Below, piece after piece: positions 1 through 64,000 of a DNA stretch of 64,000 nucleotides; position 1 is the stretch's first letter; each line of letters opens with the position of its first letter. The notes under the pieces are model-generated. The model searched no databases. It had not been told where the DNA came from and was given only the letters and a program-made list of their open reading frames with translations. Position numbers and translations under genes: made by a program. This DNA is from Aliikangiella coralliicola (lineage in GTDB: Bacteria; Pseudomonadota; Gammaproteobacteria; Enterobacterales; Kangiellaceae), in NCBI RefSeq assembly GCF_007004725.1, contig NZ_ML660167.1, positions 1 to 64,000 on the forward strand, given 5' to 3'.

Positions 1-218
1 TTTGGTCTGACGCAATGAAAGTTGGATATTTTTTAGATGAAGGATATTGGGGGTATTTTGTTCGGCAAGTGGACGAAATTTGCAATAGTCCAGATGAGTT
101 CCATCCATTGCAAGTCCAAGTAGCGAAAGAAGTACAAAAAGTATTTGACGATCCAGAAATACCTGAAAGAGCAAAACTAGATATAGAAAAAAGCCGCGCA
201 GGAGAATATGCCGACTAA
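1..218 (+). CDS. Hypothetical protein, probably truncated by the window start
   Basis: The reading frame is open to the left edge: codons for W-S-D-A precede the first ATG at 15. The visible 67-71 residues are therefore probably the C-terminal end of a longer protein. The part seen is acidic, with no membrane segment or recognised motif. The stop lies 12 bases before the next start, whose ribosome site overlaps the gap, so the two genes are probably co-transcribed. In an accessory region this spacing would fit an effector/immunity pair, but that is only inference. An independent 67-residue protein starting at 15 cannot be excluded. Confidence 0.5.
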   Translation, partial: WSDAMKVGYFLDEGYWGYFVRQVDEICNSPDEFHPLQVQVAKEVQKVFDDPEIPERAKLDIEKSRAGEYAD

Positions 219-230
219 TAGGAGAGCGGT

Positions 231-698
231 ATGGTTGAAACATTTCTAGCTGTATATTTCGAGTGTAAGTCAAAAGAGCAAGTCAGTAATATTTTAAAAT
301 ACTTCGATGAAGAACGTCGTCCAGATTTTGTCGAAGAAGTGGATGAAAGCGAAGGCTTCTTAGTTGAATTGTTCGAGTTTTCAGAGTTTCCTGAAATAGA
401 AAAAGAAAATGATAAAGAATACATCATGTATTTTGGTGATGATGATATTTTATTTGGTTTGCATCCATTGTTTAATCATTTCAATGTGACATTTTCGGGA
501 GCGATAGTCGACGCGGAAGATTGTGAGCGGGAGTATTATTTGATGGTTCACGATAAAGCTAATGATTGTCGAGTATTCGAGCAAACATACATTGTTGGGC
601 AGGATGAAATTCTGGATAAAGAATTGCTAGAGTTGGAGGTTCTGAAAGATAAAATCAAGCTTGTTGCGCAGTATTTTGATAAAAAAAAGTTGCTTTAG
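231..698 (+). CDS. Hypothetical acidic cytosolic protein
   Basis: This 155-residue protein starts at an ATG preceded by GGAG at good spacing, immediately downstream of the gene ending at 218. It is strongly acidic, with runs of Glu and Asp in the first 80 residues, a GDDDILFG stretch in the middle and a basic KKK near the C-terminus. There is no signal peptide or membrane segment. I do not recognise the family. Small acidic proteins translated just after another gene are common as immunity proteins or protein inhibitors, but nothing here proves that role. Confidence 0.7.
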   Translation: MVETFLAVYFECKSKEQVSNILKYFDEERRPDFVEEVDESEGFLVELFEFSEFPEIEKENDKEYIMYFGDDDILFGLHPLFNHFNVTFSGAIVDAEDCEREYYLMVHDKANDCRVFEQTYIVGQDEILDKELLELEVLKDKIKLVAQYFDKKKLL

Positions 699-904
699 AT
701 TGTATGCTTGTATCAATGAAATAGAGCAACATAGATCAAATTCTTTTGATTGCCCTAAATGCTAACAAGAGGATTTAATAGCAGTGAATATAAAATACTC
801 TGAGAGTGGGGCTTGAGCAATATCTTGAAAATATTAATCAATTCAGTAATTTTAGTGAACTGAGTGCTGCCTTGTGAAGCTTTACGTTTATAAGAGAGTT
901 CCCC

Positions 905-1411
905 ATGAACTGGAATGATAAAGGATATGTTTTAACGCAGCTTAAGAATGATGGGCTTCTATTGGAAAGCGCATCGGACGAACTAAAAAATGATGAAGAG
1001 ATTGTTCTAGCTGCGATTGCACAAGACAAAGAATCATTTGTATATGCATCAGATAAATTAAAGAATGACAAAGAATTCGTTGCTAGAGCTATGGAAACAG
1101 AACCTTGGGTTTTCGAATTTGTGAGTGACAATTTACGTGCTGATCCAGACATTGTGCTACAGGCATGCAAAGAAAACTGGATGCTACTCGGGTATGCAGA
1201 TGAAGTTCTCCAGTGGGATGAACAATTTTTAATTAAAGCAATCAAGCATAACCCTCAAATTATTCAATGTACCGACAAAGAGTTTCAAATAAATAATAGA
1301 GAGTTTGTGATTGATGTACTAAAACAAAACCGGGGATTGATAGAAACTGAAGAAGATATTTGTGAGGAGTTAAGGGCTGATGAAGAGGTTGCCAGTTTGT
1401 TGGCCTTATAG
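905..1411 (+). CDS. DUF4116 repeat protein
   Basis: This 168-residue protein consists of tandem units of about 35-45 residues. Each combines a helix with a pattern like L-x-N-D-E-x-V-x-x-A-x-x-x-D: LKNDEEIVLAAIAQD, LKNDKEFVARAMETE and LRADPDIVLQACKEN, then weaker copies to residue 168. This is the DUF4116 pattern, a repeat of unknown function found in bacteria and some protists and often encoded in accessory DNA. The ATG is preceded by a GAGAG ribosome site about 7 bases away. It is cytosolic, with no membrane segment. The repeats may bind a protein partner, which is inference. Confidence 0.75.
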   Translation: MNWNDKGYVLTQLKNDGLLLESASDELKNDEEIVLAAIAQDKESFVYASDKLKNDKEFVARAMETEPWVFEFVSDNLRADPDIVLQACKENWMLLGYADEVLQWDEQFLIKAIKHNPQIIQCTDKEFQINNREFVIDVLKQNRGLIETEEDICEELRADEEVASLLAL

Positions 1412-1559
1412 GCATGTAACAAAATGAATCACATGATTAGTGTGTGATCGAAGTATCGAAGATAAGAGCTCCTGTCATTAGCTATTCAAAAAACTTGGCT
1501 GTTTAACAAATGGTCTGCTAAATGCCTTGAAAATACAACTAACATGAGAAATAACTAAG

Positions 1560-1817
1560 TTGCCTAAATCTGAAAGTACTTTAAGCCTTAAGAAAATTAT
1601 CGTTTGGTTGATTGTTCTGGCATTTATCCGAGAGACGATTCAAGCTGGCTTAAAAGTATTTAATGACCAAGGCGAGGAAACATTTTTCTTGTTAAGAACC
1701 GTCGAGCTAAACTACTACCAGTCAGGCGTCATTTCGCTAACAATCCTGTTAACTATGGCAGGATATTATTTGTACAAAAAAGTATCTGGTTTACCTGAAA
1801 AAGAAAAGGCTGATTAA
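1560..1817 (+). CDS. Small membrane protein with two transmembrane segments
   Basis: This 85-residue frame starts with TTG; the only upstream signal is a weak GAGAAAT. Two hydrophobic segments are visible, at about residues 11-27 (KKIIVWLIVLAFIRETI) and 55-72 (GVISLTILLTMAGYYLYK), separated by a polar loop and followed by a charged C-terminus. It is probably an inner-membrane protein with both ends on the same side. I do not recognise the family. The start is uncertain because no ATG occurs before the second membrane segment. Confidence 0.5.
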   Translation: MPKSESTLSLKKIIVWLIVLAFIRETIQAGLKVFNDQGEETFFLLRTVELNYYQSGVISLTILLTMAGYYLYKKVSGLPEKEKAD

Positions 1818-1929
1818 TTTTATTTTGACATCAACAGGCATTGCGGTAGCATAAGCGACTCAGGATATTGTGAGTTTTCGACTTTTGCTTCGAAAGGAAC
1901 TGTATAAAAGGATTAAAAGGATCCCCCCC

Positions 1930-2322
1930 ATGAAAAATACCATTCGTTTACTAGCAGGACTACTATTATTTTGTGGTGCTTTACAGGCTGCTGAAGATGC
2001 AGAGAGCTATTATAATAAGGCCAAGGAATTCGATAAAAACTCGGATTATCAACAAGCAGTCGTTTGGCATGAAAAAGCAGCGGAATTAGACCATGTAGAA
2101 TCTCAATATATTCTTGGTATTAGCTATTATCGAGGAGAAGGAGTAGAGAAAGACTGGGTGAAGTCTGCCTACTGGTACAAACGAGCGGCTGAGCAAGGAC
2201 ACGCAGATGCGCAGGATGCCCTTGGCAGCATGTATGAAAAAGGAGAGGGGGTTGCAAAGAATAGCGATCAGGCTCACTTTTGGTATCGTAAAGCTGCAGA
2301 ACAATCTCAAGTTAATCCTTAA
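1930..2322 (+). CDS. Exported Sel1-repeat (TPR-like) protein
   Basis: This 130-residue protein begins at ATG 1930, preceded by AAAAGGA about 9 bases upstream. An earlier in-frame GTG at 1870 lacks such a site and would bury the signal peptide. Residues 1-20 form a classic signal peptide (KNTIRLLAGLLLFCGALQA, cleavage after LQA). About three Sel1 units follow, with the G-x-x-Y-x-x-G-x-G-V-x-K-x-x-x-x-A-x-x-W-Y-x-x-A-A-E-Q-G pattern. Sel1 proteins are helical scaffolds for protein interactions, and this one would act in the periplasm. Its length permits only a short solenoid. The partner is unknown. Confidence 0.8.
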   Translation: MKNTIRLLAGLLLFCGALQAAEDAESYYNKAKEFDKNSDYQQAVVWHEKAAELDHVESQYILGISYYRGEGVEKDWVKSAYWYKRAAEQGHADAQDALGSMYEKGEGVAKNSDQAHFWYRKAAEQSQVNP

Positions 2323-2410
2323 TCCAGGTGAATGGCCGTCATTTTTTTAGAAAAAGCTCTATTGTTGCGTAGTCCAATTAAACCAATAGTCTACGCGTCA
2401 AAAATCTGGG

Positions 2411-3232
2411 TTGTACTTTAAATTAATGCCTTCCTCATTGAAGACAACACTATTTTGGCTGAAATTGAGTCTGATGTCGCTAGTACTGCCGGGTATTGGT
2501 CACTTTTCAATTAATCAGTTCAGGCAATCAATTTCTCTCCCAGGCATACTGTTTTTGGGGATCGCTTTAATTGGTTGGAGCGGGTTGTTTTTCTGGAAAA
2601 ATGGAAGCTGGATTTTACTGGCCTGGGTAGGGGCGGTCTATGTCTATGCGTTCGTTGATCTGGTTAGAAAAGCTCGCTCCAAAAGGCTAAACCTACAAAA
2701 AGATATTATAACTGATAGTCTGCCAGTTAGAGGAAGCGCATGGTGGCACACGCTGATTTATGTATGCATTTCCTTAACAATTGCTTTGTTGCTAATTATT
2801 CAGAAGTCTATGTTTTTTGGGTTTCAGATATACCGAATCCCCAGTGCTTCTATGCTGCCTACCTTAAAAGTAGGTGACCTGATTGTCGCAGACACTCGCT
2901 GGTTTTCATTAAAGCAACCTGTGTCGTCTGATATTGTCGTTTTCAAAAGAAGTCAAAAAGATAAGATTTTTTATATCAAAAGGATCATCGTAACAAGCGA
3001 GCAAACAGTAGAAATTAATGATGGTCTGTTGAAGATTAATGGGCAAATCTTTAAGGAAAATATCCGACCTAAATCGTTAAAGAAAAGAAAAATTGCCACG
3101 GATCATTATTTTTTAATAGGTGATAATTTTAATCACAGTTTCGATAGCCGACACTGGGGCGAAATACCCCGGAAAAATATTGTTGGTAAGTATCGACGAA
3201 AGCTCTTCGCTGAGGCGAAACCTGACAGCTAA
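2411..3232 (+). CDS. lepB: Signal peptidase I with an N-terminal membrane extension
   Basis: This serine/lysine-dyad protease cleaves Sec and Tat signal peptides at the periplasmic face. Four family boxes are visible: IPSASMLPTL at about 143-152 (catalytic Ser147), a VVFKR stretch, YIKRII with catalytic Lys190, and GDN...DSRHWGEIP at about 237-253. The first 130 residues hold three or four hydrophobic segments, more than the two of typical LepB. The context is not the usual lepA-lepB-rnc operon, so this may be a second, specialised signal peptidase. The frame begins with TTG; an ATG at 2426 is an equally good start and neither has a clear ribosome site. Confidence 0.88.
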   Translation: MYFKLMPSSLKTTLFWLKLSLMSLVLPGIGHFSINQFRQSISLPGILFLGIALIGWSGLFFWKNGSWILLAWVGAVYVYAFVDLVRKARSKRLNLQKDIITDSLPVRGSAWWHTLIYVCISLTIALLLIIQKSMFFGFQIYRIPSASMLPTLKVGDLIVADTRWFSLKQPVSSDIVVFKRSQKDKIFYIKRIIVTSEQTVEINDGLLKINGQIFKENIRPKSLKKRKIATDHYFLIGDNFNHSFDSRHWGEIPRKNIVGKYRRKLFAEAKPDS

Positions 3233-3303
3233 ATCTTCTTATTTGCCCGTGCAGGAATTGACGCAGGCTCGAAAGTCAACCCACAATCAGCCGTTCAACA
3301 ATG

Positions 3304-4854
3304 CTAATCCGGGTACTGATTTTGAATGGCCACGATTTCAGCCATGTTATGTATCAGAATATGGCTTAGCTCTGGGTCAAAGTGCTTGTCACTTTCTGAT
3401 TGAATAAAATCAATTATTTTACTGAGCGGCCAGGGTTCTTTATAGCAGCGCCGATTGTAGAGTGCATCAAACACGTCGGCAATTGCGGCAATACGTGCGT
3501 GGATACTGATTTCTTCTCCTTTTTTACCATTTGGATAACCTGAACCGTCCCATTTTTCATGGTGTTCCCCGGCAATTTTCGCGCCGATTTGGAGAACTTC
3601 TAATTTTGAATCAGCTAAAATATCGTGGCCTAGTTGTGCGTGGGTTTTCATAATTTCCCATTCATCATCGACCAATTTACCGGGTTTATTCAGGATGCTA
3701 TCGGGAATAGCTATTTTACCAATATCGTGGAGCGGCGCAGCCATGCGAATTATTTCAAGATCCCGTTCATCAAAGCCTGATTTTTTCGCGAGCAGATGGC
3801 AAATTTCTGCCATGCGTTTAACATGAAAGCTGGTTTCTTTTGAACGGCTTTCGACGGCTTCACTTAATCGATAAACAATTTCCCGTTGAGTGATTTCAAC
3901 TTCTTCAAACATGCTAATGTTATCGAAAGCAATACCAATGTGGTTGCAGAAAATCTGTAGCAAATGCCGATCTAACTCGGATAGTTTCGGTAGGCCTTCA
4001 AGATACAAAATGTTCTTTCGCTTCAGGTGAGATCGGTAAACACCAATGAAATATCCGTCAGCGAAATAGTTGCCGTGTTGTTGAAGATGTTCGAGTAATT
4101 TCTGCCGTGTAATATTTTTTACTGCATCTTCAATGTGTTCAGACACAAAATCGCTAAATTTACCAGTTGCGGCCAGTATCTGGTTTTCATCGCCGGATAA
4201 TGTCGCAGCAATTCCTTCTAACTCTCCGTAAAAAGCGCCTTCGCTGACTTTTAGAAGTGCGGTGAGTTGGTCTAATGCTCCCTGGGTTAATTCTCTGAGT
4301 GAATGCTGTGCGAATATTTTTCCAGTTCCGGTGATAATTCCTTCTAACCCGAGTTTATTTCGATGCAGCGCAATAATATCTCGATAGGAGCGAAGGCTTG
4401 AGCACATTAATGTATAAAGTTTGTTCGATGTGAGTTCTGTTTTCTCTTTATAGTCATTAATGTCATAGTCGGTAATAACATCTCTCTCAGGAGCCTGACC
4501 TGGTTGCCCGGTCCTCAAAATTATCCTGACATGATGATCTTTCAGATCTTCCCGTACCCAGCGAGCCAGCTCCAAACCTGCATGATCAGTCTCCATCACA
4601 ACATCGAGTAGCACAACAGCAAAGCTGTTTTCGGACATAACTTGTTTTGCTTCGCTGGCAGAGTACGCAGATTTAATATCGAGGGGAGTATCCTGAAAAG
4701 TAAAATTCCTCAGCGCTAGTTTAGTAACCTGATGAACTTCTGGCTCATCGTCAACGACCAATAAGTTCCAGCTATCTTTAATTTTATTATCTGATTGATT
4801 ATTATCAGAATTATCGTTTTCGTCTTGGAATATCAACTCGTCTGACCCTGTCAT
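3304..4854 (-). CDS. Response regulator with DUF3369 and HD-GYP domains
   Basis: This 516-residue protein is a phosphorylation-controlled cyclic-di-GMP phosphodiesterase. A receiver domain (about 28-155) has the acidic pair D35-D36, phosphoacceptor D84 in VVLLDVVM, and switch lysine K136. A DUF3369 segment follows (about 165-315). The HD-GYP domain (about 320-500) has HDIGK at 376-380 and HHEKWDGSGYP at 431-441, the metal and GYP motifs needed for activity. It is transcribed divergently from a histidine kinase 139 bases away, which is the obvious partner. The architecture is known in marine Gammaproteobacteria. All catalytic residues appear intact. Confidence 0.92.
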   Translation of the reverse strand: MTGSDELIFQDENDNSDNNQSDNKIKDSWNLLVVDDEPEVHQVTKLALRNFTFQDTPLDIKSAYSASEAKQVMSENSFAVVLLDVVMETDHAGLELARWVREDLKDHHVRIILRTGQPGQAPERDVITDYDINDYKEKTELTSNKLYTLMCSSLRSYRDIIALHRNKLGLEGIITGTGKIFAQHSLRELTQGALDQLTALLKVSEGAFYGELEGIAATLSGDENQILAATGKFSDFVSEHIEDAVKNITRQKLLEHLQQHGNYFADGYFIGVYRSHLKRKNILYLEGLPKLSELDRHLLQIFCNHIGIAFDNISMFEEVEITQREIVYRLSEAVESRSKETSFHVKRMAEICHLLAKKSGFDERDLEIIRMAAPLHDIGKIAIPDSILNKPGKLVDDEWEIMKTHAQLGHDILADSKLEVLQIGAKIAGEHHEKWDGSGYPNGKKGEEISIHARIAAIADVFDALYNRRCYKEPWPLSKIIDFIQSESDKHFDPELSHILIHNMAEIVAIQNQYPD

Positions 4855-4993
4855 CAGAAACCTGTATTTTGTTTATGTTCCTTCTATTTATAGTACGGTT
4901 TGTCGTTTTGAGCCATTTTTTTGCTCTGGAAGCCATAATCGTTGTACAGTCATCTATACTTTAATCCAGATAAAGAAAAAGGGTTTAAAAACC

Positions 4994-6919
4994 ATGGGAA
5001 AATCTGGGAAGACTCTCAATTTGATTGCTTACCTGTTTTTGGTGATTTTTTCCTGCCTGGGTAGCGCAGCGGAATCACCCCAGGAAGCCATTAAGAGTGC
5101 GTATATCTATAAATTCCTTAGCTATGTTGAATGGCCGGACGACAGTAATAAAAATACCTTGGTATTAACTTATTTCGGGAAAAACAAACAGTTTTTTGAA
5201 TTGCTTTCAGCCGTAGAAAAAAGAAAAGTCCGCGGTCATTCTATGAAAACTAGGTGGGTGAGAAATATTGCTGAGCTACTCCCCACCGATGTCATTATCG
5301 TTGATCAAAAATTCAATCGCCACCTATCAAAAATTAATTCGCTAATTAAAGATGAACCTGTTCTGGTGATTTCTGACCATGCCAAGGAAAAGCAGTTATT
5401 TGGAATTAATTTTACTTCACTTGAGTCGAATAGAATCGGGTTTGAGATCAATCGTTACAATCTGGTTTACCAAAAACTGAAAGTTTCGACAGATATAGTC
5501 ATTTTAGGGGGAACAGAAATTGAAATTGCGTCTTTGGTTAAGGAAATGGAGTCGGATATTGAGGACAGTCGAGACAAGTTATCTCAAATGGAAAATGAAG
5601 TAATCCAGAAACAGAAACTGCTTGATGAACAAAGCCTGGCATTGAAACAACAAGAGCGACAGTTGGCAGATCTCGATCAAACAATCCGAGGTCAGCGGAA
5701 ATCTTATGACAAACTTAAAAAAGAATACACCGAGCTTAACGCATCGCTGGTTGTTAGTCGAACCGAACTTAATCAAAATAATCAGTTACTGCAAACTAAG
5801 CAAGAAGAGCTGCAACAAAAATCGGTTGCGATTGATGATCTTGCTGAGTTAATCAATCGGAATAAACAACTTTTAATTGAGCAGAGCAACGCATTAAAGA
5901 GCCAAAAGGCTGAATTGACCCAGTCTCAACGTCAACTAGAAAATCAGATGCAAACTCTCAGTCAACAAGAACTGACGCTAAAAGAGCAGAGTTCAACCAT
6001 CAAAACGCAGTCCACAGCCTTGTATGGCTCTATCATTTTGTTGTTATCAATTACTGTATCAGTGGTCATGGTATACCGTGGTTTTCGTATTAAACAAAAA
6101 GCAAATCTTGATCTTGAAAGTAAAAATAACGAGTTGAAAGAAATTAACTTTAAACTGACTCACACTCAAGATCAGTTGGTGGAATCTGAGAAAATGGCCG
6201 CGTTAGGTGGATTGGTGGCAGGCGTTGCTCACGAAATTAATACACCCATTGGTGTTGGCGTAACCTCGTCCAGCCACCTGTTAGACTTACTGAAAAACTT
6301 TAGTCGAATGTATGAAAAAGGTCAGATAAAACGCTCTGACCTTGAGAGTTTACTCGCTGATTTGACTGAATCCGGTGATATCCTTCATCGAAACTTATTG
6401 CGAGCAAGCGGTTTGATCCGAAGTTTTAAACAAGTATCCGCGGATCAAACTAATGAAGAAATCAGAACATTTAATTTGAACGAATATCTCGGAGAGATAT
6501 GTCAAAACTTAAGACATAAGTTAAAACAAAAGAAGCATGAAGTAATCATTGATTGTCCCAAACACTTAAGTATCACATCCTATCCAGGGGCTCTGTCACA
6601 AGTGATTACGAATTTAATTGTTAATTCAGTTATTCACGGTTTTGGTGATAAGACCAATGGTCAAATTGACATTCAGGCGACGCTCGTTGAAGATCAATTA
6701 ATCGTTAACTACCGAGACAATGGTAAGGGAATTCCCGAAGGAACTCGAGAAAAAGTTTTTGATCCTTTTTTTACTACCAATCGGTCGGAGGGAGGAACTG
6801 GTTTAGGTTTACATATTTCATTTAACCTTACTCAAAAGCTGGGCGGTCGTATCAAGTGTTTACCTGCTAGCGAAGGTGCCTATTTTCAAATAACTTTACC
6901 GGTAGTAAAGGAAAAATGA
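4994..6919 (+). CDS. Histidine kinase with YfiR-like periplasmic sensor and long coiled coil
   Basis: This is a 641-residue membrane sensor kinase. A signal segment (1-25) is followed by a YfiR/DUF4154-like domain (about 28-175, with the typical [13 protein letters not shown] opening). A long coiled coil (about 180-335) is rich in Glu, Gln and Lys. A transmembrane helix lies near 343-360. The dimerisation/phosphotransfer box has [14 protein letters not shown] with His413, and the ATPase domain has N, G1 (DNGKGIP) and G2 (GGTGLGLHI) boxes near the end. YfiR domains are usually separate periplasmic proteins that restrain the diguanylate cyclase YfiN. Here the domain is fused to a kinase, opposite an HD-GYP regulator, pointing to cyclic-di-GMP control in response to an envelope signal. 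Confidence 0.9.
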
Positions 6920-7073
6920 AAAGGTTATTTTATTATTCAGACTATTATTCCAACCCAGGTTTTATTATTTAGAAATGTTATTTTCCAGAAGTATTGTTGT
7001 TCCAAATGTAACTGTTCCAAATACTATTTCCTCGAATTCAAGATAGTCAAGGTTGGTTCAAATCAAGCGCATG

Positions 7074-7361
7074 CTATTCCTGAATGAATAGCGTTAAAAC
7101 AGCTGACTCGACTAATTCCAGGCTTGGAGCTGAGTTTTTCACTAAGAATACTGTTTCCCTTTTGGAATAGTCGTTGCCGGTGTTGTTGTTGTCACGGTTG
7201 TTACTGTCATAATTGTTATTGGTTTGAGCAGAATAGTCAGTGCCGCCGTTTTGGAGATTATTAGCCTGAGTATTGGCGTTGAATTTATCTCCTGAAGAAA
7301 TAGCAAACAGGGTCGTCGCAATTATTAAGTAAGTCAGGAGAGTTTTTTCTCTAAGTTGCAT
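7074..7361 (-). CDS. Small Asn-rich exported protein, unknown
   Basis: A 95-residue protein is obtained from the ATG at 7361. A longer frame reaching to 7475 would run into the terminator hairpin, so the shorter form is preferred. Residues 6-24 are hydrophobic (KTLLTYLIIATTLFAISSG) and resemble a signal peptide or membrane anchor. A low-complexity stretch rich in Asn, Asp, Tyr and Gly follows (about 28-65), then a short amphipathic C-terminus. The family is not recognised. The ribosome site is weak (AGAGAAACC). It could be a structural or surface peptide, or not a real gene. Confidence 0.45.
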   Translation of the reverse strand: MQLREKTLLTYLIIATTLFAISSGDKFNANTQANNLQNGGTDYSAQTNNNYDSNNRDNNNTGNDYSKRETVFLVKNSAPSLELVESAVLTLFIQE

Positions 7362-7477
7362 TGTGGTTTCTCTAAACAGAAAAAGTGGGTCATGAAAATA
7401 AATGTGAGAGAAGCATAACCGATCAGCCTGAATCAATACTGAATGACTCTGGTTTGCTAGTGTTTGAAGTATCAAAA

Positions 7478-7500
7478 AAGCGAGATGTAAAATCTCGCTT
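7478..7500 (-). terminator. Rho-independent terminator after the MATE gene
   Basis: A perfect 9-base-pair stem (AAGCGAGAT / ATCTCGCTT) with a 5-base loop is followed on the minus strand by a run of five Ts. It lies about 60 bases after the stop of the MATE gene. On the plus strand it is followed by ATAGTTTTTG, so weaker activity in that direction is possible. Confidence 0.75.
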
Positions 7501-7561
7501 ATAGTTTTTGGTCGCTATTAGAAATTGAGAAACCAGAAGCAGATAAACCAGAAATAGACAG

Positions 7562-8968
7562 TCATACTGTTTTTAATTTCCAATGACCAAGTCTGAATAT
7601 ATAAACACTCACCAGCGTCATCAAACTTTCTGCTATTGTAATAGATAGAAAAACGCCCGTTGGACCTAGCTCGAAATATTGCGCAAAAGTATAGGCCATC
7701 GGGATCTGACACATCCAAAAACAGAAAAAGTTTATTTTGGTAGGCGTCATAGTATCTCCTGCGCCATTAAAAGCCTGCACTACAATCATACCAATAGCGT
7801 AAAAGCCATACCCATAACTGATATATCGAAGACAATCGACACCATATTGGATAACCATCTGGTTGTCAGTGAACAAACCAATAATGATTTCAGCAAAGGC
7901 AATAAAAATAATGGCGACGCTTAGCATAAAGTAGACATTGTATTTGGCTAGTTTCCAAACTGATTTTTCTGCGCGTTCAGCTTCTCCAGCGCCCAGGTTT
8001 TGCCCAACCAGTGTAGCCACGGCGTTACTTAAACCCCAGGCCGGAAGAATCGTAAAAATAATGACTCTGATGGCAATCGTATAACCCGCGACCGCGGCGC
8101 TCCCGTAGGAAGACACTAGCCTGACTAGCACCACCCAACTGGCTGTGGCGATGATAAACTGCAAAATACCACCGACAGATACGCGTAATAATCTGGCACA
8201 CACTCCAACCACCAGTTTTAAATTTGCGAGTCCAAGGCGAATACGACTGTCTTTGCCACTTAAATGATAAAGCTGATATAAAACGCCGATTCCTCGACCA
8301 ATGTTTGTGGCAACTGCGGCGCCTGTGACGCCCATTTCCGGGAAAGGCCCGACGCCATAAATGAGTAAAGGATCTAATACAATGTTAATACCATTGGCTA
8401 ACCAAAGTGATCGCATAGCAATAGTGGCATCACCGGCGCCACGAAAGATCGCATTGATTAAGAATAAGTATAAAATGGTGATAGAACCGCCTAACATAAT
8501 ACTGGTGTAGGATTCTCCAACGGCGAGAACGTTATCGCTTGCACCCATAAATATCAGAATATTATCGGCATAGTTAAGCCCAACCAGGCCGACTATTAAG
8601 GCAACTAAAAGTCCAACCCACAAGGTTTGTGCCGCTACGATATTAGCGGCTTCATATTTTTTTTCGCCGATCCGTCTTGCGACCATTGCAGTAACCGCCA
8701 TACTCAGCCCAATTGCGACAGCGTAGAGTAGTGTGATGACGGCTTCGGTCAGGCCGACGACTGCGACTGCATCTGCACCTAAACCTGATACAAAAAAGAT
8801 ATCTGTGATAGCAAATACTGATTCCATCGCCATTTCTAGTACCATCGGCACTGCGAGTAAAAAGGCTGCTTTTCCAATTGAACCTTTGGTGTAGTCTTGC
8901 TGATTGTTACCGGATAGCGCCTGTTTAAATAGTGTAAAAAATGATTCGAGTTTTTTAATATTGGTCAT
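7562..8968 (-). CDS. MATE-family multidrug/Na+ antiporter
   Basis: This inner-membrane exporter has about 468 residues and twelve predicted hydrophobic helices in two six-helix halves. It uses an ion gradient to expel organic cations or drugs. The family look is clear: an N-terminal GKAAFLLAVPMVLEMAMESVF segment with the LxxPM(xx)EM pattern, an AVTAMVARRIGEKKYEAAN loop, and the second-half equivalent AVATLVGQNLGAGEAERAE. I chose ATG 8968 because AAGGAAAA precedes it at good spacing; an in-frame ATG at 8995 would add nine residues. The substrate cannot be read from sequence. It is followed by a strong terminator and appears monocistronic. Confidence 0.9.
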   Translation of the reverse strand: MTNIKKLESFFTLFKQALSGNNQQDYTKGSIGKAAFLLAVPMVLEMAMESVFAITDIFFVSGLGADAVAVVGLTEAVITLLYAVAIGLSMAVTAMVARRIGEKKYEAANIVAAQTLWVGLLVALIVGLVGLNYADNILIFMGASDNVLAVGESYTSIMLGGSITILYLFLINAIFRGAGDATIAMRSLWLANGINIVLDPLLIYGVGPFPEMGVTGAAVATNIGRGIGVLYQLYHLSGKDSRIRLGLANLKLVVGVCARLLRVSVGGILQFIIATASWVVLVRLVSSYGSAAVAGYTIAIRVIIFTILPAWGLSNAVATLVGQNLGAGEAERAEKSVWKLAKYNVYFMLSVAIIFIAFAEIIIGLFTDNQMVIQYGVDCLRYISYGYGFYAIGMIVVQAFNGAGDTMTPTKINFFCFWMCQIPMAYTFAQYFELGPTGVFLSITIAESLMTLVSVYIFRLGHWKLKTV

Positions 8969-10439
<1,471 letters not shown>

Positions 10440-10482
10440 TCATTGCCAGTGTTTGAAAGAACATAATGCCTGAAGGAACATA

Positions 10483-11601
10483 ATGTCTGAGCGAAAATAT
10501 GGTGTTCTCCTGGTAAATCTGGGAACACCTGCAGAGCCAACGGTGCCGGCTGTCAGGTCATTTCTTAAAGATTTTTTAAGTGACCGACGAGTTGTCGATT
10601 TGCCGCGTATTATCTGGTTGCCAATATTGTACGGCGTTATTCTCACTTTCAGGCCCAAAAAAGTCACCAAAAACTATCAGAAAATCTGGTTTGAAGATGG
10701 CTCTCCACTGATGGTGTACAGTCGTGAGCAACAAGCAGCGCTTCAGATGATATTGGATCAAACTGATAATGCAGCGAACGACGAGATAAATAAAGAGAAT
10801 AATACTTGCGGGATAAAAGTTGAGTTGGGCATGACCTATGGTCAACCATCTATCAAGCAAGCGGTTAACAATCTCGAAACCTGGGGGGCTGATGAAATTA
10901 TCGTGCTTCCACTTTATCCTCAATATTCTTTTACCACGACTGCACCGGTCACCGATCAACTTGAATTAATAACTGCCGAGAGTGGTCGAGAGTTTTCCGT
11001 GGTTTCCGATTATCATGATGAGGTTAATTATATTCAAGCGTTAGCGGAAACGGTTAAAGCGGCTGGTACGTTCAATGTTGATGAAGACAACAATCAGTCA
11101 ATTCAACAAAACAATAGCCAGAAAGAAACTGGTCAAGAACAAGCTGATCATGAACACACAAAACCGTTTGATAAATTAATTTTATCTTTTCATGGGATAC
11201 CGAAAAGGTATGTGGTAAACGGTGATCCCTATCAAGCTCAATGTGAAAAAACAGCGGAAAGATTAGCCGAGGAGCTTGGATTAAAACCGACACAGTGGGA
11301 AATAGCCTATCAATCCAGAGTTGGCAGGGAAGAGTGGTTAACGCCTTACCTGGACCAACGAATGACCCAATTAGCCGATGAAGGCGTACATAATATATTG
11401 GTCATTTGTCCCGGGTTTTCTGTTGATTGTCTGGAGACGCTGGAAGAGATTGCCATGGAAAATAGAGACATCTTTCTTGAAAATGGCGGCCAGCAATTTC
11501 AGTATATCGACGCGTTAAACGCGCAACCAGCTCACATTCAGATGATGAAAAGTCTGGTTAATCAACAAATACAAAAACTGAACACTAAAAAGCCAGCCTG
11601 A
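10483..11601 (+). CDS. hemH: Ferrochelatase
   Basis: HemH inserts Fe2+ into protoporphyrin IX, the last step of heme synthesis. It opens with YGVLLVNLGTP and contains VLPLYPQYSFTTTAP, the catalytic histidine in LSFHGIP (His237) and the acidic residue in SVDCLETLEE (Glu318). At 372 residues it is longer than the roughly 320 of E. coli. The excess is in two polar insertions, at about 92-107 (Asn/Glu-rich) and about 200-230 (Gln/Asn/Glu/His-rich), which probably form surface loops. No iron-sulfur cysteine cluster is visible at the C-terminus. It is probably transcribed with adk. Confidence 0.95.
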   Translation: MSERKYGVLLVNLGTPAEPTVPAVRSFLKDFLSDRRVVDLPRIIWLPILYGVILTFRPKKVTKNYQKIWFEDGSPLMVYSREQQAALQMILDQTDNAANDEINKENNTCGIKVELGMTYGQPSIKQAVNNLETWGADEIIVLPLYPQYSFTTTAPVTDQLELITAESGREFSVVSDYHDEVNYIQALAETVKAAGTFNVDEDNNQSIQQNNSQKETGQEQADHEHTKPFDKLILSFHGIPKRYVVNGDPYQAQCEKTAERLAEELGLKPTQWEIAYQSRVGREEWLTPYLDQRMTQLADEGVHNILVICPGFSVDCLETLEEIAMENRDIFLENGGQQFQYIDALNAQPAHIQMMKSLVNQQIQKLNTKKPA

Positions 11602-11720
11602 CATTCAAATCAATGAAGTGTCTAAAAACGATGAAGTGCTTAAAAAAGATGAACTGTTTAAAGCGCCGTATCAGGCGCTAAGCGAATTTTGTTTGCCACG
11701 GCGTGTAAGCCGGGGCGGGC

Positions 11721-14087
11721 TTAAAACAACAATTCAAAAACCTGATCATAATGACCAACGAAATGAACTTTCAATCCCTTTTGAATGTGCTTTGGAAGTT
11801 TTTCGTATCGTCCCTCAACAGCCTTAGGCAAAATAATGTTGTTGATGCCTTCCCGTTTAGCGGCAATTACCTTTTCTCGGATACCGCCCACAGCCAGCAC
11901 CGAACCGCTCAATGTCAGTTCACCAGTCATGGCAAACTTGGAGCGAACTTTCTTTTTTAACACGAGTGATAAAAGAGCACTGGCCATCGTAATTCCGGCG
12001 CTTGGTCCGTCTTTTGGTGTGGCGCCTTCAGGAACATGTAAATGAACGTATTGTTTATCCAGTGCTTTTTCATCAACCCCATACCTGGCAAGATGTGCAG
12101 CGATGTAGCTGTAAGCGATATCTGCAGACTCCTTCATCACATTACCCAACTGACCTGTCAGTTTAAAGCCGCGTGAGCTGCCATGTATTTTGGCGGCTTC
12201 AATGCTTAAAGTAACACCACCAAGAGAAGTCCAGGCAAGTCCGGTACATATGCCCACGCCCGTAATCAGAGAGTCTCGACTGAACAGTGGCATCCCCAGA
12301 AAATTGGTCAGGTTATTTTTGCTGATACTGATTTTTTTGACGTGTTCGTTGACAATACTAACAGCACATTTGCGAATAATTTTGGCGAGTAACTTATCCA
12401 GATTACGAACCCCGGCCTCGCGGGCGTAACCATCAATAAGCGCTTTTAGTGCGCTATCAGTGAGTTTAATTTTGGATGGCGCGATACCCGAGCGCTGAAT
12501 TTGCTTAGGCCATAAATGTTGTTTCGCGATTTCAATTTTTTCTTCCAGAATATAACCACTCAAGCGGATGACTTCCATACGATCGAGTAACGGGCGAGGT
12601 ATCGTATCCAGCTGATTTGCGGTACAGATAAACAGCACTTTCGAGAGATCGACGCGTGTATCCAGGTAATGATCGAGAAATTGATTATTTTGCTCCGGAT
12701 CTAAAACTTCGAGTAATGCAGAGGAAGGATCACCTTGGTAACTGGAACCAATTTTGTCAATCTCATCAAGCATAATCACTGGATTAGAAGAGCCGGATTC
12801 AATTAAGGCTTGTACAATTTTTCCCGGCATGGCGCCGATATAAGTACGACGATGTCCCTTTATCTCGGCTTCATCACGCATTCCGCCCACAGAAAAACGG
12901 AAGAATTCACGTTTCAACGCAGCGGCGATTGAACGACCCACAGAAGTCTTGCCAACCCCCGGCGGTCCAACTAACAATAAAATCGAGCCAGAAATTTCGC
13001 CTTTTAACGCGCCAAGCGCTAAAAATTCGATAATGCGTTGTTTAACGTCTTTTAATCCTGCGTGTTCTCTGTCTAACGCCAGTTTGGCCGAGCGCAACTT
13101 TAAGTTATCTTCGGTAAATATTCCCCAGGGGAGTTTAGAAAATACTTCCAGGTAGTTTCGCGTGACTGCGTATTCCGGAGAGCCAGATTCGAGAATTGAT
13201 AATTTATTGAACTCTTCGTAAAATTTTTCGCGGGCCAGTTTGGGTAATAATTTATCACTGATATTTTTTTCGAATCTCTCCAGATCAGCGGTTTTGTCGT
13301 CTTTGGCAATGCCAAGTTCTTTTTGAATCGCTTTTAACTGCTCTTTAAGGAAGAAACGTCGTTGATGTTCGCTCAGTGTTTCTTCAACCTGATCATGGAT
13401 GTCTTTTTGTAACCTGGCAACTTCCAGTTCCTTCTTGATTAATACCAGCACTTTTTCCATGCGTCTTTTCAAATGTACCGTTTCCAACACTCTTTGTAAT
13501 TCATTTCGAGTAGCAGTGGTTACGCTGGCTGCAAAGTCAGTCAGTTGCGATGGCTCGTTAGGATCGAAGCGGTTAAGAAAAAACTTGAGCTCTTCACTAT
13601 ACAGCGGGTTTAAAGGAACCATTTCTTTGAGCGTGTTAATAATTGCGATGGCATAAGCCTTCAGTTCGTCGCTTTCTGTATATTCTGGCTCATGGGGGTA
13701 CTCGACCTGGACAATAAAGGGAGGCGTCCTGTCAATCCATTTCTTAATTCTGAACCGCTGTAATCCTTCTGCGATAAATTGAACCTTGCCAGAAGACAAG
13801 ACAGGGTGATGAATTTTAACCAGTGTGCCGACTTTAAAAAATTCTTCAGGTTTAGCGTCTTCGGGTAGCGGATTTTTAACCAAAACCAGGCCGGTAATGT
13901 TTTTATGTTTTTCACTAATGAATTCGATAGTGTCCCGCCAACTTTCTTCATTCATTAAAATGGGTAATGTTTGCGGCGGAAAAAACGGGCGCTCACTAAT
14001 AGGTAAAAGGCAAACTTCGCTGGGTAGATATTTGACGCTTTTTTCGCCATCTCGGATTTTTGTTATTTGTTTGTCGTGGTTTTCCAT
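11721..14087 (-). CDS. lon: ATP-dependent Lon protease
   Basis: Lon is an AAA+ serine protease that degrades misfolded and regulatory proteins in the cytosol. The order is an N-terminal LON substrate domain (about 20-210), a helical linker, the AAA+ module with Walker A GPPGVGKT and Walker B VIMLDEIDK, and the protease domain with PKDGPSAG (catalytic Ser) and REKVIAAKR (catalytic Lys). Length is 788 residues from ATG 14087, like the 784 of E. coli. An in-frame TTG at 14099 would add four residues. It is not next to clpX, the usual place of the main lon, so it may be a second Lon paralog. No sigma-32-like promoter was found upstream. Confidence 0.94.
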   Translation of the reverse strand: MENHDKQITKIRDGEKSVKYLPSEVCLLPISERPFFPPQTLPILMNEESWRDTIEFISEKHKNITGLVLVKNPLPEDAKPEEFFKVGTLVKIHHPVLSSGKVQFIAEGLQRFRIKKWIDRTPPFIVQVEYPHEPEYTESDELKAYAIAIINTLKEMVPLNPLYSEELKFFLNRFDPNEPSQLTDFAASVTTATRNELQRVLETVHLKRRMEKVLVLIKKELEVARLQKDIHDQVEETLSEHQRRFFLKEQLKAIQKELGIAKDDKTADLERFEKNISDKLLPKLAREKFYEEFNKLSILESGSPEYAVTRNYLEVFSKLPWGIFTEDNLKLRSAKLALDREHAGLKDVKQRIIEFLALGALKGEISGSILLLVGPPGVGKTSVGRSIAAALKREFFRFSVGGMRDEAEIKGHRRTYIGAMPGKIVQALIESGSSNPVIMLDEIDKIGSSYQGDPSSALLEVLDPEQNNQFLDHYLDTRVDLSKVLFICTANQLDTIPRPLLDRMEVIRLSGYILEEKIEIAKQHLWPKQIQRSGIAPSKIKLTDSALKALIDGYAREAGVRNLDKLLAKIIRKCAVSIVNEHVKKISISKNNLTNFLGMPLFSRDSLITGVGICTGLAWTSLGGVTLSIEAAKIHGSSRGFKLTGQLGNVMKESADIAYSYIAAHLARYGVDEKALDKQYVHLHVPEGATPKDGPSAGITMASALLSLVLKKKVRSKFAMTGELTLSGSVLAVGGIREKVIAAKREGINNIILPKAVEGRYEKLPKHIQKGLKVHFVGHYDQVFELLF

Positions 14088-14539
14088 ATCAAGACTCAAT
14101 TAGTTTGTTAATTTCCAGATTAACGGCCGATAGTTTTATCCGATTCAGTACGGTTTAGTGCGGGACTGAATTTCAATGATCTTAACATTGTTTCGGAGAT
14201 TGATTTAGCATTGAATCAGATTTGTTTTAGAGTATAGCAACTAAACACAAGTTCGCGCATAATTCTGATTTTGCGATAAAATTTACATCAAGGGTTACTA
14301 GTGTTTATTAAGTATCCTGGTTAGTTTGTAAACTGGTTGACTATTCATCAGATCTTTTGTCATCAGAACCTTTTCGGGGGAGGTTGGATGTATCCTCCAG
14401 GGCAGAAAAAAATATGGTGGTGACGCTTTTGTGGAAATAATTATCTCATATTAAATTTCTAAATTTTAATGCCGATATAAAAGATAAGTAGTATTGAATC
14501 AATAGTTCGCAAGTTAGCTCAAACGAGAAAACGTAACAC
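14088..14539. other. Gene-free divergent region
   Basis: About 450 bases lie between lon and the next plus-strand gene. The stretch is AT-rich and presumably carries both promoters. I see no convincing promoter pair, hairpin or small gene in it. Confidence 0.5.
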
Positions 14540-14947
14540 ATGATTAATATTGGCGATATCAGCAAACCCAGCGTCAGTGAAAGCCCGGTTAAACCGAAGC
14601 GTTCTAAGCAAGGTGTTGCCAAATTGGAGGAGACCACAGCATTGGAGGCTGCCAGTAAAACCACCGTCTTAGAGAAGCGACCTCCAGATGATGGCTATCC
14701 AAAGAAGAAACGTCAAAAACGTGCAATTTCGGATGAAAAAAATAAGCTTTCGGATAGTGAGAAAGACTCTTCATTAGAGGGCGAAGAACCTGTCAGTGGA
14801 GCTGTGTATCATGGTCGCAGCGAGCAAATGGAGACCTTGTCTGAAGAAAATCGAACCCAGCCCAACAAACCCAGCCCTGGCGAACAAAACACTTATGATA
14901 AGCGTGGTCGTAAAACGCCACAAACCCGGGTTGATATTAAAGTGTGA
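14540..14947 (+). CDS. Disordered charged protein, unknown
   Basis: This 135-residue protein has no hydrophobic core. It is rich in Lys, Glu, Ser, Pro and Arg, with basic clusters (KPKRSK, KKKRQKR) and acidic stretches, and is probably intrinsically disordered. The start ATG has GAGAAAA upstream. It opens with M-I-N-I-G, resembling the M-x-I-S/N openings of other disordered proteins in this window (18754, 35799, 36104). I do not recognise the family. The frame is long for chance and codon use looks normal, so it is probably real. Confidence 0.5.
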   Translation: MINIGDISKPSVSESPVKPKRSKQGVAKLEETTALEAASKTTVLEKRPPDDGYPKKKRQKRAISDEKNKLSDSEKDSSLEGEEPVSGAVYHGRSEQMETLSEENRTQPNKPSPGEQNTYDKRGRKTPQTRVDIKV

Positions 14948-15160
14948 TCTTCAATTATTCTGAATTCAAATAAATTTTCATTGATTAAGTAACCTGAGTT
15001 CGGGATAAGTATCATCTCCGGCGTTGTTTCAGACCTGAAACTGAGGCCTGTTATCTACTTGTTTATCGGGCTATAATTGCTTGAAATTCGATTGTTTAAA
15101 ATTAACTCGCCTGACTCAAATTGAAAATAGGTTTGAAGAAAGAGCTCGCATAAAAATACA

Positions 15161-15631
15161 GTGACCAGTCAAGTAGCAAAAATTACTTATAACATCGCGG
15201 CGCTAATGGAGCAGACGCGGTTGGTTGCTGCTGATTATCGCAACACCACAGGACAAGCATTACCTGTGACCGCAGAACTGGCGAGGTTTGATGCGATTGA
15301 TCGCTTAAATCTACAGAAGCTGGATGGAGAGCAGGGGGTTGATGCGGTTGACGCTAATAAGACCCAAGAAAAATATCTGATCAAAGGCAGGGTTATTTTT
15401 AAAGGCGGTAAAGCGCGCCAAAAATTAGGGCAGTTGAGTTTAGAGTCTGGATGGGAATATTTGTTGATGGTAATTTACGATGCGACCTATCAACCGACAC
15501 AAATCTATAAAGTGGATAGAACAATTATCGAAAAAGAACTGGTTAATTCGCCAAAAGATAAACGGGGATCGATGACTGTAGCTAAATACAAAGCGATTGG
15601 CGAGCTTGTCTGGTCGTTAGAATCAGAATGA
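15161..15631 (+). CDS. Nuclease-like (possible PD-(D/E)XK fold, DUF6998-like) protein
   Basis: This is a 156-residue cytosolic protein starting with GTG. The middle reads LPVTAELARFDAID, then GVDAVD and YLIKGR. A glutamate (E39), an acidic pair (D61, D64) and a lysine (K75) on a beta strand are spaced as in PD-(D/E)XK nuclease folds, and the pattern recalls DUF6998. The residue two before the lysine is Leu, not Glu or Gln, so activity may be lost. It ends 22 bases before the YoaA helicase and is likely in the same operon. This assignment is from memory of patterns, not a search. A long spacing to the nearest purine-rich site makes the start uncertain. Confidence 0.55.
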   Translation: MTSQVAKITYNIAALMEQTRLVAADYRNTTGQALPVTAELARFDAIDRLNLQKLDGEQGVDAVDANKTQEKYLIKGRVIFKGGKARQKLGQLSLESGWEYLLMVIYDATYQPTQIYKVDRTIIEKELVNSPKDKRGSMTVAKYKAIGELVWSLESE

Positions 15632-15653
15632 TTGATATTAAACGAGCAAAAAA

Positions 15654-17777
15654 TTGAAGATTAGTGACAAGCAGATCAACGAACTCCTCGGTAATGAAGG
15701 TCCTTTTGCAAAAGTTCGAAAAAACTTCAAAGCCAGATCTGAACAGCAAACGATGTCAGTTGCTGTTAATCAAGCCATTCAGAACCAGGATAATCTCATT
15801 GTAGAGGCAGGGACGGGAGTAGGTAAGACTTTTGCTTATTTGCTACCTGCGCTTTTGTCAGAAAAACAAGTCGTTATTTCAACGGGCACGAAAAATCTTC
15901 AGGATCAGCTGTTCAAGCGTGACTTGCCCACCATAATGAAAGTGTTGCAAATTAGTCCGCTAACAGCATTGCTGAAAGGTCGCAGCAATTATCTTTGCGA
16001 ATATCGCCTGGAGAGCACGCTGGCGTCAGGACGGTTGCCAGACCCAAAAGCAGTGAAACATCTCGGCATGGTTAATCGCTGGCGTGATAAAACATTGAGC
16101 GGTGATCTCTCTGAATTGTCTGCGCTACCCGAAAATTCCCCGGTAATCTCATACGTTACCAGTACTGCTGACAATTGTCTGGGACAAGAATGCCCATTTA
16201 TTGAGAAATGCTTCCTGGCTGCTGCCAGAGAAAAAGCCCGTAAAGCGAAGGTATTAGTGGTTAATCATCATCTGCTACTGGCCGATCTGGTATTAAAAGA
16301 AGATGGATTCGGTGAGCTGCTACCCGATACTGATGTATTTATCGTCGATGAGGCACACCACCTGAGCAGAACCGCTTACCAGTTTTATGGAGATTCAATT
16401 TCCAGTCGCCAAATCGCTGATTTATGTCGAGAGGTTGAATTAGAGTATCGGACCCAGGTCACCGATTGCCGAGATTTAATGCTTGAAGCGCAAAGGTTAA
16501 ATAATGAAGCGAAAGAATTCAGGCTGGCACTGCCGGTATTCGATACTAAAGAAGATTGGAAGCCAGAACCAAGAATTGTCGATGCTGTAAAAAAATTGTC
16601 ATTAAAAATCAATTCACTATATGAAATAGTTAAAGTTAATTCTACAAGAACTAAAACCCTGGAATCTTGTTTTGAACGGCTCATTGGGTTTCGCCATACC
16701 ATTGAGCAGTTTATGGCGCAGACCACAGGAGCAACGTCGGGCCAGCGCGGAGCGAGACGGAGTGAAAATACTTCTGATGATGTGGCCGAATCCACTGCTG
16801 TAAAACCGAGAATCAACTGGTACGAAACCATGAAAAGTGGTTTCAGGCTAAATACCACACCATTGGATGTGGACGAGTTGTTTCAGCAAAGCCGGCAGCG
16901 ATATGCAAATTCCAGCTGGATTATGACTTCGGCAACACTGAGCGTTGACGACAGTTTCGACCATTATGTCCAGTCCTTGGGTTGGGATGACGTTAAAAAC
17001 CTGATTTTACCGTCGTCGTTTGATTACGAAAACCAGTCATTGTTATATGTTCCTCGGGGTTTGCCCTCTATCCGTCAGTCAAACCGGACGCAGGTGATAA
17101 TTGATACCATTTTACCTTTGCTACAACATGCTACCGGACGGGCTTTTGTTTTATTCACTAGTCACAGGGCGCTAAAAGAAGGGGCGGAAGCCTTGCGAGA
17201 AATGGCGTTATTTAATTGTCTTGTGCAAGGAGAAGCGAGTAAAGAAGAGTTGTTAAACCAATTTCACGACCTTGAAAATGCAGTGTTACTCGCTACCGGC
17301 AGCTTTTGGGAGGGCATTGACGTGGCTGGTGATAACCTGATTCTAGTGGTGATTGATAAATTGCCGTTTGCGCCGCCTGATGACCCCATTTTAAACGCCA
17401 AAATACGCCAAAGCCGTCAACAGGGGGGCAATCCGTTTTTTGAGCTACAAATTCCCGAAGCGGTTTTATCTTTGAAACAGGGTTGTGGTCGATTAATCAG
17501 GAGCGTCGAAGACAGAGGGGTTGTTTGCATTTGTGATCCTCGGATTGTGGGCAAGAATTATGGCGAAGTATTTTTAAATAGTCTTCCCGCAATGCGAAGA
17601 ACGCGCGATCAACAATTGGTCACCCAGTTTTTGACTGATATAATTTTGACCTCTGAAAAAGACGAAATTGAAATTAACGAAGCTGAAGATGATAAGTCGG
17701 AGAAAAATACCGCGGCGGAAAAACTGTCTGATGTGGAAGAGCCTGCGCTTGTTGAAAGTTCAGAGTCAGTTAATTGA
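15654..17777 (+). CDS. yoaA: YoaA-type DNA helicase (XPD/DinG family)
   Basis: This is a superfamily-2 iron-sulfur helicase thought to unwind DNA 5' to 3' during repair. Walker A is AGTGVGKT at 52-59, and the DEAH box is at 232-235 (VDEAHH). The four cysteines of the 4Fe-4S cluster are C115, C175, C180 and C186, all present. Motif VI is near the end (QGCGRLIRS). At 707 residues it exceeds E. coli YoaA (636) by a charged, acidic C-terminal tail of about 45 residues. It starts with TTG after GAG. In E. coli yoaA also lies near tsaB (yeaZ), which is the next gene here. Confidence 0.93.
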   Translation: MKISDKQINELLGNEGPFAKVRKNFKARSEQQTMSVAVNQAIQNQDNLIVEAGTGVGKTFAYLLPALLSEKQVVISTGTKNLQDQLFKRDLPTIMKVLQISPLTALLKGRSNYLCEYRLESTLASGRLPDPKAVKHLGMVNRWRDKTLSGDLSELSALPENSPVISYVTSTADNCLGQECPFIEKCFLAAAREKARKAKVLVVNHHLLLADLVLKEDGFGELLPDTDVFIVDEAHHLSRTAYQFYGDSISSRQIADLCREVELEYRTQVTDCRDLMLEAQRLNNEAKEFRLALPVFDTKEDWKPEPRIVDAVKKLSLKINSLYEIVKVNSTRTKTLESCFERLIGFRHTIEQFMAQTTGATSGQRGARRSENTSDDVAESTAVKPRINWYETMKSGFRLNTTPLDVDELFQQSRQRYANSSWIMTSATLSVDDSFDHYVQSLGWDDVKNLILPSSFDYENQSLLYVPRGLPSIRQSNRTQVIIDTILPLLQHATGRAFVLFTSHRALKEGAEALREMALFNCLVQGEASKEELLNQFHDLENAVLLATGSFWEGIDVAGDNLILVVIDKLPFAPPDDPILNAKIRQSRQQGGNPFFELQIPEAVLSLKQGCGRLIRSVEDRGVVCICDPRIVGKNYGEVFLNSLPAMRRTRDQQLVTQFLTDIILTSEKDEIEINEAEDDKSEKNTAAEKLSDVEEPALVESSESVN

Positions 17778-17860
17778 AGAGCTTAAAAGCTCGTGGCTAA
17801 AATTAACGACCATAATTAATATTTCTGATAACCAAACCACCAATAACCAAAATACCGATA

Positions 17861-18598
17861 ATGACAAAAATTCTAGTAATTGATTCGTCCACTGAAGCTT
17901 GTTCCGTCGCTTTGTTAAATGATGGAGAAGTCAGCGAACGATACCAGCTTGCTCCGCGAGAACATGCGAAACTGCTGTTGCCCATGGTTCAATCGTTGCT
18001 CGCAGATGCAGAACTATCGCTCACCCAATTAGATGCTATTGGATGTAATGTTGGTCCCGGCGCCTTTACCGGAATTCGTATCGCTGTGTCAGTGGCTCAA
18101 GGACTAGCCTTCGGTGCCAATTTGCCGGCGATTTCGCTTTCAAGTTTGGCTAACCTGGCTTGCTATGGTCAGGCAGAGTCGGATAAAAAAGCTTGGTTTT
18201 GTGCAATAGATGCTCGTATGAATGAAGTGTATTTTTCGGGCTACAAAGTATCAGATGGCGTGGCGACGATTATCGGTGAGGAAATGGTTATTCCTCCTGA
18301 GTCGATTAACTGGGCTGAATTAAGCGATAAGTTAGCCGCTGATTTCGATGATGTGGGTTTGATCGGCAGTGGTTGGCTGGCCTACGAGAAAACAATGCTA
18401 GCAGCGCCTCTTTGCCGCGAGCAACTCATTGAAGAGCGTTTTCCCAGGGCTTTATACGGGTTAAAACAGGCAGAACAGATTTTTTTAGACTCTCAGAAGT
18501 CTGATTCTCAAGAATCCAGCTCGCAATTGTTAGAGCCAGAGTTTTTACAACCAATTTACTTAAGAAACAATGTCGCGAAAAAGTCGACTAAAAAATGA
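17861..18598 (+). CDS. tsaB: tRNA t6A-modification protein TsaB
   Basis: TsaB partners with TsaD and TsaE in making N6-threonylcarbamoyladenosine at position 37 of ANN-decoding tRNAs. It has the ASKHA opening ILVIDSSTEACSVAL and the diagnostic VGPGAFTGIRI motif, followed by ALSL-like ISLSSLANLA. Length is 245 residues, close to the 231 of E. coli, with a C-terminal Ser/Gln-rich loop. The gene follows yoaA after 83 bases, a conserved pairing. No clear ribosome site is seen before the ATG. Confidence 0.93.
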   Translation: MTKILVIDSSTEACSVALLNDGEVSERYQLAPREHAKLLLPMVQSLLADAELSLTQLDAIGCNVGPGAFTGIRIAVSVAQGLAFGANLPAISLSSLANLACYGQAESDKKAWFCAIDARMNEVYFSGYKVSDGVATIIGEEMVIPPESINWAELSDKLAADFDDVGLIGSGWLAYEKTMLAAPLCREQLIEERFPRALYGLKQAEQIFLDSQKSDSQESSSQLLEPEFLQPIYLRNNVAKKSTKK

Positions 18599-18753
18599 GC
18601 TATAATTAGGCGGCTATGTTAAAAAAGCCTTAGTTGTTTTTATTGATTCAGCTATATAAAAGTTAATGACCAGAATGGACCTGTGTTAAAACAGGTGAAA
18701 ACTTGATGATTAAAACATTAATAATAAATTTGCTTTCAGTTTTGCCTTAGTGA

Positions 18754-19059
18754 ATGAACATTATTAACCCAATAGCAACCAGTTCTCAAGCGTTACCGCA
18801 GAATACAAGGGCGAGAGTTGAGGTGTTACCCGCTTCGGATAATGCCCCAGATCCAACCCAGGTTCGCACCAATACTTCGCTTAGGGTCATCCGGGTCGCG
18901 GAGGAAGGCGTTGAAATCGCAGAATTTGGTGGTAATGGTGCTTCCGGTGGTGGCACAGGCCTGGTGAACGCCTCGCCTTTGCAACAATATGAGTCGAATC
19001 AGCAGTTATTGCAACGGGAACAAATTGCCTCTCAGGTCGGAATTGACTTATTCGCTTAA
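18754..19059 (+). CDS. Small disordered protein, unknown
   Basis: This 101-residue protein has no hydrophobic segment. The opening MNIINPIATSSQ is followed by a Pro/Ala-rich region, a Gly-rich loop (FGGNGASGGGTG) and an amphipathic C-terminal helix rich in Gln, ending VGIDLFA. The ribosome site is poor. Together with the genes at 35799 and 36104 it belongs to a set of small low-complexity proteins with M-x-I-type openings. No function can be assigned. Confidence 0.5.
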   Translation: MNIINPIATSSQALPQNTRARVEVLPASDNAPDPTQVRTNTSLRVIRVAEEGVEIAEFGGNGASGGGTGLVNASPLQQYESNQQLLQREQIASQVGIDLFA

Positions 19060-19136
19060 ACTCAATTTTCCAACTTACTCTAACTTGATAATCTTCTAAC
19101 CAGGCCCTTGGCAATCAACCTCCTATTGAGCCGCTG

Positions 19137-20123
19137 TTATACCGTTGATAGTAAAAAATCGCCCAATCTTCCCAGGCTGCCGTCTCGTCGTTGAAAATTT
19201 GACTCGGCGATTAGTCGGTTATTTTCTCCATAAGGGGTGGAGCGGATTTCAGATAACAATGAAAGGCTATCTATATCGTGTGTTGATAAATGACTTAATA
19301 CTTGATTGCCTCCAGTATCAAAGTGAAGCAGCATCAGGTTTTCGAAAATTCGATCACTTGCGTTAATTTGTCCATTATTATCATCGTCGTATCGACTCAA
19401 TTCCTGAAAACCATCTTTAGCGCCATTTGCGTCGCCAAATAGTTCTGAGCCATCATCAATGACACCATTTTCATTGATATCTAGCGCCAGAAACGCGTTA
19501 CCATTTTGCAAACGATCAATGTTATCAATATTTCCATCGGCATCGAGATCAAATTGAATTTTTTGAGATGGATCGAAATTAAAATCTGAATTGTCCAGAT
19601 TAAGAATAAGTGGATCGGCTTGTTCTGGCTCAAGGGTTTGCGCTGAAGCGCTAAATGAAAAGTGACTTTGCCGCGAAATGGTGACAGATATTTCAGTTCC
19701 TGATAATGGATCGGTCAGCGTGAATTCAAACGTTTCTGAAAAGCTTGTTTCAAAATCAAATGAAAAACCACTCGAATCGCCAGTGTTAAAAAACTCGATG
19801 TCAGCAAAGAAAGATTCCTGTTGTGCATATTCGACAGACAAGGTAAAGCCATCTAAAGCATTCGAAGATGTTTCTTCATTGGCTGGTACGAATTCAGCGT
19901 CATTGGACTCACCCGAATTAACACGAGCAATCGCTGCCATGAGTTGGAAAACGAGGGAATTTTCCCGATGTTGTTTAATCGATTCATTAATATCTGCTGG
20001 TTTTTCATTCGTTGCCTGAGGAACTGGGCTGGAAGTTGGCTGTCTTGGCGGAGAACCTTGACCAGATTTTTCGAATAGAAGGGGAGAATGACCTAATGCC
20101 GAATTTCCAATTGAGAAAACCAT
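19137..20123 (-). CDS. Protein with dockerin-like/EF-hand-like calcium loops
   Basis: This 328-residue protein has AGGAG about 8 bases before its ATG. The N-terminal 75 residues are polar and lack a signal peptide. The middle is a Phe/Ser-rich beta region (about 95-175). From about 195 the pattern changes to DLDADGNIDNIDR, LDINENGVIDDGSELFG and YDDDNNGQINASDRIFE: D-x-D-x-D/N-G loops that probably bind calcium. Such segments occur near the ends of RTX-type secreted proteins. If exported, it would use a route without an N-terminal signal, such as a type I system, but no glycine-rich RTX nonapeptides are present. Function is unknown. Confidence 0.65.
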   Translation of the reverse strand: MVFSIGNSALGHSPLLFEKSGQGSPPRQPTSSPVPQATNEKPADINESIKQHRENSLVFQLMAAIARVNSGESNDAEFVPANEETSSNALDGFTLSVEYAQQESFFADIEFFNTGDSSGFSFDFETSFSETFEFTLTDPLSGTEISVTISRQSHFSFSASAQTLEPEQADPLILNLDNSDFNFDPSQKIQFDLDADGNIDNIDRLQNGNAFLALDINENGVIDDGSELFGDANGAKDGFQELSRYDDDNNGQINASDRIFENLMLLHFDTGGNQVLSHLSTHDIDSLSLLSEIRSTPYGENNRLIAESNFQRRDGSLGRLGDFLLSTV

Positions 20124-20548
20124 TATTCAACTCCTGATTTTATTGATAGTAACCGTTGGCTAAAAAATAATTTTAACTAGAGCTTCTTATCGATAGGCAA
20201 TCCATGCTCAATATAAACGCGCTCAAGTAAAAGGATGAGCGATTACAAAACATGATTAGCTATAACACAAAACGGATTAATCCTATTGTTGAAAAAAAGA
20301 CTAGCCGTCCCGAATGCCCGATTGTCATTTCAGGGTTTTAAATTCAGGATTGTTTAAACGATAAAAATTGCTGTCACTCAACTATATCGGAGTTTGAAAT
20401 GCGGTCTTTAAATTTCGCTTGAGTTGATATTAACGTCATAGTGTTTATACCCAAACAATTTAAAAAATTTTGCCTGGGGTATTGATTCAGCGCTAACTAA
20501 TTGAGTGGTGGAGTTTCTAACAATTAAACCATCTCATTAGTCGCTGAA
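20124..20548. other. Gene-free region
   Basis: These 425 bases separate the calcium-loop gene from the stop of bepA, both on the minus strand. The right part follows bepA and the left part holds the promoter of the calcium-loop gene. No terminator with a clear T-run, small gene or repeat was recognised. Confidence 0.4.
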
Positions 20549-21988
20549 CTAGTGACGTAGACTGCGCTGTCGAATAAATTCGTTGATGCGGTTTAATTGT
20601 GAGTTAAGCCTCGCTCTGGCATAGGGATCTTCAGTATGAACATTCAGCGCTTGTTCAAACTGAATTCTCGCACCAGTTAAATCGCCCATCGCCAGGAGAA
20701 AATTTCCTTCGGTTTCGTAAACTTCAGATTGGTGGCCTGAACCTTCTTGAGCTTCGGCTAATAGTTTCAATAAGTAAGGCGCATATTCGGTCATGTGGAT
20801 ATTAGCCAACAGTAACTCACGACCTTTGACGTAATCGCTTTTGGCCAAATATAACTCGGCTAATGTTTCGACTAGTGCCTGGTTGCCCGGAGATTGAACT
20901 AATAACGATTCAATTAATTTTATTGAATTGGCTGGAGAATTTCTCTCGATATCAAGTTGCGCTAATGCGATGGCATAGCTAGGTTGTTTGGGGGCCGAAA
21001 AACGTAAGCTTTTTAGAATCTTTTCGGCAACGTCGAATTGTTTTGCACGGATCATAAAAACTGCATAGCCGTAGCGCTGTGCGTCTGTTTTAATTTCTCC
21101 GTTCTTGTAGCGGGTTTTCGTTTTATCGACAGTAACCGGATTAATTTTCGCTGTGAGCGCCTTGATTTTTTCTTTCATTAAAAGGTAAACCAGTCGTTCA
21201 TCACGACGTCGACTCGGATATTCTCTGGCTCTCAGTCGGGCATCGGTGATTCTTGAGCGAGACAGTGGATGGGTTCTTAAAAATTCAAAAGCATTAGAGT
21301 AGTATCGAGAATTCTCCTGCATTTTCTCAAAAAAACTGATCGCACCTTTGGTGTCAAATCCTGCTTTATATAATGTAGAAATTCCGATTCGATCAGCTTC
21401 TGCTTCGTTAGAACGAGTGTGATTTATCATTGCCTGTTGCGCAAGTCCCTGAGCCCCCATCAGTGCGCCCATACCGGTCTGTGAACTCTTACTTTGAGAA
21501 GCAATCAAAATGGCAGCGGCAAACGCGGCCAGGGAAGGCAAAGTCAACTGGTTTTGTAGTTCGAGTCTGCGAGCTAAATGGCGTTGGGTAACATGGGCAA
21601 TTTCATGGGAAAGAACAGATGCCAATTCGCTTTCTGTATCAGATTTAGTAATTAGCCCGGTATGAATGCCAATATAACCGCCGGGTAGAGCAAAAGCGTT
21701 AATGGAGTTTTCGCGAACGACAAAAAATGAAAATTGGCGATCCTGCGCGTCAGCGTTATTTTCGACCAGCTTAAATCCAAGATGCTGAATATAATCGTTA
21801 ATCTCCGCGTCATTGACGATCGGCGCTATCGCTCTTATCTGTCGCATGTAGTCGTCGCCAACCGCTTGTTCTTCAACCAGGCTAAAAACTCTGGAAGAGC
21901 TACTGCCGATGTCGGGCAACTCGTTGGCGGCATAAGCTGCGGAAAAGAAGAAACAACTAATAAACGAAAAGATCGCTAATTTATACAA
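20549..21988 (-). CDS. bepA: BepA-type periplasmic metalloprotease with TPR domain
   Basis: BepA (YfgC) is a periplasmic M48 zinc protease and chaperone that assists or removes outer-membrane proteins stalled at the BAM complex. A signal peptide ends after AYA (residue 20). The zinc motif is HEIAH at 128-132, with the third ligand in SNEAEADRIG. The C-terminal half (about 300-479) carries the TPR repeats. Length is 479 residues against 487 in E. coli. It is divergent from a TusA-like gene and perM; perM is also bepA's neighbour in E. coli. Confidence 0.93.
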   Translation of the reverse strand: MYKLAIFSFISCFFFSAAYAANELPDIGSSSSRVFSLVEEQAVGDDYMRQIRAIAPIVNDAEINDYIQHLGFKLVENNADAQDRQFSFFVVRENSINAFALPGGYIGIHTGLITKSDTESELASVLSHEIAHVTQRHLARRLELQNQLTLPSLAAFAAAILIASQSKSSQTGMGALMGAQGLAQQAMINHTRSNEAEADRIGISTLYKAGFDTKGAISFFEKMQENSRYYSNAFEFLRTHPLSRSRITDARLRAREYPSRRRDERLVYLLMKEKIKALTAKINPVTVDKTKTRYKNGEIKTDAQRYGYAVFMIRAKQFDVAEKILKSLRFSAPKQPSYAIALAQLDIERNSPANSIKLIESLLVQSPGNQALVETLAELYLAKSDYVKGRELLLANIHMTEYAPYLLKLLAEAQEGSGHQSEVYETEGNFLLAMGDLTGARIQFEQALNVHTEDPYARARLNSQLNRINEFIRQRSLRH

Positions 21989-22202
21989 TGAATGTTCCTC
22001 AAACTTCGAATCTCAAGTTAATCATTGACTATCAAAAGTTATCATCAATGGTTATCTACTATCAGAATTGCTTACCTGCCTGATTTGATAGCGGTACAAT
22101 CCTATCAATCTGAATTGCTCAGACCGACAAAACTATTGCTTATAGGAACGCTTTGAGTATCATAAGTTCCTTATAACATTATATAAAACCAGTCTAGCAC
22201 TT

Positions 22203-22532
22203 ATGCCCAATTCAGAAAATAGTGATTTTGATGATAATCGTGAAGAAAAAATTGATGTCGGTCGCAATGACGACAATCAACAGCATTTAGATGATGGCAT
22301 TGGGGAGAAACATGACTACAATATCGACGCCACCAATATCAATTGCCCCCTCCCATTGTTGAAAATGAAACAGGCGTTGAACCAGGCTAAGGTTGGTGAA
22401 GTGTTATTTGTGCGTGTGACCGATCCTGTGTCGGAGCGGGATTTTAAGGCATACCTGAAAATGACCAACCACCAGATGAAAATGAAAATTGAAAATAATG
22501 AATATTTATACTGGATCAAAAAAATAGATTAG
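22203..22532 (+). CDS. TusA-family sulfur-carrier-like protein
   Basis: This is a 109-residue protein. The last 72 residues are a TusA/SirA domain with the conserved cysteine in the CPLPLLKMKQAL box, which carries persulfide sulfur in relatives. The first 35 residues are an acidic Asp/Asn-rich extension that the family usually lacks; no later start codon lies before the domain. The stop is 9 bases before perM, indicating an operon. A TusA-like gene between bepA and perM suggests a family member distinct from the tRNA-thiolation TusA. The sulfur acceptor is unknown. Confidence 0.85.
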   Translation: MPNSENSDFDDNREEKIDVGRNDDNQQHLDDGIGEKHDYNIDATNINCPLPLLKMKQALNQAKVGEVLFVRVTDPVSERDFKAYLKMTNHQMKMKIENNEYLYWIKKID

Positions 22533-22541
22533 GGGTATTGA

Positions 22542-23621
22542 ATGACCAAGTTATTTGTACGCTGGTTCAGGAGAAATTTTTCGAATCCTCAATCGGTTAT
22601 TCTGGCAGTGATATTATTATTTCTGTTTTTGGGGCTTTGGTTAATTGGTCCCATTATTATGCCGCTTCTGGTGGCTGTGGTTATCGCCTATCTTCTTGAG
22701 TGGGCTGTTTCGGCTATGCAAAAGTCCGGGTTACCTCGTAACGCCGCTGTGGTACTGGTATTTGTTGGCTTTGTGACGATTAGTCTTACAATTGTTATCG
22801 GAATTATACCTTTGGTGGGGCGGCAGTTAGAGTCTCTGTTCAGCGATTTGCCTTCAATGGCGAGTCGTATCAATTCGATGTTAATGGCGTTACCGGAAAA
22901 ATATCCTGATTATGTTACCAAAGAGCAGTTAGAGGATTTCATTCAGAAGTTAGGTGGTAATTTCGGCAATATCGGCGACGTGCTGGTGTCATTTTCGCTG
23001 GCGTCGTTTAAAAATATTGTATCAGTATTGATTTATATGATTCTGGTCCCTTTATTGGTGTTCTTTTTCCTGAAAGACAAAGACAAAATTCTTACCTGGT
23101 TTTTACGCTGGTTGCCTGACGAGAGGCAGCTATCAACGCGGGTTTGGCAAGAAGTTGACGGCCAAATCGGTGCTTACGCTCGAGGCAAAGTGGTCGAAAT
23201 CTTTATCGTTGGCTTAGTTAGCTACATCAGTTTTGTCTTCTTCGGGCTTAACTATGCTTTGTTATTGGGTGTTTTGGTCGGTTTTTCAGTGCTTATTCCC
23301 TATATTGGCGCGACTATTGTGACGATTCCAGTCGCCCTGGTGGCGCTCATCCAATGGGGCCCAAATGACACTTTCCTTTATTTGATAATTACCTATTTTA
23401 TTATTCAGGCGCTTGACGGCAATGTGTTGGTTCCTTTACTTTTTTCTGAGGCGAATAATTTGCACCCGGTCGCAATTATCGCGGCAGTTTTATTCTTTGG
23501 TGGAATTTGGGGGTTCTGGGGCGTGTTTTTCGCAATACCACTGGCTACACTGGTGGTTGCGGTATTAGATGCCTGGGATGAAGCGAAGTCAGTGCCGGAA
23601 ATACAAAGTCAGGCAAGTTAG
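22542..23621 (+). CDS. perM: PerM/AI-2E family membrane permease
   Basis: This 359-residue inner-membrane protein has about eight hydrophobic helices. The family opening GLWLIGPIIMPLLVAVVIAYLL lies near 28-50, and the late segment GALVGFSVLIPYIGATIVTIPV-type near 245-266 is typical of AI-2E exporters. PerM of E. coli is annotated as a putative permease; some relatives export autoinducer-2 or act as Na+/H+ antiporters, so the substrate is open. It is co-transcribed with the TusA-like gene and stands opposite bepA. Confidence 0.9.
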   Translation: MTKLFVRWFRRNFSNPQSVILAVILLFLFLGLWLIGPIIMPLLVAVVIAYLLEWAVSAMQKSGLPRNAAVVLVFVGFVTISLTIVIGIIPLVGRQLESLFSDLPSMASRINSMLMALPEKYPDYVTKEQLEDFIQKLGGNFGNIGDVLVSFSLASFKNIVSVLIYMILVPLLVFFFLKDKDKILTWFLRWLPDERQLSTRVWQEVDGQIGAYARGKVVEIFIVGLVSYISFVFFGLNYALLLGVLVGFSVLIPYIGATIVTIPVALVALIQWGPNDTFLYLIITYFIIQALDGNVLVPLLFSEANNLHPVAIIAAVLFFGGIWGFWGVFFAIPLATLVVAVLDAWDEAKSVPEIQSQAS

Positions 23622-23802
23622 TTGCCAACCTGGTTTGCAAACCTGGTGAGTGGGAGAAGGGGCTACTCGTGAAATGATAGCCAAACTTCCAGGTCACACC
23701 TGGTGTAGATTGACTATTTTGTGATTTATCTGAGCTGCGACCTTGTTAAGGTCTGAAATCTAAAGTTCAGAAATCTAAAATTCTGAAATCTAAACAGCCT
23801 AG

Positions 23803-24006
23803 CTACTTCTCTTCGTCAGTTTTGACTTTTTTTCTGGGGGGATTGACCCAGATTGTCTTAACAGCGTAAGGAGAAGTCATAGACATTCTTTCTACCTGGT
23901 CGATTTTTTCGGAGTCTTTAACCCAACGATAGCCAGAATTATTGGTTGCGGCACAGCCTGTAAACATTAAACTTGCGAAAACAATTAAAATCTTGGTCTT
24001 TTTCAT
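23803..24006 (-). CDS. Small lipoprotein, unknown
   Basis: This 67-residue protein has a lipoprotein signal: KKTKILIVFASLMFTGC with the lipobox cysteine at 18. The residue after it is Ala, which suggests outer-membrane sorting under the +2 rule. The mature part is only about 50 residues, with a basic C-terminal tail (PPRKKVK) and an acidic end. It is transcribed alone, toward perM. The function is not known. Confidence 0.75.
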   Translation of the reverse strand: MKKTKILIVFASLMFTGCAATNNSGYRWVKDSEKIDQVERMSMTSPYAVKTIWVNPPRKKVKTDEEK

Positions 24007-24321
24007 TCCAAATCTCCCGTATTTTGGTGACTATAAAAACGAGATTACCACTCTCTAAAATTAGGCCATGAAAGACAGGGCGGACAAGTTGAAAAAAGTT
24101 GAATCGATGCCTATTTGAAAAATGATATAAAAAAATATTTTTTAATTATAATCGCGCATTAAACTAACTCGCCAACAATTGCATTCTGAAATTAAGTTGT
24201 GAGGCATTATTTCTAAGTAAGGTAGTTGGAGGAAAGCACCATTTTCGGAGGAAGAGGAGAAGCGGCCGAGTGTGGTTTAGAGACTCGGCCTAACTTAGCA
24301 AGTTGATTAATTGATATTGAT
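24007..24321. other. Short gene-free region with a strong hairpin
   Basis: These 315 bases separate phoH from the small lipoprotein gene, both on the minus strand. They contain the hairpin at 24264-24290 and otherwise AT-rich sequence that would carry the lipoprotein promoter. Confidence 0.4.
24264..24290 (-). terminator. Possible terminator after phoH
   Basis: GGCCGAGT pairs perfectly with ACTCGGCC across an 11-base loop, about 30 bases after the phoH stop. There is no T-run on the minus strand, so it may be only a 3'-end stabilising hairpin. Confidence 0.4.
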
Positions 24322-25737
24322 TTACAAGTTCTCTGAGGCAAAATCTGCGAGGCGAGATCTTTCTCCTCTAATTAACTTAATATGACCGCCGTATTTCCAA
24401 TTTTTGAAATGATCCACCACATAACTGATCCCTGAACTGGTTTCCGTTAAATAAGGTGTATCGATTTGCGCGACATTACCGAGGCAGACGACTTTGGTAC
24501 CTGGCCCTGCGCGGGTTATCAGCGTTTTCATCTGTTTGGGCGTCAGGTTTTGTGCTTCGTCAATAATGACAAATTTATTGATGAAAGTTCGACCGCGCAT
24601 AAAGTTGAGCGATCTGACTTTTAACCATTTTTGTAAGATGTCCTGTGTGGCCTGTCTTCCCCAGTCGTCGTTTGACTGAGACGGAGAAAGGACTTCAAGG
24701 TTATCAGTAAACGCGCCCATCCAGGGATTCATTTTTTCTTCTTCCGTTCCTGGTAAAAAGCCGATATCTTCGCCAACTGGTACAGTCACCCGAGTAACAA
24801 TAATTTCATTGTACAGCTTACTTTCAATGGTTTGCTCCAGCGCGGCGGCAAGGGCTAACAATGTTTTTCCGGTACCGGCGGGGCCCTGAAGTGTGACAAA
24901 ATCAATTTCCGGATCCATTAGCAAATTCAGCGCAAAACTTTGCTCGATATTTCTTGCCGTGACTCCCCAGACATCGTTAGCCTGCGAGCTGTGATCCTTA
25001 GCGAGTTCTATCGTGGCTTCGTCGCCGTTGGTTTCTCTAACGATAGCAGAAAATTCGGAGCCATCTTCCATGTACACAAACTGGTTAACCACCCAATGTT
25101 TTACTAAAGGGCCTGAAATACGGTAGAAGGTTCGACCTTCTTCCTTCCAGGACTTCATTTCTTTGTCATGGGATTCCCAGAAATCATTGGGTAGGACGCT
25201 CTGCCCGGTAAAAAGAGATTCGAGGTCGTCCAAAACCTGGTCATTAAAGTAATCTTCAGCGTGAACGCCCAATATTTTGGCTTTGATCCTCAAGTTGATG
25301 TCTTTCGAAATCAAAGTAACCAGTTTATCTTTATTATCACGCTGTAGTGTGTGGGCAATACTCACAATCGTATTGTCGACCTTGCTTGTTGCCAGGCCGG
25401 TTGGAAAATTTGAAGCGTCGATTTCCGATGTTTGGAAAAATAATAAACCATCAGTTCTTTCTTCCTTCGGCAGGTAAGGGGAGTTGCCTAAGGGTAGTCC
25501 TTTATTGATTTCATCTTCGCTAGCCGACTCCATTAATTGATCAAAGTATCGACTCACCTGACGGGCATTACGCGCGACTTCTGACATGCCTTTTTTACCG
25601 TTGTCGAGCTCTTCAAGGACAACCATCGGAAGGTAGACGTTATGCTCTGCAAAGCGAAAGATTGATGTGGGGTCATGTAGCAACACGTTAGTGTCTAACA
25701 CGAATAAACGAGAACCAGAAAACTTAAGTCTTGGCAT
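24322..25737 (-). CDS. PhoH-family ATPase with N-terminal PIN domain
   Basis: This 471-residue protein has two domains. The PIN RNase-like domain (about 10-160) begins FVLDTNVLLHD with the first catalytic aspartate D15, followed by the other acidic positions. The PhoH ATPase domain (about 250-465) has Walker A LQGPAGTGKT and Walker B FVIIDEAQN. PIN-PhoH (PhoH2) proteins of mycobacteria have RNA helicase and RNase activity, so a role in RNA decay is likely but inferred. The gene lies between bcp and the lipoprotein gene, an insertion relative to the E. coli gene order. Confidence 0.92.
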   Translation of the reverse strand: MPRLKFSGSRLFVLDTNVLLHDPTSIFRFAEHNVYLPMVVLEELDNGKKGMSEVARNARQVSRYFDQLMESASEDEINKGLPLGNSPYLPKEERTDGLLFFQTSEIDASNFPTGLATSKVDNTIVSIAHTLQRDNKDKLVTLISKDINLRIKAKILGVHAEDYFNDQVLDDLESLFTGQSVLPNDFWESHDKEMKSWKEEGRTFYRISGPLVKHWVVNQFVYMEDGSEFSAIVRETNGDEATIELAKDHSSQANDVWGVTARNIEQSFALNLLMDPEIDFVTLQGPAGTGKTLLALAAALEQTIESKLYNEIIVTRVTVPVGEDIGFLPGTEEEKMNPWMGAFTDNLEVLSPSQSNDDWGRQATQDILQKWLKVRSLNFMRGRTFINKFVIIDEAQNLTPKQMKTLITRAGPGTKVVCLGNVAQIDTPYLTETSSGISYVVDHFKNWKYGGHIKLIRGERSRLADFASENL

Positions 25738-25839
25738 TATTGATTCCTTATTGAATAAGGTATGTAACAGCGAAGATTAATATCATCGCCTTTTACATTG
25801 ACCTTTTAACAGAGTTAACAGGACCAGTGTCAGTAAACC

Positions 25840-26298
25840 CTAAAGCTGTTTAACCGCCTCCAGTACCTCATCAACATGGCCTTTTACTCGAACTTTCCTC
25901 CATTCATTAGTTAATTTACCTTTTTTATTGAACAAAAACGTACTTCGTTCAACGCCCATAAACTCTTTACCGTACATTTTTTTTAACTTTATCACTTCAA
26001 ATGCGTTGCATAATTCTTCGTCTGGATCAGACAGTAGATCAAATGGAAATTCCTGTTTTTCTTTGAAACGCTCGTGAGATTTAATCGAATCTCTGGACAC
26101 ACCGAGAATAATGCAATCAAGTTTTTTGAAAGCTTTAATATTATCTCGAAAATCCTGTCCTTCAGTGGTACAGCCAGGAGTGCTGTCTTTGGGGTAAAAG
26201 TAGACAACGACGTTATCGCCTTTTAGTTTTGCCAGGTTAATGGTTTGCTCGCCAGTGGCTGCTAAATCAATATTGGGTAATTTATCGCCAATTTTCAT
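25840..26298 (-). CDS. bcp: Thiol peroxidase Bcp (peroxiredoxin Q type)
   Basis: Bcp reduces hydrogen and organic peroxides using thioredoxin. The 152-residue protein has the peroxidatic cysteine in STPGCTTEGQDFRD. Many Bcp enzymes have a resolving cysteine five residues later (PGCTxxxCxxRD); here that position is Gln, so this is a one-cysteine type or uses another cysteine (in LDCIILG or ELCNAF). The rest, VYFYPKDSTPGC and GVERSTFLF, is standard. It follows gcvR on the same strand after 33 bases, as in E. coli, and the two are probably co-transcribed. Confidence 0.93.
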   Translation of the reverse strand: MKIGDKLPNIDLAATGEQTINLAKLKGDNVVVYFYPKDSTPGCTTEGQDFRDNIKAFKKLDCIILGVSRDSIKSHERFKEKQEFPFDLLSDPDEELCNAFEVIKLKKMYGKEFMGVERSTFLFNKKGKLTNEWRKVRVKGHVDEVLEAVKQL

Positions 26299-26331
26299 GG
26301 GCTGAATAATTCCTTATAAAGTTAGTATAGA

Positions 26332-26859
26332 TTATTGTGCGATGGGTTCCATATTTCCGTCTAAATTGGTTTTAGCACAGAATTTATTAAACCTTTCGCG
26401 AATTTCTGAAACGGAACTCCCTGAAGGAATACCGACGGTGAGTTTAATTGATCCAATCATTGCACCTGTCTGCACGGCAGGGTAGGTATTACAACTCATT
26501 TCTTGAATTTCGATTTTTTGATCAGCAAAAAAATTGGTTAGATCTTTACTGATCCCAGGGTAATCGAGCGCGATTACTTTGACGCGGTAGGGTAATTCTT
26601 TCCTCGGTTCGGTTGGACCGGTTCGTTGCATCATGGTGGTCATTCCCAGTGATGATGCTTTGTTCGGTAGTATATGCTCAAGTTTGGCAAGTGCATTCCA
26701 TTCGCCTTTAGCCATTAATACTAAACTGAAGGTGTTACCCATGGCTTTCATTTTACTTTCTGTGATGTTGCAACCACAGTCAGTTACTAGTGAGATAATT
26801 TCGTGGGCGATTCCCGGGCGGTCGGGTGCAATTGCAGAGATAACGAGCTGGCTTGACAT
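26332..26859 (-). CDS. gcvR: GcvR-like ACT-domain regulator
   Basis: This is a protein of 175 residues from the ATG at 26859, which has AGGAAG ideally placed. A longer frame to 26955 has no such site. Two ACT domains are visible: residues 1-80 (VISAIAPDRPGIAHEIISLV) and about 92-170 (VKVIALDYPGISKDLTNFF), each with the ligand-binding D-x-P-G-I turn. E. coli GcvR binds glycine and inhibits the activator GcvA, repressing the glycine cleavage operon. No gcv genes are in the window. The gcvR-bcp order is conserved. Confidence 0.88.
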   Translation of the reverse strand: MSSQLVISAIAPDRPGIAHEIISLVTDCGCNITESKMKAMGNTFSLVLMAKGEWNALAKLEHILPNKASSLGMTTMMQRTGPTEPRKELPYRVKVIALDYPGISKDLTNFFADQKIEIQEMSCNTYPAVQTGAMIGSIKLTVGIPSGSSVSEIRERFNKFCAKTNLDGNMEPIAQ

Positions 26860-27055
26860 ATACTTCCTGGTAGAGTCCTGTGTTTGAACTGATGTTATTT
26901 TCCTTGAGTATAAGAGGTTTATCGCCAATAGTGAATAAGATTTGCCAGCCCGCAAAACCTTGAACTGAAATTGCGGACTGAGTGGCTAAAAACTATGCAG
27001 AGGTGCTCAAAAAACACTCTGATTTGATTGAAAAACAAACAAGTGTTATTAAAAA

Positions 27056-28501
27056 TTAAACAATTTCGCCAATTTTTAAGATCTTTAAAGCATTAGTTCC
27101 GCCAAGGATCCCCATGTGGTCTCCTTTGGTTAATAAAATCAGATCGCCTTCTTTAACGACGCCTCGCTTCATTAATTCATCTGCAGCAAGTCGATTAACA
27201 TCGTGGCGAGCTAGCACTGTTGGGTCAAAACTGATCGCTTCCACACCTCTAAATAGCGCCATTCTTCGTTTTGTTGATTCAAGACGGGTCAACGCGTAAA
27301 TAGGCATTCCACTACGAATACGAGACATTAGCAACGGAGTAGAACCTGACTCGGTTAAGCAAACAATCGCTTTAATATCAGGCAGATGGTTGGCGGCGTA
27401 CATCGAAGCCATTGCGATGGTTTCATCAATATTTTTCCACTGCAGCTCGACTCGATGGCCGGATATTTGCGTCGACTTTTGTTTTTCCGCACCTAGACAC
27501 ACCCGCGACATTGCTTCAACGACTCGAATAGGGTGTTCGCCGGTTGCTGTTTCTGCTGACAACATGACGGCATCGGTTCCATCAAGAACGGCATTGGCGA
27601 CGTCAAAAACTTCAGCTCGAGTAGGAATGGCATTGGTGATCATCGATTCCATCATTTGGGTGGCGGTGATAACTGCGCGATCCTGGGCGCGAGCGCGTTG
27701 AATAATCTTTTTCTGTACACCAATTAATTCAGCATCGCCGATTTCTACCCCAAGATCACCCCTGGCTACCATCACAGCCGCTGATGCTTGAATGATTTCG
27801 TCAAGCAAGTTGTCATCGGAGACAGTCTCAGCCCTTTCAATTTTTGCGACCATGCCTGCTTCGGAGCCCGCGGCGCGAGTCAGTTTTTTGGCGAAACGAA
27901 TATCTTCTGCCGTTCTTGGAAAGGAGACGGCAAGATAATCGACACCAATTTTTGCCGCTGTTTTAATATCTTCCATATCTTTATTTGTCAACGCAGACGC
28001 GGAAAGACCGCCGCCTCTTAAATTAATGCCCTTATTATTGGAGATTTCGCCGCCGATAATGACTTCTGTGATGACTTTATTGCCGTCAATGTTTTTGATT
28101 TCTAGCTCGATACGCCCATCATCGAGTAAAAGTTCGTCGCCAATTTTGCAATCCTTGGGTAATTCTTTGTAATCAATACCAACCTGATTCTCATCACCGG
28201 CAGTTTTATCAAGATCGGCATCCAGGATAAAACTATCACCTTGATTTATAATAACTTTATTGTTCTTGAACTTAGCGATGCGAATTTTGGGGCCTTGCAG
28301 GTCACCAAGAATTGCAATGTTCAAGTCGAGATCTGCCGCAACTTTTCGAACCATTTTGGCTCGATTTATGTGGTCATCGGCTGTCCCGTGAGAAAAATTC
28401 ATTCTTACGACATTGGCGCCAGCCTTAAAAAGGTCGGTTAATGCTTCCTCATTATCGGTAGCCGGGCCTAAGGTAGTAACAATTTTCGTGCGACGTATCA
28501 A
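27056..28501 (-). CDS. pyk: Pyruvate kinase
   Basis: This enzyme converts phosphoenolpyruvate and ADP to pyruvate and ATP in glycolysis. It opens with [14 protein letters not shown], has the NFSHG substrate segment, the B-domain, the active-site lysine strand MVAKIERAE, and the signature region around [13 protein letters not shown]. Its length of 481 residues and its opening resemble E. coli PykA (480). I chose the TTG at 28501 because GGAG lies six bases upstream of it; the frame reaches a TTG four codons earlier that overlaps this site. htpG diverges from it. Confidence 0.95.
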
Positions 28502-28656
28502 AGTAAACTCCAAAATACAAAATGGTTGGTGGTATTGAATACCGATTTGATTATTTTTTGTGTCAAGTTAGTCAAGCTGGTTATCTACCTTGGCGATTCA
28601 ATAGAAGATAATCAAGTAGCAAGGGTAGAATTCTTTTTATTTTTACGAATTTTAAC

Positions 28657-28684
28657 CTTGAAAACCCCTCGATGTAACCCAATA
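28657..28684 (+). promoter_or_regulatory. Sigma-32-like heat-shock promoter of htpG
   Basis: CTTGAAA at 28657-28663 is an exact match to the heat-shock -35 element. After 14 bases CCCAATA (28678-28684) resembles the CCCCATNT -10 element. It lies about 50 bases before the htpG start, a normal distance, upstream of a classic heat-shock chaperone gene. Confidence 0.7.
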
Positions 28685-28733
28685 GTTAGGCCAATAGGTA
28701 ATTTAACTAACAACCAGTCATAGGAACCAAGCA

Positions 28734-30653
28734 ATGTCTGAAACTGTGAACAAAGAAACCCATAGTTTTCAAACCGAGGTTAAGCAGCTCCTTAACCTCA
28801 TGATCCACTCTTTATATAGTAATAAAGAGATCTTCCTGAGAGAGTTAATCTCGAATGCAGCGGATGCGGCTGATAAGTTGCGTTTTGAAGCACTAAGTCA
28901 TGACAACTATTTCGAAAATGACAGTGAGCTGAAAATTCGTATTACCGCCGATAAAGAAGAAGGCACTCTTACCATCGCCGATAACGGTATCGGGATGAGT
29001 CGCGAAGAAGTTATGAAAAATCTGGGCACGATTGCCCGATCGGGTACTGCTGAGTTTTTAGAAGCGCTTTCAAAAGAGCAAAAGTCTGATAGTAATTTGA
29101 TTGGCCAATTTGGTGTTGGTTTTTACTCAGCGTTTATTGTTGCCGATAAAGTTGAAGTAAGAACGCGCAGAGCTGGTGAGCAAACTGAAGAAGCCGTTAG
29201 CTGGATTTCTGCTGGTGAAGGCGAGTTTACTATCGAGCCGCTTGATAAAGAGTCTCGTGGTACCGAAATCATCCTTCATTTAAAAGAAGAAGAAAAAGAG
29301 TTCCTGGAACCTTGGCGTTTACGTTCAATTATAGGCAAGTACTCTGATCATATTTCATTACCTGTTGAAATGGAAAAGGTTGACACAGGTAACATGGGTC
29401 AGGAAGAAGAGGAAAAAGAAGAAGACGAAGTTGTCGTTCCTGAGTTTGAAGTGGTCAATAAAGCGACTGCTTTATGGACTCGTGGAAAGTCTGACATTGA
29501 AGAAGACGAGTATAAAGAATTCTACAAGCATATTTCCCATGACTTTAATGAGCCATTAGTTTGGTCTCACAATAAAGTTGAAGGTAAACAAGAATACACC
29601 AGCCTTTTATATCTTCCTAAAAAAGCGCCGTTTGATTTATGGAATCGCGAAAAGCCACGTGGTGTAAAACTCTACGTACAACGCGTTTTTATTATGGACG
29701 ATGCTGAACAGTTTCTTCCAGTATATCTGCGTATGGTTCGCGGTGTTCTTGATTCGAACGACCTGCCACTGAATGTTTCCAGAGAAATACTGCAAGACAG
29801 TTCGGCAACTCAAACACTGCGTAATGCTTGTGTAAAACGCGTATTGAGCATGTTGGAAAAACTTGCCAAAAGCCAGAAAGAAGATTATCAAGGTTTCTGG
29901 GATGAGTTTGGCTCGGTGTTAAAAGAAGGTTTAGCCGAAGACCATAGCAACCGCGAAAAAATTGCCGGCTTAATGCGTTTTGCTTCAACCCATGAAAACA
30001 CCGATGTACAAAATGTTTCACTCAACGAATACGTCGAGCGAATGAAGCCAGAACAAGACAAGATTTATTACCTGGTGGCGGATAATTTTGCGACTGCTAA
30101 GAATAGTCCTCATCTTGAAATTTATCGTAAGAAAGGTATTGAAGTATTATTATTGTCAGATCGTATTGACGAGTGGGCGATGGGTTACCTGACTGAGTTT
30201 GGCGATAAAAAACTTCAAGCCGTTACCCATGGTGAACTTGATCTTGGTGGACTTGAAAGTGAAGAAGATAAGCAAGCGGTTGAAAAAGCCACCGAAGAAA
30301 ATTCAGACTTAATTGAAAAAATGAAAACTTTCCTCGGCGAAAAAGTTGAAGATGTTAAAATTTCAGCTCGTTTAGATGAGTCGCCTGCTTGTGTGGTTTC
30401 TAGCGACGGCGGTATGAGCTTGCAAATGGCGCGCATGTTAAAAGCGGCCGGACAACCGGCTCCAGAAGCTAAGCCTGTCTTCGAGATTAATATCGACCAT
30501 CAACTGGTCAAGCAGTTAGATGCAGATATGCCTCAGGAAGTATTTGAGGACTGGGTCGCTTTGCTATTTGACCAGGCGGTATTAGCTGACAGCGGTCAGC
30601 TTGAAGATCCTTCAGCGTTTACACAACGATTAAATCGACTGTTAATGAAGTAA
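28734..30653 (+). CDS. htpG: Hsp90-family chaperone HtpG
   Basis: This ATP-dependent dimeric chaperone has 639 residues (E. coli 624). The N-terminal GHKL ATPase is complete: [33 protein letters not shown] and [11 protein letters not shown]. The middle domain has the catalytic-arginine region [11 protein letters not shown] (about 344-354), and the C-terminal dimerisation domain follows. A Glu/Lys-rich linker near 217-232 (EEEEKEEDE) is longer than in E. coli and recalls the charged linker of eukaryotic Hsp90. It has a heat-shock-like promoter and its own terminator, so it is monocistronic. Confidence 0.97.
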
Positions 30654-30673
30654 TTCGATTTTTTAGTCTGTTG

Positions 30674-30699
30674 AAAAGGGAGCTTCGGCTCCTTTTTTG
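30674..30699 (+). terminator. Rho-independent terminator of htpG
   Basis: A GGAGC stem with a TTCG tetraloop and GCTCC, extended by an A-run on the left and T6 on the right, starts about 20 bases after the htpG stop. This is a textbook intrinsic terminator. Confidence 0.92.
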
Positions 30700-30855
30700 T
30701 GTTCAGGTAACAAAACGGCTATTGAGGCATCTAATATTTGACCTGAGTTGATTTTGTTAATGTATTGATTCAGCTATATTCCTCTTGGATCAAGGCGCGA
30801 TAGCAAACTAAATCAACTAAACTAACTGTCACATTCGTTTAAACCGGAAAGTTAA

Positions 30856-31284
30856 ATGAAGCCATCTACAATCGGTAAGCAGATACAACAGAACTTATTA
30901 GCACTGATTAGTCTCATCGTTGCGATTTCAGCTTTAAGTTATACCTCCTGGCGTAATGAAATTTCTGAAGATAATCGAAACCATCGAGCTGCTGGATTTG
31001 AAATTATGCGAGAAGCTGCTCACTTTCAACTGTTAGTTGACCAGGCGACCTTTTCCGACTCTGCACAATTTGACCCAATTCAAGGTTGGGTTCGCGTTAA
31101 TTTGATCTTGTCGCTCTCGCGATTAATGTCCGAAGAAATTCAAAATAGAGCTGCTAATTTAAAGTTGGTGTGGTCAGAGAACTGGTCATCAATTATGGAA
31201 GATAAAAATTCAAATCGTATGGTCTCTGAGTCAATTAGTCAGTTAGTTACTTCTGTAAGTAAACATCTTGAAAGACTAAAATAA
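30856..31284 (+). CDS. Hypothetical membrane-anchored protein
   Basis: This 142-residue protein has a single hydrophobic segment at about 14-30 (LLALISLIVAISALSYTSW) and a helical, charged remainder, with R-N-E-I-S-E-D-N-R-N-H-R-A-A-G-F-E-I-M after the membrane. The topology looks like an inner-membrane anchor with a helical domain outside. I do not recognise the family. The stop is about 30 bases from the stop of the convergent gene. Confidence 0.65.
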   Translation: MKPSTIGKQIQQNLLALISLIVAISALSYTSWRNEISEDNRNHRAAGFEIMREAAHFQLLVDQATFSDSAQFDPIQGWVRVNLILSLSRLMSEEIQNRAANLKLVWSENWSSIMEDKNSNRMVSESISQLVTSVSKHLERLK

Positions 31285-31312
31285 AAGAATAATTAGTTCT
31301 ACAACGCGTACT

Positions 31313-32089
31313 TTAGAACTCAAACAAAAAATGACTTTCCTTTTCTACTGTTCCTTCTGGTGTAAAACTGCGCTCAACAAAAGTGAGCTTATTATTCGTG
31401 TCTATCAATACCAGGGTGCTGGAGCGTGTGCCGTATTCTTTTCCAGTAATAAAAATAGAAGACAGGCGTTTTTCCCATTCTAATGGGATCCCTGTGTCCG
31501 GCAGCAAATTAGTTTCTGGTTTTGATTGATCTTTTAATATTTCGAATAACTGATCGAAGGGAATTTGTTCCGTTGAATCCAGCTTGTCGCTTTTTTCAAC
31601 TAAGGATTTAAGTTGACAAGTTCCTTTAGCCATCTTGGGCCAAATATCGTCAATGGCACCATTGGAAACAGAATGAAAACCTGAGTCGAGGAAAGTGTGA
31701 GTTTGAGTGACACTATTAAAACAATAAAGCGTTTTATGGTTACCATAAATTAAGTTAAATGGATTAAATGTGTGTCCATGTTCGGCCAACCAGGTTTGAT
31801 TAATGGGAGAATCTGGTTCTAATGCCAGCGTGATCAGATCGCCCCTTGAACGCTTATCTGGATCTTGAGCTTGTCCATTTCTGATATTGGTGACCGCAGC
31901 AAATTCCCCTCCATTATTGACCCCAAACCAACTTCCGCCGGCTTGCAAATCTTTGCCGGCCAATAAGTAAGGTCGATCAGGCCAAAAGCTCGCCAGGCGA
32001 GTAGGGCGGCTATGAGATTCATCTCTGTTGGCGCAAATAATAAGTGGAAATTGTGGATGTTGTCTAATCGCTGTAAACAAAATACACAT
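31313..32089 (-). CDS. NRDE-family protein (TANGO2-like)
   Basis: The protein has 258 residues from ATG 32089, which has AGGA at good spacing. It begins M-C-I-L-F, and ICANRDES is the NRDE motif that names the family. AGGSWFGVNNGGEFAAVTN is also conserved. Relatives (TANGO2, HRG-9) have been linked to heme movement and lipid homeostasis. The cysteine at position 2 resembles the nucleophile of Ntn hydrolases, but catalysis is unproven. It is encoded downstream of the TPR kinase on the same strand with about 150 bases between, so co-transcription is possible. Confidence 0.88.
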   Translation of the reverse strand: MCILFTAIRQHPQFPLIICANRDESHSRPTRLASFWPDRPYLLAGKDLQAGGSWFGVNNGGEFAAVTNIRNGQAQDPDKRSRGDLITLALEPDSPINQTWLAEHGHTFNPFNLIYGNHKTLYCFNSVTQTHTFLDSGFHSVSNGAIDDIWPKMAKGTCQLKSLVEKSDKLDSTEQIPFDQLFEILKDQSKPETNLLPDTGIPLEWEKRLSSIFITGKEYGTRSSTLVLIDTNNKLTFVERSFTPEGTVEKESHFLFEF

Positions 32090-32237
32090 CAAATGATCCT
32101 GATTTATCGCAATGAATTTGATAATAACTTGAATGGAGTGAAAATGGTTTTAGTTTTGCGAACAAATTTGTTTCAATTGATGTTTATGGCGATGACTTTT
32201 ATCCTCGACGTATCTTAACGCTAAGTATGTTTTTATC

Positions 32238-34253
32238 TTAATTATATTCTGCAATTGCTAAGCTAAACGAAAACTCAGTACCCACGCCCAATATTGAATT
32301 AACTTCTAAAATGCTGTTATGTAAGTGGAGCAACTCACGGGTGATCGGCAGGCCTAATCCAGAGCCTTCATTGGTGCGAGTAGAACTGCCGTCCACTTGT
32401 TCAAAAGGCTCAAAAATATGGAGTAACTCTTCTTCAGGGATCCCAATTCCCTGGTCTTTAATCGTTATTTTAATTTCAGCGTCAACTTTCTTTGCAATAA
32501 TATAAATGCTGCCTTTGTCACTGAATTTTATTGAATTACCGACTAGATTGAGCAGCACTTGGTTTAATCTTTCAGGATCGGCTGAAACTGGCGGTAGTGC
32601 CAGTGGTAGTTGAGTTTTTAGTTCGAGACCTTTTTGTCCAGCGAGTTGAGCCAACAAAGAGTAGACCTGCTCGACAACCGTTTCTAAATCAACCGCAGTC
32701 ACTTTGAGTTTTAATTTGCCAGCTTGTAATTGTGAGAAGTCAGTAATGTCCTGCACAAGACTCAATAGGCGTTGGCCGCAATTTTCGATAACTTTAATGT
32801 AATCTGCATTTTCTTCAGAAAGCCCTTCGTTCGATTCATCGAGTAACACCTGGGTCATACCGATGATGCCGTTGAGCGGCGTACGCAGTTCGTGAGAAGT
32901 GTTCGCCATGACCTGGTTTTTGACTTTGTCGAGCTCCTTTAACCGCTCGCTGACTTGCTTATGATCGAGTAATAATTTTCGTTGAGTTCGCCGGTAAAAT
33001 AGAAAGAAAATAATTGCGGCGGCAAACAGCAAGCTACCGATAACGGCCAGGGAAATAACGCGTTGTTGTTCAATTTTTAATAGTTGCAGCGCATTTTCTG
33101 ACTGAAGCAAATCAATTTGATGATTCTTCTTTTCGAGATCAAACTTTGCTTGCATCACTGACAACTGGGTATTTGCCCTTGAGTTGATAAAATCTCTCTC
33201 GATCATTACTGCTGTTTTATATAATTCGAGTGCCTGAGAGTGCTTACCAAGCTCCTCTAAAATCTGAGATTTCATACGATACCCCAGTTTCTGATTTTCC
33301 TTGTCATCAGTTTCAAGTGCTAATTTAATTGATCGGTCTACGTCAGTGAGCGCCAATTCAAAGTCACCTAGTTCAAGCAATGCTCTTGCTTTTAAGTGCA
33401 AAGTGTTGGCTTCGCGAAACAGGCGATTGCCTTTTTTCGCAGATATCAGCGTTTGTTCGAATAATTCGATAGCTTCCTTTGGTTTACCTTGTTCTAACAG
33501 GCTATAACCCAATCCTCTGGAAACAAGTTCTTGCCCCAACTGGTCATTAGTTTTCTTATAAAGTTCTAAGGCTTTATAGAAGTTTTGAATTGCATTTTCA
33601 GGTTCTCCAAGCACTTCATAAGTGTTTGCAAAACCCAAATACATCTTAGCCTGATCTCTGTCTGTTGTTGCAATTTCCCCGGACTGTCGATAAAAATCTA
33701 ACGCAGCATAGGGTTTTGCAGCATGAAGGTAGGTATTGGCGATATTGTTGAATACTCGGCCGAGAAAAATTTTATTGTTTTGTTGGCGATAGTAAGAAGC
33801 CGCTTCCTGATAATGTGATAATGCCTCATCATATACTCCGATAGCTTGAAAAACGTTACCCTGTAACACTTTTGAACGAGCAGTGGCACCTTCGAGTTGG
33901 TTGTTTTTTGCATGGACTTCGGCATTCTTGGCACGTTGCATCGCCTCTGTGTAGCGACCAAGAAAATAGAGTGCATAAGAAGACTCATTTAATACTGTCG
34001 CTTTTGAAACAGCATCCGGCGATTTCTCGAAATATCTGAGCGCTGTTTCGGCAATATTGACCGCGGTCGCAGGATCATTTCGCGCGTGCTCTTTCACCTG
34101 GTTTGCGAACCATTTACCATCAAGGCTATCCGGTTGAACATCACTGGACTGGTTTGAAGAGAAGCTGGGAACTCTCGCCGGGCTTAGCGTGCTAATAAAA
34201 ACAAAGCTCGCCAGAATTAAGTAGCTGGCGAGCTTGATACTGACTGATTTCAT
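32238..34253 (-). CDS. Sensor histidine kinase with extracytoplasmic TPR domain
   Basis: This is a 671-residue membrane kinase. A signal peptide (1-27) is followed by tetratricopeptide repeats spanning about 50-350, such as GVYDEALSHYQEA, GEPENAIQNFYKALELYKK, GKPKEAIELFEQ and GKHSQALELYKTA. A short coiled coil and one transmembrane helix (about 399-420) lead to the kinase core: His454 in NTSHELRTPLNG, N573, DQGIGIP at 600-606 and GSGLGLPI near 630. There is no receiver domain and no response regulator in the operon. Its ATG lies five bases after the stop of the small precursor-like gene and lacks a strong site of its own, suggesting translational coupling. The TPR sensor may bind a peptide or protein (inference). 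Confidence 0.92.
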   Translation of the reverse strand: MKSVSIKLASYLILASFVFISTLSPARVPSFSSNQSSDVQPDSLDGKWFANQVKEHARNDPATAVNIAETALRYFEKSPDAVSKATVLNESSYALYFLGRYTEAMQRAKNAEVHAKNNQLEGATARSKVLQGNVFQAIGVYDEALSHYQEAASYYRQQNNKIFLGRVFNNIANTYLHAAKPYAALDFYRQSGEIATTDRDQAKMYLGFANTYEVLGEPENAIQNFYKALELYKKTNDQLGQELVSRGLGYSLLEQGKPKEAIELFEQTLISAKKGNRLFREANTLHLKARALLELGDFELALTDVDRSIKLALETDDKENQKLGYRMKSQILEELGKHSQALELYKTAVMIERDFINSRANTQLSVMQAKFDLEKKNHQIDLLQSENALQLLKIEQQRVISLAVIGSLLFAAAIIFFLFYRRTQRKLLLDHKQVSERLKELDKVKNQVMANTSHELRTPLNGIIGMTQVLLDESNEGLSEENADYIKVIENCGQRLLSLVQDITDFSQLQAGKLKLKVTAVDLETVVEQVYSLLAQLAGQKGLELKTQLPLALPPVSADPERLNQVLLNLVGNSIKFSDKGSIYIIAKKVDAEIKITIKDQGIGIPEEELLHIFEPFEQVDGSSTRTNEGSGLGLPITRELLHLHNSILEVNSILGVGTEFSFSLAIAEYN

Positions 34254-34258
34254 AAATA

Positions 34259-34570
34259 TTAATGACTTCGTCTGAGACCTATTAAGCTCACGTTATTGTC
34301 GGTATTAGTCGTGTTCGTATTTTGTCCATTAGTGGCACTTTTTTCCAAATTGCTCCAATCACTAGAAACCGAACTAAGCTTCTTAGCCATCAAGTCTTTG
34401 AGCTGACTCTGAGTTAAGGATATGATTTCGTCACTTTCTTTAATGCCCGCCTTGGAAAGTATTTTTTTCCTATTTTCGGCGACTTCTTCAACTGTCTTTC
34501 CGCTGTTAAATAATTCTAGCTTAGAAGCATCAGTTGATAAGTCGAGATAAAATTGACTTAATTTATCCAT
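34259..34570 (-). CDS. Probable split-borosin RiPP precursor peptide
   Basis: This 103-residue protein has AGAGGAAA before its ATG. Residues 1-65 are predicted helical (LSQFYLDLSTDASKLELFNS, then KTVEEVAENRKKILSKAGI and LTQSQLKDLMAKKL). They resemble the helical borosin-binding domain that precedes the core in OphMA and in Shewanella SonA. A Ser/Asn/Thr-rich spacer (about 66-93) follows, then a short tail with hydrophobic residues V94-S-L-I-G-L99 and a basic RRSH end, the likely modified core. It sits 47 bases after the methyltransferase gene and 5 before the kinase gene. A Nif11-like leader was considered but the double-Gly cleavage site is absent. Confidence 0.75.
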   Translation of the reverse strand: MDKLSQFYLDLSTDASKLELFNSGKTVEEVAENRKKILSKAGIKESDEIISLTQSQLKDLMAKKLSSVSSDWSNLEKSATNGQNTNTTNTDNNVSLIGLRRSH

Positions 34571-34617
34571 ACATATTTCCTCTTTAATTAAGTAGTTAAA
34601 AATGTAAATCTCCAGGA

Positions 34618-35469
34618 CTAGTTAATCGCTTTTTCTTTTTCATCTTTTACCGGCTGGTCCCAAGCCGACAAATCTGCTTCGGTTAATCCTAACCATTCGA
34701 GCCTTTCTTTGGCAAAGTTCAATTCAGAATATGAAGGAACAACCAGCGTGGTTATTGATTTGACCGAAGCCGCTGGTAAGTCTTCTAACTCAATCCAGTC
34801 AATACGTGGGTCAAAACCGGGCAGGGTTGGTGCTTCATACAAACAAACCTTATGATCAGACGGATAGTGCTCCATTAGCAAACGTGTTATCGCTGATAAT
34901 CCTCGCTTACCAGGTTGTTGTAATTTTAAAGTATGTTCACCAACGAGCCCTATTTGCCATAAAATTAATGCTGCGCCGTTGTCGATATCGCGGGCGGTTA
35001 ATAAAAATTGGGTTGATTCATAAGCTTGGCAGCCTGTTGTTGCAGGGTCCAGGTTTAAATCAGCGAATAAACACGCGTCAGCAGAAATACCGGGCAACAT
35101 TTTGACAGAGTAACCTTGTTGCTCCAACCGATCACGGGCAATATGGGTCGAAAGTACGAAAATGCCAGGGTGTCCATAGTAGATCGTGCACACCTTTTTT
35201 CCGCTCTGCACCAATTCTTCCATTCTATCGACCATTAAATAATAGGTTTGTAGGCGGGTAGTATCTTCTTTATAAAGTAACCCTAAATTTTCTATATTTG
35301 GGTTTAACGCGCGAATTTGTTGTACTGACAGCGCATTTGGCGCAACCACCAGAACGATATCAGCATGCTGAATATGGCTTTGAGTCTCAAGCGTCATATG
35401 GCCTGGATGAAGTCCACACCCAGCAATTACCAAGCTTCCCTGTTTGCATTGGCTTTCAGATTTTTCCAT
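34618..35469 (-). CDS. Borosin-type peptide alpha-N-methyltransferase (SonM-like)
   Basis: This 283-residue protein has the tetrapyrrole-methylase fold that borosin enzymes use to put methyl groups from SAM on peptide backbone nitrogens. Visible motifs are GCGLHPGHMTLE at 17-28 (SAM site), YKEDTTRLQTYYLM at 66-79, YYGHPGIF at 97-104, LPGISADACLFADL at 125-138 and LDPATTGCQAYE. Tyr66, Arg72 and Tyr76 line up with residues known to be catalytic in fungal OphMA. OphMA carries its substrate as a C-terminal fusion; this protein ends after about 283 residues and the substrate-like peptide is the next gene. I prefer ATG 35469 (AAGGA 10 bases upstream) over a TTG nine bases earlier. A cobalamin-pathway methylase is unlikely because no such genes are near. 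Confidence 0.87.
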   Translation of the reverse strand: MEKSESQCKQGSLVIAGCGLHPGHMTLETQSHIQHADIVLVVAPNALSVQQIRALNPNIENLGLLYKEDTTRLQTYYLMVDRMEELVQSGKKVCTIYYGHPGIFVLSTHIARDRLEQQGYSVKMLPGISADACLFADLNLDPATTGCQAYESTQFLLTARDIDNGAALILWQIGLVGEHTLKLQQPGKRGLSAITRLLMEHYPSDHKVCLYEAPTLPGFDPRIDWIELEDLPAASVKSITTLVVPSYSELNFAKERLEWLGLTEADLSAWDQPVKDEKEKAIN

Positions 35470-35798
35470 TTGTATCAAATCCTTAAGAGGTTTTGTTCGT
35501 GTTTTTTATCATATTAGAACAAATAGTTGCTCAGGGCGAAAGTTTTTATGACTATCGTTTTAACTGCGTTTTAGTTAGAGGCACCTAAAAGTGTAAAATC
35601 ATGCTCGTTAAATAAAGTTAACACCTGACTATAATGCTGTTTTCGAATTCAGATTAGTGAGGTGGACAGGCGGATAGTTGCGGTAGATAAGGAAGGCGAA
35701 GCGATAATCTCCAGCGATAACCCAGATGGTAAGCATGTTTGATAGCAACCACAAGTTGATTGAGCGATTCTGGATAAAGGCGATGAGTTCGAGCTAAG
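35470..35798. other. Gene-free region upstream of the borosin-like operon
   Basis: About 330 bases lie between the methyltransferase start and the stop of the next minus-strand gene. On the minus strand a TATGAT hexamer near 35510 is a possible -10 element, without a good -35. The part next to the upstream gene encodes nothing I can support. Confidence 0.35.
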
Positions 35799-36083
35799 TC
35801 AAGCTCGAACATCGATTTGACTGCCAACTGTTTCTTCAGCAGTTGTCCTTTCTTCCCTTTCATTCGCCGCCGCCTGTTGTTGTTCTCTTTGTTCGCGCGC
35901 TTGAACCTGCTCTTGAGCATTGGTTTCGTTGATCGCTGGTGTCTGATTAGTCACGGTTTCTTCCGTTGGCGTCGCAGCGTTTACCTCTGGCGTTTCTAAC
36001 TCTTGCTGTTGTTCTTGACGCTGCAGGTTGTTGTTAACTTGTGTGTCTAAGACTGGATTCGAAGTATTAATTGAGATTGGCAT
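35799..36083 (-). CDS. Small Gln/Glu-rich disordered protein
   Basis: This 94-residue protein is almost entirely Gln, Glu, Asn, Thr and Ala, with a helical charged region at 55-80 (EQVQAREQREQQQAAANERE). It opens MPISINTSNP, like the openings of neighbouring low-complexity proteins. The gene follows 36104-36604 on the same strand after 20 bases, so the two form an operon. It has no membrane segment or known domain. Function is unknown. Confidence 0.5.
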   Translation of the reverse strand: MPISINTSNPVLDTQVNNNLQRQEQQQELETPEVNAATPTEETVTNQTPAINETNAQEQVQAREQREQQQAAANEREERTTAEETVGSQIDVRA

Positions 36084-36103
36084 TATAAGGTTCCTTAGAA
36101 AGC

Positions 36104-36604
36104 TTAAACTTGAAAGTTGATAAAATTACCAATACTTTGTTGCTGTAATTGGAAGCGTTTACGATTAATTTCTAGCTCTTTTTGCTGTAATTGACTTATT
36201 TCTCGTTCAATTTGTTGTTCTTGTTGTTGCAGCGCATCCTGGCGGCTTTGTATATCTTGTTGCTCTGTTGTCAGCTCTCTTAATTGATTGAGAGTGGAAT
36301 CCTGGGGCGGTGGTGGCTCAAACGATTGTTGATTAATATTATTATCTTGAGCGACTTGGCGATTAATTTCAATAAATGGACTTTCGAGCTGATCATCCTG
36401 ATTGACTTGTATGACTGGAGCAGGTGTAATTCCCACGTTGCCAACAGTGCTAGCAGATATATTTGCTGAAGTGCTATTTGACGATGGGCTATTTGCAACA
36501 TTGAGTGTCGCCGATGATAAAGCAGCCGTACTTCCCTGTGAAACACTGGTATCATTCGTTTGAGAGCTAATAAGCTGTCCTGGCGCACTGATTGATATTA
36601 CCAC
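36104..36604 (-). CDS. Low-complexity protein with C-terminal coiled coil
   Basis: This 166-residue protein opens MVISISAPGQ. It has a Ser/Thr/Asn-rich first half (about 1-80), a Pro patch (FEPPPPQDS) and a Gln/Glu-rich coiled coil at about 103-155 with heptad spacing of Leu and Ile. The end reads SIGNFINFQV. It is the first gene of a two-gene operon with the protein at 35799. I do not recognise it. It may be a structural or secreted partner of its neighbour. Confidence 0.55.
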   Translation of the reverse strand: MVISISAPGQLISSQTNDTSVSQGSTAALSSATLNVANSPSSNSTSANISASTVGNVGITPAPVIQVNQDDQLESPFIEINRQVAQDNNINQQSFEPPPPQDSTLNQLRELTTEQQDIQSRQDALQQQEQQIEREISQLQQKELEINRKRFQLQQQSIGNFINFQV

Positions 36605-36834
36605 TGCAATACCTCCTCATACTGATTAGAATTTTAGCAGAATGTCGCAAGAAATTTTACTTGGAACGGAGTAAGCTAAGGAATATTTAGATCCATTAAC
36701 GCTGGCTATTGTAAGAAATCGGAATAAAGCTAGTGACTTTCAGGCGCAAGAAACCAGGCTAGGAAAATGTGAGTTGTCGGACAATAATAGAAGTGAGTTG
36801 AAAGTCCATTTTGAATATCGCTACCGGAGAAGTA

Positions 36835-37425
36835 ATGAAATCAGGTGACAAAAGTTTAATTTTTACCGTCATAGTATTCGGTATTTTTATGTGCGTATTT
36901 TTTATTGCAACGGAAACCGATGCAATACGTACTGTTAAAGATTTTTTTAACCAACCAGACTCATCCGCTAAAGCGCATAAGCAAAAAATCACATACTATC
37001 AGTGGAGCGAGAAAGGAAAAATGGTTATTGACACTCGTCCTCCTGAAGACGGTGTCGACTATATCAGTTTTGAAGCTGATCGAAAATTAAAGAGTTCTAC
37101 CAATCATATTGACCACGCGCTTATTGCGAAAGCGGAAAAGTATCGCGAAGGCGTTTTACAAGAAAATAAAAGAGGCTCCAGGGACGATAATCAGACACCG
37201 GTTGAAGCGGCTTCTTTTGTTGAAGAATTATTGAGTCAACAGCAAGGCGAGGCTGCTCAATGCGTCGGTCTTGAAAACTGGCTGACTGATATTTCTGGTT
37301 CGCTAAAGTTTGATGAAGAAAGAACGAAAGAATTTTGCGAACTATTAGAAAAACGCATGAGCTCTCTTGAACAAATTGGATGTAAACAGACATTAAAGCG
37401 GTTTGAATCATCAATTTGTGGGTAA
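36835..37425 (+). CDS. Membrane-anchored protein with a DUF4124-like segment
   Basis: This protein has 196 residues from ATG 36835, which has GGAG five bases upstream; an earlier TTG at 36811 lacks a site. Residues 6-24 form a membrane anchor (KSLIFTVIVFGIFMCVFFIA). A segment near 50-75 (ITYYQWSEKGKMVIDTRPP) resembles DUF4124, whose pattern is Y-x-W-x-D-x-x-G-x-x-x-x-x-x-x-P. The C-terminal half is charged and helical, with four cysteines that could form disulfides if periplasmic. The function is unknown. Confidence 0.65.
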   Translation: MKSGDKSLIFTVIVFGIFMCVFFIATETDAIRTVKDFFNQPDSSAKAHKQKITYYQWSEKGKMVIDTRPPEDGVDYISFEADRKLKSSTNHIDHALIAKAEKYREGVLQENKRGSRDDNQTPVEAASFVEELLSQQQGEAAQCVGLENWLTDISGSLKFDEERTKEFCELLEKRMSSLEQIGCKQTLKRFESSICG

Positions 37426-37468
37426 AGCCTGAAGTCATTAAATATCTAACTTATTTATCAATATAAGG

Positions 37469-39637
37469 TTAGTCAAATTCTATGTATTGAATGCTCGATA
37501 CTCGCTTTGAATAGTAGGCAAAAACCAATCGTTGGTTATGTTTGTCTATGGTCATATTTTTTTGATTCCGAAGTGTGCCCATAGGAAACTTAGCTAAAAG
37601 TTGCGTCTCATTAGTATTTAAATCAAGCCGATAAATTTTGTCATAAGCGGGAGCTTCGTCATTTCGATAGCGTTTTAAGTAAACCAGAAAGTTATCATAG
37701 ACATCCCAGTTTCCCCAGTCAGTATTATCCATATCTTGAACAAGGCGTTTTCTATTATTGAAATTGTTTGTAGCAATTTGCCATATTTCTCCTAATGGAT
37801 TTGCAGCAAAAAAGTAATCACTATTTGAACCTGGTTTTGTGTGGATAAAGGGAAGGTTTAGTGCCTGGTGTTCTCCATTTTGTCTAAATTGATTTGTCCA
37901 CAAAAATGGGTGACCATTACTATCCAGCTGGCTGCTAATGATAGCTGAATCATCAAAGTTCCAACTTGGAGATAGCGATTCGATGCTGCTTTCTTTTGTC
38001 AGAGGGAACAAGGTGTTCAATTTTAGATCGTAGATAAAAAGTGCAAATTTGTTTGCTTGCTCATGGGAGCGAATTTCAGAATTCGAACCTGAAAAAGCGA
38101 CATACCTGCCACTTTTCGAACAAGAAGGCGCAAAGGCAATACTTTCATTACCGAAGCGAGTAAGTTGTTTGAGCTTTTCATTTTTTATTTGCCAGATTTC
38201 TTGTCCACCAGAAGAGTTTGAGATAAATATTATCGAGTCGGTTCCTTCACAATAACTGGGTTGGAAGTCAATCGAAAATGTCTGGGGATAGGGGAAAATT
38301 TCGGTCACAGTTGAAGTTGAATTTAAATTAATGCTGCCGAGTTGGCTTGGTTCTTGTCGTTTTACAAAAAACAGTCGATTATGTTTAGCATCAAATGCAA
38401 GATCGCTCATTTGACAGCAAGAGACGCCGAGTTCAAGCAAACTCGTTTTGTCCTTTGATAGCTGATAAAGCGATCTATTGTTGTTGTCTCTATCCCATCC
38501 AGTTAGAAATATGTCATTGTTAGGAAGTATCACCAACCCATAAATTTTCGCCAGAGTTTGAGAGATGTTATAGGTAGTTTGGGTTACCTCGCGACTATCA
38601 ATGTCAACTTGAAATAATTCAGGTCGTTCGATCGATTTTTGCCTGACGAAATAAAGTGTTTTGCTATCAGCAGACCAGGTAGGGAAGAAATCACTAAAGG
38701 GTCCTGTTTTTTCTATCAGTGAAATCTGAGAAATCGTTGATGAAGTGTCGGGTCTAATAATACTGATAGTATCTTTGTCAGAACTATAGGCAATAAACTC
38801 TCCGCTAGGAGACCAGCTCAGAGAGGCTGCTCCGAATCGGGTGATTAAGCATGGGGCTAGTTTTACCTGTTTGTCTGTAGATAATTGATAGAGCATGACA
38901 TTGCAGTCCTGGCTTCCTTTTACCATACGTAAATACGCGAAATGATCGCCATCAGGGGACCACACTGGTTTCAAATCATCATGTGTATCATCAGTTAGTT
39001 GACGTGGCGCTTTGTTGGAATCAGGTTGTTTAATAAAGATACTTGCTTTGCCTGAATTTTTACGCCAACTAAATAACATTTGATCGCCATTGGGCGCAAT
39101 AGCAGGGTAGCGCTCTAGCCCAAAATTATTGGATGCGGAAACAACTTTTAAATCGTCGGACACGCCGTTCAAATTTTTATTAGTCAGGCTAAATAAAACG
39201 AATACAGTTGCCAAGAGCAGAAAAGTAATGACAAAGAGAAATAGGAGGCGATGAACTTGTTTCTTCCAATTTTTTTCTGAGTTAGGTTGCTGTTGCAAGC
39301 TTTCTTCAATAGCTAGCAAGTTAGTCTGTGGAACCAACCATTTGTATCCAACTTTCGGAATAGTTTCCAGGTAAACAGGATTTGCCGCATCTTCCTTAAG
39401 TGCTTTACGTATCCGCCATAATGCATTGCTGACTCCCTGGTCACCGACATATTCATTGCCATCCCACACAACATCAATTAACTCTGCCTTGGAAATTGTT
39501 TTTCCGGCGTTGTTTATCAGATGAGTTAATACTTGAACAGTTTTTCTTGGTAACTTGGTTTCTGATTGTTCGGTGAGGTTAACGAGGATCCCTCTCTCAG
39601 CATCTAATTGCTGATTGGCAAAACTAACAGATGTCAA
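37469..39637 (-). CDS. Membrane transcription regulator: winged helix plus PD40 propeller (paralog A)
   Basis: This is a 722-residue CadC-like one-component regulator. The OmpR/PhoB-type winged helix spans about 1-105 (recognition region GDQGVSNALWRIRKAL at 66-80, ending LETIPKVGYKW). A transmembrane helix lies at about 131-151, and a periplasmic TolB-like PD40 beta-propeller (about 165-722) has repeats such as RYPAIAPNGDQMLFSW and KPVWSPDGDHFAYLR. Such proteins can bind DNA from the membrane when the outer domain senses a ligand. The start is TTG with AAGGA upstream. It shares its layout and C-terminal RVSSIQYIE ending with the proteins at 39788 and 56774. Confidence 0.88.
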   Translation of the reverse strand: MTSVSFANQQLDAERGILVNLTEQSETKLPRKTVQVLTHLINNAGKTISKAELIDVVWDGNEYVGDQGVSNALWRIRKALKEDAANPVYLETIPKVGYKWLVPQTNLLAIEESLQQQPNSEKNWKKQVHRLLFLFVITFLLLATVFVLFSLTNKNLNGVSDDLKVVSASNNFGLERYPAIAPNGDQMLFSWRKNSGKASIFIKQPDSNKAPRQLTDDTHDDLKPVWSPDGDHFAYLRMVKGSQDCNVMLYQLSTDKQVKLAPCLITRFGAASLSWSPSGEFIAYSSDKDTISIIRPDTSSTISQISLIEKTGPFSDFFPTWSADSKTLYFVRQKSIERPELFQVDIDSREVTQTTYNISQTLAKIYGLVILPNNDIFLTGWDRDNNNRSLYQLSKDKTSLLELGVSCCQMSDLAFDAKHNRLFFVKRQEPSQLGSINLNSTSTVTEIFPYPQTFSIDFQPSYCEGTDSIIFISNSSGGQEIWQIKNEKLKQLTRFGNESIAFAPSCSKSGRYVAFSGSNSEIRSHEQANKFALFIYDLKLNTLFPLTKESSIESLSPSWNFDDSAIISSQLDSNGHPFLWTNQFRQNGEHQALNLPFIHTKPGSNSDYFFAANPLGEIWQIATNNFNNRKRLVQDMDNTDWGNWDVYDNFLVYLKRYRNDEAPAYDKIYRLDLNTNETQLLAKFPMGTLRNQKNMTIDKHNQRLVFAYYSKRVSSIQYIEFD

Positions 39638-39787
39638 AAATCAATCCTTAACTATTATCTATACCTAAAAATCTTTGACCACTGTATACATGCCATCGTT
39701 GTTAAAATCAATTAGCTTATTGCTGAAGTGTCGAGGAATGCTGATAAACGTAAAATAAAAGGAGCCAGTATTGGGAAGTTTACTTAG

Positions 39788-42004
39788 CTAGTTTAATTCG
39801 ATATATTGAATGCTAGAAATATGTTTTAAGTAGTACCCCAAAACTAGTTGATTTTCTTTTGAGTTGTAAGCAAGGTTAGCCTGGTTATGAACAGTTTGAT
39901 AGGGCAGTTTTGCGATTAATTTTCGCTCATTTGTTGTTATATCAAGTGAGTAGATTTCGTCATGGTCGAGAGCGCGTTTTAAGAAAAACAGAGTGTTTTC
40001 ATCGATAACCCAGTTTCCCCAATCCATAATATTCAATTCGGCTTCAATAATTTTTCTTTGTTGGTAGTCATTCGCAGAAATTTGCCAGATTTCGCCTTTG
40101 TCATTAAAACCATACAGCCATTGGCCGGTTGGCTCCGCCCTGGTGTAGATAAATGCTAGTTCCAGATTTTTATAATGTCCCTGTGCTTTAAACTCATTGA
40201 GCCAGAGGTGAGGGACAGGACCATGGTCAACGCTTAGGATGGCTGAATTGTTAAAATTCCAGGATGGTGCATAAATGCCCTTGTTATTTGCCAGTGCAAA
40301 GGTTGTATTAAGCTCTTGATCGTAAACATAAAGTTTCAGGTCCATAATTTTTTCTACCTGTGGTATGGCACCGGTAAAAGCTATGTACCGTCCATTGGCT
40401 GAACAATTTGGCCAGAAGATAGCACTGTTTTCCCCATAGTGTGTCAGTTGAGTGAGGGAATTATTTTCACCTGACATCATCCAAAGATTAGTGCTACCCG
40501 AAGAATTGGATGTAAATACGATACTATCAGTTTTTTCACAGTATGTTGGCTGAAGATCGGAATTGAAAGTTTGTACAAGCGGCAGAACTTTAGTCGCTGG
40601 AACCGATGTGTTTAAGTCGATGTATCCTAAGTGAGACTCTTCCACTCGTTTGACAAAATATAGTCGATTATTTCTCGCATCTAGCGCTGGGTCGATTACA
40701 TGTTGGTTTGAAGCCTCGAGTTTTACTGGGGTGCTCTCGCCAGGTAGAAGTTTAAAAAGTTTGGCGTTTGTAGGACTCTCTTCCGCAGCTGTGAAATAGA
40801 TAACTTCATCTGGAGAAATACTCATCCCGAAAATACGCTTAAACTTATCAGTTTTTTGCATTACAGGTTTCAATTTTTTGTTGGTGATAGCAACAGCGTA
40901 AATTCCTTGACTAACCTGAGCATTTTGCCTGACAAAATACAATTTTTTACTATCGGGACTCCAGCCTGGATAAAGATCCATCACGTCACCAGGATTTTCC
41001 ACAACAACTTGCGTTTCTCGAGTGTCAAGTGAAATGATACTGATTGAGGAAACTGTAACTTCTTTTTTAGTTTTGCTGTCAGATTTAAGATTGATAGAAT
41101 TATAAGCGAGGTATTTTCCATCAGGAGACCAGCTCAGCGACGCGATATCAGCAATGAGCATACAGCTAGTCAGCTTATACTCTTCACTGGTTGCTAAATC
41201 ATGAACCATTAAACTACAGGATACATCGACTTTATCTTGACGGATAAAGGCAAAATATTTTCCGTCCGGTGACCACACAGGTTTAAAATCGTCGTGACTG
41301 TCGTCGGTTATTTGCACCGGAGCTTTGATGTTGCCCAATTCTTTAATATAGATACTGGATTTACGCGCGCCTCGTCGCCAACTGAATAACATTTTACTGC
41401 CATCGGGGGATATCGCAGGGTAGCGCTCAACCCCATAATTGCTGGATGCGGAATGGATGAGATGTGCACTGCCAGTAAGCTTGCTAATGTCTTTGCGATA
41501 AATCGATATTGTGGTACCAATAATCAAAAACATTAGTAGGCTTATTATTGCTATTGTTGTTCGGTTGAAATGACGTTTGAATGAATTTTTATTATATTGC
41601 TGGAATTGCTGCGTCTTGTCAGCCACCTGATCAGTTAGCGAGGCTGCTGTTTCATCTGCTTTGAGTGGTGAAGGTTCTGTGGAAGTATACTGAGCAAAAA
41701 TCTTCCATTTGTAACCAACTTTTGGAATGGTTTCCAGATACCTGGGGCTAGTTGAGTCTTCACCAAGTGCCTTACGAATTCGCCACAAAGCATTACTGAC
41801 ACCCTGATCTCCAACATAATCATTGCCTTTCCATACGTTCTCGATTAATTCCCGTTTCGAGACTGTCTTTCCGGTGTTATCAATAAGATAGATAAGTACA
41901 AGAAGCGTTTTTCTGGGGAGCTTAACCTTAGATTGAAGAGTTGCGTTGAAAAGGAGGCCTCTCTCTGTATCTAAATACCAATTGTCGAAATTAATCTGAG
42001 CCAA
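39788..42004 (-). CDS. Membrane transcription regulator: winged helix plus PD40 propeller (paralog B)
   Basis: This is a 738-residue protein with the same architecture as paralog A: winged helix 1-105, a longer polar linker, transmembrane helix at about 149-168, then a periplasmic PD40 propeller (AISPDGSKMLFSWRR, KPVWSPDGKYFAFIR, SLSWSPDGKYLAYNS). It starts with TTG after AGGA. It stands head-to-head with the 2551-residue secreted protein across 353 bases and is its most likely regulator (inference). It is in tandem with paralog A, with 150 bases between. Confidence 0.88.
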   Translation of the reverse strand: MAQINFDNWYLDTERGLLFNATLQSKVKLPRKTLLVLIYLIDNTGKTVSKRELIENVWKGNDYVGDQGVSNALWRIRKALGEDSTSPRYLETIPKVGYKWKIFAQYTSTEPSPLKADETAASLTDQVADKTQQFQQYNKNSFKRHFNRTTIAIISLLMFLIIGTTISIYRKDISKLTGSAHLIHSASSNYGVERYPAISPDGSKMLFSWRRGARKSSIYIKELGNIKAPVQITDDSHDDFKPVWSPDGKYFAFIRQDKVDVSCSLMVHDLATSEEYKLTSCMLIADIASLSWSPDGKYLAYNSINLKSDSKTKKEVTVSSISIISLDTRETQVVVENPGDVMDLYPGWSPDSKKLYFVRQNAQVSQGIYAVAITNKKLKPVMQKTDKFKRIFGMSISPDEVIYFTAAEESPTNAKLFKLLPGESTPVKLEASNQHVIDPALDARNNRLYFVKRVEESHLGYIDLNTSVPATKVLPLVQTFNSDLQPTYCEKTDSIVFTSNSSGSTNLWMMSGENNSLTQLTHYGENSAIFWPNCSANGRYIAFTGAIPQVEKIMDLKLYVYDQELNTTFALANNKGIYAPSWNFNNSAILSVDHGPVPHLWLNEFKAQGHYKNLELAFIYTRAEPTGQWLYGFNDKGEIWQISANDYQQRKIIEAELNIMDWGNWVIDENTLFFLKRALDHDEIYSLDITTNERKLIAKLPYQTVHNQANLAYNSKENQLVLGYYLKHISSIQYIELN

Positions 42005-42357
42005 AACTATTCCTGTTGCTGAAACTAAGATAAACCACCGAGAAATTATTTCCCATTCAATTGTTTTGGCATTGTACCAGACAGACCTTCGTTTCAGATA
42101 ACAGGTATTTCAGATAAAAAGATAGGGGAGAGAGGGGACTGAGACATTATTCAGGATTTTTGTTAGCTAGCAAATGGTGTTTTTCAACTAATTGATATTA
42201 TTGGAAAAAATAAAAAGTTAAGTAAAAGTGAAGGAAGTTAAAAGGATATTTAATAGGCGTTTTAATCGAGTTGGATTAAGTTTTGCGCAAAACAACGAGC
42301 CATTTCAGTTTGAGCTGAGTTGTGTGAATTTTAATCTTTTAGGGAAGACGAAACACG
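42005..42357. other. Divergent control region of regulator B and the giant secreted protein
   Basis: These 353 bases are AT-rich and hold both promoters. They contain the 24-base motif at 42217-42240 that recurs before the gene at 60262. A short inverted sequence TTGCGCAA lies near 42284. Confidence 0.45.
42217..42240 (+). promoter_or_regulatory. Candidate regulatory motif shared with 60055-60078
   Basis: This 24-base sequence matches 60055-60078 at about 21 positions, with an uninterrupted common core GTAAAAGTGAAG. Both copies are on the plus strand, 118 and 184 bases before genes for exported proteins. It could be a regulator site. Confidence 0.4.
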
Positions 42358-45300
42358 ATGAAATTTAAAAAATATCTTGTCTTAATTTTGGGAGTTTTGA
42401 GCCTGACGGGGGCAATCCAGTCTTCGGCGGACGAAGATAATATCAATGCACCGATGCAGATATTTGAAACGCGCTCAGACTCTATTGGCAATATTACAAG
42501 TTATTCCTCTCGCATTTCGGTCAATGATGTGACCGGAACAGTAAAGGCCAATTTGCCGACGGTTGGACCTGCTGCGTTTGGATTACAGCCTGTCTATGTG
42601 ACTAATAACCGAGTGGCTGAATTGCCGAATGAAGAAAACACAGAGTCTGGCACCACAGGGTTGATCGGGTCCAAAGAGCTGAGCGGTCGAGGCACAGTCG
42701 AAATACCGGGAAATTTTAATGGTAATACTCGATACATTTCGCTACCTGAAGGACATGGCTCGATTGACGATCCCAAACGAGCAAATGTCGGCGAAAGTTG
42801 GTGGATGGATTACGGGCGCTTAATTGTTCAAAGGGGTATTCTTGACTGGTCAGTGATACCCAGACCGGGCGGAGCGGTCAAGTGGTCTATGTGGTCGGAA
42901 GTCGCACTTTACGAAAATGGCAGCAAAACGCAGTTTTCTCGCGATTTGACTTTTATGAATTACCCGCAGCCTCAGCCTGGAGACCAGGAGCGGATTAATG
43001 ACTATGGCGATATCTGTTCCAGAGGCGCACTCGTACCAAATTGCCGGCCAGCACAGCTAGATGCTCATTTTATTGACGGAGATTTCAGGCGTATCACTAC
43101 TGATTCTGATAAAGCCTTCACCAAAGCTTATTATTATTTGTCGAAGCCTAATGGTGAAATAATCACTTATGCGCCCAGAGTCAAAAAGACGATTCCGTCG
43201 GAAAAACCTAACGCGGAAGAGTTTGATGCCGAGGCCTACCAGAATTACTTTGCTGAGTTTTACCCCATCGAAATTCAGCGAGCTAATGGGCAGAAAATTT
43301 TTATTCACTATCAGGGAGAAACGACACAAGAAGGGATCACTTATACGACAACCAATAAAATTGATTATGTTCAAGATCAATTTGGTCGGAAATTAAAGTT
43401 TGAGTATGAAGGACAGAGTCAATACGTCAAATATGTCAGGTTACTTCACGGAACTAAATCGCAGTTGCTGGTTACCTTTAACCGCTCTGACGGGCAAGTT
43501 AAACAGTTAGAAGATGCTGAATACCCGGATACTAAATATACAATTTCATATGTCAGACACGGGCATATCGATTTTATCGAGACTATTGAGTCTGATGACT
43601 TTGAGAGGGTCGATGTTACCTATAAGCGTTATGCCGTTGACAGGGCCGATCAAAACTCTAATGTGTGTTCGGGACCTCCCAACGACCAATCATGGTGCGA
43701 TACCATTTTCATTTTCAAGGACATTTATATTCGAGCAGCTGTAGTTTCGACTCAAGGCATTGACTACCAATATTGTTATTTTCAATATGGTGATAGAAAC
43801 AATAATGGTCAGTTGGATGATGACGAACATATCCGTGCAGATGATCGCGGTTGGGACAATGAAATTGTCGATTGGGCACCGTTTTATACAATGACCGTTT
43901 CTAATGGAACCTGTGAAGACAATGTATTGCCGATTGAGCAGGAAGGATTTAACGAAAATACTCATGCGGTAGCATCAGCCTATTTTATAGAAACTAATCT
44001 TCACCCAAGACGGAGCATGAGCGATATGCTCCAAGGTTTGATCACGTCAAGATGGGAGTTGTACAAAGGTAAGGAGAAGTGGGAAACCTGGAAATACCGG
44101 CCTTATATTGGTGATTGGAAGAAAAGAGGAATGGCTGGAGGAAACGCAGCAAATGGAACTATATTTGCGAAAGCTAAACTTCAGCAATACCGCCAACAGA
44201 TTGCCGACAACACCTGGCGACAAGTTGTCACAACGGATCCTTTTATAAACGTCGATATTTGGAAGCAGCCGTGGCGAATTGAGAGTTATCTTTGTCAAAA
44301 AACTCTCGGCGAAGACACGAATCTCTTTTTCGATAGTTGTGACAAGAAATCAAGAAACCAGTTAGTTCAATATATTCATGAACATCGTAACGCCGATACA
44401 CTTTATCCTTCTATGGGGGACGAGTTCGATTCTTCAATTCCTTATGTCACCAACTTAAGAACAAAGCGCGAAGTATTTGCAGATGTTAATGTCGATCAGA
44501 TAAATTCAGGAAAGCAGGTAGGCCGTCTGGAGGCTACTTATCATGATCTTTATCCGATACCGGTATCAACCACTCGTTACCACACACCCAACGATTCTTA
44601 TACAACGACTTATCAATATCATGGGTTGGACACGGGCTGTACCGATACGACTCACTTTGGATTTCTTTGTAGCGAAACCAAAAATGGCGGAGATAAAACA
44701 GAGTTCGGTAATTACCAGTTTGGTCAAGCAGGGCAGGTAAAACAAAATGACATCGTGTTAAAAACTGCGGAATATAATTTTCTTGGGCAAGTCACGAAAG
44801 AAACCAGCAATCAAGTCACAACAGCTTATGAGTATTATCCAGAGAATTTACGCCTGAAATTTAAAATAAACCCCTACGGTGTTTTTGAACTGTACGAATA
44901 TGAAGATGGCAGTTGTCCCGATGACAGCAGCGGTGTTTTCTCTTTCAACAGAGTGACTAATTCTTCCACTGGCAAAGTGACCACCAGTTGTTTTGATCAG
45001 TTTAAGCGGCCTGTCAGAACTCACGACATTGTTGACAATAGCGATGGTCAAAACCTGGCCGGTGATGTCAGCGAAACCGAATATGATCCGGTATTAGGGA
45101 TCAGTCTGACTTCCCACGATTTAACATCACCGCTAGGGAAAACAACCACCACCAAAGAAATTGATGTTTATGGTAGAACCACAAATCAGACAACCAGTTT
45201 TTATAGTGAGTCTAGTCAGACAGTTCCCGAAACCATTAATGTTTCCTTTACCTACGAATACGACGACTTTGAACTCACAACGACCGAAAGAACCCAATAT

Positions 45301-48300
45301 CTTGACAAGTTTGTAGAAAAAATCAGTGTTACTGATGAATTTGGCCGCGTGCTGAAAGCCGGATTAGATGGTTCGGGAAGTGATGCGGTTCAATACACTT
45401 TGCTTGGTTACTCTCGACAAAATGCTCTTCAGGTAACAGAAGTGAATGCCAACGGAAATATCCGGACCATGAAACATGACTGGATGAATCGTTTGCTGGA
45501 GGAAACCCATCCTGAACTGAAAAACATACCCGTTAAAAACGAATATAATGAAAAGGGGTTATTGGAGAAAACCACCACACCAACGGAAGTTTATTATTAC
45601 TCTTATAATGGTCGAAACTTGCTTGAGCAAGTTGAGTATGCGAGGCCAAATGATCCTGACAACAAAATTATCATTAAACGGTTCGATTATGATCTGAATC
45701 GAGGTGTGTTGTTAAAAACTCGAAATGGCGAAGGACTGACTGCAGAACAACCATCCGCTACAGCGAACCCCGATAGTTCCGAAGTTTCAGTGTCATTTTT
45801 ATCATTTAATTCATTGAATCAACCGACTCATATTCTTGTTGATATTCCTGATTTGCTTGCGCCGCCGACCGGCTTGGAAGTTGAAGGATTTTTGGGCAGA
45901 GATACCGAGTCGTTAGAAGTTAATTGGTCAGGTAACAATGACAGTTACGTGGTTGAATTCAGTAAGGCTGATTTACCGCCATTGGTGTGGGAAACCAGTG
46001 CGGCATCGTTAACCATTAACGCGAGCTCGTTTACCCAACAGCTTAATTCTCAGTACAGCCATCCTCAAGCGCCGCAAGAGATTAAAGACGTTTACAATGC
46101 CTATCAGGCCGACATCAGCGGTTCAAAATTTCTGGCTGATAATGGCGGCTACAAAGTTCGAGTTTATGGCATGAAAGGTTATGAGCCCTCAGTTCCCACG
46201 GAATATTTTCAGTTGGGTTCGGGACTCGATGACTTGACACTTGGCAGAGCAGAGTTCGATTTAACTTCACCAGTCGAGGAGAGCGAAAGCGATACTTCGA
46301 CCCTGACTTACAGCGCAGAAGCAACTGATAATATCGAAGTTGAACTACCGGTTTTCTCTGGTCCATTTGAAGCCAAATTTGTTGATACGCCGGCCAATAA
46401 AATGACTCTGATCCCCGGACAATCGGTGAATTTTTCCATCACATTTCACGCGCCCGCAGAAATCACCAGCTTCGAAGAAGAGTCCTTCTTTAAAATCAAT
46501 GGCGGTGCTTATACCTTACCGCTAAAAGTCAAAGGTACTTCCACTGAAGCAGGCTTGCCGATTATTAGTGTGAGTGGCGATTTAGATTTCGGGACTTTGC
46601 AATATGGTGAAAGTCGTGCCGTTGAAATTAGTGTGCGCAATGCTGGCGATGATGCGCTATCGGGTAACGTCATTGTGAGAAGCCTTGATACGGAAAATCC
46701 TGATACCTCAGCCATCACGCTTTCCACTCAGCGTTTTTCAGGTTTGAAAGGGGATGACACTCAACCGATTACCGTGACCTATAGCGCAGGGCCTGATGTT
46801 AATCAGCAACTGGAGCTCCGTTTTGTGGCGGATAATTCTTCTGTTGCTTCAGTGACTCGTCCCATTCAGGTGAATGTGATCCCCAATCTCAACAGTGGAA
46901 CCATGCATGTGCGGGATACCCAGGTTGATTTTGGTCAAATCTATGAAGGACATAAGGGAACGGAGCGAGTTCGAGTACGAAATAGTGAAACTCATTCGAC
47001 CCTGTATCGTTTTGATGTGACCTTAGTGTCTCACCCGAATGATGAATACGCCGGTGATCAACAATATTTTCGGCTTCAATCACCGCCAGGTGAGCAGTGC
47101 CCGCCGTTAAATTACAACTGGCAGTGCAGTGTGAAATTCGAATTTAATGCGCCATCAACAAAACGGGTTTATAAAGCCCTGGCGATTTTCACTCATGGTG
47201 ATAATCCGCCGGTTCAGGTGGAACTGACTGCTGAAAGTGTGGCTATGGCCAAAGCAGTGGTCACAGATACCTATGGCCAAATTCCGGAGTTGTTAAACTT
47301 TGGTTTGGTCCCGACCATGACTACGCCGCGAGAGATCGACCTGAAAATCAAAAATATCGGTTCTTTTAAACTGGCTTACCGAGTCTCCAGTTATTCGTAT
47401 AGCGACGATGGCCATAACCCCTTCAAGTTTAATCCAGCGATGGGTCAATGGTGGCTGCTGAATCCGGGCGATGAAAGTGATATTAAAGCGTTGTTTGATC
47501 CAGATGGCATGTATCCAGGAACATATCACGGTGGTTTTAAAATTGAAGAGTGTGCCGCAGGTACATCAAACCCCAATAACATCGTGACTGATTGTGAGGA
47601 GTATCGCCAGGAAATCAAACTGCCGGCTTATGGGTTGTTGAATATCGGTACGGTGGTTGAGTGGGAAGACACCCAGCCAACGGTTTTCCCTGCAGGCGCA
47701 CCAGGACAAAAAGTCAGACTGCCACTGAAGTTGAAAAACCTTAACTATCCAGACAGAGCAGACGCTTTTCCATTGGTGGTTTATGGTAAAGGTGCGTTTG
47801 CTGGACGTGTCAGCACATCGGGCGGCTTTGGTTGTTCCAGTTACTATTGCTTGCCGCCATCAGGAAGTTACGCTGAAGATAGACTTTATTTTAAAGTGCC
47901 TGCTATCGGCCAGCAAAGCGGCGAAATCTGTGTCGCGATTCAGACCATGGATGAACCGATGACTGAAGAATGTCAGGAATTTACTGCAACCGGTGTGCGT
48001 CCGGTTAAAATCGCCACGCAATATTACCCGAACGAAACTTATGAAGTGAAAGTCAATCCATTAAGACAAACTTCCGGTGCATTGCAAATGGATAACTGGG
48101 GTGTTTGTCGTCCGGTGAAAATTGAAAAGCCGCAGGGTAGTGTGGATATTTACGCCAGTGTCGATGCGCCTTTCTTCCTGTCGAAATTCAGACGTCATGA
48201 CTGGGAAGAGTTTCCTAAGTTGCCACTAGAAAGTCGACTTGAAGTTAATGCGGGACCATTTACCGAGTTTCACATCTGTGCCGGACCACAAGCATCTATT

Positions 48301-50013
48301 GGTGACGAAACCCGAATTACTTTTGAGCTAGATTATCCTGAATCAGCGTCAGACTCTTTTCCTGAAGATACCACCGTTGTCTCTCAGGTTCGCTATTTTG
48401 TACCGCAAAATGACGAAGTTGAAATTGAACTCGCCGCACCAAGCGAGCTGAACTTCGCTGCGGCTCAATTTGGCAGTGTGCGTTACCAGGAATTTGAAGT
48501 GCGCAACTTATCCACAGTTTCCACTAACTTGAAGTTTGATCGAAGGCTTACTGAATCTGATGGGCTTGGACGACAAATGGTTTATGGCCCTTTCAGAATT
48601 ACGGCACTGGCAAACGGTAAAGAAGTGCCGGTTGAACAGTTTGGTCTGGGACCAGCCGGTGCTGCTGGTGGTTTCGATCGCATTCGCTTGCGAGCTTATT
48701 ATGAACCCAAACTCACCAGTGACGCGGAACAAATCAGAATGACATTCCTTAGAGTAGACAACAATCAACCGGTTGACAGTTTGCTGCTTAAGGGAAGCGC
48801 GACTGGTTATGCCAATATTTATGACAGTGCAATCACTTTGTCAGAAAATAATCAGGTGTTAACGGAAATTGATTTTGGGAGTTTTGAGTCGAGTGAAATA
48901 CGCAGCTTTAACTTTCAAATCAAAAATAATTCTCACCATCAATTTAACCTGGATGTAAGATACGTTTCGTCATCCGGCTCCGCTAACGGCGCGATAGGAA
49001 CATCTGGCGCCAGCTTCGCATATTATGTTGGTGTAGCCGTTAATTCTCCAGGGGGTTATTTATCTAAGTATGGTATGGCGACACTGCCTGTTACTGTTAT
49101 TGCAGACGGTAAGGGGAACTTCAATGGCAGCTTGCAAATTTTGGCCGGTGGTCAATTGGTGAAGAGCTATCCGGTTAAGGGCAGTGTCGGTCAGTCGAAA
49201 CCTTTCACAGTTTACTATCGAGGTGAGCGCAAATTCTCGGGTGTTGCAGGAGTCGATAATTTCTCACCGCAAACCGTCGAAATTATTACTAATTCGAGAA
49301 GCTCAAGCAAAGGATTTAGTCGAGGCAGAAGTAGTAGCAGTAGTAGCGTGCGTTTCAAGCATCTGAATCAAACTAAAGCGTTGCATCCCATTGGTCCGAT
49401 TGAGGCATTCCCGACGACTAGTGGTGATGGTTATCGATTTACTTACAATGCCTCTTCAAATTATTGGCTGCATACTTATTACCGGCCAATGATTGAAGAT
49501 ACTTTAACCGGTAAACGTTATTCCTTATCCAATATTTACTATCAGATTGATGCAAAACCTTCGGATGAATTAACGGTGCTCAATCTTGAAAAAGGCTGGA
49601 TGGATTTCCGTTATACCGAGTATTACAAGCCACCTCATTCAGCGTCGGATTTAAATTACACACCTGAGTGGACGATTGTATTACGTAATAACACCAATCA
49701 AGCTCAGACTTATTCCCTTGAGTTTCAGGCCGTGGTCGACTATAGCGATTTTGCTCTGATTGAAAACAACGGTGCTTTCATTGTTTCGCAAAACAGCGTG
49801 ATTGTAGCGCCCGGTCAAAGTCGAGAAGTCACGATAAGAAATCATCCTCAGGATTATGGTGATACTTTATCGATACTCAGTATCAAAGAGGGAGGCCGTG
49901 TCCTTAAAACGATTCCGGTAAGAAGTATGCCGTTACCGAATAGTTTGTGTTACGACCCGGATCATCCTCTGTATGAATCTTTGGAACATTGTGACTGGCC
50001 GCTGGCGCACTAA
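42358..50013 (+). CDS. Giant secreted protein with YD/Rhs-like and ASH-like repeats
   Basis: This 2551-residue protein has a signal peptide (1-24, cleavage near SSA). Residues 25-330 are an uncharacterised N-terminal region. About 330-1165 contain Rhs/YD-type sequence (DQFGRKLKFEYEG, DEFGRVLKAGLDG, YNEKGLLEKTTTP). About 1170-1285 look like a fibronectin-III-type domain. From about 1300 to 2260 there are repeated Ig-like ASH (choice-of-anchor-D-like) units, marked by LDFGTLQYGESRAVEISVRN and four similar stretches near 1521, 1645, 2032 and 2170. A Ser-rich patch lies near 2314. There is no Rhs core and no toxin-like tail. It is followed after 38 bases by the Rhs-core gene and probably forms a surface or secreted complex with it. 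Confidence 0.88.
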   Translation: MKFKKYLVLILGVLSLTGAIQSSADEDNINAPMQIFETRSDSIGNITSYSSRISVNDVTGTVKANLPTVGPAAFGLQPVYVTNNRVAELPNEENTESGTTGLIGSKELSGRGTVEIPGNFNGNTRYISLPEGHGSIDDPKRANVGESWWMDYGRLIVQRGILDWSVIPRPGGAVKWSMWSEVALYENGSKTQFSRDLTFMNYPQPQPGDQERINDYGDICSRGALVPNCRPAQLDAHFIDGDFRRITTDSDKAFTKAYYYLSKPNGEIITYAPRVKKTIPSEKPNAEEFDAEAYQNYFAEFYPIEIQRANGQKIFIHYQGETTQEGITYTTTNKIDYVQDQFGRKLKFEYEGQSQYVKYVRLLHGTKSQLLVTFNRSDGQVKQLEDAEYPDTKYTISYVRHGHIDFIETIESDDFERVDVTYKRYAVDRADQNSNVCSGPPNDQSWCDTIFIFKDIYIRAAVVSTQGIDYQYCYFQYGDRNNNGQLDDDEHIRADDRGWDNEIVDWAPFYTMTVSNGTCEDNVLPIEQEGFNENTHAVASAYFIETNLHPRRSMSDMLQGLITSRWELYKGKEKWETWKYRPYIGDWKKRGMAGGNAANGTIFAKAKLQQYRQQIADNTWRQVVTTDPFINVDIWKQPWRIESYLCQKTLGEDTNLFFDSCDKKSRNQLVQYIHEHRNADTLYPSMGDEFDSSIPYVTNLRTKREVFADVNVDQINSGKQVGRLEATYHDLYPIPVSTTRYHTPNDSYTTTYQYHGLDTGCTDTTHFGFLCSETKNGGDKTEFGNYQFGQAGQVKQNDIVLKTAEYNFLGQVTKETSNQVTTAYEYYPENLRLKFKINPYGVFELYEYEDGSCPDDSSGVFSFNRVTNSSTGKVTTSCFDQFKRPVRTHDIVDNSDGQNLAGDVSETEYDPVLGISLTSHDLTSPLGKTTTTKEIDVYGRTTNQTTSFYSESSQTVPETINVSFTYEYDDFELTTTERTQYLDKFVEKISVTDEFGRVLKAGLDGSGSDAVQYTLLGYSRQNALQVTEVNANGNIRTMKHDWMNRLLEETHPELKNIPVKNEYNEKGLLEKTTTPTEVYYYSYNGRNLLEQVEYARPNDPDNKIIIKRFDYDLNRGVLLKTRNGEGLTAEQPSATANPDSSEVSVSFLSFNSLNQPTHILVDIPDLLAPPTGLEVEGFLGRDTESLEVNWSGNNDSYVVEFSKADLPPLVWETSAASLTINASSFTQQLNSQYSHPQAPQEIKDVYNAYQADISGSKFLADNGGYKVRVYGMKGYEPSVPTEYFQLGSGLDDLTLGRAEFDLTSPVEESESDTSTLTYSAEATDNIEVELPVFSGPFEAKFVDTPANKMTLIPGQSVNFSITFHAPAEITSFEEESFFKINGGAYTLPLKVKGTSTEAGLPIISVSGDLDFGTLQYGESRAVEISVRNAGDDALSGNVIVRSLDTENPDTSAITLSTQRFSGLKGDDTQPITVTYSAGPDVNQQLELRFVADNSSVASVTRPIQVNVIPNLNSGTMHVRDTQVDFGQIYEGHKGTERVRVRNSETHSTLYRFDVTLVSHPNDEYAGDQQYFRLQSPPGEQCPPLNYNWQCSVKFEFNAPSTKRVYKALAIFTHGDNPPVQVELTAESVAMAKAVVTDTYGQIPELLNFGLVPTMTTPREIDLKIKNIGSFKLAYRVSSYSYSDDGHNPFKFNPAMGQWWLLNPGDESDIKALFDPDGMYPGTYHGGFKIEECAAGTSNPNNIVTDCEEYRQEIKLPAYGLLNIGTVVEWEDTQPTVFPAGAPGQKVRLPLKLKNLNYPDRADAFPLVVYGKGAFAGRVSTSGGFGCSSYYCLPPSGSYAEDRLYFKVPAIGQQSGEICVAIQTMDEPMTEECQEFTATGVRPVKIATQYYPNETYEVKVNPLRQTSGALQMDNWGVCRPVKIEKPQGSVDIYASVDAPFFLSKFRRHDWEEFPKLPLESRLEVNAGPFTEFHICAGPQASIGDETRITFELDYPESASDSFPEDTTVVSQVRYFVPQNDEVEIELAAPSELNFAAAQFGSVRYQEFEVRNLSTVSTNLKFDRRLTESDGLGRQMVYGPFRITALANGKEVPVEQFGLGPAGAAGGFDRIRLRAYYEPKLTSDAEQIRMTFLRVDNNQPVDSLLLKGSATGYANIYDSAITLSENNQVLTEIDFGSFESSEIRSFNFQIKNNSHHQFNLDVRYVSSSGSANGAIGTSGASFAYYVGVAVNSPGGYLSKYGMATLPVTVIADGKGNFNGSLQILAGGQLVKSYPVKGSVGQSKPFTVYYRGERKFSGVAGVDNFSPQTVEIITNSRSSSKGFSRGRSSSSSSVRFKHLNQTKALHPIGPIEAFPTTSGDGYRFTYNASSNYWLHTYYRPMIEDTLTGKRYSLSNIYYQIDAKPSDELTVLNLEKGWMDFRYTEYYKPPHSASDLNYTPEWTIVLRNNTNQAQTYSLEFQAVVDYSDFALIENNGAFIVSQNSVIVAPGQSREVTIRNHPQDYGDTLSILSIKEGGRVLKTIPVRSMPLPNSLCYDPDHPLYESLEHCDWPLAH

Positions 50014-50051
50014 GCGCTGGCTGATGAGAATTAGCATTGAGGATTTTAGAT

Positions 50052-51809
50052 ATGAATAGCTTAAAGATTTTAATAGCTACATCTGTACTGGCATTGCTTT
50101 CTGGCAATGCCGAGGCCAGACAATTTACCATTAAACTGGACTACGACAATATTGGCCGAGTGGAAAAAGTCACTTACCCTGATGAAAAAGCAGTGGAATA
50201 TCAATATACAACGTCAGGTATTCCCAAGAGGTTAATCTATGAAGGAAAAACTTTAGTTGAACATTCCGTTTTTGATTTAGCAGGAAATATTTATCAAACC
50301 AATTATGCGTCGATTACCGATCAAAATAGTGGTGAAACAATCATCGGTCGACGTTGCGAAGGAAAAGGGTATGACGGACTAGGAAGACTCAAACAGCAAT
50401 CTTTAGAAACAGGGATTTGCGGCAGTTCGTCTGAGAAAACCTATCATGCTTCGAATATGAAATATGACGTTCGCAGTTATTTGAAAAGTGTGGATATAGA
50501 TCGTGCATTTAAGGATGGTCAATTTAAAGGAAACTATACCTATGAATATGGTAAGCAGGGACAGTTGACCAACTACATCATTAGCAAAAATGGCACGGTT
50601 GAAAATGAGATTGAGTATGATTATGACAACCAGGGAAATTTAAAAAGCGCAATGCCTACTCACGGGCAATCGGGTTTACTAGAAGATTTTCAACCAACAG
50701 CAAATGTTCAATATATTGAAAAGTTTTTTCGGGCCGGTTGGCAGTATGATCCAAGTGGTCGGTTAACCGACGATGGAAAGTACCTGTATTTTTATGACAA
50801 AGGTAGTCGTTTGGTTTTGATTCGGGAAAAGTACACCCGAAAAGTTGTCGAACACTATTTATATGATGCTAATGGTATGCGGCTACGAAGTTTTGATGGA
50901 GAAAACGTTTCTTATAGCTTAAGAGACTCTAGTGACAATATTGTTTCTCAAATTGATGTGGATACCGAGGGCTATGTTATGGCTAAACGGAACTATTTGA
51001 CCATGGGCGGTGAAAACTTGGTGACTGCTGAATACTTGGGTGACAATCCGACTGATGAATTTATCACTTATCAGTTTAATGATCGTATGGGTAATCCCGC
51101 TAATAAATGGGATCGTTTTGGCGAAATCAATCAGGAGTTTTCACCTTTTGGTCAACAGCTCGCTAATAATGATATTGACCGTCACCGAGGTGCCTATGGT
51201 TTTACGGGTCATGAAAATGATGAAAAAAATATTTATATGAAGGCGCGTTATTACGATCCGGTTGGTGCTAGGTTTACTAGACCTGATCCGGCTAGGGATT
51301 TTAATTTGTTTAAGCCGATGAGTTATAACTTGTATGAGTATGTTGGGAACAATCCGGTTAATGCATGGGATCCTACGGGATTGGCTGGCCAAGAACAGGA
51401 AAACACTACGCATAAACCTAAACAAGCTGACCTGGAAACATATCAAGTTGATGCTGCAGAAGAGAAAGAATATAACCTAGTAGATAAGGTTAAAGCGTGG
51501 TTTGGTAGAGGGAAGATAGTTGATGATAAAGCGCGAAAAGAAGAAGAAGCTTACATAAAGAAAATGAAAGAGGAAGATCCTGGGTATGATCCTGCCGATG
51601 ATGTCAATTTGACACGTAAAAGAATGTTTAGAAAGTGGGAAGATGGAGCAGATGACACTCTCGTTGAAATAGGAACGACCGCTGGAGGTAAGAAAAAAGT
51701 TAGTGATGTGGCAAAAGAAGTTGGTAAGAAAAATCCAATATTCATCGAGCTAAAAGATAAATTAGTAGAGAAGGCTCAAGAAATGATCGATAAGATATCT
51801 TGGGAATGA
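50052..51809 (+). CDS. Exported Rhs-core protein with a variable C-terminal tail
   Basis: This 585-residue protein begins at ATG 50052 after GAGG, with a signal peptide (SLKILIATSVLALLSGNAEA). YD repeats follow (LDYDNIGRVEKVTYPDEKA, YDPSGRLTDDGKY, YLYDANGMRLRSF). The Rhs-associated core is at about 390-445 (YMKARYYDPVGARF to NPVNAWDPTGL), the point where Rhs proteins cut off their toxin. The last 140 residues are highly charged and unlike known toxin families I can recall, ending EMIDKISWE. The protein is short for an Rhs; the giant neighbour may supply the missing shell. Contact toxin or adhesin are both possible. Confidence 0.88.
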   Translation: MNSLKILIATSVLALLSGNAEARQFTIKLDYDNIGRVEKVTYPDEKAVEYQYTTSGIPKRLIYEGKTLVEHSVFDLAGNIYQTNYASITDQNSGETIIGRRCEGKGYDGLGRLKQQSLETGICGSSSEKTYHASNMKYDVRSYLKSVDIDRAFKDGQFKGNYTYEYGKQGQLTNYIISKNGTVENEIEYDYDNQGNLKSAMPTHGQSGLLEDFQPTANVQYIEKFFRAGWQYDPSGRLTDDGKYLYFYDKGSRLVLIREKYTRKVVEHYLYDANGMRLRSFDGENVSYSLRDSSDNIVSQIDVDTEGYVMAKRNYLTMGGENLVTAEYLGDNPTDEFITYQFNDRMGNPANKWDRFGEINQEFSPFGQQLANNDIDRHRGAYGFTGHENDEKNIYMKARYYDPVGARFTRPDPARDFNLFKPMSYNLYEYVGNNPVNAWDPTGLAGQEQENTTHKPKQADLETYQVDAAEEKEYNLVDKVKAWFGRGKIVDDKARKEEEAYIKKMKEEDPGYDPADDVNLTRKRMFRKWEDGADDTLVEIGTTAGGKKKVSDVAKEVGKKNPIFIELKDKLVEKAQEMIDKISWE

Positions 51810-51832
51810 TGGCTTTGAAAAACGTAGTTCAA

Positions 51833-51968
51833 TAGGTTGGGTTGCAAAGCCTAACATCATTAGTTGATGCAAGATAAAAAACTTAACTTTAGAGTGCTTA
51901 GTGGAGTCACACAAACCAATAACACGAAAGGTAAGGTGAGTTTGTGATGTTGACTAAATCTTTGATAT
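51833..51968. repeat. Degenerate repeat element, copy 1
   Basis: This is a 136-base sequence starting TAGGTTGGGTTG and ending TTTGATAT. It matches 52058-52190 along its length with many substitutions. Its left end is an imperfect inverted pair (GTTGGG / CCTAAC). It lies 24 bases after the Rhs stop. Confidence 0.65.
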
Positions 51969-52057
51969 CTATTGCTGGGTTTCCTTGGCCTAGCCAGCCT
52001 ACGAGAAAAGTAGATGATAAAAGCTCGAATGAGAATTTTAACGCGTGAATAAGCTCG

Positions 52058-52190
52058 TAGGTTGGGTGGTAAAACCCAACAACATTGGTTGATGTAAGAT
52101 AGAAAGCACAACTTCAGAGTGATTGTGAGTCACCCAAATCAATAATATAGAGGAGCATGGAGCTTATGACATTAATTAAAAGTTTGATAT
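52058..52190. repeat. Degenerate repeat element, copy 2, with perfect hairpin
   Basis: This second copy begins TAGGTTGGGTGG. GTTGGG (52061-52066) pairs perfectly with CCCAAC (52075-52080), and CTCGTAGG just upstream is the inverse of CCTACGAG at 51998-52005. Both copies end in sequence resembling the beginning of a small gene (L-I-K-S-L-I type). Confidence 0.65.
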
Positions 52191-52227
52191 TTTTTGATTA
52201 GAAGAATTGGAGGTTAAGCGGTAACCA

Positions 52228-52449
52228 ATGGTCAAATACAGCAAAAGACTAATCGATTACTGGCTCAACGATCCAGATGATTATTATGAGACTATTTACA
52301 TTATCGCTCGAAGTGAAGACTACGAAGAAAGAATTTTATGATGTTCTAAGAAAAATATTTCTTAAGGAGGTTGGCAGAAAGCTCTTTAGCGACGAAGGAG
52401 CAAAAGTATACGAATGCTGTGGGGTGATAAGTGTATTAATAAAGTTTTA
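52228..52449 (+). pseudogene. Frameshifted remnant related to the gene at 56266
   Basis: ATG 52228 opens a 37-residue frame beginning MVKYSKRLIDYWLN, closely matching MVRYSKRFVDSRLN of the intact gene at 56266. The match continues to ...SEDYEERI against ...SKDFDEGL. A single missing base near 52333 then brings a TGA at 52339-52341. In the shifted frame similarity continues (EFYDVLRKIFL against EFYGVGRKIFL) and then diverges to a stop at 52449. GGAGG at 52209-52213 remains as a ribosome site. This is a decayed duplicate of a small array gene. Confidence 0.75.
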
Positions 52450-53346
52450 AGTGGTCAGAATAGTGTAATGAAGCAGGGGGCAGTTTTGAGAAGTTATTTC
52501 AAGGAGTTACTTTTTGATAAGAGAGTATACATCGATAACGTGCAAGAGAAATATGAAAAGATTAAATCCTTTTCCGCTATACGCTCCAACCGGTTATTGG
52601 TGAAGTGCAAGAATCCAGGAATTCATAGCGTAAAGTTTTTGCAGAGTTCCGAAACCATCGAGTTGCAGGTGCCTGGTTTTATATTAAGATTTTTGTATAG
52701 GGTGAATCACTTTGTTTTGAAAGTCTACAAAAGAGACTCGACGTTAAACGGTTCTAGCTATCAAGGTTCCAAGTATCAATACGTAAGGTGCGATCGCGCT
52801 ACGTTTTTTCTTGCAAGAGATTATCTTGCTGAGGTTATCGACATTGCGTTCGCACCAAAACCAACCCGATTAATGCGAACTTATCGGAACCGTCTAGAAT
52901 CGCTGATTACGATTTTCGATGAATCAGCTCAAATAAATAATTTGCAACGAATGATTTATCAACCAGCTAAACAGTTAGATTTTAGTGCGAATGATCAGCG
53001 AGAGTTGGAGCAAATGTACTGGGATAAGGTGATAGATTGTTTAGAAGGTGAGTGTTACTTTTCGGCAATAGACTGGCAAGACCATCCTGATGTAGTGATT
53101 GGTCAACTTAAACGTTTGGGAGCGCGTCACAATAAAGATATTCGTTTGAAAGCCAGCCCACAGATGAAAAAAGATTCGGATGCGCTGCTACTTGAACTTT
53201 CCTTACAAATTGCAACGCTTGAATTGCGTATTGTTGCTTTTTGTCTGGGAGATACAACCCTTGTGATGATTGCGAATAGTCATGAATACAGCAGAGCTAG
53301 GCAAAGGCGATTTGAACTAAGAAGTTTTGGCATGGAAATTTATTAA
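52414..53346 (+). CDS. Array protein, paralog of 54663 (DUF6630-like C-terminus)
   Basis: This 310-residue soluble protein clearly resembles the protein at 54663. RVYIDNVQEKYEKI matches KVYIKDAKKKFDKI, and FDESAQINNLQRMIYQPAKQLDF matches FDESNDIKMLKKLILKSAKQLRF. The last third (AIDWQDHPDVVIGQLKRLG to LGDTTLVMIAN) recalls DUF6630, a domain seen near polymorphic toxin systems. The first ATG lies inside the pseudogene; ATG 52468 fits the paralog's start better. It is a possible immunity-type protein, by position only. Confidence 0.7.
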   Translation: MLWGDKCINKVLSGQNSVMKQGAVLRSYFKELLFDKRVYIDNVQEKYEKIKSFSAIRSNRLLVKCKNPGIHSVKFLQSSETIELQVPGFILRFLYRVNHFVLKVYKRDSTLNGSSYQGSKYQYVRCDRATFFLARDYLAEVIDIAFAPKPTRLMRTYRNRLESLITIFDESAQINNLQRMIYQPAKQLDFSANDQRELEQMYWDKVIDCLEGECYFSAIDWQDHPDVVIGQLKRLGARHNKDIRLKASPQMKKDSDALLLELSLQIATLELRIVAFCLGDTTLVMIANSHEYSRARQRRFELRSFGMEIY

Positions 53347-53489
53347 TAAAGTCATTGGTGTTGCTATTTACTGATGTCGTTGACAGTAGTTTGAGATTTA
53401 TGCTGGTTTTTAACATTAGCAATGCTCGATTCTCTGGTTCTCCGAGGCCGGTATGAAAAAGCTATACTAAAATTAACAGAGAAATAATT

Positions 53490-54035
53490 ATGAACAATCT
53501 ATTCTGTAAAACTAAAATCCTGATCTTACTATTACTTCCTTTGTCAGCATTAGCTTCAGATTGTGAAGTCGAATACCAGAGGCACTTGACCACTGACTTG
53601 GAGTTATCCTATGAAAAATTCGACCAGACAATGGATAATGGCTTTCGTCATCTCGCCAACGCGGGTTGCTATAAGGAAGCTGCAGATCTCATTGAAGCTT
53701 ATATTAAACACAATCAGCTAAACAAAAATTCAATGCGCTGGCACGTTGCACAACTTCGCGCGAGCGCAGGTGAGACGGATAAGGCTATAGCGAGCGCTAA
53801 GCAGTCTCTTCTCGAAAAAGAAGATTTTTCAATAGAACCATTAAGATGGAATGATTATGTGAAAGCAACAATTGCATTTTTGGAAAAAGATAAGCTTGCT
53901 TTGAAACATCACCGAAACAAAGTGGCTGCTGGTCAACATGAATATTTTGGCAATGCGTTAAATTTAAAGTTACTAGACGCTCTTATAAAGCACTTTGATC
54001 AAAGCTATCTTTATGCCACCAGTCGCATTGAATGA
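53490..54035 (+). CDS. Exported TPR-like protein, unknown
   Basis: This 181-residue protein has a signal peptide (KTKILILLLLPLSALA, cleavage before SDCEVEY). The mature part is helical with TPR-like spacing (AGCYKEAADLIEAYIKHN, AGETDKAIASAKQSLLEKE). Two cysteines near the start and in the first repeat may form a disulfide. A TATACT hexamer 22 bases before the ATG is a possible -10 element, so it may have its own promoter. It is the only exported protein in the downstream array. Confidence 0.75.
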   Translation: MNNLFCKTKILILLLLPLSALASDCEVEYQRHLTTDLELSYEKFDQTMDNGFRHLANAGCYKEAADLIEAYIKHNQLNKNSMRWHVAQLRASAGETDKAIASAKQSLLEKEDFSIEPLRWNDYVKATIAFLEKDKLALKHHRNKVAAGQHEYFGNALNLKLLDALIKHFDQSYLYATSRIE

Positions 54036-54049
54036 GAATTTTTTAAGGG

Positions 54050-54068
54050 CCGAGCGAGTTCGGCTCGG
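54050..54068 (+). terminator. Possible terminator
   Basis: CCGAGC pairs with GCTCGG across a 7-base loop, 15 bases after the preceding stop. The following sequence has only short T-runs. Confidence 0.4.
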
Positions 54069-54145
54069 ACTTGTTTAAAGAAAATTCTGGCAATGTGACG
54101 CTGTGATCTTGCCTGGGAAGTAACGGTTAACTAAAAGGAGAGGAA

Positions 54146-54622
54146 ATGCTCAAGTTATATCGAATAACCGATGACAAAAAAGAATACTGGGAGACTTGGA
54201 GTAACGGTGACGGATCTCATACAGTTCACTGGGGAGAACTTGGAACTGAAGGTAATTCGAAATCAGTAAAAGGCTCTTTTTTAAGAAAACCAGAAAAAAT
54301 AATTCAATCAGAAGTCAACGACATGGTTGCAGCTGGTTTTAAGCCAGCAGAAAAAGAAGTTGTTCTTTTTATTGAGTACAAAGTGGATGGACTGGGCACG
54401 CTAGAAGATTTAGAAAAGCGCCACAATCTCCAAAAAAGAATGGACCAGACTTTGGGGTGGGCGGGCCTGGGCCACTGTGACGGCGGAAGCACAGGAAGTG
54501 ACACTATGGAGGTGTGCTGTATCGTGATTGACTTTGAAATAGCGAAGAGCGTGATCGAAAAAGACTTGAGGGAGACAGCGTTTGAGAACTTCACTCGGAT
54601 TTACGATGGTGGTACTGCATAA
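54146..54622 (+). CDS. WGR-domain-like protein
   Basis: This is a 158-residue soluble protein. The N-terminal 65 residues (MLKLYRITDDKKEYWETWSNG through HTVHWGELGTEGNSKSVKGSF) resemble a WGR domain, here with W-G-E-L-G in place of the canonical W-G-R-I-G. The remainder has an alpha-beta pattern with paired cysteines in MEVCCIVIDFEIA. WGR domains bind nucleic acid in PARPs, while stand-alone WGR proteins are common next to toxin genes and lack known function. AGGAGAGG precedes the ATG. It is close to the next gene (40 bases) and likely co-transcribed. Confidence 0.7.
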   Translation: MLKLYRITDDKKEYWETWSNGDGSHTVHWGELGTEGNSKSVKGSFLRKPEKIIQSEVNDMVAAGFKPAEKEVVLFIEYKVDGLGTLEDLEKRHNLQKRMDQTLGWAGLGHCDGGSTGSDTMEVCCIVIDFEIAKSVIEKDLRETAFENFTRIYDGGTA

Positions 54623-54662
54623 TCAGTCAACGAATAAAGGTTGAGGAATTTGAGATTGGAAT

Positions 54663-55517
54663 ATGATGAACTATTTAAAAGGTATGTTTTTCAATAGAAA
54701 AGTATACATTAAAGATGCAAAAAAGAAATTTGATAAAATTAGTTTGCTTCCAGTAGGTTCGACCAATGCCATTCAAGTTAGTGTTAAAAATCCAAAAATC
54801 CATACCGCAAAAGTTTTATTAGATGAGCGAAAGGTTGAGCTGCAAATATCGGATTACACTTTAAATTATTACTACGAAAATGATCGTTTTATGCTTGAGG
54901 TTCATCGCAGGTTTCTCGGGGTGACGGGGTTGAGTTATGAACATGTTTTTTGTGACGGTCAGATGCTATCTAGTGCGAAGGACTATTTGAACGAGGTTGT
55001 TGATATTGTTCTAGCGCCTGCGCCGACTCACCTGTCAGAAAAAGCTCGAAATGATATTGATGCATATATTTCGATTTTTGACGAATCCAATGATATTAAA
55101 ATGTTAAAGAAGTTGATTCTAAAGTCAGCTAAACAACTTCGTTTTAAAGTAAGAGATAGAAATGAACTTGAGCGGAAGTACTGGAACAAAGTTGATGATA
55201 TACTAATGAAGAAAAATTATCATGCGATTGTCGACTGGAAAGAGGAACCTGACAGTGTCCGCGATCACTTGGCTGGACTAAGCCGTCGTCATTTTGACAA
55301 ACCAATTCAGTTAAGTTTTGAGGAAAGGGAAGTCTATGAAATGGACGAGTTATTGTCAGAGTTTTCTGAGCAGATATTCGCTCAAGGATTAGCACTTGTT
55401 TCGTTTTGTACGGGCGATGATTGGATGCTGGTAATGTTGAATACGAACGAAATAGAAAGAGTAAAGACGAGTCGGGAAGAATTGTTAGACCTGGGGATAA
55501 TTTTTTTTGATGAGTGA
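54663..55517 (+). CDS. Array protein, paralog of 52414
   Basis: This 284-residue soluble protein is the shorter of two paralogs in the array. Conserved blocks are KVYIKDAKKKFDKI, VKNPKIHTAKVLL, YLNEVVDIVLAPAPT and SIFDESNDIKMLKKL. A C-terminal block VDWKEEPDSVRDHLAGL to TGDDWMLVMLN is DUF6630-like. There are two adjacent start codons at 54663 and 54666. Duplicated genes in tandem with unrelated small genes between them are typical of immunity arrays (inference). No membrane segment is present. Confidence 0.75.
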   Translation: MMNYLKGMFFNRKVYIKDAKKKFDKISLLPVGSTNAIQVSVKNPKIHTAKVLLDERKVELQISDYTLNYYYENDRFMLEVHRRFLGVTGLSYEHVFCDGQMLSSAKDYLNEVVDIVLAPAPTHLSEKARNDIDAYISIFDESNDIKMLKKLILKSAKQLRFKVRDRNELERKYWNKVDDILMKKNYHAIVDWKEEPDSVRDHLAGLSRRHFDKPIQLSFEEREVYEMDELLSEFSEQIFAQGLALVSFCTGDDWMLVMLNTNEIERVKTSREELLDLGIIFFDE

Positions 55518-55615
55518 GTTCAGAACGGGCGAGATGCAAGAGGGAAACAGGAACATTGAGCCGCTATATTTTGTTGTTTAATTTTACCATCCTTAAATTG
55601 AACTAAAGGTCATTT

Positions 55616-56107
55616 ATGTCTAAATGGGCAAGAAAAGCGCGAAAGCTGGGTATAACTCAAGCGAAAGTCTCTCAGCATACTTTACATCATACGATAAATG
55701 AAGCAAAGGGATCGCTTGAGTCACTTGAATTTATCATTGGCCATACCTCCTGCGAAGGCAGTTTAAGCTTTGATGTTTCAGGGTTGAACACTCTGGAATA
55801 CTTTTATCGAAGCCGACTATTTACCAATGAAAGGTTGAATGAGTTTCCTGATGAAACTGTTGAGAGGTTGATGGGGCTTTTTCTAGGGCAGATTTTGGTA
55901 GAACACGGTATCGGCTATTGGGCAACATATGAAGGTCGGCATTATGTCGCGTATCCCCATGTCATTAAGCTGAATCAACCGAAAAGCACTTATGTCGATC
56001 CAGTTTCTTTTTGTGATGGTTTGCGAAATAAATCTGTAGATGGAAACCAAAGCATGAGTTCGCTTAGGCTTTTTTTCGAGAATGTAGAATCACGTAGCTT
56101 TACTTGA
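55616..56107 (+). CDS. Hypothetical array protein
   Basis: This is a 163-residue soluble protein with AAAGGT before its ATG. A basic N-terminus (SKWARKARKLGIT) is followed by a mixed alpha-beta domain with ETVERLMGLFLGQILVEHGIGYW and a C-terminal region with YVDPVSFCDGLRN. The segment E-x-x-x-x-x-L-G-x-x-L-x-x-x-x-G-x-x-W resembles DUF3806-type or similar small accessory domains, but I do not make the assignment. It lies in the row downstream of the Rhs gene. Confidence 0.65.
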   Translation: MSKWARKARKLGITQAKVSQHTLHHTINEAKGSLESLEFIIGHTSCEGSLSFDVSGLNTLEYFYRSRLFTNERLNEFPDETVERLMGLFLGQILVEHGIGYWATYEGRHYVAYPHVIKLNQPKSTYVDPVSFCDGLRNKSVDGNQSMSSLRLFFENVESRSFT

Positions 56108-56265
56108 GCTTTATTTTGGTTTATGAGCTATTAGATAATTGCAGTACGCTAAAAGTGGCGATAATCATTGACATAATAAAGTGCCAACTTTTGAATATTA
56201 AATAAATCACGTTAACTAAAGGTGATTTAAAGGTTTGTAAAGTAACAAATAAGGTAGTCTGTAAA

Positions 56266-56700
56266 ATGGTTAGGTACAGCAAAAGATTTGTAGATAGTCG
56301 TCTCAATGGCTCTGAACATTATTATGATGTTATTGACATTATTTTACGGAGCAAAGATTTTGATGAAGGCCTGGAGTTTTATGGTGTCGGAAGAAAAATA
56401 TTTCTTGCCTATATATTTTGTGATCTGATAGCGACAACCATGCGCAGTGGTGTCGAACCCTTCTATGAGCTTGAACATGATTTCGCAGTGACAATTCAGA
56501 AAGCAATCCGAACTGAAGGTTATATTGATATTGCCAATGCCTTGAAGTTTGGAGAAGTTAATGTTAATAATGAAGGGGATATGGAGAAAATCAAGCAATG
56601 GATTTATGAAAATGAAGAATATCTTAATGAAACGATAAGGAAGCTTTTGAACGAAGAAAAATCAAAGGTATATCAACTCTGTAGGGTTACTGAGGCTTAA
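56266..56700 (+). CDS. Hypothetical array protein, intact homolog of the pseudogene at 52228
   Basis: This is a 144-residue acidic, helical protein. It begins MVRYSKRFVDSRLN and continues IDIILRSKDFDEGLEFYG. The middle DLIATTMRSGVEPFYELEHDF and the Leu/Glu-rich C-terminus suggest an all-helical fold. AAGGTAG lies 11 bases upstream. The existence of a decayed copy 4 kb away shows that this gene was duplicated. It is a probable immunity-type gene, by position only. It ends 73 bases from the convergent regulator C. Confidence 0.7.
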   Translation: MVRYSKRFVDSRLNGSEHYYDVIDIILRSKDFDEGLEFYGVGRKIFLAYIFCDLIATTMRSGVEPFYELEHDFAVTIQKAIRTEGYIDIANALKFGEVNVNNEGDMEKIKQWIYENEEYLNETIRKLLNEEKSKVYQLCRVTEA

Positions 56701-56773
56701 TGGCAATATCTCTTGCAAACATTTAGAATTACAGGTTTGTGAGAAAAGGGGGCATAAGGATTTTTTTAAGCTT

Positions 56774-58921
56774 TTATTCCAACTCAATATATTCGATGCT
56801 AGAAACTCGCTTGGAAAAGTAAGCGACGACCAAGCGCTGTCTTTCACTATTAACAGCAAAACTATTTTGATTTCGAATTGTGCCGAATGGGAGCTGCGCA
56901 ATCAATTTTGTTTTACCATCATTTAAGTTCAGTTGAAAAATTTGATCGTACATAACATTGGTGTTATCCGTTCGCTTTAAGTAGATTAAGGAACTGCCAT
57001 CGATATCCCAGTTACCCCAGTCTGCTTCATCCATATCTTCGACAACTAACTGCCTTTTGCTGAAATCATTAAGGGCAACTTTCCAGATTTCACCATTTGC
57101 ATTAGCGGTAAATAAAAAGGTTCCGTTTGGCCCTGACTTTGTGTTTAGAAAAGGTAAGTTTAGATTTTTGTTTTCACCATCTTGCCGAAATTCATTGCTC
57201 CACAATGAAGCACTCCCTTGGATATCGAGCTGGCCGCTTATTACTTCAGAGTCATCAAAGTTCCAACTTGGTGATACAGGCTCAAAGTTTTCGTCTTTTG
57301 TTAATTCTATAGTTGTATTGAGTTTTATATCATAAACATAAAGGTGAAATTGACGATTGAATTTTGTGCTGTCAGGCTTGGGAACATAACCGGAAAACGC
57401 GATGTAACGCCCGCTTTTTGAACAGGCGGGCGAAAAAACAACACTGTTTTCGCCAAAATAAGTGAGTTGCTCCAGTTGGTTGTTTTTAATTTGCCAAAGC
57501 TCCTGATTTCCTGAAGAGTTTGACACGAAAATAATGGTATCGGTCTCCTTACAATAACTGGGTTGAACATCGACTGAAAAAGTTGGTTGATAGGGAGAAA
57601 CTTTGGTTACAACTGAAGGGGCATTTAAGTCGATATCGCCTAGGTGACTGGTGTGATAGGGTTTGGCATAGTACAGACGGTTGTATGTTGGATCAAATGT
57701 TAAATCCTTAAGTTTTGTATTCGGTTGTTTAACCGGTTTGAAATTACCGCTTTCAACGATTAACTGATAGAGCAATACGTTGTGGTCGATTCTATCGAGC
57801 CCGCTGAGCAATATCACCCCATCGGAAGCCATGGTTAAGCTATCAACTCTAACCAATTTCTTCGCGAGACTTTGAGTAACCTGGTGAACTTCTTTATTTT
57901 CTAGATAAACTTGGAAAACTTCAGGGTTATCAATGGCATTCTGTCGGATAAAAAACACCGTTTGACTATCGATAGACCAAGTGGGAAAAACATCAGTAAA
58001 AATGCCTGTATTAACAACAAGTGGGATTGATTTTCGTGAGTTTGGTTCGTTAAGGTTAGGATTGATTATACTGATTGTATTATCATTTGAATTATACGCA
58101 ATAAATTTTCCGTCGGGGGACCAACTAAGTGAGGCTTCGCCAATTTCTGTTATTGTGCAGGAAGCGAGTTCTGTTTGTTCTCGATTTTGTAAATTGTATA
58201 GCATTAATTGACATTCACTGCTGCTAATACTTTGACGTAAATAGGCAAAGTGGCTAGCGTCAGGTGACCAGACTGGTTTCAAATCTTGGTAAAGATCATC
58301 GGTTAGCTGAATGGGTGTTTGCTCGGAATTTAAATCCTTCAGGAAAATATTTGCCTTCCCAGTTTCTTTACGCCAACTAAATAGCAGTTGGTTTCCATTG
58401 GGGGAGACAGCCGGATAGCGCTCGATACCGTAATTACTGGATACTGAGTGAACTTTGAAATCACTATGAGTTGGGATGTTGTCTGTATGCTGAATCAACT
58501 TCCAAACGACTATCGCTAATAAGAAAAGGCCAGTCATTACTACGCCAGAAGCATATAGTCTTTTTCTGCCCGCTATTTGAGAAGGAGGATTCTCAGGTTC
58601 CGAGCTTACTGGTGGAACTAACCACTTATAACCCACTTTGGGTATCGTTTCTAAAAAGACAGGTTTTGTTGATTCTTCTCCTAGTGCTTTGCGTATTCTC
58701 CATAAAGCGTTACTTACCCCTTGATCTCCAACATATTCATTGCCATTCCAGACAGTATCAATTAACTCTTTCTTTGGAATGGTTTTCCCCGAGTTTTGAA
58801 GCAGATGACAAAGGACAAGTGTGGTCTTTCTTGGTAATTTGGTTTCTGAATTCTCAGAAAGATCATACAAAATACCTTTTTCTGTATCGAGTTGTTTATC
58901 TGCAAAGTATATGTGTATCAA
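56774..58921 (-). CDS. Membrane transcription regulator: winged helix plus PD40 propeller (paralog C)
   Basis: This is a 715-residue protein with the same domain order as A and B: winged helix 1-105 (GDQGVSNALWRIRKAL identical to A and B), transmembrane helix at about 123-141, and a PD40 propeller (YPAVSPNGNQLLFSW, KPVWSPDASHFAYLR). It ends RVSSIEYIELE. It is closer to A than to B. It starts with TTG, preceded by AAGGTT. It bounds the Rhs/array region on the right, converging on the last array gene. Confidence 0.88.
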   Translation of the reverse strand: MIHIYFADKQLDTEKGILYDLSENSETKLPRKTTLVLCHLLQNSGKTIPKKELIDTVWNGNEYVGDQGVSNALWRIRKALGEESTKPVFLETIPKVGYKWLVPPVSSEPENPPSQIAGRKRLYASGVVMTGLFLLAIVVWKLIQHTDNIPTHSDFKVHSVSSNYGIERYPAVSPNGNQLLFSWRKETGKANIFLKDLNSEQTPIQLTDDLYQDLKPVWSPDASHFAYLRQSISSSECQLMLYNLQNREQTELASCTITEIGEASLSWSPDGKFIAYNSNDNTISIINPNLNEPNSRKSIPLVVNTGIFTDVFPTWSIDSQTVFFIRQNAIDNPEVFQVYLENKEVHQVTQSLAKKLVRVDSLTMASDGVILLSGLDRIDHNVLLYQLIVESGNFKPVKQPNTKLKDLTFDPTYNRLYYAKPYHTSHLGDIDLNAPSVVTKVSPYQPTFSVDVQPSYCKETDTIIFVSNSSGNQELWQIKNNQLEQLTYFGENSVVFSPACSKSGRYIAFSGYVPKPDSTKFNRQFHLYVYDIKLNTTIELTKDENFEPVSPSWNFDDSEVISGQLDIQGSASLWSNEFRQDGENKNLNLPFLNTKSGPNGTFLFTANANGEIWKVALNDFSKRQLVVEDMDEADWGNWDIDGSSLIYLKRTDNTNVMYDQIFQLNLNDGKTKLIAQLPFGTIRNQNSFAVNSERQRLVVAYFSKRVSSIEYIELE

Positions 58922-59451
58922 ATAAAGAACCTTACTTTTTAATGACAGCTATTTTAAAAACGGCTGTCTAACGATTAACGGGCTAAAATCTAACGAACTT
59001 TTTATAAAATGACTTAGAAGTTTGTTGATAAAAATGAGCTTGTATTCAAATCTGATTAGTGTCAGAAATCAAGATGGAAAACCATTAAAGTTTAGTTAAA
59101 AAATATTTTAACTGAAATTTTACGCTCGAAAAATGGAATTTCTAAAAGAGCGAAGTACGTTAAGGAAAGAGAGACACTTATTTAGCGTGTATTAGAATTA
59201 AGTAACTAATTGAATTTAAAAGGTATGATAAAAAATAAGATAAGTTCAAATCAGAATAAAAGGAGGTAGTTTGACAGGCTTTTTCGGGGCCTCTGCACAC
59301 CCGCATGCTGGCGCGGGTTGTGTAATAAAAGCTTGTCGCTCTTCAAGCAGTTGGATTTACAATAAATTTCCTGTAAAAGCGAGCAAGCTACAAACATTAC
59401 TTAGTGCCTGTTAACAAGGCACTAAGTAGAAGCGACAGCTTCCATTTCTGA
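58922..59451. other. Gene-free region with several inverted repeats
   Basis: These 530 bases contain a GC-rich hairpin (59296-59322: CACACCCGC / GCGGGTTGTG with one bulge). AAGCTTGTCGCT (59329-59340) can pair either with AGCGAGCAAGCT (59378-59389) or with AGCGACAGCTT (59431-59441). An 11-base-pair stem follows at 59399-59427. This may be a structured RNA or the 3' end of the small gene at 59452. No protein gene is visible. Confidence 0.5.
59399..59427 (-). terminator. Possible terminator hairpin of the small exported gene
   Basis: ACTTAGTGCCT pairs perfectly with AGGCACTAAGT across a 7-base loop, 25 bases after the stop on the minus strand. No T-run follows, so its role is uncertain. Confidence 0.45.
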
Positions 59452-59721
59452 CTATGGATTGAGTAGACAATCATCAATATACATTTGGCTACACAAATCA
59501 CTGTCAATTCCCGGATCGGCCATGCAGTCTTTATACTGTCGCAAACACTCAGCAAAGTGGCTGCGTACCGAGCTTTCTGTCTTATTGTTGACTAACAAAG
59601 CGTTATAGGAATAAGTTTCCAGAGAGAGTTTAGTCGCATGTTCGTTACTTTTTTCTTTAGCGGAAACCTGCGCAAGTGCAATTGCTAAAGATGTAGAAAT
59701 GGCTAAGTATTTCAGTTTCAT
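59452..59721 (-). CDS. Small exported four-cysteine protein
   Basis: This 89-residue protein has GGAAAG at good spacing before its ATG. The signal peptide is 1-21 (LKYLAISTSLAIALAQVSA). The mature part is polar and ends in a cysteine cluster, AECLRQYKDC then SDLCSQMYIDDCL, probably two disulfides. It is acidic overall. The family is not recognised. It is transcribed away from the exported protein at 60262. Confidence 0.7.
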   Translation of the reverse strand: MKLKYLAISTSLAIALAQVSAKEKSNEHATKLSLETYSYNALLVNNKTESSVRSHFAECLRQYKDCMADPGIDSDLCSQMYIDDCLLNP

Positions 59722-60261
59722 GTGTCTTTCCTTTGTTACTGTTTAAGAGTCATCAAACAATAAAATAGATAGGTGCCTTATCAAATCACTTTTCCTTTTA
59801 TTTTGTCTTGGTTTTAATTCACTGACGATTTCCACTATAAAATCAGCGTTAGTTTAAAGTGAAATTCTGAGTCAGATATCAGATGATCATGCTTTGTCGT
59901 TGATTTAGGTGTTGCGAAAATAATAGAACTAATCTGGTGAAGGTATCATTAAATCAAAAAAAACTGGTCTGGCTGATTTTGTTGATAAGCAAAGAAATAT
60001 TAGTTAAAACAAAAAACGGTTTAACTAAATGCTAACTCATTGAAATCAAAAGGTGTTATGTAAAAGTGAAGTAAATTACAAGCTGAATAAATAGGTTAAA
60101 TTTAAAAAAAACTTTAGAATTTTTTAAAACAACCTTAAACAAATGAATGGGTTGTAAAGGAAGTCAGTCGTGTGAAAAAAATTGTAAATGCAATTAACTA
60201 TTTGCTGTGAACAGGCTGGCAATTAACAGGAATTAAATCGAAGTTGTACTAGAGGATTTTT
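59722..60261. other. Divergent control region
   Basis: These 540 bases lie between two divergent exported-protein genes. The stretch is very AT-rich, with several A-runs. It contains the motif at 60055-60078 shared with 42217-42240. No small gene or RNA was recognised. Confidence 0.45.
60055..60078 (+). promoter_or_regulatory. Candidate regulatory motif shared with 42217-42240
   Basis: This is the second copy of the 24-base motif, differing at three positions by eye and sharing the core GTAAAAGTGAAG. It is 184 bases before the start at 60262. Confidence 0.4.
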
Positions 60262-61716
60262 ATGAAACCGACTATTAATCAATTGAGTCTACTGGTGTCT
60301 ATGGCATTGTTTCCAACAGCGCTTTTGGCTGACTCTTTTACAGACGCCCAAAATATAATCACATCTGCCGTTGAAGCTGAAGCAAATGATCATTTGCCAG
60401 CTCCGGTACCGGATAACTATCATTGGAAAGGCTGGGAAACTCCTTTTCTACCAAAGAATTATGACAAGGTTTTAACGATCAATGCACAAGATGGTGGTGC
60501 AACTGCAAATTCGGCGTTGACTATAGATTCTGACTTTGGCGGAGAGTATAGCGGAAGATTCCAGTTTAAGTGCGATGCAACTTATTCTGAGGGTGATCCA
60601 TTATCCGGTGGAAAATTAGCATGTCGCACCAATTATACTTATCATCTGCCTAACCACCGACGAGAAGGCACACTGAAAGCTAGTTTAATTGCGGATGTTA
60701 CGCCTGACGGCATGACCGTTAGCGCGGAAGCGCATCCTGAGGTTGGTATCGAATTGCGTGGAGAAAATACAGACAACATCTCATATGAAGACTTTGAGTT
60801 TGTTAATGGAAAATCAACTGCTGAAGTTAGCATCAGTGATCAACGTAAAGGTTCTATTTTACTTAATTCATCCTACAAAATTAGTGGGGGCCTGGAACCT
60901 CACCGGGCGTTTGGCGATTTTACAATGTCCTGGGACGCATTTCTTGACAGTTATCAGTTTAATGCTGAAACGAACGCGGACATTCTAGTTGACGCCGTTG
61001 AAGTCAATGAGCAGGGTAACAATCGTTATCATATGGCAGATAATTACACTAAGTGGGTCAGCGGTTTACTACCGGTAGACACTACTCAGAAATACCGCTT
61101 GAGTGGAAACTTTAAATCCGTTACCGAAGCGCCGTCATTTGTTTACTTCGGCATTGAAAGCTATGATGAAGACTATAACCTGATTTCTTCGGTTATGGTT
61201 AATCGTACTGGCAATGATGGGCTAGTCACGTCAGCTTCAGCGAATTCAATTCAAGTTGCGCAGCCTTTTTCGGGGTGGGCTCAAGCTGATGCGATGGAAT
61301 TGAATAAAGGCATTGGTATCTATTATGACGGAGACACCAGCAAACACCCTGACTTTATTATTGATCCGATTAAATCGCCCGGCGTCCATGTTGGTTATCA
61401 TAGCATAGGCAATCAGATTGTTGGCTTCGATGATTCGTTACCTGCTGACGTATTGGCAGAAATTGAACCGGGTGTGACAGTGATCAAAAACCACCAGGTC
61501 AGCAGCTCTCATATTTATATTGCCGGTCAATATGTACCTGAAGAGTGGACTAGCTTTAGTCAGGTGTTAGAAGGGGATGACCTCTGGTATAACAATCATC
61601 ACAGCTTCAGACCGGGAACGAAATACGTTAAGGTCTATGTCGCTGGAAATTGGATAAATGGACAGAACTCAGAATTGTACTTTGATGACTTAATATTGGA
61701 AAAAATCGTCGAGTAA
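60262..61716 (+). CDS. Secreted protein with a C-terminal carbohydrate-binding-like domain, unknown
   Basis: This is a 484-residue protein with signal peptide 1-23 (LSLLVSMALFPTALLA). The middle is beta-rich. The C-terminal part (about 230-484) resembles the jelly-roll domains that bind sugars or polymers: YRLSGNFKSVTEAPSFVYFGIESYDEDYN and a closing YVKVYVAGNW...LYFDDLILEK. No catalytic motif is recognised. A surface-binding or structural role is inferred. It has a good terminator and seems monocistronic, and may be controlled with the giant protein through the shared upstream motif. Confidence 0.75.
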   Translation: MKPTINQLSLLVSMALFPTALLADSFTDAQNIITSAVEAEANDHLPAPVPDNYHWKGWETPFLPKNYDKVLTINAQDGGATANSALTIDSDFGGEYSGRFQFKCDATYSEGDPLSGGKLACRTNYTYHLPNHRREGTLKASLIADVTPDGMTVSAEAHPEVGIELRGENTDNISYEDFEFVNGKSTAEVSISDQRKGSILLNSSYKISGGLEPHRAFGDFTMSWDAFLDSYQFNAETNADILVDAVEVNEQGNNRYHMADNYTKWVSGLLPVDTTQKYRLSGNFKSVTEAPSFVYFGIESYDEDYNLISSVMVNRTGNDGLVTSASANSIQVAQPFSGWAQADAMELNKGIGIYYDGDTSKHPDFIIDPIKSPGVHVGYHSIGNQIVGFDDSLPADVLAEIEPGVTVIKNHQVSSSHIYIAGQYVPEEWTSFSQVLEGDDLWYNNHHSFRPGTKYVKVYVAGNWINGQNSELYFDDLILEKIVE

Positions 61717-61726
61717 TTGTAGATTA

Positions 61727-61764
61727 AATAACAGGTTGGTGATGTTTTCTAACCTGTTATTTTT
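61727..61764 (+). terminator. Rho-independent terminator
   Basis: AATAACAGGTT pairs perfectly with AACCTGTTATT across a 13-base loop, followed by further Ts. It lies 10 bases after the stop at 61716. Confidence 0.85.
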
Positions 61765-61870
61765 ACCAGTGGTTTATCATTCAAGTGACTATGGTTTATT
61801 TATTACGAACTCAGTTTATTTAGTTTAAGAGTGGTGATTGTTTTAATTTTTTCAAAGGCATGAAAACGAA

Positions 61871-62824
61871 ATGCGATGGTTAGTTATTGTTATATTCACT
61901 TTTTCATTACCCGTTGTTGCCAAGAAAATGGTGACTGATGCCATCGTCGATATAGATTTTAATCATCAGTTTACGCCACTCAATCATAAGCATCGAACCA
62001 AGATACTGATCGACCGGTTTCATCAAACAATTTATAAAACGAAAAATGAAGATCATGGTGCTCATGCAATGTTGGATATTGCAAAGCGTGATGGATTTTC
62101 TTATCGATACACAGATGTCGCAATCACAAAAAACACACTTGATACAGATATTTTAATTATTCACGGATTACCAAACCTGGAAGTTGAGGTCGCTGAGAAT
62201 ACAACTTTCTGGAAGTCACCAATTAGCAGTAGTGAATTAGAAGCGATAGTTCGTTGGGTCGCAAACGGCGGCGGATTATTTTTGACTTTAAGCCATTTTC
62301 CCGGCGGGAGTGGAGCACGCCCTTTATTAGAAGCTTTCAATGTTAAATTTAGAGATGGCTATCTTTATTCTAAGGAATTTCCCAGTTTTACGTCGCCGGA
62401 TGAAAGGTGTTCCCACTTTTTTGGAATGAGTGAAGGCAACAAAATTCTGAAAAAATCTCATGGCATTTTTGCAATGGGGGAAACGGTCAATAAAGTCGAT
62501 TTTCATTGTGGGGCCGCAGTTTTTCGAGAACCAGATGACGTGATTCTTGCTTTTCCTAAAGGTTCAGCCAACTATGATGCGAATGACCGGTTGGTTGAGC
62601 AGTCTGATCATTATGCTGGAATGATTGGTTTTCAATATGGAAAAGGGAAAGTGGTGGTAGCAACCGATCAGGGAATGTTTCGAAACTTTATATTTACATT
62701 TGATGAGAAAGAAAAAGTCTACGTGACAATAACCAGCCCGAATAATGATAATGCTAACCTTTTTGTCAATTTACTGCGCTGGTTGTCGCCTAAAATTAAT
62801 GATAGTCGGACATTAGTTGAATAA
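61871..62824 (+). CDS. Exported DUF4350/glutamine-amidotransferase-like-fold protein
   Basis: This 317-residue protein has a short signal peptide (RWLVIVIFTFSLPVVA). The fold hints are TDILIIHGLP, LEAIVRWVANGGGLFLTLSH, a following PLLEAFNVKF, and GKGKVVVATDQGMFRN near the end. This is the pattern of DUF4350 and ThuA-like periplasmic domains that resemble glutamine amidotransferases but usually lack the catalytic cysteine. No catalytic triad is visible. The substrate is unknown. It is 43 bases upstream of the DUF4124 gene and probably co-transcribed. Confidence 0.7.
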   Translation: MRWLVIVIFTFSLPVVAKKMVTDAIVDIDFNHQFTPLNHKHRTKILIDRFHQTIYKTKNEDHGAHAMLDIAKRDGFSYRYTDVAITKNTLDTDILIIHGLPNLEVEVAENTTFWKSPISSSELEAIVRWVANGGGLFLTLSHFPGGSGARPLLEAFNVKFRDGYLYSKEFPSFTSPDERCSHFFGMSEGNKILKKSHGIFAMGETVNKVDFHCGAAVFREPDDVILAFPKGSANYDANDRLVEQSDHYAGMIGFQYGKGKVVVATDQGMFRNFIFTFDEKEKVYVTITSPNNDNANLFVNLLRWLSPKINDSRTLVE

Positions 62825-62867
62825 CTAGTGTTGTAGTAGGACAAAAGAAACAAGAGGAGAAAACAAA

Positions 62868-63341
62868 GTGACTAGAATTTTTTATTATTGCTTGTTTATT
62901 ACTCTATTTTTTCCTTATTTGCCAAGGGGGGAGGCTAACCCTCAAAATGGTAAATTGGTTTCAGCAAGCCTGCCGTCCGGAGAAAAACAAGGCGAAGAAA
63001 CTCAACCGAAGAAAATGTATAAATGGGTCGATGAGGAGGGCAGAGTTCATTACAGTGAATCAAAACCTGTTACTGGTTCAAATAAAAGTGAAGCGGTTTC
63101 GATAAAACAGGTTCAAACAACAAAAATAAAGAAGTCTCCGAAAATTAATATATCTTCGCCGTCTCCTAAAAAAAAATCAAAAGCGCCAGTGAAGTCAGAT
63201 AAAGAAATTCACTGTCAAAGATTACGAGAACAAATTAAAAGAGATGAAAAGTTCACGACTAATTCTCGTTCGTCTCAGCATCATGCACGAGTTCAGCGAA
63301 CTAAAGATAATCGTTGGGAGCTGATTAAGAATTGCCATTAA
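62868..63341 (+). CDS. Exported DUF4124-domain protein
   Basis: This is a 157-residue protein starting with GTG, with GAGGAG 9 bases before. The signal peptide is 1-24 (TRIFYYCLFITLFFPYLPRGEA). The DUF4124 domain at about 47-65 reads MYKWVDEEGRVHYSESKP, matching the family pattern well. The remainder is basic, Lys/Ser-rich and probably disordered. DUF4124 proteins are periplasmic and of unknown function, typical of Gammaproteobacteria. Confidence 0.82.
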   Translation: MTRIFYYCLFITLFFPYLPRGEANPQNGKLVSASLPSGEKQGEETQPKKMYKWVDEEGRVHYSESKPVTGSNKSEAVSIKQVQTTKIKKSPKINISSPSPKKKSKAPVKSDKEIHCQRLREQIKRDEKFTTNSRSSQHHARVQRTKDNRWELIKNCH

Positions 63342-63345
63342 AAAA

Positions 63346-63375
63346 ATAGCCTTGATATCGATATATCAAGGCTAT
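63346..63375. terminator. Bidirectional terminator
   Basis: A perfect 13-base-pair stem (ATAGCCTTGATAT / ATATCAAGGCTAT) with a 4-base loop CGAT is flanked on the left by six As. It therefore serves fabV on the minus strand best, and may also stop the plus-strand gene. Confidence 0.85.
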
Positions 63376-63422
63376 TGTAGGATATTGAATTGATTTTGAG
63401 ATTAACAACTCAAACTGATTTT

Positions 63423-64000
63423 TTACCAATCCGCTAATGGACTAACATCTGCATCATAGTCGACACCATCAAATCCAAATCCGAATAACTTAAGAAAATC
63501 CTGATTGTAACCGGCATAATCACCGAGTTCGGGGAAGTTTTCAGTGGTTACTTCAGGCCATATTGCTTTAATTTTTCCTTGAATATCGTCGTTTGTTTCA
63601 ACGCCGTCCATGCGCAAGCGATTGGCTTCGTCAACTGGTGGGTTATCGCTAAGTAACAAAGTATTGAACAGACCATAAATTTGCTCGATAACACCTTCAT
63701 GACAGCCTTCATCTTTCATCACTTGATACATCAGCGAGATATATAGCGGCATAACAGGGATCGCAGAACTTGCCTGAGTGACCACCGCTTTAAGCGAAGT
63801 GACGTAGGCTTTAAGATTAATATCTGAATAGGTGTTGTTTAGTGCGGTTGAAGCGCGATCCAGGTCTTCCTTCGCTTTGCCGATGGTGGCATGACCATAG
63901 ATTGGCCAGGTTAGTTCTTTGCCGATATAGGTATAAGCTGTAGTACGGCAATTCTGAGACAATACACCAGCTTCATTTAGCGCCTTAATCCAAAGTTCCC
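63423..64000 (-). CDS. fabV: trans-2-enoyl-CoA/ACP reductase FabV, C-terminal part (cut by window end)
   Basis: The frame is open to the window end: codons for E-L-W-I-K-A-L-N-E-A-G-V-L precede the visible part, so the TTG at 63962 is not the start. About 192 C-terminal residues are seen, of roughly 400 for the family. Recognisable stretches are TTAYTYIGKELTWPIYGHATIGKAKEDLD, VMPLYISLMYQVMKDEG and YNQDFLKLFGFGFDGVDYDADV. FabV is an NADH-dependent, triclosan-resistant enoyl reductase of fatty-acid synthesis found in Vibrio, Pseudomonas and relatives. The catalytic Tyr region lies mostly outside the window. Confidence 0.92.
   Translation of the reverse strand, partial: ELWIKALNEAGVLSQNCRTTAYTYIGKELTWPIYGHATIGKAKEDLDRASTALNNTYSDINLKAYVTSLKAVVTQASSAIPVMPLYISLMYQVMKDEGCHEGVIEQIYGLFNTLLLSDNPPVDEANRLRMDGVETNDDIQGKIKAIWPEVTTENFPELGDYAGYNQDFLKLFGFGFDGVDYDADVSPLADW

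Follow-up and report, generated by a model that had tools for sequence, protein, structure and literature searches.

A type IV split borosin pair beside a TPR sensor histidine kinase in Aliikangiella coralliicola, perhaps a peptide-signalling module

Introduction

Split borosins, in which the methyltransferase and the precursor peptide are encoded by separate genes, are already known (PMC8429565, PMC11285071 and PMC11395268, in excerpt), and types IV to X have been described among them (Cho 2022 and Imani 2022, as cited in the same excerpts). The closest described relative of the locus reported here is the SonM/SonA pair of Shewanella oneidensis. Excerpts of PMC8429565 define residues 1-53 of SonA as the borosin-binding domain and give the active-site roles of SonM residues Y58, R67 and Y71. 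According to these excerpts, no type IV split borosin had been tied to a final natural product as of 2021.

Here we describe a borosin pair in a 64,000-nucleotide stretch of the Aliikangiella coralliicola genome, referred to below as the window, together with the sensor gene that adjoins it and the neighbours of 103 related methyltransferase ORFs. We suggest that the locus encodes a type IV split borosin to which a membrane sensor is dedicated, and that it is perhaps a peptide-signalling module.

Results

A sensor kinase gene follows the methyltransferase and precursor genes

An earlier note on this DNA had described a two-gene unit. On re-reading of the sequence, its 283-aa and 103-aa genes, their coordinates and the 47-base gap between them all proved correct, and the pair is real. 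The described extent was incomplete, however, as a sensor kinase gene starts on the same strand only 5 bases beyond the precursor stop (Table 1). Orthologue comparison revealed the pair in the same gene order in four other genomes, and these same-order pairs, together with the conserved tail described below, exclude the possibility that the precursor is a chance small ORF.

No terminator-like site was detected on the minus strand of 31900-36200. Promoter-like matches in the operon region were near chance (12 vs 8.5), and the operon is therefore deduced from the spacing of the genes. No transporter or protease gene is present within the operon.

Table 1. Features of the three-gene unit in the window
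Feature	Coordinates	Strand	Basis
Borosin-type peptide backbone alpha-N-methyltransferase (SonM homologue, Pfam TP_methylase), 283 aa	34618..35469	-	Homology, active-site alignment
Split-borosin precursor peptide, 103 aa	34259..34570	-	Profile match to SonA; orthologues
Precursor leader, residues 1-66, end approximate	34373..34570	-	Homology to SonA borosin-binding domain
Proposed precursor core, residues 89-99, NTDNNVSLIGL	34274..34306	-	Five-orthologue alignment; boundaries inferred
TPR sensor histidine kinase, 671 aa	32238..34253	-	Pfam, hydrophobicity scan, orthologue search

Upstream of the operon lie two Gln/Asn-rich ORFs (35799-36604, minus strand); in Pfam, the first gave no match at E<=1e-5 and the second only weak sub-threshold matches. 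Elsewhere, the window encodes a neighbouring pair of regulators that combine a Trans_reg_C domain with PD40 beta-propeller repeats (37469-42004, minus strand), a 2551-aa protein with ASH/HYDIN-type Ig-like domains (42358-50013, plus strand) and a YfiR-like (DUF4154) protein that also carries a HATPase domain (4994-6919, plus strand).

The methyltransferase resembles SonM

The methyltransferase, which starts at an ATG codon, contains the borosin methyltransferase motifs quoted in the earlier note. Its best solved relative in a phmmer search was SonM (7ltc; E 4.7e-55, 190 bits), with 40% identity across 261 aa. OphMA-type enzymes scored 121-135 bits, and a precorrin-2 methyltransferase only 18.8 bits. 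Pfam assigned the protein to PF00590 (TP_methylase; E 6.8e-17), and NCBIfam returned seven matches, to tetrapyrrole methylases and YabN, each far under its cut-off. In an alignment of 47 rows (the window enzyme, SonM and 45 others), Y66, R72 and Y76 align to SonM Y58, R67 and Y71 and are invariant in all 47 rows, as is Y98. The three aligned residues presumably carry the same numbers in OphMA. The nearest neighbour of the window enzyme in the methyltransferase tree is that of locus L035, with 71% identity.

The two genes are separate and adjacent, the enzyme has the SonM-type Tyr/Arg/Tyr active-site set, and the precursor leader is homologous to the borosin-binding domain, which together support classification of the genes as a type IV split borosin pair. 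With SonM and OphMA-type scores far above that of the precorrin-2 methyltransferase and a leader homologous to that of SonA, the split-borosin assignment of the earlier note withstood the sequence tests. The enzyme probably methylates the backbone of the peptide encoded by the adjoining gene.

The precursor has a borosin-binding leader and a polar, conserved tail

A profile built from eight precursors of the window clade (A3) matched seven SonA chains with E values of 4.7e-5 to 1.5e-3, and its match to 7ltc_B (E 1.7e-4) covered SonA residues 1-53. In hhalign, the precursor profile aligned over residues 1-64 with a profile of 18 other precursors (97.8% probability, E 7.4e-13), 15 of which matched the Pfam family LigA (borosin-binding domain LigA-like) at E<=0.1. 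The borosin-binding type of leader proposed from the letters alone is supported by homology both to SonA 1-53 and to the 18 other precursors.

Searched by itself, the window precursor had no LigA match in Pfam and no above-cut-off family match in Pfam or NCBIfam. A Ribosomal_S13 match (E 0.0081) was rejected as under that family's cut-off, and a likeness to designed TIM barrels, consisting of several weak stretches of one repeat in a single-sequence search, was likewise discarded. When the contigs of the genomes were scanned with a single protein query, one weak locus was found. No signal peptide is evident in the precursor.

The precursor consists of the leader (residues ~1-66), an Asn/Thr linker and a C-terminal tail, NTDNNVSLIG. 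Across five orthologues, the tail has the consensus [N/D]TDNx[V/L][S/G]x[F/I] and stands after a variable linker that follows W72; W72 and T90-D91-N92 are the invariant residues. The precursor of G002 has the tail unit twice (NTDNTACQF and NTDNTVSQF), and three more distant members of the clade have Asn-rich or Asn-containing C-terminal tails without the exact motif. The stretch V94-L99, which had been put forward as a short hydrophobic tail, is correctly numbered and is part of the conserved tail, but that tail is not purely hydrophobic, given its invariant residues. The remark that the core looks different holds, the conserved feature being the TDN-containing tail. The proposed core is polar and lies ~23 residues past the leader, as compared to ~10 in SonA.

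Other core types were seen in the sample. Many precursors linked to GGDEF proteins belong to a second conserved class, whose hydrophobic core ends in PA and precedes a long acidic tail (KIVCMLVPA type). This class is present in L040, L044, L046, L113, L125, L126 and others; a first regular expression found it in at least 3 loci, and the full listing contains more. On the minus strand of L050, a precursor-like ORF that starts 35 bases before the methyltransferase stop contains several tandem ASHKALIITPK-like units and is apparently a multi-core precursor.

The kinase is a TPR sensor whose closest listed relatives adjoin borosin genes

Pfam identified TPR repeats, a HisKA domain (residues 445-512) and a HATPase domain (559-666) in the kinase, and a hydrophobicity scan revealed hydrophobic segments at residues 4-22 and 399-417, so that all the elements of a TPR-sensor histidine kinase are present. 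From its placement between the two segments, the TPR domain is predicted to be periplasmic.

The order methyltransferase-precursor-sensor kinase was found in G000, G001, G005 and G049, and in G002 the kinase gene is interrupted by a contig end. The downstream flank of the operon is common to G000 and G001, and the flanks in G005 and G049 differ. In G049, which belongs to another family, two tandem methyltransferase genes that overlap by 8 bases (L037:7137-8778, plus strand) are followed by one precursor gene and one sensor kinase gene; both methyltransferases retain the active-site residues. A second locus in this genome, L041, has a more distant set of these genes.

A search of 61 genomes with kinase residues 1-400, in which the best <=30 candidates per genome were scored (the best 30 of 45 in G000), gave at least 9 matches at E<=1e-15. 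Among the matches listed, the top six score between 79.7 and 858 bits and all belong to window-type borosin loci, in G000, G001, G002, G005 and G049 (two). The remaining three listed matches scored 59-74 bits; they come from G016, G018 and G019, where each stands on a different contig from the methyltransferase hits of that genome.

Sensor genes adjoin most borosin methyltransferase genes

The locus sample comprised 103 methyltransferase ORFs (75 places from a first search and 28 more). Three weak methyltransferase hits of 20-23 bits were left out, and one source search was restricted to E<=1e-60; the sample thus leans to near kin. One additional genome sample that was searched for methyltransferases yielded nothing new. 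A candidate precursor ORF was found by a mechanical rule in 72 of the 103 loci.

A histidine kinase or GGDEF protein, a TPR-type protein or a TPR protein cut by a contig end adjoins 90 of the 103 ORFs, and the other 13 have no such neighbour. In a local test, same-strand adjacent histidine kinase genes (23, two methyltransferases of G049 sharing one kinase in this count) and GGDEF genes (47) accounted for 70 ORFs. A TPR-GGDEF gene that overlaps the methyltransferase start in L072, which was assigned manually and then verified with Pfam, raises the GGDEF total to 48. The neighbour is a TPR-only protein in 17 of the 103, of which 16 match TPR_12 and one, in L103, shows only a sub-threshold TPR_MalT match. 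Contig ends cut the TPR neighbour in two loci: in L036 its start resembles the window kinase, and in L089 it matches TPR_12 and its visible end, SHEIR, is like a kinase H-box. Among the 13 ORFs without a partner, L061 has a TPR-GGDEF gene on its upstream side, ending ~414 bases away, and a sigma-54 activator on its downstream side, and the first methyltransferases of L059, L064 and L066 are followed farther on by a second one that carries such a sensor gene. A partner is adjacent in 86 of 93 cases inside the taxonomic order and in 4 of 10 outside it.

TPR_12 was matched at E<=0.01 by 71 of the 90 adjacent proteins scanned (39/44 and 32/46), a few of the 90 not being sensors. An N-terminal hydrophobic segment and another before the output domain were found in 62 of the 70 histidine kinase or GGDEF partners scanned. 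All three borosin pairs of the window genome have a partner (histidine kinase, histidine kinase and GGDEF). In genus g11 of family f6, six loci (L068, L093, L094, L095, L146 and L151) encode methyltransferases with 64-77% identity to SonM, and the partner in each of them is a GGDEF protein.

Histidine kinase and GGDEF genes are common in the window genome, as 87 GGDEF and 91 HisKA matches, some of the latter below cut-off, were found in its 7.04 Mb. Within the same loci, such domains occurred in 68 of 95 adjacent ORFs of at least 300 aa, as compared to 15 of 277 non-adjacent ones, with adjacency defined as a distance of at most 700 bases on the downstream side or 60 on the upstream side of the methyltransferase gene (Fisher p 3e-37, a value that overstates the case because related loci were counted as independent).

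The output domain has been exchanged while the association persists

The sensor part of L113 is 49% identical to those of the GGDEF-type proteins of L125 (371 aa) and L126 (339 aa). Unlike these, L113 carries HisKA and HATPase domains. The first 66 residues of its precursor are 71% identical to those of the L125 precursor, with KIVCMIVPA in place of KIVCMLVPA. In L113 a related sensor and precursor are kept, and the output is a kinase where the others have a cyclase. No TPR match at E<=1e-4 was found in L113, L125 or L126, and we term their sensors TPR-like from their alignment to L040, which itself has only a sub-threshold RPN7 match.

Seven partner labels were placed on a methyltransferase tree of 98 rows, which comprise SonM and 97 of the 103 ORFs, the other six being omitted for length. 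They required 13 changes, as compared to a minimum of 6 and a mean of 47.9 after shuffling; three labels occur in single rows (two contig-cut loci and SonM), and the shuffles address label clustering only. Methyltransferase and sensor similarities were correlated over 70 loci (rho 0.65, permutations <=0.13) and among distant pairs (rho 0.49), a correlation that vertical descent alone could also produce.

Discussion

The sensor gene beside the pair raises the possibility that peptides of this kind act as signals. Our main reading is that the three genes occupying 35469 to 32238 on the minus strand form one functional unit in which the modified peptide is the ligand of the adjoining TPR kinase, and we put its probability at roughly one half. 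According to this reading, the SonM-like enzyme would bind the precursor leader and, like SonM acting on SonA, methylate backbone amides of the C-terminal tail. A protease encoded elsewhere would then free the modified tail, probably around NTDNNVSLIGL, and the freed tail would get to the periplasm or the outside. There, as the gene linkage suggests, the mature peptide would bind the kinase at its periplasmic TPR domain, and the kinase would pass the signal to a response regulator whose gene lies outside the operon.

The missing export route is the main weakness of the signalling reading, because there is no evident signal peptide in the precursor and no transporter or protease gene in the operon. 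The 13 of 103 ORFs without an adjacent partner also count against a dedicated sensor, as do the low share outside the taxonomic order (4 of 10) and the abundance of histidine kinase and GGDEF genes in the window genome. The 17 TPR-only loci, in which an output domain is lacking, fit receptor signalling less well, and the polar core and its distance from the leader tell against the reading as well. More broadly, and only tentatively, gammaproteobacterial split borosins might be peptide signals, that is, backbone-methylated pheromones, with dedicated periplasmic TPR or TPR-like receptors and an exchangeable output (histidine kinase, hybrid kinase, diguanylate cyclase or none).

The first alternative is a conventional natural-product cluster of the split-borosin type that brings its own regulator; the TPR kinase would then sense envelope state or nutrients and control peptide production. 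Biosynthetic clusters often have local regulators, and the kinase gene lies immediately behind the precursor gene, as such an arrangement would have it. We nevertheless consider this unlikely, since 65 of the 103 partners are GGDEF (48) or TPR-only (17) proteins, neither of which is a common kind of local transcription regulator, and since the swap in L113 altered the output while a related precursor and sensor were retained. It is less probable still that the TPR protein serves as a periplasmic peptide-binding partner in maturation, export or self-protection, with an output added in some lineages. The 17 TPR-only loci would suit such a role by making the TPR domain the more constant element, yet 71 of the 103 ORFs have a histidine kinase or GGDEF partner, and the two hydrophobic segments found in 62 of 70 such partners correspond to the typical architecture of transmembrane sensors.

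Linkage without function, in which sensor genes would stand beside the pair through descent alone, appears very improbable. A correlation of 0.65 between methyltransferase and sensor similarity is what vertical operon inheritance would be expected to give, but the unit is retained where the flanks differ and also in a second family, and output and position vary while the association persists. Furthermore, among the matches listed for the 61 genomes, none elsewhere was as strong as the six borosin-linked ones, the other three being weaker. Finally, a tetrapyrrole methylase beside an unrelated small gene, to which the Pfam family TP_methylase might point, is hardly credible given the scores of SonM (190 bits) and precorrin-2 methyltransferase (18.8 bits), the NCBIfam tetrapyrrole models far under cut-off and the conserved precursor with its borosin-binding leader.

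Returning to the signalling reading, a recurring sensor with exchanged outputs makes the function of bacterial borosins directly testable, through peptide binding and through kinase or c-di-GMP output. As the SonM-like g11 loci all have a GGDEF partner, the idea could be addressed in S. oneidensis itself, if the same neighbour is present there. If it is correct, natural products of obscure role would gain a physiological function, and backbone N-methylation would join the chemistry of bacterial peptide signals.

A limited literature search turned up neither diguanylate nor tetratricopeptide together with borosin in any paper, though the sensor link may already be published. For borosin and histidine kinase it returned a marine peptide review with a single occurrence of each term, and for borosin and quorum sensing, papers with one to three mentions of borosins. 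We regard the pair as a fresh member of the known split-borosin class and the sensor partnership with a polar core as a variant, the novelty of which is unsettled.

Lee et al. 2024 are said to have linked shewasin-type pepsin-like peptidases to borosins. The window operon has no aspartic-peptidase gene, in contrast to such borosins, but a paralogue locus of the window genome on contig C11 resembles them. Upstream of the methyltransferase gene of this second borosin paralogue (L040, C11:228000-244000), a pepsin-like aspartic peptidase is encoded at ~8855-10132 on the minus strand (Pfam Asp, E 7e-15), and it may release borosin peptides. ORFs with a DTGSS-type motif, recognized by the motif only, occur in L044, L046, L047 and L050.

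The RRNPP receptors of Gram-positive bacteria have cytoplasmic TPR domains and are of the DNA-binding (HTH) or phosphatase type. By analogy, the TPR domain described here is the proposed receptor of a short linear peptide, but it is predicted to be periplasmic and is joined to a histidine kinase, or to GGDEF in other loci. With its hydrophobic segments (4-22 and 399-417) and kinase output, the window kinase is not itself an RRNPP receptor.

OphMA, dbOphMA and MroMA, of the omphalotin type, share a homologous methyltransferase domain with the window enzyme. In these proteins the precursor is fused to the enzyme, whereas in the window it is encoded by a separate gene. The likeness to SonM/SonA of S. 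oneidensis, as described in excerpts of PMC8429565, is closer and includes a separate enzyme and precursor, 40% enzyme identity, the same active-site residues and a homologous leader. As compared to SonA, the window precursor has a longer leader and linker, and its tail, unlike the SonA core, is Asn/Thr-rich with a conserved TDN. The next gene of the window unit encodes a TPR histidine kinase, whereas the SonM-like g11 loci have a GGDEF protein instead.
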